Source: Vitis vinifera
Lineage: Eukaryota > Streptophyta > Magnoliopsida > Vitales > Vitaceae
Assembly (NCBI RefSeq): GCF_030704535.1
Contig: NC_081822.1
Span: 5,891,501-5,955,500, forward strand
Length of the DNA stretch: 64,000 nucleotides
Direction of reading: 5' to 3'
The notes under the pieces were generated by a model that saw only the letters and a program-made list of their open reading frames with translations, did not search any database and had not been told where the DNA came from. Position numbers and translations under genes: made by a program. Below, in pieces: positions 1 through 64,000 of the stretch (within the stretch, counting starts at the first letter, position 1; each line of letters starts with the position of its first letter).

Positions 1-1066
1 GTATAAATCCCTTCGTATTCTTATATTTTTTTAAAAATAAAATTGAATAAGATTTTTGTTAATTGACATCAATAATAAAGTAATAAATTTTTGAAAACTC
101 AAAAGCTTTGCTAGTATAGTATTATATTAAAAAATGCTAATATTGAGAAAGATAAATACAATAGTAGTCAATAGTATTGTAGTTTTAATTTTTAAATTTT
201 TTTATTTTATTGTATTGTTCAATATTTCCAAGGATGTTTGTTTTTAAATAAAAATATATATAAATCTAGTTTCACGATTAAAAAAATACCAAAATTAAAA
301 GGGAGATCGATTATTTACAATTAAGTGTTTGTCCATTTACTTGCTAATTGGTGTTGTTGACATAACAAATAAAAAAGTTATTTTAATAAATAATTATCTG
401 ATTTATGAAAAATATTTTTAAATGGATAAAAATATAAAGGGCTATTTTGTAAAATTATGAAATGCGGCCTAATATAATTCCACTTTAAGTACTTCGTACT
501 TTGTTATGTTTTGAGTAATTTTATGAAGTGTAAGGTGTATGGACTTGTATGTTCTTTCTTTTTCTGGAAATGAAAAATACAAAAATATCTCCGAGAAAAG
601 TAGTGAGATTGTATGGTATTGGATGTGTCTTCCACAAATGGTAGAAATAAATCAAATTTCATTAAATGTCGCCAAGACTTGTCATTGTTGTGTGCTTATG
701 GCTCCTTTCATTAAATGTTTCACCAAATGCTCTCAAGTCAGACTAATCACTATTCTGATTATAATTACTGAATTACCCTTCCTGTATTCCACCACCTAAC
801 AACCACCCACAGCCACGCCACGTCCTCCTTGTTCAATTCTTCGTAAGGGTAAATCTGCCAACTCGCTCTCTTCATAAGCCATAGAAGGGACCAGGGGGCG
901 GCATTTAATTCATGATGCATAGGTGGTTGCACGTAGGCCTAACTACTTCAATTTCCGTTACCCCCTTTGGTTCCTTGTTATAATCATAAACCAAACACGT
1001 AGTCGTAGTCGTAGTCGACATCGAAATAATTTGAACCAACGATCAGAGAAATCCATCGGTCTTCTT
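1..1066. other. AT-rich intergenic DNA
   Basis: No credible gene is visible. The stretch is AT-rich with many homopolymer runs. The one sizeable open frame, at 539-799 on the plus strand, has biased composition, no recognisable domain and no splice context, so it is not called. The last 250 bases are less AT-rich, but I recognise nothing in them. Confidence 0.6.
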
Positions 1067-1608
1067 TTGATTTTAGGGAGAATTATCTTTTGGGGTAGAT
1101 GACCCCCAAATTAACAAAAGGTCTATATAACTTTTCAAATTGAGTTGAAGGACATGAAATAGTAACGGATAAATATACCATTTAAGAACACATATAAAAT
1201 ATTTTATAAAATTAAGTTAAATAATTTTTTTTCAATAACTTTTTTTTTTCAAAAATATTAAATTAAATGTTTTTTAAATATTAAAATAAATAATTGTATT
1301 TAAAAAAAATATTAAATTAAATAAATTTATTTCTAAAAAATATTAAATTAAATAAAAATATTTAAAAAAATATTAAATTACATAAAAGTATTTTTTAAAA
1401 ATATTAAATTAAATAAAAGTATTTTTCAAAAATATTAATTTTTTTTTTTAAATCAACAAATGACATTTTTATAAATACTGAATAATGATATCCTTCAACT
1501 CAATTTTCATACTTTCATTGTGTCTTGGGCTCAATTTGAAGAATTACATAGACCTTTTGTTAATTTGGTAGTCCATCTATCTCAAAACATAATTCTCCCT
1601 TGATTTTA
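1067..1608. mobile_element. Mutator-type MITE with perfect 9-bp TSD
   Basis: The element proper is 1076-1599 (524 bp). Its ends are long imperfect terminal inverted repeats of about 75 bp that begin GGGAGAATTAT. The left arm shares CAAATTAACAAAAGGTCTAT with the reverse complement of the right arm. It is flanked by the identical 9-mer TTGATTTTA at 1067-1075 and 1600-1608. A 9-bp target duplication with long inverted repeats is typical of Mutator-like (MULE) elements. The interior (about 1245-1440) is several imperfect copies of a roughly 30-bp unit built on AATATTAAATTAAAT. It has no coding capacity, so it is non-autonomous. Confidence 0.85.
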
Positions 1609-3831
1609 TTTGTATGGTACAATATTTGGACTGTAACGGACATATTGAAGGACAAAGGCTGTTCATAAATTTAATGACCATGATTTTGGGTGGGATTGAA
1701 TTTATGAAATTCATGTGTACCGAACGGGTGCAGTGAACTCAGCCGCTCCAAGCGTGAAGTTCATGAAAAAAAGGCCCAAAGTATTCATATTTGTGATAAA
1801 TGTGTGTAGCACGGAAGAATAGGCATCGAATTCATTCCGAACGAGACTTAGATTTATTTTCTAACATCTTGATTTCTGTAATTTTATTTATATTACCTAT
1901 GAAAGATCCTGAAATTATAGGCGTTTTTTATTAAAATTTTGACTATTTTACCTAAAAAATGAAACAATATATTTTTTATTTATTATGATATTTGGAATTA
2001 GTCTATTTATTAGAAAGGGGTTATCAAATCGTCGGTTTAGATATATTTTTTATTTTATGTCATTTAAATAAATAGCTTTTATATAAAGATATAATATATT
2101 AGACAAAAAGGATATTCTTATATTTTAAATAACTGCTTTAAAGTATTTTAAATTTTAAATTTTGGGATGATAAACATCATTCAAGGTATGCTTTTTAAAT
2201 CATCTTAAAAAATGATTATATTTTATGGATAACTAATTAAAATGAATAAAATAACCGTAGAATTATAAATCTAACCTCTCACTTTTTTTTATAAAAAAAA
2301 ATATTTATTTAAGCCAAAATATTTTTACTTTTTCTCTTGTAAATAATAAAAAATGTTAAAGGGCATTTATTGAAAAAACGAGTTACTATTCAAGTTAAAA
2401 AATGAGAGAGGTTAGTGTTACAAAATTTAAATATTTTCAACAATTTTAATCAATTAATGATATATTAAAAGTTCATTTCACAACGATTTTAAAAAACATT
2501 TTTTGGCTTAAATCATTTTTTTTTCAAAAAAGAAAATGAGGTATTTAACAAAATTTATGAAACACTTTTAAAAATATGAAACATTATTTACAATATTTTT
2601 TTTAAAATTTAACAGATGATTCTTTTTAAAATACTTATAAATAAAATATTTTTATTAAAAACACTTTTAAGTAAAAAATACTTAAATAAATAAAACAAAC
2701 TCGCGATATTATATAGTGGTGATTTATCAAGGCTTTAATTGATGCGTAGAAAAAGGAAAACAAAAGTCATTTAGTTTAAAATTTTGATTAAACATAATTA
2801 TTATTAGTTTAAAATTTTATCAAACACAGTAACTTTTTCATTTATTATTTTTATTTGACTTTCATTGAAGAATTATTTATTTAAAAGAGTTAGTAAAAAG
2901 CTGATTTTTGAAAATTAACCGTTTGTATTTTTTTTGTCTTATTTTGATAAAAATACCCTTTTTATTATTATTATTTTTTAAATTTATACATAAATACTTA
3001 AAATGATAATTGACATTTATGTTAAAAATTGATTACTTTTTTTAGAAAAATATGAGAATGGTTACTTTCATAATAATTAGGGAATTATTTCATCATTTTA
3101 AGCAAATATTTTTATTTTGAATATATTTTTATTTTCCTTATTTGAGAAATTTATGGCTCTAATGAAATATAATTAATTAAGTAATTTAATGATATAAAGA
3201 TATAAAAAAAATTACATTTTAGAATCATGAATTTTTTTATTTAATTTCAGACCCCAAAGGATGTACACATGTACATCAATCACACTCTGAATTAATAGAA
3301 AAGAAAAAGATAGGGTCCGGTGGTGATGTGGACAGGGAAAGAGTCCTTTATGATATTTTTGATAATAAATTATTTTTAATAATAATTGTGGGACCCATAA
3401 TGATGAGGAGAGCGAACTAGAAACAGCATGGACAGGTAGGATTGTGGTCAACTTTGGGGTGGGACGCGATCGTAAAAGTTGAGGGAAGAGAGGGGGTGGG
3501 GTCCAGGGAAGGAAAGGTGGAGGAGAGCACAGAGGAAGAGAGAGGTGGGGAATAGGGGGAAACGCAGAGCGCGTGAGGGGAACATGCAGAGGGGCAGAGT
3601 GAGTAAGGCTTTTGATTCGCGTCAGAATCAACCGAACCAAATCTCACATTTATGCCAAAATATATATTATTTTTTTATTCACTTGAATGCCACTTTCACC
3701 TCTCTCTCTCTTCTCTGTTTTCTCTTCCATGAATTTCCTCTTCTGCTCACTCTCTCTCATCTATTCTCCCCTCTCTATCGTCTCATTCTCTTCTAATTCT
3801 TAGAGCCTCCTCTTATATTTTTGGGATTATT
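1609..3831. other. Intergenic DNA, promoter region and 5' leader of the VIN3-like gene
   Basis: About 1.6 kb of AT-rich DNA with no gene is followed, from about 3240, by more GC-balanced sequence. That part probably contains the promoter and the untranslated leader of the downstream PHD-finger gene. A purine-rich block at 3475-3580 and a CT-rich block at 3695-3800 are visible. CT-rich leaders are common in plant 5' UTRs. The transcription start cannot be placed by eye. Confidence 0.5.
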
Positions 3832-6800
3832 ATGAGAAAACCGGAGGCAAAGTTTTCAGGCATGGAGTCAGCGTTTTCAGGTAACTAATTTTTTTTTCTC
3901 ATTTTTTAAAACTTTTTTTTTGGTCTTTTTGTTGGTGGGTTCTGAACAAAGGTGCTGTCTTGCCTTGTTTATGATGCGCTCTTCACAATGCCTGTTTGAT
4001 TGAAGTCGGGTACACATGGGTTTGCTTTTTGTGCTATTTTTTGTGGCTTTATTTTGCTATTTTTAGACCTATTTATTGCTTTGTTGTTGAGAAATGAGAA
4101 TGCATGTGGGGCAGTGTTTGGATGAGAATTATATTTCTGGTTTTTGTGTTTTATCAGGGTTAAAAAAACTGTTCTTTATTTTGTCCTGTGTGTGTGTTGT
4201 GTTGTGTTGCTTTCAGTTTGGGTTGTTTACTTCTGGGTTTTGTTTTGTTCACTTCTTTTATTGTGTTAATATGTTGCTGGGTTCTTCATGAAATCTATTA
4301 GTAAACCTTATATTTTTCTGGGGAACATTGGCATCTTTTGTTGCCCTTAAGACTAGTGAACAGCTAATTAGTAGTGAAATTTTCTGGTCATGTCTCTACC
4401 TTATGTTAATTAGGTTATTGTAGGGGTTCATTTTGTAGGATGGTGTTGGTTTTTGACTGACCCAAGCACATTCCCGGATCATACTTCAAGGGTGTGATTG
4501 TTTAATTGCCAACATTTTTTCATGATTTACATGTGATCTACTTCTGCCAATGGAATTGAGAGGGGTTTGCAATACAATGGCAAGGCAAACCATGATTAAA
4601 AAAGTAGCTTTGGCAATGAAGAAACATATTAAAATCTTTGGGAAAAAATCATTGTAGGATTTTGCAATGACTTATCTTGTTTTATTATGTTACCTAGTTT
4701 CAAAATCAACTAAGAAATTGAATTGCGTGTATGCGTTACAGAAGTCATTGTGGGGTGGACCATTTCTGTAATCAGCAGAGTGCAATGTAGATGTAATCAC
4801 ATCTTCAATCTTCTCTTAATCATGGGCTAAATTCTTAAAAAAATTTGGTGGTGCACTGGTGGTAGCTGCAAGACAGTGGCAATGATGGTGGCCTCTGGGT
4901 AGGTGAAGCTAGTAATAGTTGTAGTGGCGAAGACAGTGACATAATGTTTTAGTTGCACGGTAGTGGTGGTGGTGATGTTAGATGAGAGGCAATGACTATG
5001 GTAGTGATGGCAGCAGTTACATCTAGGTTGTTGATGAAAGAAATCAAAGTGGTGCAATGGTGGTAGTCAGGGCGGTGTCTATAGCTTCAGGTGACAGAAG
5101 AGCCTAAAATAGTGATGATGCCACTGTGGCCCTGGTGGAGTGGAGATGGTGGTGGTTCCAGTTGTATCAATGCAGTGATGATATATTGTCTACTTTGAAC
5201 AACCTATATTTCATAAATGGTTTTGCTAAATTTCAATTAATATTATGAACAGGCCCATGCTCAGGGTGGGGCACTTAGTAATTCAGTTTGGCAATTAGTC
5301 ACTAAGATATAACGAAGGGGTGGAAAAAGAGTGGGGACTTTTATTTATCTGTAATGGCTTGAGAAAATGTGAGTTTCTGGAATTCGGTTCCACTGGGTTA
5401 GTTGCAGGCTCATATTGCTGATCAAGTGAGTTTCATAGTTGATAGAAAGTAATAGTATCTAATTAAAGAATTATGAATGGAAAATTTGCCTTAATGGATG
5501 TGACAAACCTTTTTTTTGGCATGCTTGATTTCATCTACATGTGCTGTTGTTTGAAAATGCATGATTTTCATTTATCAGGTTTTGTACTTGACCCTGAAAA
5601 ATGTAGTCGTCTAAGCTTGGGAGAGAAAAGAGAACTAGTTCATGAAATTGCTCAGTGGTCGAAAGATGCCCCGGAGATTCTTCGTTCATTTACTCGCAGA
5701 GAGCTTCTTGAAATCATCTGTGCTGAAATGGGTAAAGAGAGAAAGTACACTGGATTCACAAAGTTTAGAATGATAGAGCACCTGCTAAAGTTAATTTCTA
5801 AGAAGTCCAAGAACAGAACTGATAACTCTATTGCTTCTTCCCCAGCCAAAACTCAAATTGGATCCAAACGACAGAGAAAGAAAGAAAACCCACTTCAACC
5901 ACTTACTGACCTGGATCATTTTTCCCCAGAGAAATGCAAAGAAGTTAAAACCCTGCTCTGTCAGAACCTTGCATGCAGAGCTAGTTTGAGTCCAGAGGAT
6001 GCTTTTTGCAAGAGATGTTCTTGCTGTATCTGTCATCAGTATGATGATAACAAGGATCCTAGTCTATGGTTGACCTGCAGTTCAGGTTCTCCTAACAAGG
6101 ATGACTCTTGTGGCATGTCATGCCATCTGACATGTGCTCTCAAGCATGAAAGAACTGGCATTACGAAGAATGGCTGTCGTCCAAAGTTGGATGGGGAATT
6201 CTATTGTGCTTCTTGTGGGAAAATTAATGGACTATTGAGGTAATCATCTTTTCCTTTAACACCTTTAAACAGTTTATGTCTCCCCATCATTCTTTCTACA
6301 GAATAGAAAATATGTACCAGACAATAATAATATTTTAACAGGGGCAAGTTGTGTTGGTCCAAAACAAGAGCCAAATGACCCAATTCAATAATGGGTTAGC
6401 TTTTGTGCCCACAAAAAAGGTTTTGGATATTGCTTTTTCAATATGCTAGTTCAACAGATATTATTAATGGTATGCTAAATGCTTACATGGCTTTGTGTCT
6501 TAACGCTGTCCCTTTTATTGAGCATTTTTTTTTGTGTCTATAGAGACCAACTTAAGGTTTCCTTGCATTAGGATTGAGAAATTGGGTAAATTAACCTGCC
6601 ACCCTGAGAAGAAATTTTATGTAATAAATATAATATGAGATCAGTCTTTCAGAATATCTAATGTAATGGTAAGAATGTTTATACAGCAACCAGCCTATCC
6701 TAAACTGACCAAACCAAAACCAAGTTGCAGCCTGTGGTTCAAATTATACTGGTTGGCTTGTCACTAATATTCACTCATTTAGTGAAACAAAATGCTAAAA

Positions 6801-8297
6801 GAATGGTGTGTTAATTGGATGTTTGGCATCCTTCAGAACCTGGAGAAAACAGTTAATGGTTGCCAAGGAGGCTAGAAGAGTAGATGTACTATGTCTGCGT
6901 GTCTTCCTGAGCCACAAGATTCTCAAAGGAACTGAGCAATACAAGGACCTGCAAAAGACTATGGAAACTGCCGTGAAAAGGCTGAAGAATGAAGTGGGGC
7001 CTCTTGATCGAGTGTGCACAAAGATGGCACGTGGGATTGTCAACAGGCTCTCCTGTGGTGCAGAGGTTCAGAAATTGTGCACTTCTGCAGTTGAAGCTTT
7101 TGATTCCATGTTTCCTGACCCTTACCCTGCTGATACAGATCAGAAAGAACAAGCAGGTACCTTTCTTGTTTCTAGAATTTGGTATTTCAACATTTGGATG
7201 AAACAGAGTCCTTAAATGATTCAATATTTGATTTTTCTAGCATTTGGGTGCACAAGTTTTCAAACTAAAAAAAAAAATGATGACCAATAAATTTATGGTC
7301 AGTTTGATTGAATTATTTTAAGTTAGGAAAATAACTTCAGTCCCATAAACAAACTGGAATGGTTTCATCATCCTGCAGTTATGAGGACCTAAATGATGTT
7401 TTTCACTGATGTTTTTATTAATTTACTATGCTTACTCCTGCAGGGATGCAGATACGATTTGAAGAATGTTCCCCAACTTCAGTGGTCATTGTACTAGGAT
7501 ATGAAGACCATTTGTTGGAGGAATTCTTAGGCTGCAGGCTGTGGCATCGGAAGTCTACTATGAAGGATTATCCAGAAAAACCCACTTACATTGTACTGAG
7601 GCCAGAAAAACGATTCCAGGTGACTGATCTCAATCCTTCAACTGAGTACTTGTGTAAGGTTTCCCTGTTCAGCAGCACAAGGGTTTTGGGTGTTTGGGAA
7701 GCCAAATGGGTCACACCCTCATTAAGCAGAAGCTCTGTCTCAGCTTTAGATGATGAACATAGAAGGGGAGAGAATACCTTAATGCTTCAAGAATATTCTC
7801 AGATGGATTCAACGAATTCTAGTGATACTAAATTGGTCTCCTGTGACCACTCTGAGAAGCTTAGATCACTGGATGACATCAACAAGAACAAGAATTCTGG
7901 ATTCCACATACTGCCTCCTCCCATGGAGGCTGTTCCTTTACTGATCCCCTCATCAGTTCCTCCTTCCACACCATCTAAAACTGATAAAATGCATGAAGTT
8001 CCGGGCTTGGGTAGCAAGAAGCAGATCAGAGAGAGTGACTATGAATACTCTGTCAGAGTTATCAAATGGTTAGAATGCCAAGGGCACATAGCTGAAGATT
8101 TTAGAGTGAAATTTCTCACTTGGTTCAGCTTGAAAGCAACAATGCAAGAAAGAAGGGTGGTTAGTGTTTTTGTGGATACTCTGATTGATGACCCGCCAAG
8201 TTTGGCTGAGCAGCTCATCCATTCCTTCATGGACGAGATTTGTTATGACCAGAAATCGGTTTCTAAGCAAGGGTTCTGCGCTAGCCTTTGGCACTGA
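3832..8297 (+). CDS. VIN3: VIN3-like PHD finger / FNIII / VEL-domain protein
   Basis: Four exons (3832-3880, 5579-6239, 6837-7156, 7444-8297) join in frame to 627 codons. An in-frame ATG at 3862 is an alternative start, giving a protein that begins MESAFSG. Visible in order: a conserved N-terminal helical region with [12 protein letters not shown]; a basic stretch (KRQRKK); a Cys/His-rich PHD finger at about residues 160-230 ([10 protein letters not shown] to FYCASCGK); the RRVDVLC and [10 protein letters not shown] blocks; a fibronectin type III domain at about 345-440; and the C-terminal VEL domain at about 543-612. The protein ends in LWH, as I recall for Arabidopsis VIN3. VEL proteins associate with PRC2 and promote H3K27me3 silencing of flowering genes such as FLC. 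The VEL domain mediates head-to-tail polymerisation. Family assignment is very secure. VIN3 versus VIL2/VEL1 orthology is less so. The 1.7-kb first intron follows a very short first coding exon. Confidence 0.93.
4845..5165. repeat. Degenerate GTG/GGT-rich low-complexity tract in VIN3 intron 1
   Basis: About 320 bp inside the first intron is dominated by imperfect GTGGTG, GATGGTG and GTAGTGG units. The opposite strand gives a spurious His/Thr-rich open frame (4827-5057). It looks like a decayed trinucleotide-based minisatellite. I see no coding role. Confidence 0.6.
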
Positions 8298-8892
8298 ACA
8301 ATGAACAGTGAAATTTATCTTATGTGAAAATTATATGGACTAGTTAATCCATCTAGTAGTGTTTTTTTTCTCTTCCTTTAGGTGGGAAAGGAGATTCTGA
8401 ATTAGTTGATCCATCTAGGCTTGTTCAGGGAAGAGATTCATGAGGTTGATGACCCAAGTATTTTGGGGGTGGGGGGGGGGGCAGGAAGGCAGAGTTATCA
8501 AGCCCTTGATAATTTCTTCAAGCAAGAAAATGTGAAGTTCTTTGACCATGATTTCTGGTAACTACTTGGTTGTGTTTGGATTACAGGTTCAATTTGCAAA
8601 AGCACAAAGCAGTTGTAGATAATGCTTCTTGATTTCACCTCAAAAAACCTTGTTTTTACTATGATTTACAGAAGTGATAAATTGAGTTCCTCAAGATTTG
8701 TAGCTGAGGGATATGCAGATGATTTTCTCGACTTCAAATTTTCTATCTTCAACCAAATTATTCTTGAGCGCCCATTTGTCAAACCAAGATCTCAGAAAGT
8801 TACATGCATCGAAACATCTCCTAGTGGATTATCGTCTCTTCGCACAAAGTAGCTGGCTCGGAGATACTTACAAAAATATATTTCTAGCCATT

Positions 8893-8973
8893 AAGGTGCA
8901 GCGGTTGACTGGACATCTAGGGGTAAAGCACTGTTTCAATGCGGGTCGCGAGAGCGGTACCAAATCGAGAATA
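8893..8973 (+). pseudogene. Organellar large-subunit rRNA fragment (NUPT/NUMT)
   Basis: The stretch contains TTGACTGGACATCTAGGGGT, then AAAGCACTGTTTC and GCGAGAGCGGTACCAAATCG. I recognise these as a stretch of bacterial-type LSU rRNA (the GGGGTAAAGCACTGTTTCG neighbourhood), as found in plant plastid or mitochondrial 23S/26S genes. Similarity fades after about 8973, and upstream (AGCTGGCTCGGAGATACTT, 8850-8870) it is only suggestive. It is far too short to be functional and is best read as organelle DNA inserted in the nucleus. I cannot tell plastid from mitochondrial origin by eye. Confidence 0.55.
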
Positions 8974-9327
8974 GTAGTAAAAAATAAGGCAAGGCAAATC
9001 AAAGGGAAAATTGGAAAAGAAATGGATTAGAGGATTGGCTGGAATGCAGTTTTAGGGCAGGACGAGAGGAAGAAAATGATTGGGCACCTGTGTTCTCCAA
9101 TTCAACTTTACTAAAAGTTTCCAAAGTGTCCATGATATGTTAATAGGCACAATTGCTCTTCAGGGTTCAGTGGAAAATTCTTTTTGGCGTTATTCATAGA
9201 ATGGTTCCTTGAAGAGGCAAGGTCCAAATTTCTCTTGGTTTATAACAAACATCATAATCTGGGTGAAATCTCATCTTTCCCTCTTGCTGGAAATAAGCAT
9301 GCAAATGCCTAAATGTGATTTTCTCAG

Positions 9328-9540
9328 ATTGCCCAAGCTGAGAAATTGCAGCAAGCTGCAGCCAGGGAGCTGTCTCTCATTGGACTCATTGAACAAAAAT
9401 ATCAGAAAATGCAGAGTTATCTAATTGCAGAAATTCAACATCAAATGCAGTATACAAAGGGGGCAGCCCAAAGTTTCAGTAATTGTGAAACCGAACTTAC
9501 AAAACTTTACATACAAATGTCAACTTGCTATATTAGATAG
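9328..9540 (+). other. Orphan exon-like coiled-coil reading frame
   Basis: After an acceptor-like TTTTCTCAG there is an open frame of 70 codons ending in TAG at 9538-9540. It begins IAQAEKLQQAAARELSLIGL and continues with EQKYQKMQSYLIAEIQHQMQ, a heptad-compatible, Gln/Glu/Lys-rich helix that looks like real protein rather than noise. I found no upstream exon that joins it, and the only gene next to it on this strand ends at 8297. It may be the last exon of a degraded or captured gene, or an unannotated small gene. I do not recognise the family. Confidence 0.35.
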
Positions 9541-9751
9541 ATAGAGTGAAATCAGTTGTCGGTAACCTTCTGAGTCCTGATAATATATTTTGAGAATCAA
9601 TGAATGCCAGCAAAATAACTTGACTTCTGAAGTGGGGTATGAAACTTCTTGGTGCTCTGGGCAGATTGATCCAATAGATGCTGGCTTAACTACTGTTTGA
9701 CCATCGTCTGCAGAGTGCAGAAGTACTTCTCCATAAAACTCAGGGAAACTA

Positions 9752-12384
9752 TCATGTACCAGAAGCATCATTCACGGCTTCATTGAATGAGGCAGCCAGG
9801 TATTCTGCAAGGCTTTGTTGAGAACTGGATTCATTTGTAGCTTCTGAAACTCTTGTTTTTTTCATGTTTATAGATTTTGGGAGCCAGGACTTTGGAGAGT
9901 CTGAGGCATTTCCCATCTTCCCTAAAGCTTTTTCTCTGCTCCAAATGACAGGCTTCAAGAACTTCCACGGATCTTCTACCATGGACTTGTTGTAGAACAA
10001 CTCTGGTCGATCCTGTGCAGAGACATGAGCATGAAAACCCAGCCCTCTCCCACGGCCACGCCCTGAACCAGGACTCATGCTGTTACCAAACCAGCCACTC
10101 CTACCTCTTCCAGAATTAGGACTGGAGCTGCCTCCACGTCCAGAAACAGGGCTGGGGCTATTGTTGAACCAGTGACCCCTGCCTCGCCCAGATCTGAAAC
10201 TAGGGCTGCCTACCGGTCTGAAGCCAGGGCTAGGAAAATTACCACCTCTTGGTGAATTAGATGGAACACCATACCTAGGCATGCCATTAGACCCATTCCA
10301 GACTCCAGGAGTTCCTTGATGAGCAGGAAAAGGACTAGCCATTTCTATTGGGCTTCTATAGGGTCCAGAGCTGTGATAGAGACCTTGTGCTTGGTTTATT
10401 CCCTGACCTGGTGAAAAATTGGGTTGGAATGGAGGATTGGGAGAGGGGGTCATTTCACAGTTCCTTGGTCCTGCTGTTAAAAAATCAATAGAAAGGAGGA
10501 AGCAATTCCTTCATTTAGAATCATGGTGCCCATAAACTAATGTATAAAAAAAAGAATTAACTTTCAAGTGGCTAATTAAATTGTAAAACTCTGAACAATA
10601 ACAGATCAATAGCCCAGCTCAAACTATACTTCATGAAGCAATCGTTCCTTTTCATTTAGAAGAAAATAATGAAGCCCTTGATGACTGACTCAAGGCCAAG
10701 GGGTGCAGACGGGGGAGATTCTACTTTGATTCCATATAGCAGCAGGGAATATAAAGGAAATTGTAAGAAAATAATAAGTTTAACCCTTTTATAAAAAGCT
10801 TAAAAATGAGAAAGTCCAACTATATTATCAAACATGCTCTAAAAACAATGGTCCAAAAAACATCTTTCAACAATAGTAATTTTTTCGTTTTTTTCTTTTT
10901 TGGATGAATATCTTTCAACAATAGTAATACCACAGTTATAAAACTAAAATAATAATAATCAATCTGTCTACGTGATTACATGGCTAAAAATGCTATGGCA
11001 TAGTATCAAAATAAATTTTAAAAGAATTTTTGAGACACCAAAAATAAAACTTGTGTATCACATGGACTACCCACAATGTTCATCAAACCATATCCAGAAG
11101 GACTTTCCATGATTAGACCATGTTCATGCTTTTCTATTTCACATTGGATCTGTTTGATGCGTGTACGGTTTTCTTATCCATGTTAACTGTCAACCCAACA
11201 TTAGTCCTTTATATCCGAATAACAATTTCTGCCAAACTTCAATGCAGATGATATCTAAGATAGTAACAAGTCAAATAGTTTCCATAAAATTTTGCAAGCT
11301 TATTTCTCAGAGCATAGATCACAACATATTTTATGATATTTCATGGTCTAAGTAATGTTGATCAGGATTTGGCTGCTAGAGTTTTTAGTTCAAGCCTGAC
11401 CTTATGCTTACTAAGTTCTCAAACCCAAACCAACTCCCAGTAACAAGAACTCCTCCAACCATGGAAAGAGCTAAATTACCCCAAGTTGCAACCCTAGTTT
11501 TGCAACTAAGGATAAAAAAATTTTTGTCTGTAGGGCACCCAAGCAGCGGCTATATTATATCACCAGAAAATTTAGGAAGCACTGATGACACACCAATAGA
11601 TTATGAAAGGGTGCAAAGAAATCCATATAAGAGCTGGAAATAGATTTTATTTTCCACCAGCTAAAATGTGGAAGGTAAGAAAAATAAATTTGAGTTCAGA
11701 AGTTTTTTCTCCAATTTGTTTCCGTTTATAGGCAATGAAGAATTTGATATTGTACAAGTTATTGTATTTTATTTCACTTGTATTTTCCATGGCAGCCCAA
11801 AGGAGAGAAGTTGAGTAAATTTTTATTTTTTTTTGGGGCGTGGGGGGTGGGGGGGTCTTGTTTTGTTCTGATTTTTCTTTTTTAATACTTGCTTTCCACA
11901 TATTTTCAGCAATCTAAAAGAAGCATAAAAATGTGTCACCCAAGCGCAAAATTTGTCACCGGAAAAATAAAAATCATGCAAAGAGAATGCAATGTTTAAA
12001 TTCAACTTAATAAGCACATCGACATTGTCAAATAAAAGTGATTTTTAAAAGAGTTATGTTACCAGATAGAGATGATGACATCCGAGCCATGGTAGCCGTA
12101 TAACCACTATTACTTGAAGGTGTTAAATAATCCTGCTGAATCTGGTTACCGACCTTACTTCTCCTCTTGTTACTGGAGAATGCTGACATAGGGTCTGTGT
12201 AAAAATCAAATCTCGGAGTCACACAAGAGTCCTCCTGCACTGGCAGAGTAGCAGATCCTTCAACTAATGGATTAGAGAGGTAACCAGGCATGGCAGAAGT
12301 ATCAACAGTGTCAGAAACTTTGGTCTGAGCAGCTTCCATTCGCATTGCTTTCAGTCTTTCTCTTCTCTTCTCTGATTCCTCCAT
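9752..12384 (-). CDS. SIC: SICKLE, proline/glycine-rich miRNA biogenesis and splicing factor
   Basis: Two coding exons on the minus strand (12384-12063 and 10470-9752) join to 346 codons. The start MEESEKRRERLKAMRMEAAQ is the family's N-terminal signature. FDFYTDPMSAFSS follows. The second exon carries repeated SGRGR / SPxSGRG elements (about residues 165-240), the conserved MVEDPWKFLKPVIW block, WLPKSI, and the C-terminal QQSLAEYLAASFNEA. These match Arabidopsis SICKLE (At4g24500), which is needed for accumulation of a subset of miRNAs, co-localises with HYL1 in nuclear foci, and affects turnover of excised introns and splicing of clock transcripts. A 5'-leader intron is likely. The second exon's acceptor is a TAACAGCAG tandem site, so a version with one extra Ala is possible. 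The low-complexity middle is normal for the family. Confidence 0.93.
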
Positions 12385-13192
12385 TTAACCTGAGGATAAC
12401 AACAACAGCCCACCGTGCACCAAACTAGTAATTATAATTATAGAGAATATCATCATCATCCACCAGTTCAAAATCCCAAAACCCATCTCATCTCAGCAAG
12501 CTCAACAGCTCACCCATCCCCCCCTCAACCAGTCCTTCTCCATAGTTTTGAAGACATGATTTTTTTCTTAATGCAAGGAATTTCTAATACAAAATAAAAA
12601 TAAGGGAATAAATCTAGAAAGCTAAAATCAAGCACCAAGATGATGAAACCCAACTCTTTTATTGTACAAATAACAATAGCAGTGCATTTTAGAATTGCAC
12701 AAACTTCATAAAAACAACCTCCAATACCCAAAACTGACTAGAATTAACCCATGTGAGAGGGAAAATTTAAGAAGCAAGCCGTCGCAATATGATCTATAAA
12801 AGAGAGAGTGGTAGATATTGGTCCCTGAACACTTGGAAAAAGAGTGAAGGATTTGCCCAATATTCAGAGAAGATGGATACCTTTAAAAAACAGAAGATAT
12901 TGGTTTTATGCACAGTTAGTTTGCCGAGAAAACTAGGGAAACAAAAAAACAAAAAGCAAATTCTGATTCTTTCAGAGTTTGTGTACTTTCACCCAAAATT
13001 TTGGCAGCAACTTGCAACGCAGGAACGAAGGAAAATAAAATAAATAAATAAATAAGAGATGATAAATAAAATTCAGCTCTGCGTCTTCGGTTGTTTCAAT
13101 TTGATTCAATAGTAACCCACTACCTTTTTTTCCCACGTTTTCTGAGCAACCAAACAGAGGGTGAATTTTATAATTCAAATAAGAAACTTACC
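12385..13192 (-). other. SIC: SICKLE 5' leader with an 802-bp intron
   Basis: On the minus strand a strong donor (TCTCTG|GTAAGT, exon end at 13192) and an acceptor (TTATCCTCAG at 12395-12390, six bases before the ATG) define an intron at 12390-13191. The upstream non-coding exon, roughly 13192-13290, includes the typical plant-leader string AAACCCTAAT. This is inferred from splice signals only; no transcript was available. No other gene is seen here. Confidence 0.6.
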
Positions 13193-13485
13193 AGAGATTA
13201 TAATGAAGATCGAGAATTTTCGGGCTCCTGAAAAAATTAGGGTTTGTGTAAGGAGGGAGAGCGAGAGGCGACCAACCTTCGTTGAACTGATGGGATATTA
13301 TTTGTCCTTTTTCAAAAAAGCAATAATATTTTTGAAAATCTAAAATCCTGACCTAAAGCTGCTAGCATTTCTTGCTTTACAACCCTTACCTCTTTTTAAA
13401 ATAAATAAATAAATAACTGATTGGGTTTTTTTTTTAAATTTAAAAATTATATATTTCTATATAAAAATATAAACTTTTATATACA

Positions 13486-13489
<4 letters not shown>

Positions 13490-13570
<81 letters not shown>
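13490..13570. repeat. (TA)n(GA)n compound microsatellite
   Basis: About 30 perfect TA dinucleotides run directly into nine GA dinucleotides. The tract lies about 200 bp upstream of the likely SICKLE leader. It should be highly variable in length between individuals. Confidence 0.95.
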
Positions 13571-16183
13571 TTTAATCGTGCTGATAAAAAAATTTAGGTA
13601 TAAAATCATAATTATTACTTTTTTTTTTTTAATATAAATCCAATATTCTTATCTTGTATAAAATTTATTGGCGGTTTTTATTTTAAAACAAAATATATAT
13701 ATATAATTTTTTTTTTATTTTGAAAATAAAAAAAGAAATAATCACATCTAAATAAACAATAAATATATAAGATTAATTTTCTACTATTCTCTCCACATCT
13801 CCTTACCTTCTTATTTCTTCTTTTTTTTTTCCCCTTTTTTTTCTTAATATTAAAAATGTGTTTTGATAACTTGAGCATATGAAAATGAGTTTTGATAGCT
13901 TGATAAATTGAGCATACAAAAGTGAGTTTAAAATATTAATTTCAATCAAATTAGAGACTAATAGTCCAATTGAAAGTGAATCTAAGAAGTCCTTTTAATT
14001 TAAAAAATGTTTAGTACATTTAGCAAGGATTATGAAACCCTTTCAGCTTACAAAGTTTTTTTTTTTTTTTAAATATATTAGATAATTGAGTTTAATATAG
14101 ATTACCCCTCCACCTATTGCTTGTTTTACTCATTGCATGCTCCTATGTTTAAAATCCAACAATTTGTCCTCTAAACTTCTTAAAAACCTAAAATACCGAT
14201 CTACCTTCACTTTGTTAAATCGTGTGCTTAGCATAACATTTTCGTTCAATCAAACTAATACCGTATAACAAAAATGGTACAATGGTCTTTAAAAACCTTT
14301 AATGGCGAATTATTGGATTTTAAACTCGATGTATAATGTGTAAAATACATAAGGGGTAAAGTATATTAAACTCTAGATAAAATTTAGAAAAAGACTTTCT
14401 AAAGTTTTGAAATATCACTTATTATGTTAAAAAATTACTTATATAAAACAATTTCACCAAACATTTCAAGTAAAAATACTACTTATAAGTTATAACCATT
14501 TACAGGCGGTAATTTCTTAAAATAAAAATCATATTTAGATTATTACATTTCAAAATATCCTCATGTCCAGCAATTACATCTCAATTTCAATTGAGAATAA
14601 AATGATTATTGAAAACTTGTTACATCTAATAGCAGTAATTTATTAAAATAAAACTGCATTCATCAAATTTAATATTATAATATTTCAAAGCATAATTTGA
14701 TTTATAATATTTCAAAACAAATCACATCAATTACTTTAGCTTATTTGGTAACTATTTTCGAATTATTTTTTTTGATAATATATTTTTTTAAGTTAATTTT
14801 TAATGTTTTATAAAACAAAAATCTGTTGAAAATGTAAAATATTTTAAACATATTTTTAATATTTTTAAAGATAAATTTTATGCATACTATTTTATTTTTA
14901 ATCATTCTACATGATTATATAATTATTAAAAACAAATTTTAAAAATAAGTGGAAAAAATATTATCTGAAAACATCATATTTTTTATTTTTAAAAACAGAA
15001 AATAGAAAGCAGTTTTCTGATTGCATAATATCTTTATGCTTTTTGTTTTAAATAATATAAAACTATTATTGATAATAGTCGCCAAACGGTGTTTTAAAAA
15101 CTATTTTATAATTGTTTTAAAAAACAGTTGTATGTTATTTATAACAAAATAATAGGAAAATATGTTTGACAATTAAATACCAAATTTTGTTTTAAAAAAT
15201 AGAAAACAAGATATTTTAAAATAACATTTTTTATTTTTTTTACTTGTTTTTTGAGAATTATCTCAAAAAATAATTATACAAATATGTAAAAATAATTAAA
15301 AATAAAACGCTATATATAAAATTTGTTTTTAAAATATATTAAAATCAAGTTAAAAACATTTAAGGTTTCAATAAACTTTTGTTCTGACACTGTTTACAAA
15401 AATCATTTTTCATAATTATTTTCAAAAATAGTTATCAAATAAGATTTTTATCATTTATTTATTTTTATACAAATTTTATTTAAGGTAACATTTGGTTCCT
15501 GAAAAATAATAAAGAAAAAAGAAAGTTACAGAATGATTTTATCATATTTGATTTTATTATGAAAAATATGAAAAGAAAGTCAAATATAATAAAAATTATT
15601 AGAAAAATTATATATTTTTAAAATTTGTAATATTTATAAAGTAGAGTTAAATAAGTAAAGAAAAGTTTGAACCTAAAAAAAAAACCTTATTAACTTTATT
15701 TATTTTTAATTTATTTTTATTTCATTTTACTTATTCGTTTTCTATATTTTATTTTATTTATTTTTTATTTTCTAAAGAATTGAGAAAATTACCATTTTAC
15801 TAACACTGGGCTGGAGGCTTGCATCCAGGAACAGAGTTTCATTGAGCCATAAAAACCCCTGGGTTTCGAGGTACATGGCCCAGTAAAAGATGGGAGCGTG
15901 CGGCTGTGATTCCCCACCTCCATTGTGGCCGGTGGTGGTGAGATCTTCCATCAAAATACAGCCAAAACAATTCCCCACTACTACTTCCACTGCTGGACTC
16001 TTTCGCTTCTGAGCTTCCAGATTACTGTTTCCATTCATATAAAAAATCTCTCGTCTTTTGGTTTATTGAAACGCTTCTTCTCAATCCACAGCGTATTGAG
16101 CGGAGTGGCGATTTCCCACCGATTCATTTTCTCTCGCCATTTCTCTGCAACCAAACAGCGTCCTTTCAGTACAACCGCCAAAA
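13571..16183. other. Divergent intergenic region between SICKLE and HYL1, including the HYL1 leader
   Basis: The stretch is AT-rich and non-coding to about 15775, including one copy of a dispersed AT-rich repeat (separate entry). From about 15780 base composition becomes balanced. The part from roughly 15950 is probably the HYL1 promoter-proximal region and 5' UTR, with pyrimidine-rich blocks. Small open frames here on either strand show no recognisable domains. Confidence 0.55.
15045..15450. repeat. AT-rich MITE-like dispersed repeat, copy 1
   Basis: It shares ordered modules with the copies at 55.6, 56.4 and 57.8 kb: a run close to AATTATACAAATATGTAAA, then AAAATAAAACnnnATATAAAATTT, then TTTTTAAAATATATTAAAA, ending in a 'caaat...tttt-g-tct' block with runs of TTTTAAAAA. 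Its borders are approximate. It has no coding capacity. Confidence 0.45.
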
Positions 16184-19100
16184 ATGTCCAGCAATGATGG
16201 TTTCGCAGGTTTCGCTTTTCTCTTTTCTTTTTTTCTTTTTCACCTGTACCTTGTAATGTGATTTTTTTATTATTATTTTTGTTAATGGCATTCAGAACGG
16301 CCTGTTCATCCCCTAATTTTATTGTGTTTTTTGCATTCGTTGTTTTCAAGCATCGGGATTGGATTGTTTGGTGGAATGGAAAGAGCTCGGTTTGGTTGGA
16401 GAGGAAATGTGAGAAAAGAGAAGGGAATTTTGAAAGTTGGATTTATTTTTCTCTATCTGAGTACTAGTAGAGCGAAATTTCTACTCAGTTGAGCCCAATT
16501 CAGCCTTTTGGCTTAGTTTGAAATGTGTTTTTTTTTTCTAATAAAATTAATTTCTTCATATTGAACGGGGTTCAGAATCTCATTTTCCTTTGTCTCCATT
16601 GCCCTCTAACCAATCGAAGGATTCATTTCTTTTTATGCTCTGCCTTAGTTTTCTCCCTGTGCATGCCTATTTCGTAATGATCTATTTGTCTATCTCTTCT
16701 TTCATAACATTTCTATGCCTCTGAACCGAACTGATCGATTCCGTAGAATTCTTGAATACCTTTCATAATTGGATTAACCACTTCCTATTTCCTTCTATCA
16801 AAGAAAAGCCATTTATTTTTCCTATCTAAGAAAAAGAAACTAAAATAGAAAGGAAAGTTGTTCTCAAACTTTTGTACAGGGTTTTTATACGGAATTTTCC
16901 ACCAATACCTTAATAACCCTAAATCTGCCACAATTTTTGATGCATGATCACTATTATTGACAATGGGAAATCCATCCTAACAGTAAAGCATCTATCTCAA
17001 CTGTCAACAAAGAAAACACTGGTTGACCTAAATAGGGGAAGGCTCAAACAGGGACTTCTGGTTTATTGCCAAAGGGTGCTGCCTCTAAGCTCAACGTGGA
17101 GGGGATGAGTAATTGTTACATTTGTTTTCTTAGCTAGTTAACTTCAATCCATTGCATCTCAAGGAATTGTGGTTTGCTCACCGGGTGGAAGTTTCAGTGT
17201 TTCACAAAACACCTGCATAGGATACATGTAGAAATTACCTGTTTCCAACAAGTTAGGGTGGCTTGTATTTGTTCCTTCTAGTTAAGTGCTTTTCACATGT
17301 ATTCTATTTTGGTTGTCTATACTCAGATTTGTAAATTAGTCAGTATGTTGATTGGGTTCTCTCGAAATGCATGAGTAAATTTTACACGATCTATATCCAC
17401 ATGTTAAGGGTGTTCCAAATTTGAATCGCCTCATTTTATTTTCTATAGTATTTTGTGCAACTCTGCAAAGGTAACAGAGGGGGTCATTACTTGAAGATGG
17501 TAGCTATTATCACAAGTGATAGTGAAAACTCGAGATGATGGCACTTAAGAAATTTTAAAGTTGATCCTAATCCACTGCATCTAGTGATGGAATCAGCTCA
17601 TCATTAATGGCTCTGTTATAATTGATGATTTTGTAGTTTTCGATACTATGCTAATCACAATGAGTCATTGAGTACCCTTGTGACAACTAGATAGTGTTGT
17701 GGTTCCTTTCCTTTGGCACCACAACTCTTGATATTTAGACATTATTCAGATCATTTCGGTTGATGAATCTAGTCCCTAAAGAATTTTGGGTAATGTTCAA
17801 AATCTGCAGCAATGAAGGGAGAAGTAGCAACATTCATTACCTGTAGAAAATTTGTTGCCTCAATATGCAATGAAGCTTCTGAAAACTCCAACCACTAATT
17901 TAAATTAGATGATCTACAGGAAATGATAAGTTTCAATGTTATGCAATTATAGATCTACAGGAAATTAGGAGTTAAACTCATTAAATCCCTTATTTGTATG
18001 GATTAACTGAGATATTTACTAAATTTTTTATTGAAGTTGAGATTATTTTTTGATGATTCATTTACTCATATTTATTTACATTATCTCATATGTATTTACA
18101 TATGTCAGGTGTTTCAAATTGCTATGTATTCAAAAGCCGATTACAAGAGTATGCACAAAAAGTGGGACTTCCGACGCCTTTATACGATACCATCAAGGAA
18201 GGTCCTCCCCATGTGCCTTCCTTTAAGTCCACAGTGATAGTGAATGATGTCAGGTATGATTCTCTACCTGGATTTTCCAATCGCAAGGCAGCAGAGCAGT
18301 CAGCTGCTGAAGTTGCTCTTGTGGAATTAGCTAAATCTGGGAACATGAAGGAATGCATTTCTCAACCTGTGGTGAGTTCATTTTGTCTTTTAGAGAATGT
18401 TGTTGAACTTTCATTTATTGTTAGTCTTTTAAAGATCTGTGGTTGAACTTTCTTTTGTGGTTAGTTTTGACACCTTTCACTTCCATTTGATGTTGTTGTT
18501 ATTTGTTTATCATAGTACTGTAGTTTTTACATATTCAATTTCTTTTCAGATATTATTATATTAGAAGCTCAACTTTTCTTTTCTCCCACCCACCAGCCAG
18601 CCCAGGCCTACCTCCACCCCCAATTATCTCTCTGTGAACACATTATTATTATCATTTTTATAAGGTCTTGTCTCCCATGAATATTAGATATCTATTCTAT
18701 CAAAAAAAATAATAATAATTATTAGATGTCTGCTTATGTGAGAACACGAGCCTTTTTTTTTTTTTTTAAAGTCAAGGCAATCCCACTCACATGTATGAAG
18801 AAGATATAGAAAAGAGGAAGTTGAAAGCAAACACAAATGACACAAGCTGTGAACTAGATCACATGATCTCGGTTATCACTTGTGATTCCTCTTCTAACTT
18901 TCAGTCCACTTAAAAACAAACAACCTTTTTTTTTTTCCCCTTTTCTCCTTTGTGTTTATCCATACCCCTTATCAAGATACTAGCATACCTCCCTTTCCAT
19001 CACCTAATGTTGTTGAAGTGTGTGAGCTTCCATAATGATTCCTTTTGGATCCAGGAAAGGTTTATTGGAAGAAGTGTTGTTTAGCAATCATCACCTCACA

Positions 19101-22100
19101 TGAACTCCTCTAACACAACACATGTGGTTCTTAATGTTTCTAGAAAGAATTCAAATGGATTTTGAGATCTGATTCTTCTTTTTCATGACTTTTGAGGGCG
19201 ATAAAACAACATTAATGGTGATTTGTAGAAAACTGTGTGAACATGTTTTGAACACACGACACACCACAGTTGATCAGAGGTTTTTTTATCAAGTAGTAAT
19301 AGTAGTTGGACATGTGATGCACCTCAATTAGGGTTGCAATTTAGGCAGCTTAAAAGGCTAACCTCATGTCAAACCCACGATCAACATGTCCAACCAATGC
19401 CAACCCACACTAGGTGTGTGGGCAACACGATTTTCCATGGGTTCTCTGCGGGTTATTAAATAAAATAATTGTTTTAAAGTCAAATCTATTCAAATCATAT
19501 TACAAAATAAAAGGCTAAAAGTTAAATGTCGCAAAATCTTAAAATATGTCCGTTTGTTATTGATTTTACATAAAGACAACCCAAAAACTCAAATTTCAAC
19601 ATTCCAAAATACTTTAACAATTAAACAAAAAAGATAAACCCATTACTTTGATAAAATTAAAAATGATAAACCCTAGCCAAGATAATAAAAAAGTAAGAAA
19701 TGTTAAGGTTTATTCCTTGTCCTTTTTATATTTTTCATATTTTAAATAAAATTACTGAAATATAATTTAAAAATAATAAATAAATAATAATGTGTAGGTT
19801 TGGGTTTTGGCGGATTGCCCAAACCTTCAACCCATGCCAAACCTAATATTTTCAGGGCAATATTTTTCTAGCCCAAGCCCATTGTTATCAAAGGCGATGA
19901 TTGCCTGGGTCGCCTAGGCCATCGGGCTAGGCAGGGTAGATAAAAGTCGCCTTTTGAAGACCTAGGCAAGGCGACTTTAAAGAGGCAATGCCTAGGCAAT
20001 CACCTTGGGATAAGACACAAGGCATAGAGGCGGTCTCCTTTGACCATGAATTAAGATTAAACATACTTAGATTATAATTTCATTCAATCTAACATTGGAT
20101 TAAACAAAGTCTAAGATAAAATATTATATTATCAATCATAGAGATAATAAGATGGAGGTTTATCGATCTAGTCTTGATGGGAGTAATGACAATTTTAATT
20201 TCAATAATGACTATGATGGTGATGCCTAAAGCTTCTCTAGAATGTTCAATCTCTTATTTTGTTTTTTATTTTATTTTTTAGATGTTTGAAAACACTTTCA
20301 ATAATTATTACTATTTTGTTAATTTTATAAGACATTGTGAGCGATGAAAAATTAATAGTGTTGATTGTTGAAGACAATACTTATATTGGTTGAATATCGA
20401 ATAGGTAAATATATGTATATTTTTTATCGCCTTACTATAGTTAGGCTATCGCCTTGTTTTTCACCTTTCGCCTTAGGCTAAAAGGAGTCTTATTGCCTTG
20501 ATATCGCCTTTTGCTTTTGACAACACTACCCAAGCTTGACCTAAACCCATTCAAATCTTGCCCACACCAACCCAAACCATGGGTTGGGTGGGTTGAACCT
20601 ATCCAAGTTGCTGCCCTAATGACAATGTTTCCCATTATATTGGATACTATATTGCTTATTCAAGAGCAATTTTTCATATCAAAAGAGTGATTAAGCATCT
20701 TGGCTTGATGAGTGCTGTTTGAAGGTTGTTACATTCCCGGTTGAAATTGGCTGTGATTACACCTTGAACATGGAATCTCTCATATCCCAATCCCAACCCC
20801 TTGTTTGAAGCTTGTTGCATTCCAGGTTAAAATTTACCCTTATTGCACTTTGAACTTGGAATCTCCCATATCACTATCCTACCCCTTTCGCTTGAGCCAG
20901 TTACTAGTTTATCACCACTATTTTGTCTTCTTAAAAGTTGTTCTCTTGCTTCTAATTATTCTTATGTTATCCTATATTTACTATTCTGATAATTAATCTT
21001 TTTGATTTCATTTTGATTCAACTCATCCATTATTTGTTTTTTATTCTATAAAATGGAGCTTGTGGCTATATCTTCTAGAAAACATTGTCCCTGTTCCTGT
21101 ATTGGTGTATTTTGTCTATTTTCTAGGAATATAATCTAGCATCATGCATGGTGTTTGTCTTCTCATGCTGAGGTAAATGTCTTTGCTTATTGATTTCTAT
21201 GGTCCATTCATGTGTGGTTGTGGACGCTTCTGGTTGTAACATGAACACATGTTTTTAGGTAGTTTGTAATTGTTTATTGATAGTCCCTTTACAAAGGGCC
21301 AGAGGCCTTCAATTTGTATAAATAGGGTTTTTGCAGTTGTTTAGGAGACAATACATGTTTTTTTGCATCTTGTTAAAAGGAAAAATCCCCCATTTTTACA
21401 AACCCTTATTAGACAGTCAACAAAAATGAGTGAAAGCATAAACATTAGGTAGATTGTCAATTCATATGATTTACCTTACCCTAGGTAAACTTAATACTAT
21501 TCCCTCTTTTCACTAAACCGGCACTTACAGTTTTCATGAACATCAGATCTGGATCATCAAGAGACTACTTCCCACTCTTTTGTTCTTTCTCCTTACTTTC
21601 AGTAAACAAAATCAGGATTTTGGAGTTACTTGACACTTCAGAATAATTTGGAATTTGGAAATAAACTTGGAAAATGTTGCGAATAGTTCAGGAAGTTGGG
21701 GTGGTGATGATTTGCTTGGGTTGGGATGGGGAGTAGGCTTTGGTTTGGTTTGATTGTGGAGGTGCTATTCAGGGATGGTGTTTGTTTTGTTTGGTATTGT
21801 TGAATAGTATTCTGTGAAAGAAAATGTAGCATGTTGCATTTGGGTCGAGATATAAGTGAATGACTTTTTACTTGGTTGATTTGGTTCTACATTGGCAAAA
21901 TTTTTTGTTTATGTATAAAATGTTTATGCTTTTAAGAAGGTTTTAAAATTCAAAGCAATTGCTCCAATGTTTGCTATCATTCTATTATTCCTTTATACTT
22001 TATTCCTTCAGAAGTTCCTATTGGGCACTGATCATCCCATCCTATATGATTAAATTCCTCTATACAACTCTACCCATTGTGCTTTTATTTTTATTTTTAT

Positions 22101-24068
22101 TCCAATTCACTTCTATTCTAAAGGCAGAAAAATAGTTTGTGAAACATTCAGAGTATTTACAAAAAACTTTTGCCGCATTCAGCATGTGAAATGAGGTTGA
22201 TAAGTAGATTAAAGAAGGCAAAGTTGATATGAGGGCCTTAATCCTCAAACAAGAGGTGTTCTTTCATATGCAAGTTCCTTCTCAAATTCTATCAGATATG
22301 GGGAGGAAAAAATTAACAATACAGAAGGATTGGCCAATTGGTTTTTCATTTTTATTTTAGTTGCCTAGAAATTCTTAGTACGGTGCTTGTTTATTGTACA
22401 ATGCCTCTAGTTCAACTCTTACGAGTGCCAAGAGGCCTTCTTGCTTTTGCATGGAACAGCCTCTACCCCCACCTAAACACATTCACACATCTGCAGAATA
22501 TAGTTGAGAGATACCTTTTATGCTGCTGTGCTGTGTTGTTCAATTCTTTTGCAGCTTTCTTTTGTTTTTCCACATTCTTGTTTTCTTCCTTATGTTTTCC
22601 TCCTTTCCTCTGATGTTTTTTTCTTCTAGCAGTTCCATAGATGATATACATGTGTAAGGTGGTGTGCAAATATGTGTTATACATGTGTGGATCTTCATTT
22701 GGAACTGACTTTGGAAACATAGACTCGGAAATTTTATCATACACCTGAATACAGATATATACTATAGAAAATGAAATGGCATGACTCATATGGTGGAAAA
22801 TGCATTTTTTTTTCCTAGATCATTTTCCTGAAAGTTATCTTGATATTCATGACTGATATAATTCATATATTGCATTACTAGCTAGACGGTATGTGATCGC
22901 TTCCATCATCACCAGCTTACAGGTCTATCCAACAGAATTGCACTCCTTTTAGTGGAGTCCTTTTTTTATTTAGATACGGTCTCTTTTTATGAATCTGATG
23001 TTTTTCCAATTGCAATCATACCCACTAGTATTGCTTGTTGCTTAGTGAAAATATTCTTAGTTATTGTTATTGTATATTTTTCGTTTCTTATTTGTAGCCA
23101 CATGCAGTTTTCAGTTGATTTATATCTGACTTCTTTTTTGGCGTGTGTTTCAGCATGAAACAGGCTTATGCAAAAACCTGCTCCAAGAATATGCACAGAA
23201 GATGAACTATGCAATTCCAATGTATGTATGCCAGAAAGATGAGTCACCGGGTAGAGCAGCCTCTTTTTCTTGTACAGTTGAGATTGGGGGGATTCGTTAT
23301 ATTGGAGCTGCAGCAAGAACAAAGAAAGAAGCAGAGATCAAAGCTGCTAGAACTGCTCTCTTAGCAATCCGGGCAAATACAGATGGAGTTGGTGAGAAAT
23401 CAATTGGCAACACTCAGTTGACAGTAATACCAGGCAAAAAGAAGGGACCAGAGTCGGGTAATCCTGATGAGCCTGCAAAAGCTCTCAAACCAAAGAAAGC
23501 TCGTTTCAAAACCAAGGGGCTTAGGAAGAAATTCCCTGGAAACAAGGTAGGCAATGATCAAGTTGAAGATACAAGGGGTATGGAGGTTGATATAGATAAT
23601 CAGGTGGGATCAGAACTGCTTCAGACCGATGCATCTATGGTCCAAGTAGCTGAATCTGGACTGTTGTCCATGGAATCAAAGGAGAATTTTGAAGAGGAGA
23701 AATCAATTGTAAACCAAAATGGGGGGGACAAAACTGTTGCTGAAGGTGACCCGATTCCTGATATCATTGGTAATTGTCAAAATGGGCAAGCAACAGCTTC
23801 AGACATAAAAAAAACCGACCATAAAGCACCTCCTGAGCTGGGAATCTCTTCCATGTCCCCTGCAGAAGTTTTAGTCAGTGTGGCCATGGAGGTGAACAAC
23901 GTTTCTGAAGCTGGACTGGTGGATTCAGCAATAATGAACAGTTCCAACGAGGATCAGACAGAGGCTGCAAGTGCCGCAAAGGATTTCAAGCAAATGGGTG
24001 CAAATGAAGACGATTTCAAGAGCAACGGAGCAAGCGCCCTGGGCATTGTGGCCTCAAATCTAGGGTGA
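16184..24068 (+). CDS. HYL1: HYL1/DRB1, double-stranded RNA-binding partner of DCL1
   Basis: Three exons (16184-16208, 18109-18371, 23154-24068) join to 400 codons. The first encodes only eight residues plus one base (MSSNDGFA-G). Two dsRNA-binding domains follow: dsRBD1 at about residues 15-84 (CYVFKSRLQEYAQK, then NRKAAEQSAAEVAL) and dsRBD2 at about 101-170 (CKNLLQEYAQKMNYAIP, then RTKKEAEIKAARTALLAI). A basic stretch near 208-230 (KPKKARFKTKGLRKKF) is a likely nuclear localisation signal. The remaining tail is acidic and Ser/Ala-rich. The GVSNCYVFKSRLQEYAQK start and the HETGLCKNLL junction mark this as HYL1 rather than DRB2 to DRB5. HYL1 binds pri-miRNA with DCL1 and SERRATE in nuclear dicing bodies and sets cleavage accuracy. 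The Arabidopsis C-terminal 28-residue repeats are absent here. Intron 2 (4.8 kb) contains transposon-derived DNA. Confidence 0.94.
19327..20620. mobile_element. Outer inverted-repeat element in HYL1 intron 2
   Basis: The left end reads ATTAGGGTTGCAA and the reverse complement of the right end reads ATTAGGGCAGCAA, giving 11 matches in 13. Just inside are further complementary blocks rich in CCAACCCA / TGGGTTGG. I could not find a convincing target-site duplication, so the borders are tentative. No transposase-like frame is visible. A second element sits inside it (separate entry). Confidence 0.45.
19881..20527. mobile_element. Inner inverted-repeat element nested in the outer one
   Basis: The left end is ATTGTTATCAAAGGCGAT. 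The right end, read in reverse complement, is AGTGTTGTCAAAAGCAAAAG followed by GCGAT. Both ends then carry several GGCGA/CCTAGGC motifs. Flanks GCCCAAGCCC (19871-19880) and ACCCAAGCTT (20528-20537) agree at 7 of 10 bases and look like a decayed target duplication. The size (647 bp) and lack of an open frame suggest a non-autonomous element. Confidence 0.5.
20716..20887. repeat. Two diverged 86-bp tandem copies in HYL1 intron 2
   Basis: The unit beginning TGTTTGAAGGTTGTTACATT recurs 86 bp later as TGTTTGAAGCTTGTTGCATT. The copies stay aligned through TTGAAC-TGGAATCTC and ATATC...ACCCC. Divergence is moderate. Confidence 0.75.
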
Positions 24069-25647
24069 ATCAGGGGGGATTTTGATAGATTTTATTTGTT
24101 CTACAGTTTAGGAAAATTACATAAAAAAAGGGGAGATGTTCTCTTAGAAGTATTGGGTCAGGAACATCTTAAAATTTTCAAAATTAATTTGGAGGGCGTG
24201 GGTGTAGGCCACTCATTCTGAGCCTACACCTGATACAGGGTGCCCTTTTTGTTTGCTAGGCAGGGCTTATGCTTGGATAATATATACACAGATATTAGCA
24301 TAATTGGAGCAGGGGGATCATATAACAGGTTCTTTTGATGTGGAGTTTGAGAGGCTTGCGTTTGAACTCGTGATTTTCAAATATGAAGAGACACTTTGAG
24401 TTTATTTCTATTTGAGCTCTCGCCTTCTTACCTCTAGTTTTTCTATACTGACGCCCAAATATGATGTGTTTGTCACAAGTTCCTTTTTTGTATATTCAAT
24501 CATGAATACTTCTTCAAATAAGAACAAAATTAAATTATATTAGTGCCATGTTCAAGAGAAAGTAAGGTTTCAAAATATTATAGATGGTAGAAATCAAGTG
24601 AAATAATAAAATTGATAAAAATAATATCATAATGTATAATTATAAAATAAAATGAAATTTTTGAATAAGAGCTTGTGTAGCAATGTTTTTAAAAAGAGTT
24701 TCTATCCCTAAAAACATTTTGACAATATTTTAAAAATTTAGAAAAACACTTGAACCATTTTTGAGGGAAGTATTTGGGAGGTGTTTTTTTTAAAAAATAC
24801 TTTATAAATTTTCAAATATTCCCAAAATACTCAAAATGTTTCCTGCTATTCTTCTTTCGTTTCTTGCTACCCTTCTTTCCCTTTCATTCTTTTCAATTTT
24901 TTATGAAAATTAATCACCGGAGAACTAATATTCATAAAATAATTTTGAGATTTTATACAATTCCATCCAAATTACTGCAAGCTTGTCATGTAATAAGCTT
25001 AATGACATCAATTTCTATTTTTTTTTTAATGTAATTTACAATGTTCTTATTTTCATAATTATAAAAATATTTTTTTGAGTTTATTTTAATAATATAAATA
25101 TTTATATATATTTTTTTAATGCAAATTTTTAGTTTATTATAATATTTTCTTTTTTGTAATGAACATCTTTTTTTAGTAATTTATTAATATTAAAAATATT
25201 TTTGTATTTATACCACGTATTATTAAAAATGCTATTAGAATAACTTTTTCAGATTTTCATAAAACCACTTTTCATAGAAGTGTCGTAAAAGAAAACATAG
25301 AAGTCCTAATAAAATTAGTTCTTAAACAAAATGGTTTTGAATCTTAAACTTACGTATTTTTAAATTAGGAGGCTTAAGAATGGGATCTAAAAAATCTTTG
25401 ATAGGTTTAGATGTAATAGGCTGACAGATGGATGCCACACTTTTTTGAGTTTTTCACTTTCACTGCTTTACCACGTAGCCACCCATGCGTTCCAGCGGAG
25501 GGAAGGCCAAAACGGTGCGTTTCGGGGGCGATACTATGGTTCGAAATTACAAATATAAAGAGAGGCGTCGTGCGGTCTAAGGCGTTGGTTTAGTTGGTGA
25601 GTTTGTTCCTTGTCGCACAGTCACACTTGGTTTCTCTCTCGAGGAAA
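24069..25647. other. HYL1 3' region, AT-rich spacer and RGTA1 promoter
   Basis: The first 250-400 bp is likely the HYL1 3' UTR. From about 24,500 to 25,400 the DNA is very AT-rich without credible genes. The last 200 bp is more balanced and is probably the promoter and leader of the next gene. The open frame at 24774-25034 is Phe-rich translation of poly-T and is not called. Confidence 0.55.
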
Positions 25648-28600
25648 ATGCACGGACGACCTCGCAAAGCCCCGAAACCCGAAGACGCAGCAGCTTCAGC
25701 GGCCAAAGCTGAAAAGCTACGCGCTCTTCAATCTCAGCTCCTTCACAATCATCACAATCAGATGTATACATTTTCTTTCTTTCCATTTCCGTTCTTTTTT
25801 TCTCTTGTTTTCTTTCCTAATCCCTTGATCCAAACACTCTTCTATTTACACTCCTTTTTGTTTGTTTATTTTTTGTTTTTTAATTTAAAATTCTTTTAGA
25901 TATACGAAGGAAGCCCTAGAGATCTCCGCCAAGCTACTTGAAGCCAATCCCGAATCATACACAGCTTGGAATTATAGGAAGCTCGCTGTTGAACATAATC
26001 TGAGTCACTCCGAGTCTGATCCGGATACAGTCAAATCAATTTTCAGCGAGGAACTTAGAGTCGTACGTTCCTTTCAGTTCTCTAATAGGGAAAGCATCTG
26101 ATTTTTATGTTTTTATCTTTTCCTTCTTTCTCCTCATCGTGTTTGGTTTCTGAGAAAATTTAGAAAAGGAAAAGCAATTAAAGCAAAATTGAACATGAGA
26201 TTCCAATTTTGGTTATGGTTTTTTGACCTTATCATCATGGCAGGCAACCAGAAGCAATGCTCTGGTTGGCTGTTGACAAAAGGTTAGGAAAGGAAGGAAG
26301 TGAATGACGCTTAAAATCGAAATAAAATGAAGCCTATTATTTTTATTTCTTATTCTGATTTTATTTTCCCTAGTTTTTTTGGCTACAGAATGTTTTAGAG
26401 TTTGAGAATGTATTTTGAATTCAGTGAATGCATTCATGTAGGTAGAGAACTCATTGAAGCAGAATTTTAAGTCTTATGGAGCGTGGCACCATCGTAAATG
26501 GGTTCTGAGCAAGGGACATTCATCAGTAGATCATGAATTGCAGCTACTGGATCGGTTTCAGAGGGCTGATTCTCGGAATTTCCATGCCTGGAATTATCGT
26601 CGGTGATGACCTCTTTTGCCTTTATATATATATATATAATGGAGGAATGTATTTTTTAAGTTGTGTTGTTCATTGTTTCAGATTTATTGCGGCCTTGAAG
26701 GGCATACCTGATGAGGAGGAGTTGAAGTATACAACCAAATTAATAGAGACAAATTTCAGCAATTATTCTGCATGGCACAATCGTAGGTACATGATATTTT
26801 TAATATTTTGTTTTAATCTTTTTATATTTGATTTTGGTTACCTGTAGTTGGATATGATGAGCAACTAAAATTCCATCCATCTTAATTTATTGGTGAGTTT
26901 ATGAAAAGTAGTCTTCTTATATTTGTTAACTTGGGATTATGGATTATGAACATTAAAAACATTTTTCCTTCAATATTTGGAGAAACTTTTATTGGTTTGC
27001 TCATGGTTTCTGAAATCCGAAATCATTTTTTGCATACTGCTGTAGTGATGGTATGACTAAATAGCTCTATTGTCTTTGCCAGATTAAAGTTATTTTTCAT
27101 GCATGTTGCTCTTCTGAGGGTATGAGTTGAACAAATGGTTGTGTTGTTTGTACTATCGATGGTTACTTTGATCCATGACTTAAGCCCTCATGGAAGAATT
27201 AAGAGATAGCTTGAAATGATAATAAATTATGGATGTGCTTGCCACTCATTTTATTGTGTTATGATAAGACCATTGACTTTATATAATTTGATTATAGAAT
27301 TGAGAGTGTGCATGCACTTGCATGTGGAAATGCCATATCCTCATGTGCATTTATATCTGTAATACTGTCTGATCCAGTACTTAAGTAATTGTACATTGAT
27401 CTTGTGGCTGAATATGGTATTGAGTTGCTATGATCATATAACAATATGTTTAATGTCCCCAGTTGTGGGCAACAATATCATACAATTCAACATTGCATTT
27501 ATTTGATCTTCCATTTGCATCTGCTTTAGGAGTAGACAATAAAATGTATGTCCCCCTCTATTTCGCAGTGGCTGCTTTTATTTCTTTCACTCAAACTCTT
27601 CTAATATTATGTGACAGCATTTAAAACCTCCAAACATATTTCGGTTACACGTTCTGCTCTATGATGTATATATCCCCCTTTCTGGACACATTACTTTCAA
27701 GACTTATCTTATTAAGGGATTTGTGCAGTGTACTTTTGTCCCATTTGCTGCAAAACAAGGTCAAAGGGTTTTTCCCAAAGGAAAAGGTTTTGGTAGAAGA
27801 GTATGAATTTGTACATCAAGCTCTTTTCACTGATCCAGATGATCAAAGTGGTTGGTTTTATCATCTTTGGCTTCTTGATCAAACTGTTAAACCAGAAACT
27901 CCTCTGCTGGTTTCTACTTGGCCTGCTCATGGTTCTGATATCATTGTATCAGCAGAAGGCTGCCTGGATGGCCGTGCTTTGTCTCCATTCACAAGTTTCC
28001 ACTCTGATGCAGGAACATTTCCTCTCATTCTTTACTTCAATGAAGCTGTTGAAGGTGTAAACTCATCTACTGTAACTGTTAAATCAGTGTTTACTGAAAA
28101 TAAAGATCTTGTTTGGAAACCACTTGCAACAAGTAAGTCCTGTGCTGCCCAAGCATGGGTAACACATCTAAATGTTCCTGATGTAAAGCTCCATCCTTCA
28201 ACAGCTTATCCCATAGAAGTTAATCTTGGAGACTCTCAGGGAATAATTTCTTTGAGTGGTTCTCACTGTAGCCATCCTTCTCGGTTTGCATTTACAGTGT
28301 GTGTACAGCCTCTCAGTTCAAAACATGCTGAAAGGCAGAGTGTAGAGATGATTTTGTGGAGAGATGTAAATTTTCATTTTTATGATGCACATGTCCAAGA
28401 ATCAAGCCCAATTGCTTATTTTGATCGACTAAGCATTAAAAAGGACCATGAGCCAGCAGCTTCTAAGTGGCATGCAAAGACTCTAGTTAATGAGATAGCC
28501 CTTGTTCGGCAACTGTTGTCAGAGATAGACTGGTAAACCTGATTTGTTTGATGGACAACTTAGAACTTTCATAATGTGCTATTTTCCTAAATGTGATGTC

Positions 28601-30621
28601 TTCTTGTTTCCTTTGTATTACTATTACAGTAAAATTGGAAAGCTTACTCTTGCAAGACTGCTGATGGCTCATGATGCAATGGTGTCATACATGGCTCCAC
28701 ATTCTCACAAGAAGGTCCATTCTGAAGAAGTTCTACAACTATATAGTGACCTAATGGAGTTGGACCCAATGCATTCCCAATACTATAAGGAGGCACAAAG
28801 CTTAGTCTTATTGCAGCAGGTGACACTTTCTTCTCTTCATTATTATCTGTTTTTGAAGTCAGTGTTGAAGGTGGAGTTGCCTGGGCATGTGGTTTTCTTC
28901 AGCATTTGAGTTTACATAGAGACAGCTGTATTTTGGACCTTTACATCGGTTTATATAATTCTCTTTCATATCCAAAATGCAAATGCTGCCTTACTCAGGC
29001 CTTAAAATCTAATGGGGAAGAAAATTTATTTCGCTCATTAACCTATTTCATCTCTTTGCTATTTCTAGAGGGTGTGCTATTACTAAGATTAATTTAATGG
29101 ACTGATACAGAGTCCGTCAAACCCAATAAATATGCTTATTGATTTTATATTTATATCTTGTTGAAGAATTCCTACTAAGAACAAATCGTTGACTGCATGC
29201 CTAAAAATGGTAAGGAATTTGGTTCATGCATGTGGTATGTAACAGTTTTTTTTAAGATCTCCTCCTAACTTATTGTTCCAAGGTATAATATTGATTGCTT
29301 CATTCAGTGTAGATTTCTGATATTTATCTGATTCCATAGGTGACATCCAATAGGGAATCCTTGCTGAAACACTGCTGCCACCATAGGGTCTCGACCTCTT
29401 CAAGTGTTGGTAATTCTGTCTGTTTACGACTAAATAATTTGTCTTTATCAAGGATCGGATGTGTTGAGCAATTATTGTGGGTCCAAATGCTTGACCTCAG
29501 CCACAATGAACTTCGATCAATTGATGGTAAACTACTATACTGCTGATATTATGAATCTTTTACACATTTAATTGGTGAGCTTTGATAGATTCCTTTGATC
29601 TAGATTGCCTGTATCTTTTCCTACATGTACATTTTTCCTTAACCTTTTTTTCTTTTTCTTTTCTTTTTTTTTTTCACAAGAATTTTTGTCAGCAATTGTC
29701 ATATTATTGAAAGGTTTCCAAAATGAAAGTATATATTAATCTTGTGTTTTACATGCACATTCAGTTTGGTTTCTGAAAATCTCTATAAACTTTGTGTTTT
29801 GACTCTTATTCAAAGAGCTGTTCAAACTAAAATAGCATAATAAACAGTGAAAAGCATACTTGGATCCTATCACATTTTAATTAATTAATGGTTGCTCTTG
29901 CAAGCATTGTGTGCCCATCTGGAAAGTGGAAACTTGTAACTAGACTTGGATTCTTAAATATATGAAACATTTGCAAAATTTTAACAATCCTATAAATATG
30001 GGGGCTCCTTTTTCTGGTTTTTCAAATGTTGAAAAAGTATCAAAATAGAAATCACTTGAATAACATAACATCCAATATTGGCTGCTATCAGGTCATTACA
30101 TGGGTTCTTCTAGTTGCGTGAAACTGGTTCAAGTCAAAGCACTTGAGTGCTTCATTTAGCATCTTAGCCATTACATTTCCATTATTCTTGTATGGAAAGA
30201 AATTAAGTGCTGAGGTTAGTGTTTTTGAACAGGATTGGAGGCTATGCAGCTTCTCTCTTTCCTGAACCTGAGTCATAATAAGCTTAGCAGTTTTACTGCT
30301 TTGGAGCCTTTGAGACTGCTGAAGTTATTAAAGGTGTTGGACATCTCATACAATGAGATAGGTGCCCACCCCGTTGACACAAGAAGGTATTTGTGCTCTT
30401 CTCCTTTGTCTCATACGGTAGGAAGTGATTGGAATTTCAATGAATTTGTACCTGACGATGCCAAAGTGACAAACTACTGGGAGGCTTTTGCGATTTTTAG
30501 AGGCTTCAATTTGACGCAATTGGATATTGTGGGGAATGCAATCACTGATGAAAAATTCAAGTCATTTCTGATTAAGGTTCTCCCTACACTAAAGTGGGTA
30601 GACGGTGAAGAATTGCATTAA
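25648..30621 (+). CDS. RGTA1: Rab geranylgeranyltransferase alpha subunit
   Basis: Eight exons (25648-25763, 25900-26062, 26442-26602, 26682-26786, 27729-28532, 28630-28819, 29340-29526, 30233-30621) join in frame to 704 codons. The start MHGRPRKAPKPEDAAA is the family's usual N-terminus. Prenyltransferase alpha repeats appear as YTAWNYRK, YGAWHHRKW, FHAWNYRR, YSAWHNRS and SGWFYHLWLL (residues about 45-235). An immunoglobulin-like insert region (about 240-380) follows, then a helical segment and a C-terminal leucine-rich repeat part (about 540-690; MLDLSHNELRSIDG, FLNLSHNKLS, VLDISYNEIG). With the beta subunit and Rab escort protein it adds two geranylgeranyl groups to Rab GTPases for membrane targeting. 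The long C-terminal extension separates it from farnesyltransferase and GGTase-I alpha (PFTA/FNTA). RGTA1 versus RGTA2 is inferred mainly from neighbourhood. Confidence 0.93.
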
Positions 30622-31389
30622 CCTTCAAATAATTTTTTTCTCCTTTATTTACATATATCTCTCTGTTTCTCAATACAGTTAGGCATACCATGTTTCTGCT
30701 GTTATCATAACTACTAAATTTATTGAAGAACCTTTTGCTTTGTTAAAGACATTATGTTCTCATGACACATTCATTTCCTAATTTTTTTGGATTGTGGCTT
30801 GAGCATTGGATTCAATTGCATTGCTTCTCTTTTATATATGAAAGCTTCTAATATTCTTTTACCATGTAAAACAAGAACAGACAGAAAAAATCTACAAGAA
30901 AATGTGAGCAATATTCATTGATGAATCAAGAAAATTAACATGGCCAGCTACTCGACAGCATTAACAGTGTAATGCCCAAGTAAAATCCTTAGATTTTCTA
31001 GGGTGAACATAAAGTCATGCTTCATTTGAGTTATGAATCCTGGGACTTTGCTGTCTGTTATCTGCAACAACTGCTGTTGTTGAATTTGCCTGGTATCAGC
31101 ATTGGAATGTGATTTTTCCACTTGATAATAGTATTAAATTGCAGACTTGCGATCGTTTAGAAAAATGTAGTAATTCTCATACTGAGATCAAGTGCTCTCC
31201 CTTATCATGGCTAGTTGGTTGTGGCAGTTTGATGGATTCAATGGTGAAGGAACATTTTTCCAGAGAAATACCATTGGTAAAATACTAAAAATTATTGGTT
31301 AATGGAGGTAATTTTCAAAGATGTTATAAGGAGTGATTGATCGAGCAGGTAAATGCTACCCAAAATGCCTAGCGCATGATAGAAGGCTC
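30622..31389. other. RGTA1 3' region, no gene seen
   Basis: This is the likely 3' UTR of the preceding gene followed by unremarkable AT-rich spacer. No open frame of note and no repeat was recognised. Confidence 0.6.
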
Positions 31390-32110
31390 TTTCTAGGACA
31401 AAAATTCTCTTAAAAATTGGACCGCTAAATCGGCCAAACCATAGAACTGACTGATCTTGTAAATCTCACCTAAAATAGCAAGCCTAGATATATCAGAGGA
31501 GGCGGAAGGCAGAGGTGATGAGGGTCTGATCTCAACTCTGGATGATTGGAAATAAAGAAATGGAGAGCTTTGATAGCTAATGGCGATGAAACCATTAGCT
31601 AATGCGTCTTTCCATAAGGCCACCTGCACATTTAGTATTTACACATAAAAATGTATCAGAGTGAGGTAAACTTAGCTCAACTCAATTAAAACAGTAATAG
31701 TGACCAGGCTCTTTGCCAACTTACAACATCCAGAACCTTCTGTTTGGAACGGTAGATGCAGGGTGCTCACGAGGCTTAGATTTCAAATATTGTGTCAACT
31801 CTCAATTGTCTGCTTGAATTTTCTCTGGCCAAGGCGGGTTACACCCCGTGTTAACACGGCAGATGTAGTAGGTTACTTTTGAGAATGTTGCGTTTCTGAC
31901 GATGATCATTTGGGTCGTAATGTGTATTGGCAATGATATAACCTTGCTCATCAAATAATTTCTCATTGAAAAATATAAGGTTGTCCCATGAGTCTTCCTT
32001 TGATTTTAATACTTCTAACTGATCGGGTCTTGGAGAAAGAAGACTATGATCAGCGTGTGGAACGCGGCGGATGGAACTTGTTGCTTGGAGGAGGTGGCCG
32101 TCAACGCGCT
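31390..32110 (-). pseudogene. Unidentified exon-like frames, possible decayed gene
   Basis: Two protein-like frames lie on the minus strand. One (about 32,103 down to 31,873) includes SSIRRVPHADHSLLSPRPDQ, EDSWDNLIFFNEKLFDEQGY and IIANTHYDPNDHRQKR. The other (31,625 down to 31,393) follows an acceptor-like ATGTGCAG and starts VALWKDALANGF, ending in FLREFLS and a stop. A short frame between them (about 31,810-31,715; YLKSKPREHPASTVPNRRF) ends at a strong GTAAGT donor. I could not join the three in one consistent frame, and a stop lies just upstream of the first. This suggests either a degraded gene or missed exons. I do not recognise the family. The plus-strand frame at 31988-32269 is antisense to the first and is not called. 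Confidence 0.35.
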
Positions 32111-32521
32111 TTTATCACTTGGGGTTGCGTTGAATGGAAAACTAGAATACTTGAATTATTAAGCGTTGCTCGTCAATCAAACTTGGTTTATGTTTCTGGT
32201 AATTTCTTGGAGTTCACCAATTCATTTTGGAGGATGTCTAACTTCTCATCTCCTTCATCTTGGGAATGAGCTTTTCAATAACTCTTTGGTTCCTCAAAAA
32301 CCTTTACGGGGATATAAGAATTCTTAAAAAATGCTCCGACTATTTTGATAAATACATCATCCCCAAATCCCTGCGAGCTTATTTGAAATTTGAAAATACG
32401 TGTGTAGCCAAGAATGAGTAATGGACATGGAAAAAACTCGACTTCATTTGTGGTTAGGACTAAGAACATGAAATGAAAAGGCAAGAACAGTAACATAGGA
32501 GAGGAGCAAAGTGGAGCAAAG
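32111..32521. other. 3' flank of the TPR gene
   Basis: About 400 bp, likely including the 3' UTR of the minus-strand TPR gene. No feature was recognised. Confidence 0.5.
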
Positions 32522-33172
32522 TCAACGGGAGGTCAAGCGGTCCAAGGCATCTCGAGCGAGGGCGGAGTTGGGTTGGATCGTAATGGCCTCCTGATACGCC
32601 TTTGTGGCCTCCTCCTTCATCTCCTTCATCTCATAACACTCCCCCAGCAGGCAATACGCCTTGTCCTTCTCACTACCCACCCTCACCGCTTCCACCAGGT
32701 CTGCCACCGCCGAATCCACTCGCCCCACTTTATCCAACCCAATCTTCAACTGTGCCCGCTTGATCAGCGCGTCGCCTCGCTCCTCATCCGTGAGGGACTT
32801 GACGGCCAGTGGGGAGAGGGCGGCGTCCAGGGAGTCCAGCGCGGAGAGCCTGAAGCCCTGGAGGTCGAGAGCTAGGGCTTTGAGGATGTGAGCCGCGGCG
32901 TCTTTGGGATTGAGGGAGAGTGCCTTGTCGGCTTCCTCTGCGGCAGTTTTGGCGAGGGAGATGACGTCGGAGTGAGGAGTGTTGGGGGATCTGGCTTGCG
33001 CAAGGCGCTGAGCCCCGAGGACGAAGTGGCGCTTGGCTTCGAGATTGGTTTGGTTGTACCATAAGCTGAGCTTAGCTAGGGCTTTTCCGGGAATATCGTT
33101 CATATAAAGAAACAACAATACAGTGAACAAAATCATCCCCACTTGAATCGCGATGTCATTCACCATCTCCAT
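32522..33172 (-). CDS. Small membrane-anchored TPR protein
   Basis: One uninterrupted exon encodes 216 residues. MVND at residue 3 is an alternative start. A single hydrophobic segment at about residues 7-24 (VGMILFTVLLFLYM) suggests an N-terminal membrane anchor. The rest is helical with TPR-like pairs: about 70-105 (AAEEADKALSLNPKDAAAHI), 105-160, and a clear C-terminal repeat at about 170-210 (YCLLGECYEMKEMKEEATKA followed by YQEAITIQPNSALARDAL). TPR arrays mediate protein-protein contacts. The partner and pathway are unknown to me. The exon is more GC-rich than its surroundings, and the antisense strand therefore shows long spurious frames. No intron is apparent, which could mean an old retrogene or simply a single-exon gene. 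Confidence 0.85.
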   Translation of the reverse strand: MEMVNDIAIQVGMILFTVLLFLYMNDIPGKALAKLSLWYNQTNLEAKRHFVLGAQRLAQARSPNTPHSDVISLAKTAAEEADKALSLNPKDAAAHILKALALDLQGFRLSALDSLDAALSPLAVKSLTDEERGDALIKRAQLKIGLDKVGRVDSAVADLVEAVRVGSEKDKAYCLLGECYEMKEMKEEATKAYQEAITIQPNSALARDALDRLTSR

Positions 33173-35256
33173 CTTTCTTTCTTTCTTCCCACCCTGTCTC
33201 TCTGATTCCCTCTAAGAAGATTTAGAGGCCAACTGGGTTATCATCAAATATATGAAGAAATCGTGAGTTTTGTCGATCCACTTGACCGGTCAAAATTAAG
33301 CGGCCCACGCGCGCACTACAACCTCAATCAAACAGAGGCGGTAGCCTCTGGCAGCTGGGTCCCCAAATTTTTTACTGCAAATGTCCTTCTAACCTTTCTC
33401 TATGTCTTTGCTGTCTCTTTCCACCTTATTTCAAGCTTTTCACTTTATGAACAAAACAGCCATAGGCAAATAGCTCTAGAAATGGAGATGCCTTTTTTCA
33501 ATTTTCACCGAGGAAGTGAATGACACACGTTCAATACTTGTCTATGCTTTCTAGCCCTTTCTAAGTGGAAGGGAGGAAGTTAGGCTTTCGGATTTCATGA
33601 CTTACCTACCACTCATTTCCTTTTAGTTTCTTAATCGATTCAATTGTAATTAACTCCCTTGTTTGGATTATGAAATGTTTAAAGAAAATCTATAGAATTA
33701 CCAAGGAAAAGAAAAGAAAATAGATTTGTAATTCTATATAAATATATATCCCATATATTCAAGAAGTCTTTATTTGCTTAATATGTGGCCTTGATATTAG
33801 AGATGTAAGTGGATGGATATTTTTAGGGAGTTGAGCCACCCCTGGGGAAAGCCTACTAGGAGTGTAGAATTAAGTAGGGAAGTTCAAGATGGCATCGGCG
33901 CATAGGTATGGGATAGGTTCTTTTGCCCCACAATCATAGAAGGGATTTATTTATTTATTTTTAAACTGCTAATTAATTAAAGTTTATTATCTTTCCTGAA
34001 CCCTCCTTAAAGTCAAGAGGTGCGACATAGGAGCTGTCATTTTCTAATCAAGGAGGCTACAATACAACTAATCGGATACTAAAAATTTCAAAGGGCTTAG
34101 GATGTGTGTGATCCGGATCCCACAAGAGGGTGAGATTACTCCGAAATCCCAGAGGGGTACAAATTGCCCACAATCCTCTTTTAAGGCCATGCTGCTTCAC
34201 ATTACAGATCGGACTCCCTTGAGTCGGTGATTGGTGTTAACAAATTTTGCCAGTGAAGAGCGTAGATTACAAGTTACAACTAAATGATGAGAATACTTTG
34301 ACAAGGGCAAATGGGGACATTCACTCCTCTATGAAAATAACCAATAGAGCTGGGGAATTCCAACCCATAAAGTTGTTAAAAAAAATAGCAAGTAAATTAT
34401 TTTATTGGCCACTCTGACAAGCAGAAAACATAATCTCAATGGCACCTAGCTCTCCCATGGAAGCCTCAGGCCCCTATCACCTCTTAGTTAGACCCTTCAG
34501 AGGGAGCCCTACATGCTGCCATTAAATTTCGAAAACTCATTCAGGAATACTGGAAAATCGGGGGGCTTTCAAGCTTAAAAAACCTCTTCCACCTGACAAG
34601 CGAGGGCAACAACGGGCTAAAACCTTTAATTTTTAATTTTATTAATTCAACGAAAACACTTGCCTCCAAAAAAAGAAAAAAGGAAAAAAAATACCCAAAA
34701 TCTGGCCACATAATTAAAAGAGAACATTTAAAATGGTTCAAAATATTGCAGCAAGTCAAGTAGCCTAGCAAAAACCTAGAAAGGATATAAGTAATGATTA
34801 TTTAAAGAGATGTCTGTGGAGGTATAAAGAGGAATCTGATTTAACATTATTACAACATAATAGGGGCAAATCCCGCTGCTTACAGCCCCCGTAGAGCAAG
34901 CTTGAAAACAAAATACAATTTCACACTAGTTTGATCCGAATTCATAAACTCTTCGGATTCCCAATTGAGAAAATAGCTTATGAGAGGATGCTCCTCCCTA
35001 TAGGAGACCATACTGATACAGACACCCACTTCTCACCATTTACAATTACATAAGTTGAACTTGGTAAAAGAGTTTAGTTACCTTTGAATGGGTTAAGTAA
35101 GCAACACATCCACAGTTGCCTAAAACCAAAAAGCCTTAGTCAGTATTAAAGAAATAGCTACTCCAGTTAATTAAATCTCCAACATTAGCTCATTATACTT
35201 GAAATACTTCAGCAGGGCCTGGGAATTCCTGGAAGAGATCTGGGCAGGTGCGTCTC
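33173..35256. other. Intergenic DNA between the TPR gene and the RAF6-like kinase
   Basis: The first 100-150 bp is probably the TPR gene leader and promoter. A stretch around 33,890-34,260 is more complex in sequence and resembles an old interspersed repeat, but I cannot name the family. About 200-400 bp before 35,257 should be the 3' UTR of the kinase gene. No credible coding region was seen. Confidence 0.5.
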
Positions 35257-38200
35257 TTATGTACCCCCCATCTGTATTAACTGCAGTGGAGACTTTAGCA
35301 GCTTCTTCAGTGTCTCTACTATACTAGAGAAAGAGGGGCGCTGAGCAGGGTCACTGTCACATCAAAATAAGCAACCATCAGAGAATGGATGGAGAATCTC
35401 AATGCAAGAAATGAAAGTGTTCTTCAGGTTCTGGTGTCAATAGGAGATGTGGACCAGGACCTTATAATGCCTGACATTTCAACTCTCATAAGTACCAGTA
35501 GAGGAAATGTCAAGGCAAAATCCATGAAGTCAGCCTCTGACCTTGGTATCTATATTAGCAACAGGAGGGGCTAGAACTCAAGAAACTGCCTGCTCCAACA
35601 AATCAATATCTACCCACGTAGAGGAGCTATGCCCATGGACAAATATCTGTGTGCTGGTTCATTTGGTCTCATTTGTCAAAATCTTTCCTTATTCCTGGTA
35701 CATTCATTATCCTAATAAAAGAATGGAAAATGCATCTTGACATGGAAGTTCCATGGAGGTGGGCTGGTGAATAGCTAGGAAAATGAGCAAGTAAATCAAT
35801 TGATATTTTTTATTCAGGCATGTCATGATCCATGTTTCCTTGACTGAAAACGGGAGGCAATGACACTAAGTCCACTAAACAAACTTCAACTTCATCTATG
35901 GAACTGAATCCTCATCTTAACATTTATTTACTGTTCTATGTTACATTCAATCAATTTTGACAAGGTCCTTGCTTTACTTGGCTAGCATACGATTATCGTT
36001 TTGTAATCAACGAGGGAGTCTAATAAGGGAGTCTAGTGTTCTTACTCAGCCCAACAAGATTCCATAAGAGAAGCCAACACTGGAGAGGTATTCTGTGGGA
36101 TAGAAAGCCTTCTGTTTTGGAAAGCCACAGCTCCAACCACCTGAAAGTTTTGTAATCATTTCTACCGATTAAAATGTGGGATGTAGGGCATTTCAATGCA
36201 GAAGGTGTAATTGTTTATAGTAATAATTATAACACAACTGGCAGTGATGATAGTAACAATAATGGAACCAATAAGAAAAACAACCTATGAAAATATATAG
36301 GAATCTAAAAAGCAAACATATGCTAATACCTGGGCAGGGCTAAGTCCATTCCATGGCTGTTGCATGGTCACAAGCTCCCATAAGATCACTCCGAAACTGT
36401 AAACATCAGACTTCTCATTTGAAGGCTCTCCACGTAGGAACTCGGGGGCCATCCACTCAGGCTGAAATGAAAAGCACAAGAGAATTACAGGCAGATCAAT
36501 GCACTGCGAAGAAAAATTTTTTGCTGCAATATTGATGGAAACTACTTTCTATGAAGACTAGAAAAGGCAGCCAGTGTTAATGATGAAAAACATCTGTGAA
36601 CAATTAAACTAGAGAAACCCCAGATGAGGGAAGAACAGACAGTGTGGAAATGGTATCTGTACTGTGACTGTTAACAGGTAAGTAGCTCAGTAATTAAGAT
36701 AAGATGCTGGTGAATAATAGGGTGGATTTTTGCTGCAATGGTATGCCGCTGTCCAATTACTTGTTAGAAAACAAAATAAGATGTGGTTTTTACCTTCCGA
36801 GGAAGGTGGCGACCAAAATGAATAGCTTATATATCAAAATGGTGCCCGGTTTCACCCAGATGAGTCTATTAGATTGTCATATACATCTTTACTCCTAAAG
36901 TTGCACACCTACTATATCCGATCTACTGTATAGGGTTTGAGCCTAGACTTGTGCATATCAGAAGCATTTTGGCAGAAGGCCCCGCAGATGTGGGGTTTGG
37001 ATTAGACGGGCATGAATGTGTATAACAGGGTAAGAAGTGACTTATCACAAGTAGCCTCACTGCTTATCCTTCCGCTGAATTACTGAAAGCATAAGTGACT
37101 ACTTACTAAACATCCAGTAATACTACTGAGAAGACTACATACTCAAGATCAAAGTAATATTCTCTGTGAGGAGAGAGAGACTTACTGTCCCAGCAACAGA
37201 TTTTGATGAGAGAAAAGTGTTTGCCTTGAACCTGGATAACCCAAAATCACATACCTGAGCATGAAACGTGAGATGCAATTAAATCTCTGGCAAATTTTGG
37301 GGAAAAAATATCAATTTAAAACTCTTCTAGTACTACCTTCACTGTCCAATTTTTATCCACCAATAGATTGGGAGATTTAAGATCCCAATGAACTATAGGA
37401 GGTTTAAGGCAATGTAGATAATTGATTCCCTTGGCCTGCACAGGGTACACAACATGAATTTTTGCAAGCAAACATTAACAGATATAGTGAAAAACAAAAA
37501 AAACTAGGACAAACCACATCCAAGGCCATTCGTAATCTCCTCCTTTGATCCAAAATTTCCGCTGAAGTTGGTCTATGAATTAGACGATATAAACTACCCC
37601 TGTTCCACAAAGAGTCAGCATTTGCATTAAGCACACACTCTGGTTGAAGCAGCAGGGAGTCTAATCACTACTCAATGATTTACCTAGGCAGATATTCAGT
37701 CACAATTGAAAGATGTGGACGCTTTGTTACTGCACCCATGAAGAGTACCACATTCGGATGGCGGACCCGTTTCATTATTGCAACCTAAAAACAGGCAAGA
37801 TGCAGGGAATCAGCATTTAGAAAAATGACTCCTAATTGGATGGACTAAAGTTTGTCTTGTGTGAAAACATGTTGGTGCAATTAATAAGAGGGTGGATTTG
37901 CACAGTGATATGCAACACATTCCACATGAGTATAGTATCTCAAATGATTGATCTAAACCTATGTTCCACTGGTTTTGGCGTTAGATATTGGTTGTGGGTG
38001 TGTATATTTATGATCCTCCTTCACATCCACGTAGTCAACTGAAAATAATCTCAATGTTTCTTAGATATGAGGTAATAGAAGGGGAAAAGCAACCAATCAG
38101 AAGATAATAACAAGCCAAAAAAAAGAAAGAAAGAAAAATATCCTTCATTTTAAAAAAAAAAAAGAGGTAAGGGATGAGAATGCTCTTCATTCTCTCTTTT

Positions 38201-41200
38201 ATCCTTATTTTTTAGGGTAAAAGAAAATAAAAAATAATTTCAAATCCAAGCAAGTACATTCAAGAGGATCCCACACCCACACACCATGGGTTCATTGGAT
38301 AAAGTTGAAGAGTTCAAATATCACAGATTAAAACATGTATATCACAATAGAATCTTTTTGCAAGCAATAACCAAGAAAAGACTGAATGTAAGTCATGATA
38401 CTTATTTGAAGCAAATATTCCAAATGGGGATGGGGAATCCAATACAGTTGACATGCGGCATTGACAATAATTATTGCACGATCAGACTATGTCAAGGTGT
38501 CCAACTTAACTCTGCACAAAATGCCACTAAAAAAGATCAAATTCGAAGTAGTAAAACTAATAGGCAAACGCTTTCACAGACAGAAGAATATAAGAGCATG
38601 TTTTCAAACAATGGAAGGCACCAGAAATTACATTACACCTAACCACAAAACCCCACCTTCTGAACCAGGAATAGCACATGGACACGCAAAGGAAACCAAA
38701 AAATGTCAAAATGGGAAGGGTGATGCATAATGAAAAGAACACAAGGGAGAAATAACTTGAATCATATCACCAACAAAATATACATACATACATATAAACT
38801 AAACAAAGGACAAGCATGGGTTGATTGGAATAGGAAACAGAGATGCCCCACTGAACCCCAAAACAGTTGCAAGAAGCCTTGCACGATGGTGATGGTGGAA
38901 GTGATGATATGAGAACAGTTTTGCAAAATTGAACCATTCAGGTTCACCATATACATACCTCTCTTAGGAACTCCTTCAACTGATCATCCTGAAAATTCTG
39001 GACAGTTAGAACTTTAACAGCAACATCCTGCATTTTAAAGCAAATTAGAAAGGAATACAACAAAAACAGACCGATGGACAGAGAAAAAGATAGTTTGAGT
39101 TAAACAAATGATAATATGTCCTTGAAAATGTAAGTTTCCCTTGATAATGTCTCTTTGGATGATAGCATCACCTAAAACAATTATCCCAGGTAAAATATTT
39201 TTGTAATGAAGAAAACAGTAAACAGATAAAATGAACACACCTTGTTCATATTTCAACAAAAAATGCATATACTTCAATATAAATTATGCACATATAGGTT
39301 CATACACATATACATATATTTATTTTATCCATAAATTGATCCCATCACAGAACAGGTAATTGATAGTTAAATCAAAAGGGAACAAAATACTAACCGATCC
39401 ATGCCATTCAGCACGATGCACTGTTCCAAATGAACCTGTAGGGGAAAAAGAGAATCATAAAATGAGGATCATACTCTCTAAAGGAATAACAATTAAAGCA
39501 CTTCAAGAAGCAATTAATAAGTAGCAGAAGTAGCATAGTACCAGCACCAACACGCTCTTTGATATGTAATTCATCCCATGAAATCTCTAGCCAGTCCATT
39601 GCAAGAGAAGGTTCAAGATTCAAGTATCTTGGAATGGTTACAGTATGGAATCTACCTCGATTCTCAAGTCTGCCTTCAACCTCCTTGATATTTGATTTAC
39701 TAGACAAGCTTACTTTAGGCTGCTTGAGAGCCTTACTCGTAATCGGACTTCCAGATAGAGCAATCTCTTTTTTGTGAGCTTGTTGTATAACAATCTTTTC
39801 TCCAGCAATTCTAAAACATTCATGTATAGACACCCCAGAAGCAGAAGCATCCACAGCTTCAGAAACATTGCTTTGGACAGATTGCAACATTGCACTTTGA
39901 ATTATGCACCGATCAGTGTTCCCATTGAACTCCAAAGGCAACACAGATGATTCCATTCTTTCACAAATTTGATCAGTTGGAGTGTACAAGGTGTTTTTCT
40001 CATTGCCTGCAAGAGATGATCCTTTAAAGTTTTAATTTACTCGAAGCACATTTGTTTTACTTTTGGAGAAGCCACTGTGAGAACCAATATTTTGTAGGTC
40101 AAGAAGTAAACTAAGAGCACAAGCAGGCTTTACATAGCAAACAAGTATACTAACATATGAATTGGGGGGACATGTCACAATTAGGATCACATTTCAGCTT
40201 ACAGTGAAAAGCTTCATACAGCCATAAGAATAACCTAGAGCCAAGAAGGGGCAAGCGAAAAATTCAACCACCCTTGGACAATAAAAGAACATCACAAGGA
40301 ACCAACATAACCACACTGCCATCCAAAAAGAACCCGCAGTAACAAGCAATTTTGATTGCAAGCACTATGAGAGGATTATTTGCAAGTCTAGGCACATGCA
40401 AGAAACAGCATATATCATTCTTCTTTAGCCTGCATAGACATAGCAGTATGGGCATTGGGCAGCTGCATAATTTTGCATATGGCATCAGAGAAAAGGATTG
40501 TGACAGAAGTAAAAGATATACTACATTAAGATAAAGTGTCAGTAAAAGAAACCTATAGTTTGGCATCAAAATTTCCTAAAAAAAACAATAACTATGCCTT
40601 GTTTGATAGCTTAGAAAACATAGGAAAAGAGATGAAATCTTGGAAACTGATAGCAGGATGGGTTTACAGTAGCCTTTTTGTGATTCCCAGTTTTATTTTC
40701 TGATTCTATCTCTAGGCAATAAACAGAGCATGAAATCAAACATAAGTAAAAATTGATTTTGAAAATGCCCAAGGAACATGTTCCAATATATTTAAGATTA
40801 AAAAGCCTGTGCTGCGATCAATCAACTTTTCAAAGAATAATGCTAAGGCAAGGGGCTAAGACCCAATATAATGTGGCGAGTGGAGTGCATCACAGAATGA
40901 GGATGGACTTCAATTCTTCACTCTGTTAAAAATTTAATGAAAATTCTCATGAAGATCATAATACTAACAATGAGATACATTGTTAGGAATGAAGATACAA
41001 TGCACCAAGAATTGCAATCATCAAATCTATCACAATGGGGGGAAAATTGTTGTGTGAAAATTAACATCAAAATGCATAGTAGGCCATCTTGCACTATTTA
41101 TGGATAACCAACATCCTAAGAGCTAACAAATAAATATATGACATCCTCCCATATTGCAGTGTTACAAATCTCCAACCACCACCACAATCGTTCTTGGTTC

Positions 41201-44200
41201 ACTGCAGAAAACGTGGGGAGCAATAATTTATAAATGCATTTCTAGATCGACATTTTCTTCAATTTCTGTTGCAAACCAGGGTAAGTGAATCCAGATATCT
41301 CAGGGTAGTTGTTATAGCGAAGAAAGCCCACACCAGAATAATGAATTGAGCCACTTGAACAACAAATTTCAAGGTGTGCAAAACATAACATACCTAAATA
41401 TAGAGGATCTTCGGGATAAATACATGTGTTCTTTGAGTTTTGAATTTGACAACATGATTCATTATCCATGTAAGGCTGTTGATATTCTTTAAGATGAGAA
41501 ATTTGAAGTGGTGAAGGCATTGATGAAAGTAAACCTCCAGTGATTGAGGAATCTGGACCATGGACATTTCCTGGTTCCCCAACTAGGTCAACTACATATT
41601 CCCTGTTAAGAAATACACATGGATATAAACAAGCAGATATCTTCTACATCAAGTTGAGAATTGATCACATGATAAAGTGTGAATATAACAAAAGCAACAC
41701 AAGGAAAAAGAAATTGGAATACAACTTAACAATTATCAAGTTGGCAATCACTTCGAGCCATATTCTTCAATAATAGATGTTGTCCTAAATTATTAAAGCA
41801 CTATATGGTAGAAGCTCAGTCTGTGGTTTATAATAAAGCTTACAGAAGTACTTGTAAATAAGTATCTTCTACGTCAACATTCCAAACTAATGGGCATGGA
41901 AAACAAGAAAATTTGTCATCCATGCCAATCAACATATGAAAAATAATGGCAAATCCTCTAGCATTCTGGAAGAGAAACAAAACTGTAGTGGTCTATTTGG
42001 TTTCTTAGAAAATGTTTGTTTGGTAGCAAAACAAATTTTCTAAAAAAAAATAAATAAAACCTACAAGAACAGTCAAAAGAATCAAACCTTGAGGACTGCT
42101 TGTCATCAATTTTCACAAGACATGAAGAGCGATGATCGGCAACACAATACTTGCAACCTCGAGCTATCCGGCAAGGCAAACCTATGTAGTCCGCCAATTT
42201 CTGCATATGCGAAAACCTAGTACCTGTCAGTAATCAATTCCGAAAGAAACATGCTTTTTAGTAAACTATATATGCTGATGTCCCTACTCCTACAATTAAT
42301 GGATAATCAAGCATGTCAGCACATGCAGGCTCACATAAAAAAAAAAGGATATATTAACACAAAAATCAAAATAAAAAAACCTACATAGTTAAAATGGGCA
42401 CCAACACATTGCAAAGTTGGTTGACGTTATTTCCTAAAACACTATGAGTGTTTTACTTTTTTGTGATTTACATTCTGATCAATTTAAATAACAGCACAAA
42501 CATCTCTTCTTGTAGAATTTCCTCAAGGAAAACCAAAAAAATTAAGCATAAGGGTGTTATTTTTGGTTAATAACCGGTAGAATCATCTAGTCTAGCATTC
42601 ATTAGCACTAAGATAACCGATAACCCTGCATTATGAATTGCTTGAAAGGCCAATGTTCCATCTAATGATTCTGACAGAATAAATGCAAGGAGAAGAGATC
42701 ATTTATATTAAAAGAAATGACAAACCCAATCTCCCCACAAACACCAGATAATAATATTAACACAAATTTGTTAATTCACCATGGCAGTCTAAAATACCTT
42801 ACTGAGCGATCAAGGGACGGAGTCCTCTTAATGCATCTCTTTTTTCACCAAAACATATCCTAGTTGGACACCCCTTTCATGTCACAAGTAGCCTTACTAA
42901 CTTTGCAGGCTAATACACAAAAACCCACCACCTATTTTATAATTGGGTAACTATTGATAATAATATACCATGATAAATTGATAATCAATTATTATCTATA
43001 ATAACACTTTAGGCCTTAAATGCCCCAGTTGGAAACCATTTTATAGAACCATGTTATGATACGAAACAAAGTAAATCAGGAATCAATCAAATGTTCAGCA
43101 GAGTAGTTGTTTCCAGGAAATTGCAAAAAGGAAACCTGAAATTATTGTTGTCAAGAAAACATTTATGCATGATAGGGAACAAAGCATAGCATCTTGCCAC
43201 CTTGAAAAGAATTGCTCTATGCCTACAGAGCCCCATTGATAGGCTGCCGATCGGTAGCACAATACACTTCTGAAAATCTCTCAATCTCTTGCTAACCAAT
43301 TTCCATTGCTTATGGAGATCACCTTGCTCCACCGGAAAACTACCCCTTTAAATCCAAACAGGCTCAATACGTAAACATCAGCTAAATCAAACAACCAAAT
43401 AAAAGGTTAAAGCAATAAACTACGACGGAGATGGAAACCTTACCCCATATAGATTGCAACCAGCTTGCCAAGTTGCTCCACCAACACCAAGGTATTCTCT
43501 GAAGCGCAGTATAATTGATGTGCTTTATCTTCAAGCTCCTTGAGGCGCGAGTCTCCACGTCTATCAACAAGAACCACCTCCATGGATGTATCATTGGGTT
43601 CTACGGCTTTAAGCGCCATTAAAGGTGGCAGCCTTCTACCTTCCTCCAATTCATTGCACATCACCCACACATACGGATTCATTCCCAGAATGTTATAGAA
43701 CCCGTCTGATATTTTGTCAGTATATGACAAGCACCCACTAACCTGAAAATTTGCAGCATTTGAGATTTTCAAACCACTACTATATTTTCATTTAACAGAA
43801 TAGAAAATAGTTCTTCAATCCTCGTGAAATCAAAATAACGTAAACAGATGATCCAAAAACTTGCATTGCTTTTCTCTGAGGCCACGATCAGAAAATAGTG
43901 CTCAAACCAGTGGTTTTACACAAAGACCAACCGCAAGCTAAAAGAATATGAAAAGTAAGAAGACAGTGAGTACCCAAAGACGATAGGAAACAACGTCGGG
44001 ATCGAAGGAGACGGCATTTCCCTCCGCTCCACTCTCTTGTAAAAAGAGCACAGGCTCACAAGCCAACGACGCTTGAGAAGCGAGTCTTTTAGCAAGCGTG
44101 AGCTGCAAATAGTAGCTCTCCCTTGACTTCTGCGCCGCACTCTCCTTCTCCTCATCCACCTCTCGCCTCGTCGACTCCTGCGAATGCGAATTCGTATGCG

Positions 44201-44672
44201 AATCCTTCAGACCGCTCGACACGTTCCCTTCCACCGTCGTTCCAGAGAACAGGCTCCCAGCATAGCTACTACCGCTCGACACCCTCGGCAACGACACCTG
44301 CCGATCAAACTGCTGGTCCTTTCCTGCCACCACCTCCGGCACCGGCGCTGGCGGTGGAGGCAACAACACGTCGCGATCACCTTCATCGTTCCGCGACCTC
44401 AACCTCACGTGACCCGATCTGTCACCCTTTTTCTCCACCAACCAGTCACAAAAAGCGGCGAGTTGCTTCTTGCTCCGAAACTTATCGCTTCCCGTGAATA
44501 GATCAGAAGCATTGTAAGTCCTATCAGCAGTCACATCCTTGGTTGTTCTCGTACCTTTTCTGTTACTTTCGCCTCCAATCTTCTTCTCGTGAGCCAGCAG
44601 CTCCTTGGAAGATGCATCGAATCTGCGGTCGGGAAACTGCCTGGGGAAGAAGTAAGTGGTTCTGTGAGGCAT
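35257..44672 (-). CDS. RAF6: Raf-like MAPKKK, B3 subgroup (CTR1/EDR1 family), RAF6-like
   Basis: Fifteen exons join in frame to 903 codons: 44672-43974, 43742-43444, 43339-43201, 42200-42088, 41602-41394, 40006-39542, 39435-39395, 39027-38959, 37784-37684, 37599-37515, 37435-37337, 37254-37186, 36461-36330, 36140-36046, 35353-35257. The start at [16 protein letters not shown] is typical of the subgroup; an ATG six codons earlier is possible. The EDR1/CTR1 regulatory domain spans about residues 190-410 ([20 protein letters not shown]). The kinase domain (about 630-895) has GAGSFGTV at 640-647, VAVK with Lys660, DFG at 776-778 and PEWMAPE from 797. The catalytic loop reads VHWDLKSPN: Trp757 replaces the usual HRD arginine. 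B3 Rafs activate SnRK2 kinases in ABA and osmotic signalling and act in ethylene and defence responses. Orthology to At4g24480 rests on neighbourhood and sequence impression. Confidence 0.92.
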
Positions 44673-44993
44673 TTTTACCAGCCTCAACAAACCTTACACC
44701 CTCGCTCCCTCGCTTGCCTCTCTCAATCTCCGACCACTCACATCCTCAAACCAAACAACAACGCCCTAATTGACCGTACAAGCTTTCTCTCTCTGCAAGC
44801 CTTTTAACGATCAAATGAGTTGATGAGCTCTGAAAGCCTTAAGATCCCGCACAAACAATGGTTCATTGTTGGCGATTGATCCAGCGAAGAAGAAGATAGA
44901 TATAAGAAACAGGGTGAGAAAAGAAATGTTGGGAGACTTTGGTTGTTATGGGAAATGAGAGTGGATGAGTGGGAAAAATAAAAGAAGAAGCAA

Positions 44994-45098
44994 CACGTGA
45001 GGCGACGGTGGTGGCTAACGGGCGCAGCATACGTGAATGCGCACCTTTATTGCAGGGAGAACACGTAAGGATGCAGTGCGAGGAGGTTAAGACACGTG
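44994..45098. promoter_or_regulatory. Cluster of four ACGT-core (G-box/ABRE-like) motifs upstream of RAF6
   Basis: CACGTG at 44994-44999 and 45093-45098, TACGTG at 45030-45035 and CACGTA at 45062-45067 lie within 105 bp, about 320-430 bp upstream of the kinase start codon. ACGT-core sites bind bZIP and bHLH factors, and clusters with ACGTG cores act as ABA-responsive elements. Motif presence is certain; function is inferred. Confidence 0.45.
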
Positions 45099-47170
45099 AG
45101 CAAAAAGGCATTCGGGTGCGTGATGCGCACTGTGAACAGGTTATGGAGAGTCGCAGGGGAACTGAGAGTCGGTCTGGGTGGTCGAAAATATTATTATTAT
45201 ATCTCAAAAAACTGCATCATTATTCTTATATCTCCCCAAAAAATAAAAAATAAAGGAGCAATCGTCATTGGGAACAAGCAGCTTGTGAAATGACGGAGAC
45301 GCCCCAGGTGTTTGTTGCGAATGACGAAGTCAGAGACACCTTTTCTCGACATCTTCCTCCCAACCCCAACCGCATCCGCATCCGCATGTGACATCCCTGC
45401 TGCCTTCCCCCCTGGCTGTAAAGCCCCCCTCCCCGCTCCCCCTGTCATCCATTTTCCCTTTCCCTTCCTTCACTTGATGTGCGTGATGCTACCGGTTTTT
45501 CCTTTTTCCCCCTTTTTCGTAATTTTTCCGATAGCCTATACAGTATTCATACATGGTGTGTTGCTTCCTTTCCTAAGCTGTGCCTTTTATTGCGATTGAC
45601 AGTTGGTTGTTGAAAGCGTCCACCCAATTTATTATCAAATCTGTGAGTCATTGAATCACTAAATAAATATATCATATTGGTTTCATGCCACTGCCTATCA
45701 AATTTCTTTGGTTTGCTTTGAATGGGACACATGGACTAAAATAACAGCCGTCAATTCATCAAAAGGCGATGGTTTGTAAGGGATTGGCTCTCGATGCAAT
45801 GTATCGAACCCCCTCGTACTCTTATTCATTACCACCTAATTAATAACAAGGCATGATAATGGCCTCAAGCCATGAACTTATCTGACCGTATTGGCCATTA
45901 GACGTAGCATCATGGATCGTTCCAATCATGAAGCGCATTAGTGTTGATCGCCGGATTTTCCTAGTTTAAAAAACGGACCACTTGCCATTTTCTATTTAAA
46001 GAAGTGAGGGAATAGATCTCGCGCATTGTGCCTTTGCCCAAAATAACAAACAGGCCCATTTTTTAATCACTTTTCGTGTGGTGGAAGCGAATCACATTGG
46101 TTTATAATTTATTTTTTTTAGTGCAAATGATAATTAAATTTGTAGCATGGAGAATGAGTCACATTGATATGATCATCCCTCGTCTATGGATGCAGCGCTG
46201 AAGAGAGTATGCAGATAGGTCAAGGACTTAAAACAGAGCACATGCTTGGTGAAAGAGGGAATGTCACTGGCTACACTACTCCCCATCTATGATAGATGTG
46301 GGTAAAAGGGAGGGCGCTTTTCAGCTTTTGTGCCCATGAATGGATGCTTTTCCATTTTGTGCCCACGAGGATTTTAGGTGGGAATATCAGAAGTTTTTAT
46401 TTCCATGAGCCGTACCGCATTTTCATTTACTTCTGATTTTCATTGTCACGTCTCACGTGCCACGCAAATTAAAAAAAAAGAAGGTAAAATGGATGCTTTT
46501 TTGTTTAGGGTGTGTTTGATTGCACTATTTTTGGTTTTTAACTGTAATTTTTGAAATATATTTTTTGAATATTATTTGGGAGTTTTGCTTTTAAAAATTT
46601 TGATATTTATTTTTCAAAAATAAATTTTAAAATCAAAACTTTTTACTAAATCTGCAATATATATGCACCACATATAAACATTCAAAAATTATTGCAATTT
46701 ATTGAAAGTCAATTAAAATTTAAAGAAAATTTTGAGTTTTGATATAAAATTACCAAACATGGTTTTTATTTTTTTATTTTTTTAAAAAAAAGTGTGAAAT
46801 GAATAAATATGTTTAATATTTTTAAAATAAAAATGTAGTTGAAAAATCCTTTAGGTTATATATTTTTAAAATAGTAAAAATGGAAATGTATCTAAACAAT
46901 TGCTTAATACATAGAAAATCTTTTATTTAAAATTTATTTTTAAAACATATTTCAAAACAACAAAAAAAGGTTAAAAACATTTTGAATTCCCAAATAAATA
47001 TTTATTTAATAAAACATCATAAAATAATTTTTAAAAATAGTTTTTTTTTAAATAATAAAAATGAAATGAAAATTTTGAGGAGTCCAACCACCAGCATTGC
47101 CTAAGTGAGCAATATTAAATGCTATGCTATCCCTGTCAAATAGCTTTAGCTTTTTAAATTTTGAAGCTTC
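45099..47170. other. Intergenic DNA beyond the RAF6 promoter
   Basis: The region to about 45,600 is relatively GC-rich and may still belong to the RAF6 promoter. From about 46,500 to 47,060 the DNA is very AT-rich and resembles the MITE-like repeats seen elsewhere, but I could not define ends. The open frames at 45197-45599 on both strands overlap one another and show no domain. Confidence 0.5.
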
Positions 47171-47547
47171 AAGCATGATAAAGACTTACTATTATTTGGG
47201 TCAAAAAATAATAATCATCACCCACTACAGGGGCAGACTACTGGGCATATATTTATCTTTTCATTTGGTTGGTGAGCTTTAATAAATATTAAATATTAAT
47301 TAATATTAAAAAAAAAAAAAAAAAAAAACTGGATGCATGTCACGTGACACATACAATATTAGGAAGGCTAATTGGACAATTTTCAGATTATATTATTTAT
47401 GATCAATCAGATACGGGTCAGCAAGATGTGTCATACCTTCAACATCTGAACATAGACATGGATGATTTGTTAGTTATAAAGTAGTTACGTTAATTTAATG
47501 GAGATTCAAAGCAGATGACTTAATATGTGGCTGAAGTTCCACTCTAG
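47171..47547. repeat. Diverged direct repeat, copy 1
   Basis: This segment and 49141-49477 share a colinear series of blocks: CATGATAAAGA, TTTAGGTCAAAAAATA-like, CATTTGGTTGGTGA / CATTGGGTTGGTGA, ACAGACATGGATGA-like, GCAGATGACT and ATGTGGC-GAAGTT. It contains a 20-nt poly-A run. It looks like a segmental duplication, not a named transposon. Confidence 0.6.
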
Positions 47548-49140
47548 TAATTTCCAACCCTTTCAAATTATATTTGAAGAATACAAAATTTAATAATTTT
47601 ATTTCAAGTATAATAATAATTGAAGTCGTTTTCTATAGGACAATTGCCGCTCCATTATGACTACGTGATTATTGTAATCACGTACTTGAAGTAACCTATC
47701 CAAAGAGAAATACATATTTTTTCTGTGGACAGATTATTACTTCAATTTGCTTGAAAATGGGAAAAAAACGATAATGACTATGAATTGATCATGACAAGGA
47801 ACTCATACGGTACATGAAATTTCATGAAAAAATTTATTTGTATAAATTATTTGTTCAATTAATTTCAAATAAGTCGTATCTTGCATAGATCAAATACAAG
47901 ACCAAGGTTATAGTTGAAATCACTAGTAGAAAATCGAAATAACTAGTTATAGTATGTATGAAAGAGCTAACTGAAGTATATTCCTTATTATACATGTGTG
48001 TATAAGACACTTACCTAAGTTCCAATTTTTACGAGACATTAGAATAAACAAAAATATCAATTGAAAGTTTTTTATTCGTCAATCAATTATTATGGATGAT
48101 AATAACAAAGAGGGACAAAAATATAAAAAAAATCAATTCATTATCTATGAAATCTACCCATCCTATGGAGAAGTACATGGGATATTTCTTGAACACTAGT
48201 ATTTGACAAAAAGCATCTAATATTGTACACATTTTTGTTCCCCTTGTCATTTTTAATCTCTTTAATGGATGTTGAAGAACATTGATGCCATGAACTAAAA
48301 TGATGATTTAATTTTGCCACAATAAGAAATTTGTAATGTTTAGCTTGATTTCAATCAAATTATAAATAACATTGATGAAATGGTAGAACACTAATGATTG
48401 GCTACACATCAAAACCACTTACTAAGAGGATGATTTGTGATGTTTAGTTTGATTGAAATCAAAGTATAAATAACAATGAAGAAATGATATAGCATTGATA
48501 AAATGCTAATACACTATAGCCTCGAACTAAGAGAATGATTTGATTTCAATATAGTTGAAAATTTTGTGGCATTCAGTTTGATTGAAATAAAATTAAAAAG
48601 AATAATAAGGGATATCAAACTAAAAAAGAATATCGATGGAAAGTTAGAATACTGATAATTCCAAACTTTATAATAGGAAAAGTTTGATAATTTTTATTTA
48701 TTTTCAAGAATTTATAAGACTGAATTATTAATTATACGAAGAAAGCAATAATAAATATCATAAAATTAAGAGAAAAAAATATTATATTATAAATTAAAAT
48801 AATTAAATACTATTAACATTTAATTGCTCTTTAGAAAACAAATATTATTTCCTAAATTTAGAAAATTAAATATTATTAATAGTTCATTACTCTTAATCTA
48901 TGAAAATATTGATTTTGTTCATCTCTTGATATTTTCTGTTACATTTTTTCTTCTTTTATAATTGAAAGGAAAAAAATCCCACATACGTTATTTTCGGAGC
49001 TTGTAAAATTAAAAACCTCGAACTAAATTTATTTATTTAATAAAATTTCCAATGGATAAGTTCAAATTCTGACAACAGGCAAGTTCAAGGAATATCATGG
49101 AATATTCTTCTATGTATTCAAATATCTTTTCTAAGGTTTA
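47548..49140. other. AT-rich spacer between the two repeat copies
   Basis: About 1.6 kb with no gene. Within 48,340-48,600 the phrase GTTTGATTGAAAT with ATAAATAACA-TGA-GAAATG recurs three or four times at roughly 100-bp spacing. This suggests a decayed tandem array. Confidence 0.5.
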
Positions 49141-49477
49141 GACATGATAAAGAATTTCTCATTATTTAGGTCAAAAAAATAAAAAATAATAATAATCATT
49201 TATGATATGGAAGACTCCTGAATCTACATTTATTTGCTCATTGGGTTGGTGACCTATAATTGAATATTAAAACAAGGATGCCTAATGGATGCCACGTAGG
49301 ATTCGACAATTAATCAGATTTGGATCATCAAGATAATACAACGTATTTCACACCGTCCGATCTTGATCCAACCGCGCTCATGTCATTTCATCACACCACA
49401 GACATGGATGAGTTTGAATGGCGATTTTGAGCAGATGACTAATTAGTAATTACCATGTGGCCGAAGTTACAGTACAG
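49141..49477. repeat. Diverged direct repeat, copy 2
   Basis: It is the partner of 47171-47547, with the same order of conserved blocks and small insertions and deletions between them. Its middle is more GC-rich (CACACCGTCCGATCTTGATC). Confidence 0.6.
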
Positions 49478-50164
49478 TTAAATATATAGAAATTTCGGTG
49501 AGTGGACGGGGTCTGTCCATTCAAATGGACAAATTTACATCTATTGCAAATTTTAATTTTAAAATAATTAAATTTTGAAATAAAAAAATCTATCATGAGC
49601 GATGTCATTTCTGTCACATCTGGGTGGGCCAACCGGATTACGTTGGTTTACAGATTCCGATGTAAATAAAGTGCTCGGAAAAAGAGAGGGAAAAATAATA
49701 ATAATAAAAAAAGAAAAATATCTAGAAGAGAAAATAGTGGGCCCCGCATTTAGTAAAGAGAGGAAAATGTGAGGGCTGGAGGGACAAGGGAGGACAACCT
49801 GGGAATTTCGTAATGGTCAGGAAACTTGCCTTGGGGTTGGGGGCTTCCCACATGATGATACAGTTAAAAGTCTGAAAATGTTTAAATTTAAAATATAATA
49901 AAGCCCATGTCTAGATGGTGTGAGTCTGAAGTCTGAAGTCCTACCCCAAGTGTGGAATGGGCTCCACGCCTCCACCCACGTCACGCCTCCCGCTTTTTCT
50001 CGCTTTCTTCAATCTGAACCGGTAAAGTTTTAATTTTGAGATGAAATTATATGATTTAATCTGAAGAATCTTAACAATTTATTTATTGGAGGTTTAGAGT
50101 GGCATGCAGAGATGGGTATGGTCGATGGAACTGAGGGAGGCACACTGACTTTGAAATCGTGGAT
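49478..50164. other. Intergenic DNA, no gene seen
   Basis: Mixed composition, including a purine-rich stretch near 49,740-49,800. It could be a promoter remnant, but no gene follows it on either strand. Confidence 0.45.
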
Positions 50165-51188
50165 GACAACCAATTCAACGAATATATCATTGTAGACAAA
50201 GGAAGGTGGATTCCATTGTTTTATTACTTCAAAAAATTGAAAAAAAGTGAAAAGTATAATTACTTCCTAATTTTGAGATAAATATTGAATAATATGGATT
50301 AATTTGTGACTCTTACTTATCTTATTTTTCCCTCTTTACAAATTTTCTTTTGCGTTTATCAACGTGGAATGAAAACAAATAGCAAATAATGTTTTTTGCT
50401 TTTTTTGATATATAGAAAACAATTGTATTGATAACATATACAAAATGACAAAAAAACAAAATAAAAAATAGAATAAAATACAACAAGAACATGACAATCA
50501 ATGCTTAACAAATCCCTACGTTGAATAAAGGGACATTGACTCCATCTCGGATTTTTCTCTTCCCACCTTTCATATTAAATGATGCAATTTTCTTAATTTA
50601 TAAATGAATTTTATAAGCTTGATTTCTATTAATCAATGACTAATTAGTTATTGACTACTTTTTTTTAAAAAAAAAAAAAAGTTTTTGGGCCCCTCATATT
50701 TTGATTGTTTCTCATCTTTATTTTGTATATTTTATTTTTTTAATGATGTTTATTTGAATGGATTAAGAGGCATTCCAAAAGATGTGACATGTTGATTTCA
50801 TCTATTTTAGCTAATTCAATGCATAGAGTCAGAGAGATCCAATGAATTATGACAATTGAGCTTGAAATAGCAACATACATGCTATATGCCAAAAGCTAAA
50901 ACTTCAATTATGATTCAAGAGTATTGAGGACACATCATGAGACATCCTCATCGGGTTTATCAAAATATTATGTTGTTTAATAATATCATACGTATTCATT
51001 TTAATAATGAATCATCAAAATATTATGTTGTTTAATAATATCATACGTATTCATTTTAATAATGAATGGTACGATAAATAGGATTTTAGGCTTTTTAGCC
51101 ACTTTCACTTCCTCATAACTTTATTTTTATTTTTTATTTTATAATATATTGATTGGAGTAAATGAAATTTTCCAAAATAAGCCTTCCC
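50165..51188. repeat. Large tandem duplication, unit A
   Basis: It is colinear with 51189-52345. Shared landmarks are GACAAAGGAAGGTGGATTCC, TCAATGCTTAA-AAA-C, TACGTTGAATAAA-GGACATT, TGATGTTTATTTGAATGGAT, CTATATGCCAAAA and TCAAAATATTATGT. Each unit ends close to CCAAAATAAGCCT. Unit A has an extra local 55-bp duplication. Confidence 0.7.
50959..51067. repeat. Perfect 55-bp tandem duplication
   Basis: The unit starting ATCAAAATATTATGTTGTTT is repeated immediately with no mismatch over its whole length. This points to a very recent event inside the older duplication. Unit B has only one, diverged copy. Confidence 0.95.
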
Positions 51189-52345
51189 ACAACCCATTCA
51201 ATGAATTTATCATTATAGACAAAGGAAGGTGGATTCCATTGGGTTATTCCTTACTTCCTTGTTTATATATAAACTCATAGTAATAATTTATTGAATAATA
51301 TGGATTAATTTGTAACTCCTATATTATTATTCCCTTTTTACACATTTTCTTTTGTGTTATATTGACATTGAATGAAAATAAATAGCAAATAAATTTTTTT
51401 TCTCTTTCTTGATACACAAAAGTAATTGTATTAGTAATGTCTACTAAAGGACACACAAAAAAGGAAACAATAAATAATAATGGAAAACATGATAAGAAAA
51501 AAATAGAGAAAAATACAACAAAAATATCACGATCAATGCTTAATAAACCTGTACGTTGAATAAAAGGACATTGGCTCTACCTTCGTTTTTTCCTCTTTCC
51601 CCCTTTCATCTTAAATTATATCATTTTTTTAAGTTAAAAATAAATTTTATAAACTTAATTTCTATTAATAAATGTTTAATTAGTTATTGATTTCAATTTT
51701 TTTTTTCCGTTTTTTGGAAAAGTTTTTGGGTTCCTCACATATAGATTGTTTTTTATCTTTTCTTTGTAGTCTTATGTTTTTATTGATGTTTATTTGAATG
51801 GATTAAGAGACATTTCAAATGATGCAACATAGTTGATTTCATTTATTGCAACTAATTCAATGCATGAAATCATGGAGATGAAGTGAAGTAAAGCAATTGA
51901 ACTTGTAGCGGCAATACACCCACTATATGCCAAAATTTAAAACTTAAATTATGATTCAAGAGTATCGACAAACATCTTCACCAAGTTCATCAAAATATTA
52001 TGTCATTCAATACTATCATAACATGTTCATCCAAATCAATGATGATGTAATAAGTAAGATTTTAGATCCTTAAGTCATTTTCACTTCCTCGTAACTTTAT
52101 TTTTATTTTACGATAGATTGTTTGTTGCAAGATGAAGATCAAAAAGTATGATATAGTAAGCATGGAGATATAGTTTATCCTTACAAATAATAATAATATA
52201 AAAAAAAAAAAAAGAATAAGGAGTGGAATACAAGGATTATATGTGGCCATAAGTTTATAATGCAAGTTGCATTCGGAGGTCGGAGGTTGAGGTAGCTGGA
52301 GCAGAGGAAATATTCTAAGTCACAAGCTTCCAAAATAAGCCTACA
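51189..52345. repeat. Large tandem duplication, unit B
   Basis: It is the diverged second copy of the unit at 50165-51188. Near its end (about 52,125-52,320) it carries extra sequence absent from unit A, before the shared TTCCAAAATAAGCCT terminus. Confidence 0.65.
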
Positions 52346-53303
52346 TACAACTAATCTTTGGTGACAAGTTCCGACCAGTTCGACCTGCAGTGTTGGTTAA
52401 GCGGAACTTGTCATGATTTGAATGGGCTTTGGTGCTGGGCTGCAACAACGAACGTGTTGATCGTGTTGGGCTTGAAGGGAAAACCCACAGTGGGGCCCAT
52501 CCCATCCTCCATATCCATTAAAGGTAACTTGAATGTGATTCATTTAACAACCCTTTTTTTTAATCTATTTTTTAGTAACTAACAAGATGGGAATGAAGAA
52601 ATATGTTCTAAGTTTCTAACACGCTGCATCCCTACCACATGACCAACACAAATGATTGCGTCCATTAATTGAGTATGTACTGGTTTAGAGTGGAGAGCAC
52701 GGGTGGGTTGGTGCTTTCACCACTATTGTATGTGGTCAACTCAAAGGACGAGGTACGTTCTATTTATCCTTGTGGTTTCCCATGGGACCTGGCTAAGGTT
52801 GTAGCGTGCCCCAAACCGTCTTTGTCAACGATTGATCTATAGTATGTGGGTCGGTCCATAAAATCCGAGACTAGTGCATCACGAAAATTTTAACACTCAA
52901 ATCTTCAGTTTTTGTTTTTATTTTTTTTGTTTTTCGTACTCAAACTTCAAGGGATGATTAATCATTTTGGTGATAACGTGTAGACGGCGCCGGGCTTTAA
53001 ACATTCTTCCTTTTTTGCATGAGTTTTGCAAGGCAAGGATGATTACTATCCTTCCTTTTCTCGTTGAGTTTAGTAGTATGGCATGATGACGCTTAATCCT
53101 TTCAAATGTCCTTTTTATAGAATCGTGATTTAACTTAGAACAAGGGATATTCTTTCGACTCTTTAAGATGATCATTCTTTTTATACTCCTCTAAATGGGA
53201 AATACGCGGGTTTGGATATTTCTCATATCGGTTCTATTTTGTTGAACTTTCACAATTCATCTTATGATATTCAATATCAAATAGATAAAAAAGTTTTTGT
53301 CGC

Positions 53304-53342
<39 letters not shown>

Positions 53343-53725
53343 CTTTTTATTTTTTTAAACAGTTTTTAAAGTCATGAAAATTTTTAAGGCAAAAAACGAA
53401 TAATATCTACAAAGTTAAAAGTGTTACAAATTGCATCAAATCTACTCTTCAATTCTATTGTTTAATCTTATAACGGGTGTCATTATATTTGCATGAGGAA
53501 GGCCTTTTGGCCTAGAGTAGCCTATTTTGGATAAGGTGGTTACATGGATATTTTGTATGTTCATATTTTTAGCACTTATGACCGAATGTTTTGAATATTG
53601 CATTGACTTCTTTCATTCTTCCATTTATTCTTACATGCATGTTGAACTCTATTTACTTTTATCTTTTATACACATATTTTGCAAGGGAAGTTTTTTTCCT
53701 TAAATAGCTTGATTTTATCATTATT
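52346..53725. other. Intergenic DNA, possibly retroelement remnant
   Basis: No intact gene. A (TA)n microsatellite lies at 53306-53338. The part from about 52,850 precedes a polypurine tract and LTR-like sequence and may be decayed internal retroelement DNA, but no reverse transcriptase or integrase motif was found. Confidence 0.45.
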
Positions 53726-54900
53726 AAAAAGGGAGATTGTTGGTCCAAAAGTTATCATAATCAAGTTTTGATAATTATAAAACAGTATTAAGTCAATTAA
53801 CATCATAAATCAAGTGAAGTTTTTAGGTTTAAATAAAAAATTCTAAAAAAAAGCTTAAACAACTATGGAAGAAAATCAATGACATGAAGATTTAGACTTC
53901 TTTGGACTTTAAGTGTCATAGGAAAAATTGTAAGATGGTATTTATTGGTGCACTTGGGATTAAATTTTTTTTCTCATGAACTTAAAAGTCGGTTTCCATC
54001 CTCACTTAAGCTTAGAAGCATTGTTTTTATCATAAATTTGAATGTAATTCAATACCTCGAGTTAAATTCTTTCAAATCATGCTTAAAAAGGTTTTAAGAA
54101 GAGTTGCACATTAGTAAAAAGTTCAAATCTCAAACGAAAAGTTTTTTTATGCCTTTTAGGTGCAACGTTGAGGGATAGTTGAACCGGTTAAAATAGGGTA
54201 CATAAAACATTTTCTTTTTTCCTACTATGTAAGCAATTGAGGTTTTGTCTTAACTGGTCGAGGGTTAATTAAGCCTTAAAAACCCTAACAGTCACTTATA
54301 TGATATTAATGTCCCAACATTTTTGTTGTCAAATATTGTTTTTTATAAATTGAAAAGTTTCATTTTATTTATAGAGATGAAAACAACTATATTGAATTGA
54401 AAATCCTCTATCTTCTCACATTCAATGTTCTTTAAAAATGCATTGAATTCAAACTTATATATTCTTGAGTGCACCTCAAAATTCATCTTAACTTTCTATT
54501 GTATAGTAAGCTATAACTCTTATACAATTGGAAACATAAAAACCTTTTTTATTTATTCTTTTTAAGTGAAGATACTTCAAATTGGTAGGATACTTAAAAA
54601 GATTGTAATGCCTATTAGATTTGGTCATTCCAATTATAAAACTTAGAAGCCCGTGCTAGAAGCCTTATCAATGGAACCAGGATAAGAATTTGAGAAAAGT
54701 TAGTATAGGTGAATTACCAAACCATTATAAAATGAATAAGAACTTGAAAAAAACGAGTGTAAGCGAATTACCAAATCACTATAAAAAGAATTTGTACATT
54801 ATTTTTTTCCTTTTTCTTAATTTCTTAGTATTTTATTAGTTAATTACTTAATTTTTGCATTCGATTAAATATTTATAAAAAAATCTTAACACCCAATCCA
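53726..54900 (+). mobile_element. Ty1/copia-like 3' LTR remnant
   Basis: A polypurine tract (AAAAAGGGAGA, 53726-53736) is followed at once by TGTTGGTCCAAAAG. This is the arrangement at the 3' LTR boundary of many plant copia elements. The next 1.1 kb includes ACCGGTT- and CCCTAAC-containing sequence of a kind common in such LTRs, and ends near TTAACACCCAATCCACCC. The exact right end and any target duplication are uncertain. No upstream LTR partner is in the window. Confidence 0.4.
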
Positions 54901-55559
54901 CCCATGGAGCGATTTATTTAATTTAATTTACTATTTTTCACAAAAATAAATTTTCTCTAAAAAAATTCAAAATATAATAACAAATAGTTTGTCTCTTTTG
55001 TAACGCTAGGGACCCACTTTGAAATCATTAGGACAACTCATATCTTCAATCATAAATAGTGCAGATAGTTTGCTATTGAAGATTCTCTCATGCCAACCAA
55101 ATAATGATGCATACAAACATCATCTTCCAGAAGTAATTTTAATTTGAATCCAAAATTAATAATAGAATATAGCTTCCATAGGAGTGGGAAAAAAAATGCA
55201 TATTGTTGACTTGCATAAAGAAGTGACTGAAGCATGTGAAACACATTGTGCTACTAGGAACATCCACATCCAACTTCATAAATATACAAATACCAGATAT
55301 GTCCTCCCTTGCCAATGTGCTCCAACCATAAAGCTCAGCCTTTGCAAAACACCCAACTTTCTTGGTCATGGACCGTCTTATGCCATGACAGGTAGCCATT
55401 GTTAGCTTGTGGGCAGGTTGTAAGGATATGAAACAATGTGAATGAGCAAAATGTTGGGAAAAGAAGGCAATAAAAGAGAAGGAAAAATAATAATAAAAGA
55501 GAGAAAAAGGAAAGGGGAAAGAAGGTTGGGTTGGTAATTGTTTTAAAAAAAATATTAAA
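54901..55559. other. Intergenic DNA, no gene seen
   Basis: Mixed AT-rich sequence. Overlapping open frames on both strands at 55,050-55,405 show no domain. Confidence 0.5.
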
Positions 55560-56165
55560 TATATAAAAACAGTTTTTTAGATTTGAAAATATGTTTGGTA
55601 ATTTTTGTTTAGAAAATAGCTTTTTGATAAATTATTCCAAAAATATAAGAATTTGTTTGGTTGTGCAATTTAAAAATAGTTTTTTGTTTTTAAAACAAAA
55701 AACCAAACATCGTCATGTTTTTTTAAGCTTATTTTTAAGTTGAAAAATAAAAAATATTTTTTAAAAATAAATTTTAGAACACATCACTGTACAGACCCTA
55801 ATATTTTAATAATAATAATAATATATTGTAATTATTTTTAGTTGTTTTATGATGATGTTTTTTTTTTAAATAATTATATAAATATAGAAAATGGTTAAAA
55901 ATAAAATAATTTATAAAATTTATTTTTAATAAACATTTAAAAAGATAAATAACAAATTGAGGATATTCCAAATTCTCAAATGAACTTTTATTCATAAGTA
56001 ACATTGTAAAATTGTTTTCAATAACTGTTTTGAATTTTTTTTTTTTTTTTGAAACAAAAACTATTTTGAAAATTTGTTTTAGAAAATGATTCCCAAAAAC
56101 TATTTTTAAAAATGGGTCCCCAAAAATTGTTTTTGAAAACAGGTTTCCAATCAAATTTACGGTTT
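55560..56165. repeat. AT-rich MITE-like dispersed repeat, copy 2
   Basis: It has the same module order as the copy at 15.0 kb. Ends carry complementary-looking runs (GTTTTTAGATTTGAAAATAT on the left, TTTGAAAACAGGTTTCCAAT on the right) and several TTTTTGTTTT / AAAACAAAAA blocks. Borders are approximate. Confidence 0.45.
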
Positions 56166-56404
56166 TATAAGCAAGTCTTTGCAATTTTTCTAATCCAAAT
56201 CATTAGAATTCTTAAATAATCAAGCAAATTTATGGACTTAAAAGTTTTAAACTGTCAATTAAATTTTAAATTCTTACAAGAAAATATAACCGAAATTTAA
56301 TTATATTCTTGAAAGCTTAGAGGATTTGGAGTTGAAGTCTTGGATATTTTATTATTATTATTAAGATTTAAAGAATTCAATTGACCTTATTTGTAAATCC
56401 ATCG

Positions 56405-56800
56405 AAAATTTTAAGGGTATGTTTAACAATTATTTTTTAAAACAATTTTTTATTATTCATAATAAAAAATTTAGAAAAACTTGTTTAACTTATTTTTTGT
56501 TTTCCATTATTAAAAACATAAAATATGATGTTTTTAATGAATATCTTTTAGTTGTTTTGATGTTGTTTTCACTTGTTTTTTTATAACTGTTTAAAAATAA
56601 TAATTATACGTCATTTAGAATGATTAAAAATAAAATACCACACATAAAATTTATTTTAAAACGTATTTACAAATATTAAAAATATTTTAAATTTTCAAAC
56701 AAATTTTTCTTCTACAAAATATTAGACAACAGTTTTTAAAAATTATTATTAAATATTATTTTTTAAACTATTTTAAAAAACAATTAAGGCATATATTTCT
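56405..56800. repeat. AT-rich MITE-like dispersed repeat, copy 3
   Basis: It begins near GGGTATGTTTAACAATTATT and shares TAGTTGTTTTGATG, TAATTATAC and ATAAAATTTATTTTAAAAC-like modules with the other copies. It is non-coding. Confidence 0.45.
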
Positions 56801-57824
56801 TTAAAAATAAACATTTGATAAAATATTATTATGCATTAATATGATTGAAGACTGTTTTGTCAGAACAAATAATGATAATATAATTCAACACTCTCACCTA
56901 AACTCTCTAAATCCTTTGCTTTTTTAAAAAGCAAAAAGTAAAAACTTAGATGTGAAACTATCAAAATGCCTTATTATTCAATCTTCATTTGTCCAATACT
57001 TTAACTCTTTTTTTTTCTCTCTTTATTTTCTTTTATTTCTTACTTTGATTATTTTCCCATCATTTTTTCACTTTTTTTTTTTAAAAAAAAACTAACGAGT
57101 CACAATTAGGTGAGAGGTGATAGTTTTGACACATGATGATATTATTAAAAAATGATTCAAATTTTAATAGATTTTTGTTATCATATAACTTGTTTATTAA
57201 AAAAATTTGTGTTTATGCGTTGACTAGAATCTTTGACAAACTTGATTTTGATTTCTCTATTTAATTTATTTGCTTAATTGTGTGTCAAATATGTTTAATC
57301 AGCAACAATTTAATAATTTTATGTATTTTAAATGTTTAAAATTAAAATATATTTTCCAATTATAAATACCATTAATTATTAAATAATTTACCTACGAAAA
57401 TGTCTTATATTTCATTATACACATTAAAAATATAATAAAAACATGTAATGAAATAATAAACAGGTGTAAAAATAAGATTAAATTTACTTTTTTATATTAT
57501 AAAGATTACAATTAAATTAAATAATGAATTTAATTAAAAATTAAAAATTAAACTTGGAAGTCAAAAGGATTAAAAAATATTTTTAAAAATTAAACATGTT
57601 ATAACTGTATAAATTGATTTAAAATGTTATAATTATACTAATAGGTTATTTGTGTTGATTTATATACAATTTAATTTAACAAGATTAAATGGGTTAAATG
57701 AGTTGTGTCGTGTTATTTGTGTCATTCTAATATGATTATTAAACAAACTCCATTTAAATTAATTAAAATTATGATATTTCTTACCTTAGTACACAATTGC
57801 TATCCCTAGCTATTGAGATTTTAG
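56801..57824. other. AT-rich intergenic DNA
   Basis: No gene, and no defined repeat beyond simple AT-rich runs. Confidence 0.5.
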
Positions 57825-58135
57825 GTTTGGATGTTTAATAGATTTTTTCCAATAACAATTTTTTATTATCCATACAAAAATATTTTTACAAAAAAAACTA
57901 TTTTATATTTTCTATTATTAAGAATATAAAGTAAAGTGATTTAAAAAAATATATTTTAGTTGTTTTAAGATGTTTTCTAACGACCATTTAAAAAAATAAT
58001 TATATAAGTATGTAAAATTATTTTTAAAATATATTTAAAAGTATGATAAAAATATTTTAGGTTTCTAAATTGAATTTTGTTCTATAAAAATATTTAAAAA
58101 AATTGTTGGTAAAAACTATTTTCCAAAACCGTTAG
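57825..58135. repeat. AT-rich MITE-like dispersed repeat, copy 4
   Basis: It starts near GGATGTTTAATAG. It shares CAATTTTTTATTAT, TTTAGTTGTTTTAAGATG, ATAATTATATAAGTATGTAA and the TTTTAGGTTTCTAAATTGAA block with copies 2 and 3. It is non-coding. Confidence 0.45.
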
Positions 58136-58996
58136 CTCATCTTAACGTTTATTTTATGATCTCTTGACTTTATATTTAAAAATATTTGATAAAAAATAAA
58201 AATTTTAAAAATTATTAAAGTGTATATATATATATATATCTATTTTATCATCAATTTTATACAAATAACCGTTAATAATTAACTTTCATTGCCATTTATT
58301 CGTTGTACCGAGTATGGTATTATGGATTGGATTAGCGGGATTTACACAAAGAATCACATTTATTGACTAAAAAGTCATATATACTTATTATGGAGTTTAA
58401 TTACTTTTAAAACATATTTTAGTGGCACAATCCGTTAAAAAAGGTAAGAAATTAAAATAAATTATAAAAAGAAATTTCAATAAAAATATCAAGAAAATCA
58501 TTTTTAGAAAGTTTTTATAATATTTGAATTTTTTTATTTTTAAAGTATTAGTAAAAATAGAAACATTTCCAAAAATCATTAACCGCACTCTAAGTTTAAA
58601 TTTAGGATTTTATCTGACTTTATACTTAACATATTTCAAATGATTAAAATACGGTAAAATCACATCAAATATTCGTTCACTTTGCGATAATCTGGAAATT
58701 ATAACGTTACTAAACGACGCCGTTTACTGCTCAGACATATCAAAACGACTACGTTTTCGAGCCGCGTCACCGACATAATAAACCTCGGCCGGGCTGGGGA
58801 ATCTCCTGAATAAATCAGTTATTTGGGGCCTAATTTTGAAATCTAAAAAATCTTCTTTCTCTTCCATCTCTTTCTTTTTTTTTCTGAGATAGGTAATAAA
58901 AAATCATTCAAGCATTTTCTCTCTCTTCAGAAGCCATTGAAGCTGGGAAGGGAAATTCGAAACCTCAGATCTCGCATAAAAAACCCTAGAATTTCG
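58136..58996. other. Promoter region and leader of the BEACH-domain gene
   Basis: AT-rich to about 58,690, then more balanced with ACGACGCCGTTT-type sequence. From about 58,850 a CT-rich leader is followed by AAACCCTAGA, typical of plant 5' UTRs. Confidence 0.5.
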
Positions 58997-59017
58997 ATGG
59001 AGACACCAACCATGTGA
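58997..59017 (+). promoter_or_regulatory. Upstream ORF in the BEACH gene leader, ending in ATG-TGA
   Basis: In the presumed 5' leader exon a six-codon frame METPTM ends with ATGTGA, so an AUG-stop lies within it at 59012-59017. A third ATG at 59022 sits just before a strong donor (GATGAG|GTACGT at 59026/59027) and could be spliced into the next exon. Such elements often repress main-ORF translation; here that is inference. Confidence 0.4.
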
Positions 59018-59628
59018 TCTGATGAGGTACGTATCATTTCAATCGTTCACAACAAGAACATCTGACTCCGATTGCTCTCTCAAAATTGATCAATCTTTTA
59101 GCAATTTCATTTGGGTTCTTCATTCTATGCGCGGCGTTCCAATATCCGATAAATCAATCAATCTATTGTTTTGATGCCGAGAAAATATATTTTTTGTCCC
59201 TTTTCCGAAGAAAGCAAAAAAAAAAAAACCAACTGAATTCAGAAGGAACGGTTGTGTTAGTTATAATATATGTATATTTGTTTATTTGTTTTCGTGGACG
59301 GAAGTGACAAAAGAATAGGTCTTCTGTTTTTCCTTCCAATTTCTCAGAATATACGGATGACGCGGAAATTTGGGTATATTATTGAAAGTGTAATTGTTAT
59401 TGTTTTCTTGTTTTATAAATTATGGCTGTGAAACCTTCTTGTTTGTTCTTAATGGCGCCTGTTTACATTAGGTTTCCAAGAACGGGAAAGTTATGCTGAC
59501 TAAATTGTTATTTTCATTTATGGAAATAGAATGTTGAGCTTGGCAAAAGTGATGGGCTGGAGTGATTACGTGTATTTTAATTGTTGGATTCTGAGGTCTT
59601 GATTTGTGAATAACACTAGTGGTGAAGC

Positions 59629-62600
59629 ATGAACATTGTCAAGGGCGTTGCCGACCTTATCCGAAGGACATCTGGTGGCCAAACTGGAGAGTCTACTTCG
59701 GGGCCCCAAGTGGAGAAATTTTCTGCTCCCAGTCCGAAAATCCGGTTCAGGTATTTTATACTTGTTTAATCACTGTTTAAAAACGATTGTGCCCTATTAT
59801 ATCACTGCTTTGTGTCGGATGAATTATCAAATTCTATTCACCTGGTTGTTGTGTTATAAGTTGAACTTGGCAAACAAGTAACTTACTCTTCAACTACTGC
59901 ACTGTTATCATGCAAACAATCATTTTTGACAAACTTGATATAGCTTTGGAGGGAACACAAGTTCTTTAAATAAGTTAATAAACATGTCCAATCGAATGCT
60001 GGTGAAATAAAAGTGGTTGTGAAGTTGGTTGACTGTCTGCACCTTCAAATGGCAGTTTGAACTTAAAGACTCGAGGAAAAAGGGCCTTCACAGGAGTGTA
60101 GGACTACTATATTAGTACCGGGGAATGAACCACATCATGTATTGAACTTTGAAGGGAAAGTAGGTTTGACACCAGAAGTCATTCCTCGATCTTGAATTGC
60201 ATCTTACGGTTGAACATGGATATTAAATTGGGTGAGTGGGAAATAAGAAAATATAGAATGACAAATGAATGCATTCATGAGAAGTTGGAAGTGATAACAA
60301 TTGAGGATAAGATGAGATTGTATTGTTTTATGCATGGGTGATTGTTTGGTGCAAGTTAAGAGGAGTGACTTGAATCAATCAGATAGCACCACAAGGACAA
60401 AGAGGAAAGATAAATAGCATATGGGTTATTGCTATGTGAGAGAAGACATGATTTCTGATAAGTTAATGGAGGATACAACTCTAGATAGATCTAAACAACA
60501 AAGAAAGGTTACCTGTCAAAAAGGAAAAACAACAAAAAAGGTTAATTGAACCCAGGTAGTTGGAACTTAGGGCTTGGCAAGGAAACTTCCCATTGCTTAA
60601 TTATGTTGAATGATTGTGGCAATAGAGGAAATGCTATGTTATGACCTTTTAGTGTTATAGAGGGTAGGGGACACTGTTTGGTGGGGAACGGTTAACATGA
60701 TGAAAAATAGGGTAATGGAGAGTTCACTTAGTTGTGTCAAGTTGAGCCTTTTTTGAATATGGACAACAAAGGGTTTTTAGGTTTCTGTAGAAGCAGATTA
60801 GAGGTGAGATCAATAATTTAAAATTGGCTGGTCAGTGGATTCATATTTTTGGGGAAGATAAATAAAGTATAGAAATTTGCAACTGTAAGAACTGAACTTA
60901 AAATAGAAAAAATTAATATGGAGGACTGAAATTTAAGTAGCCAGTGCTACCTTGATATTACAAGGATAAGAAATGAACTTGATTCAAGATATCAGCACAT
61001 TATTGTTTATAGATATAAAGATGGGCTATGGACCCAGCTGCATGAATTTGTGTATGTATATATTGACAAATTTGTCATTTTATTAGAGATGGGAGTTGGG
61101 ACCATGTGAAGTGTGTTGAATTTTGAGGCAACTCCAATTAGTTAAGTTTTATGAGACACCTCTGGGACTTGTATGAAGTTTCAAGAAGACCATCTGACTG
61201 CCACTCTAAGGGCACAAGGTTGCTGGGGATTTATCCAGCAACCCAGGAAGCAAATTGGACTCTTGGACATGTTTCAGTGTGAGTCATCCTAGAGGGTTGG
61301 TTATTATTTTTAAGATGTCCTACATCTATTAACTTCTGTATTTCTTTGCCATTTGTGGGTTTTCTCCTTTCTTTCTCTTAATTGTTTAAAATGTTTTCTA
61401 TCATTTCTTAATGGTGTTGCTTTCCATATTCACGCGTCAGGTAGCTGTTGTAACTATTCATTTATGTTTAGGGATTATGGCTGCAACATCGTTTTACATA
61501 TTTGGTTTAAAGTTCATATTCACAATGTTTCTACATGCAACAAGCAAAGGTTGTATGATATTGGAAATGCTGAAGGACTACTTGTTTTAGATGCTGATGT
61601 TAGATTTCCTTTCTATGGGTTTGGACTTGGTGAAACTAAGATGTATTATTTAAAGTAAGTTACTCATTTTTTAAACCTGGGCTGGAGTCTTTTGTAGACA
61701 ACCATCTGATACATATAACCTTGCCACAACTATTGTTTTGGATGCTATGCATAGAGCTTCTTCTCTGATAAAAAATGCAGGGAGCTTCTTTTAATTTTAC
61801 TTGTTTTATTTTTATTAAGTTTCCATCACATTGTGAGTAAATTGTTGTTCGCTTTATCTTATAGTTCTTATTCTTCGTTTTCCATTTATTCCTTTCCAGT
61901 GAAGTTGGTGATGAGGCAATTCTTTGTACACTCTGGGGGAGATATGAGAATGCCATTGACAAGGTATGCTTGGAAATGTCTTGGTGGTTGATGTATATCA
62001 TGCTTTCTTATAGTGAATGAATTTTGGTCCCAAACATTACATTGAATGTCTAGTTGGACTGAAGGCAGTCCCTTATTGTAACTTTGTTCTTTGCTTCTAT
62101 TCTCAAAAGATTTATTGCCTTTGTTTCTTTGAGGTTTTCTTTGCCCTCTTGTCTGTCAGGGGAGTGTCGGGCAGTTGGTTGAATTGGTATATCTGAGAGC
62201 TTTTGAGCTGTGTAAGTAGTTGTTTGCTTCTTTTGGGTGCATTATTTTGTGCCCAGATGCACTAACTTTTTAGTCAGGAAGAGGCTTCTAAAATATCTGG
62301 TACAAAATAAGCCACTTCAAATAGGTTAATTGCTCTGTTCCAGAATTTGATTAATCTGGCATGGGCTACATGAGCCCCAAGTAGTTTACTGGATAAATTG
62401 ATAAGTCGGGCATTTCCAGCCCACCAAGCGAAACCAATGGGGCATTTAATATTCCTTTACATCTAGTTTGTATTGTTAGGGATATTACTTTCCAGCTTTC
62501 GCATTATAGTTGTCTTTTGCCTTGCCCTGCTATGAGTAAATAAAACTGTAGTGTTGTGGTGGTTGGCGGCAATCACCCTTTTTAGTACTATTATGGTAAA

Positions 62601-62872
62601 TCTTATATATTTTCTGTTTAATGATTTGAACTTTTAGGTGGAGAAGAGAAAGTTGTTATTTGTTTTCCTCAAGCAATTCTTAATTGTATACAAGAACTGG
62701 GAGCCTGTTGATTCTGGCCAGTTTCTGGACACTGCTTCCTCTGCAGCTTCAACTGGGGAGTATTCATCACGATTTGATGATATAGTGGTTGGTTGCTCAG
62801 CTGGGCATCCTGCTGAAATTATTTTGGTCCTAACCGAAGAGGTTGGACAATTGACTGCTCTAGTCACAGAGT
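59629..62872 (+). CDS. SPI: SPIRRIG-type BEACH-domain protein, N-terminal exons (partial)
   Basis: Three coding exons (59629-59750, 61900-61963, 62638-62872) join in frame to the first 140 residues. The start [20 protein letters not shown] and the blocks [20 protein letters not shown] and [20 protein letters not shown] match my recollection of the N-terminus of plant SPIRRIG/BCHA-class BEACH-WD40 proteins of about 3,600 residues. These act in endomembrane trafficking, trichome and root-hair shape, and P-body-linked salt responses. The donor of exon 3 is chosen at 62873 (T|GTAAGT); GAG|TGTAAG cannot be a GT donor, so the exon ends one base into a codon. The WD40, PH-like and BEACH parts lie beyond the window. 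A 5' leader intron starts at 59027; its acceptor before 59629 is not fixed. Confidence 0.8.
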
Positions 62873-64000
62873 GTAAGTTGGCTTTAATAAATTGCTTCAT
62901 TGATATTATGTTTCTGGTGAATGATGGTACTAAAAATTTCTGTTTATCATGCTAGTTCATTGGGTATTTGCAGAAAATGTCTCTTTAATAAGAAAGTTGC
63001 CCAGCCTTCTCGAAGTTCAGTTAGGGATTTGGTTGGATTGTTCAACTCAACTGAGTTGCATTTCTTACCCTTTTTGGTGTTCCATGTTAATCCATCATTA
63101 GACTACTATCTTTTTGTTTTTTGTTCAACTCATAGATTTTTGTTTGTTATTCTCACTAATGTAATTAGTACATTTTCAGCGTTTGTACTTATTTTTATTT
63201 TTTTTATGAAAACATGGGTGGATTGCTGGGTGTGAAGTTGAGTGATAGCCCCAGCAGTAGAAATAAGTAAATGGTCTGAACTCTTCAAATCTCCTTGAGA
63301 TCAAGGGAGGGAGAGAAACCAGTCAACCTAAGCCAAACCTCTTAAGAAATGAATAGGGAAGCAGTGTGCTGCTCATAGATCTTTTGCTTATGGGTAGTGA
63401 TGAATGACGATGCAAAAGGATTATCTTCTCACACATGTTAATTTGATGAACATCCCTTAAAAAGGCAAAGTGTGCATGCAAAAGGAAATTATATATTTTT
63501 TCAAGTTCTTAGTAATTCTGTTCGCAGCTTTACCTTGTCTATACACTATCTTCTTTATATGGGTGATCTAAAATTGATATCTTATAATTTATTAGAATTG
63601 TGCAACTACTTTGTCGTTTGTTTGGGAAAATACACAATTACTTCTTGAACTTTCAGGTTGAAAATTTGGTTGATATTTAGTACTGTGATTGGATTATTTA
63701 GTGCTTGTTTGGATGTACTTCATATTTTCTGTTTTAAAAAATAAAAATAGAATAACTTTTATATAAAAAGTTTGGACTTATCTAATGTCCTTAAAAACTA
63801 CTTTTAAAATTTGAGGTAGTAAAATTTTTTTAGTAACTCAATTCTTTTAACTGTTTTTAAAAGTCATTATCTTTTTAAGATAAGTCTCAAAGAGTTTTTA
63901 CATTTTATATAGGAATTACTTTCATTTTTTTGTTCATAAAAATAGAAAACAAGAAGTGTATACAAATTGCACCTTAATTATTTCCTTTTTGCAAGTTGCG
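62873..64000. other. Third intron of the BEACH gene (to the window edge)
   Basis: No convincing exon after 62872 was found. The final 300 bp, from about 63,697, is AT-rich and resembles the MITE-like repeats (GCTTGTTTGGATGTAC at its start), so it may be a transposon in the intron. Confidence 0.45.

Follow-up and report, generated by a model that had tools for sequence, protein, structure and literature searches.

Genes and Features of the Locus

The window, the whole 64,000-nucleotide stretch of DNA that was analysed, is plant nuclear DNA with six recognised genes within its first 45 kb (Table 1). Two of these genes, SICKLE on the minus strand and HYL1 on the plus strand, are divergent and lie head to head, with 3,799 bp from ATG to ATG. 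HYL1 (DRB1) would be the partner of DCL1 in miRNA processing, and according to the sequence-only reading the Arabidopsis SICKLE protein co-localises with HYL1 in nuclear foci. Beginning with the pair, the gene order is SICKLE (-), HYL1 (+), RGTA1 (+), a TPR-repeat frame (-), and a Raf-like kinase (-).

Table 1. Positions and supporting evidence of the features around the SICKLE and HYL1 genes, numbered from the first letter of the window.
Feature	Position	Strand	Evidence
Main recognised exons of a VIN3-like gene that lies tail to tail with SICKLE	5467..8297	+	PHD_Oberon 1.9e-28, VIN3_C 6.5e-18
Second coding exon of SICKLE, including the stop codon, an MPLKIP-like stretch, and a DPW motif	9752..10473	-	frame, splice borders, Pfam
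First coding exon of SICKLE, including the ATG (12384)	12063..12384	-	frame and splice borders
Candidate SICKLE 5' leader exon, rough limits	13190..13290	-	by eye: leader-like sequence, then GTAAGT; inferred
Spacer core, 18.5% GC, with (TA)n run	13300..15780		base composition, repeats
First coding exon of HYL1, including the ATG	16184..16208	+	frame and splice borders
Second coding exon of HYL1, encoding the first dsRNA-binding domain	18109..18371	+	frame, domain and structure matches
Third coding exon of HYL1, encoding the second dsRNA-binding domain, a basic stretch, and the C-terminal part, with the stop	23154..24068	+	frame, domain and structure matches
Rab geranylgeranyl transferase alpha gene (RGTA1-like), first gene past HYL1	25648..30621	+	PPTA repeats, LRR matches
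TPR-repeat reading frame	32522..33211	-	TPR_1 2.3e-09
Raf-like kinase gene, likely RAF6/At4g24480 counterpart	35257..44672	-	EDR1_CTR1 1.8e-30, kinase matches, C-terminal frame and stop

The HYL1 gene runs from an ATG at 16184 to a stop at 24068, with three coding exons bounded by GT/AG borders and an intact frame of 400 amino acids. Its product matches the Pfam dsrm family (E 2.4e-34) in two stretches, corresponding to two dsRNA-binding domains. Among solved structures, Arabidopsis HYL1 is the top match (2l2n, 142.6 bits; 2l2m, 119.8), and the other DRB structures score lower: DRB4 2n3f 80.8, DRB3 9jmu 52.1, and DRB2 9jvc 44.6. With its two dsRNA-binding domains, and nearest to HYL1 among the plant DRB proteins with solved structures, the predicted product is assigned to HYL1/DRB1.

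The SICKLE gene runs from an ATG at 12384 to a stop at 9752 in an intact, uninterrupted frame once its splice borders are read, and encodes 347 or 346 amino acids, the two lengths reflecting a 3-nt ambiguity at the acceptor of exon 2. MPLKIP, its sole Pfam match, falls just under the cut-off (27.1 bits against 28.9), and no solved structure matches the product (best E 0.62). The gene is identified as a putative SICKLE from its gene order relative to Brassica rapa, from the sub-cut-off MPLKIP match, and partly from motifs taken to be those of the Arabidopsis protein. That one gene of the pair is misnamed, being another DRB gene or another proline-rich gene, is a reading to be weighed, and it draws on precisely these features of the SICKLE call. 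It is nevertheless scarcely credible, given the wide margin by which HYL1 leads the solved DRB proteins and the agreement in position and strand, beside RGTA1, with SICKLE in B. rapa. The two names and the head-to-head layout put forward in the sequence-only reading are supported by frames, domains, structure matches, and gene order, and the limits it gave to the pair, 9752 and 24068, are exactly the stop codons of SICKLE and HYL1.

The RGTA1-like gene, with its ATG at 25648, has three exons with PPTA repeats, of which two score above the cut-off and one just below it, and among solved structures a type-2 alpha subunit is the best match (44 bits against 31 for farnesyltransferase). The kinase, which has its stop at 35257, is nearest to CTR1 among solved structures, over 98 residues, and from its position it is likely the RAF6 member. 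The kinase, RGTA1, and SICKLE are probable counterparts of the Arabidopsis genes, judged from their position and from domain matches, the one for SICKLE being below the cut-off. The list of 69 miRNA-biogenesis loci in PMC9291395 does not include the VIN3-like, RGTA, or Raf kinase neighbours. At the gathering score, Rfam has no hit anywhere in the window.

The Spacer Between the Two Genes

The core of the spacer comprises 2,481 bp at 18.5% GC and holds AT-rich repeats besides the (TA)n run. Next to the start codons the GC content is higher, 46% over the 405 bp that lead to the ATG of HYL1 and 36% over the 916 bp on the 5' side of the SICKLE ATG, a profile that looks like two promoter sides, one for each gene. 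The spacing of about 3 kb given previously stands roughly if it is counted from the inferred SICKLE leader near 13.2-13.3 kb; it does not stand from ATG to ATG, the measure used here in place of mapped transcription start sites.

Gene Order in Other Plants

Published gene tables place each member of the pair in the same neighbourhood. On B. rapa A01 the order is At4g24480 (+), RGTA1 At4g24490 (-), SICKLE At4g24500 (+), and CER2 At4g24510 (+) (PMC10368883, Table 1). Read in reverse, the first three give SICKLE (-), RGTA1 (+), kinase (-), the order and strands of the window minus HYL1 and the TPR gene; in that table, SICKLE stands head to head with RGTA1, 0.9 kb away (PMC10368883). The SICKLE gene described here therefore agrees in neighbours and strands with the At4g24500 counterpart (RGTA1, Raf kinase), HYL1 and the TPR gene intervening in the window. 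For At4g24480 the B. rapa table gives another product name, an oligosaccharyl transferase subunit (PMC10368883); the same locus is AtRAF6 in a grape paper (PMC4511077) and a Raf-like kinase in a cotton paper (PMC13029884). A broccoli table, in the part available, lists At4g24480, then a row labelled At4g24490 but described as a hydroxyproline-rich glycoprotein, then CER2. That row is taken as a merged RGTA1/SICKLE model, and for this reason the table was left out as independent evidence.

The HYL1 side of the neighbourhood is provided by upland cotton. In a salt-tolerance study, successive genes on D06 correspond to At4g24480, At1g58225, At4g24490, At5g67150, At1g09700 (HYL1), and At1g58215 (PMC13029884, Table A1). 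HYL1 is thus close to RGTA1 and RAF6 in cotton as well, one gene separating it from RGTA1 and three from RAF6. On its far side, the neighbour is the At1g58215-like gene and not SICKLE, and the table ends there, at GH_D06G0309 (PMC13029884); cotton SICKLE may lie further along D06 or in another duplicate.

Of the 44 successive genes GH_D06G0266-0309, 21 match four Arabidopsis intervals, At1g09, At1g58-59, At4g24, and At5g49, against 0.4 expected by span. Within each interval the D06 order is monotone, with at most one discordant pair, and cotton thus interleaves genes of separate Arabidopsis intervals in near collinearity, the intervals having been picked post hoc. Permutation P values for the order are 0.0007 for At1g09, 0.018 for At1g58-59, 0.084 for At4g24, and 0.33 for At5g49, the last two intervals holding just four and three genes and being non-significant alone. 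SICKLE and HYL1 each lie in one of the four intervals, and in two different ones. We take the four intervals to be duplicates of one another.

In Arabidopsis, the two genes are on different chromosomes (HYL1 At1g09700, SICKLE At4g24500; PMC9291395), and so they are in Marchantia (HYL1 Mp7g08450, SICKLE Mp5g17530; PMC9291395, Table 2). Immediate adjacency of SICKLE and HYL1 was not found outside the window in the available parts of the cotton D06, B. rapa, Arabidopsis, and Marchantia tables, a thin sample; it is shown for the window only, because cotton D06 has the At1g58215-like gene beyond HYL1 and Marchantia splits the pair. A search that covered part of the literature yielded no published account of the adjacency. 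As a separate observation, the available part of a willow table has a DRB1 gene adjoining AGO4 on 15W.

Origin of the Adjacency

The adjacency is probably a retained part of an old block, RAF6 - RGTA1 - HYL1 - SICKLE, and thus a case of ordinary conserved gene order. One ancestral chromosome would have held this block, which the plant of the window would have kept whole. In the Arabidopsis line, the block would have been duplicated and the copies would have lost different genes, leaving HYL1 on chromosome 1 (At1g09700) and SICKLE, RGTA1, and RAF6 on chromosome 4 (At4g24500, At4g24490, and At4g24480). The earlier proposal of a split of the pair in Brassicaceae is supported by these tables, in the parts available, with HYL1 near RGTA1 and RAF6 on cotton D06 and SICKLE beside RGTA1 and RAF6 in B. 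rapa without HYL1. The split appears to have come about through duplication and loss and not through a move of HYL1; on the duplicate-copy view, HYL1 and SICKLE are survivors from copies that lost different genes. SICKLE presumably adjoined HYL1 in the eudicot ancestor; this step rests on the window and B. rapa, because the cotton D06 neighbour differs and the table ends one gene past HYL1. Confidence in the inherited block is held down because the adjacency is absent from any second genome seen.

An unlikely alternative is a chance rearrangement in the lineage of the window's own plant, in which SICKLE moved beside HYL1, or the reverse, so that the adjacency is recent. Such an event would accord with immediate adjacency being seen here only and with the At1g58215-like gene beyond HYL1 on D06, but RGTA1 and RAF6 mark out a collinear neighbourhood that contains both genes in the window, HYL1 in cotton, and SICKLE, on matching strands, in B. 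rapa. A recent move fits less well because it would have had to end in that same RGTA1-RAF6 place. On the inherited block, by contrast, the Arabidopsis HYL1 and SICKLE loci become two apparent remnants of one old block, which offers a positional landmark for assigning both factors elsewhere.

Linked Regulation and the Shared Motif

A further suggestion of the sequence-only reading, linked regulation of the two genes, found no support, because the spacer is long with a core of 18.5% GC, HYL1 has another neighbour in cotton D06, the liverwort Marchantia holds the two genes on separate chromosomes, and Arabidopsis uses both apart. In its strongest form, the idea makes the pair a functional unit, with a shared divergent control region co-regulating SICKLE and HYL1 and selection keeping them together. 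The divergent orientation favours it, as does a stretch near both 5' sides that scores 14.5, above all 40 of 40 shuffled pairs (shuffle maximum 11.5), and within which the exact 11-mer TGTTTGGTTGC occurs in the window at these two 5' sites only (0.04 expected). However, the stretch is on the same DNA strand at both sites, so that it runs antisense to HYL1 but in the sense direction of SICKLE, and a comparison of the 5' sides in mirror orientation is null, 30 of 40 shuffles reaching the observed score. In the form of a 19-nt pattern, the element has seven sites with at most three mismatches in the window (0.08 expected), five of them elsewhere (2-3 mismatches), including two inside the RGTA and kinase genes. 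The shared 5' motif was therefore rejected as a mark of the pair and is regarded as a recurrent element with looser copies elsewhere, the exact 11-mer still being confined to the pair. Together with the distance and composition of the spacer, with cotton D06 and Marchantia, which are without the pairing, and with Arabidopsis and Brassica, which keep the genes apart, these observations make a functional unit very unlikely. Equally doubtful is a milder version, an ancestral eudicot divergent pair whose genes would have part of their chromatin control in common, keeping lariat clearance and pri-miRNA dicing in balance, and whose linkage was lost in Brassicaceae. If such an ancestral controlled pair existed, SICKLE and HYL1 expression should be coupled in plants keeping the pair, and co-expression, if found, would make this an unusual non-metabolic plant gene pair.

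The proteins themselves are linked in function. According to a commentary, SICKLE has effects on both miRNA production and splicing, and by binding the debranching enzyme DBR1 it promotes breakdown of intron lariats (PMC10315293). SICKLE would thereby help DBR1 to clear lariats that, left in place, would sequester the dicing complex of HYL1. This link acts in trans, and therefore no physical linkage of the genes is needed. Under the inherited block, SICKLE and HYL1 would each have their own promoter side and probably share no control; common pathway and adjacency need not imply common control.

Chance Expectation

Chance adjacency was modelled with the 69 distinct Arabidopsis miRNA-biogenesis loci of PMC9291395 (Table 2) and a genome of 26,000 genes, a round figure. 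The expectation per genome is 0.18 adjacent pairs and 0.045 head to head. An adjacent pair is thus uncommon for this pathway taken by itself and unremarkable once all pathways are considered, the pair having been picked after reading. Under a uniform model on locus numbers, the 69 Arabidopsis loci form no pairs within 10 or 50 units, three within 100 (P 0.21), and nine within 250 (P 0.024), HYL1-CDC5 and SEAP1-SICKLE being two of the nine. This clustering was dismissed as evidence, with one of four distances nominally low. In summary, the observation of the pair is correct, and its most likely explanation is the ordinary one, a retained ancestral gene order; joint control of the two genes is not supported.

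Comparison With Known Systems

In gene pairs with a bidirectional promoter, the distance is usually below about 1 kb. The present pair is like such pairs in its head-to-head orientation and unlike them in its 3.8 kb between ATGs, beyond the approximately 1 kb expected between start sites, and in its AT-rich core of about 2.5 kb. Like plant biosynthetic gene clusters, it brings together neighbours from one process, but it consists of two genes only and serves no metabolic route. Compared with fractionation among the Arabidopsis intervals At1g09, At1g58-59, At4g24, and At5g49, the case differs in that SICKLE is absent from the listed cotton stretch and only the window shows it beside HYL1; the likeness lies in cotton D06, where genes of these separate intervals are interleaved and nearly collinear.

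SICKLE and MPLKIP/TTDN1

Exon 2 of SICKLE, which is arranged head to head with HYL1 and, like it, is tied to miRNA production, matches the Pfam family MPLKIP/TTDN1 just short of the cut-off (27.1 bits vs. 28.9; E 4.9e-06). SICKLE is described as plant-specific in a commentary (PMC10315293) and as domain-free in a review (PMC9291395). SICKLE and TTDN1 may be counterparts, because both proteins bind a debranching enzyme: in humans, TTDN1 interacts directly with Dbr1 and stimulates it (PMC10470207), and plant DBR1 is a binding partner of SICKLE (PMC10315293). No plant comparison to SICKLE was found in the searched text of two papers on the human protein, one of them PMC10470207. Furthermore, a literature search on SICKLE, lariats, and TTDN1 returned, among the matches listed, none naming both proteins. 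Presumably, the two are already placed in one group by a domain database.

Recurrent 19-nt Pattern and Non-coding Features

The 19-nt pattern CTGTTTGGTTGCNGAGAAA, a wider form of a motif found near the 5′ sides of both genes, occurs in the window at seven sites with ≤3 mismatches vs. 0.08 expected, two of these being the sites from which it was built and only the other five being independent. Possibly, this is an element that recurs in the first introns and leaders of plant genes. The second intron of HYL1 contains a tandem repeat. The right end of the window (46000–64000) is AT-rich, with GC as low as 18.6%; no gene was recognised there, and none of the three reading frames scanned gave a Pfam match above cut-off.

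Coordinates of the features in the window
Feature	Position	Strand	Remark
SICKLE exon 2	9752-10473	-	
CTGTTTGGTTGCNGAGAAA site	12913-12931	+	≤3 mismatches
CTGTTTGGTTGCNGAGAAA site	13139-13157	-	source of pattern
CTGTTTGGTTGCNGAGAAA site	16140-16158	-	source of pattern
CTGTTTGGTTGCNGAGAAA site	16388-16406	+	≤3 mismatches
HYL1 intron 2	18372-23153	+	4.8 kb
Tandem repeat	20716-20887		two copies of 86 nt
CTGTTTGGTTGCNGAGAAA site	26139-26157	+	≤3 mismatches
Raf-like kinase coding span	35257-44672	-	9,416 bp
CTGTTTGGTTGCNGAGAAA site	41993-42011	+	≤3 mismatches
CTGTTTGGTTGCNGAGAAA site	59166-59184	+	≤3 mismatches

Comparison With Known Loci

In Arabidopsis, CDC5 (At1g09770) lies near HYL1 (At1g09700) and SEAP1 (At4g24270) near SICKLE (At4g24500), according to PMC9291395 (Table 2); therefore, four miRNA factors fall in two intervals that are joined by the cotton D06 gene stretch. 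Among the Arabidopsis miRNA loci in that table, nine pairs lie ≤250 locus-number units apart vs. 4.0 expected (P 0.024, for one among four distances tried). The coding span of the Raf-like kinase resembles grape VviMAPKKK15, listed on chromosome 18 with 9,664 bp on the minus strand (PMC4511077, Table 1), in length and strand, the two features compared.
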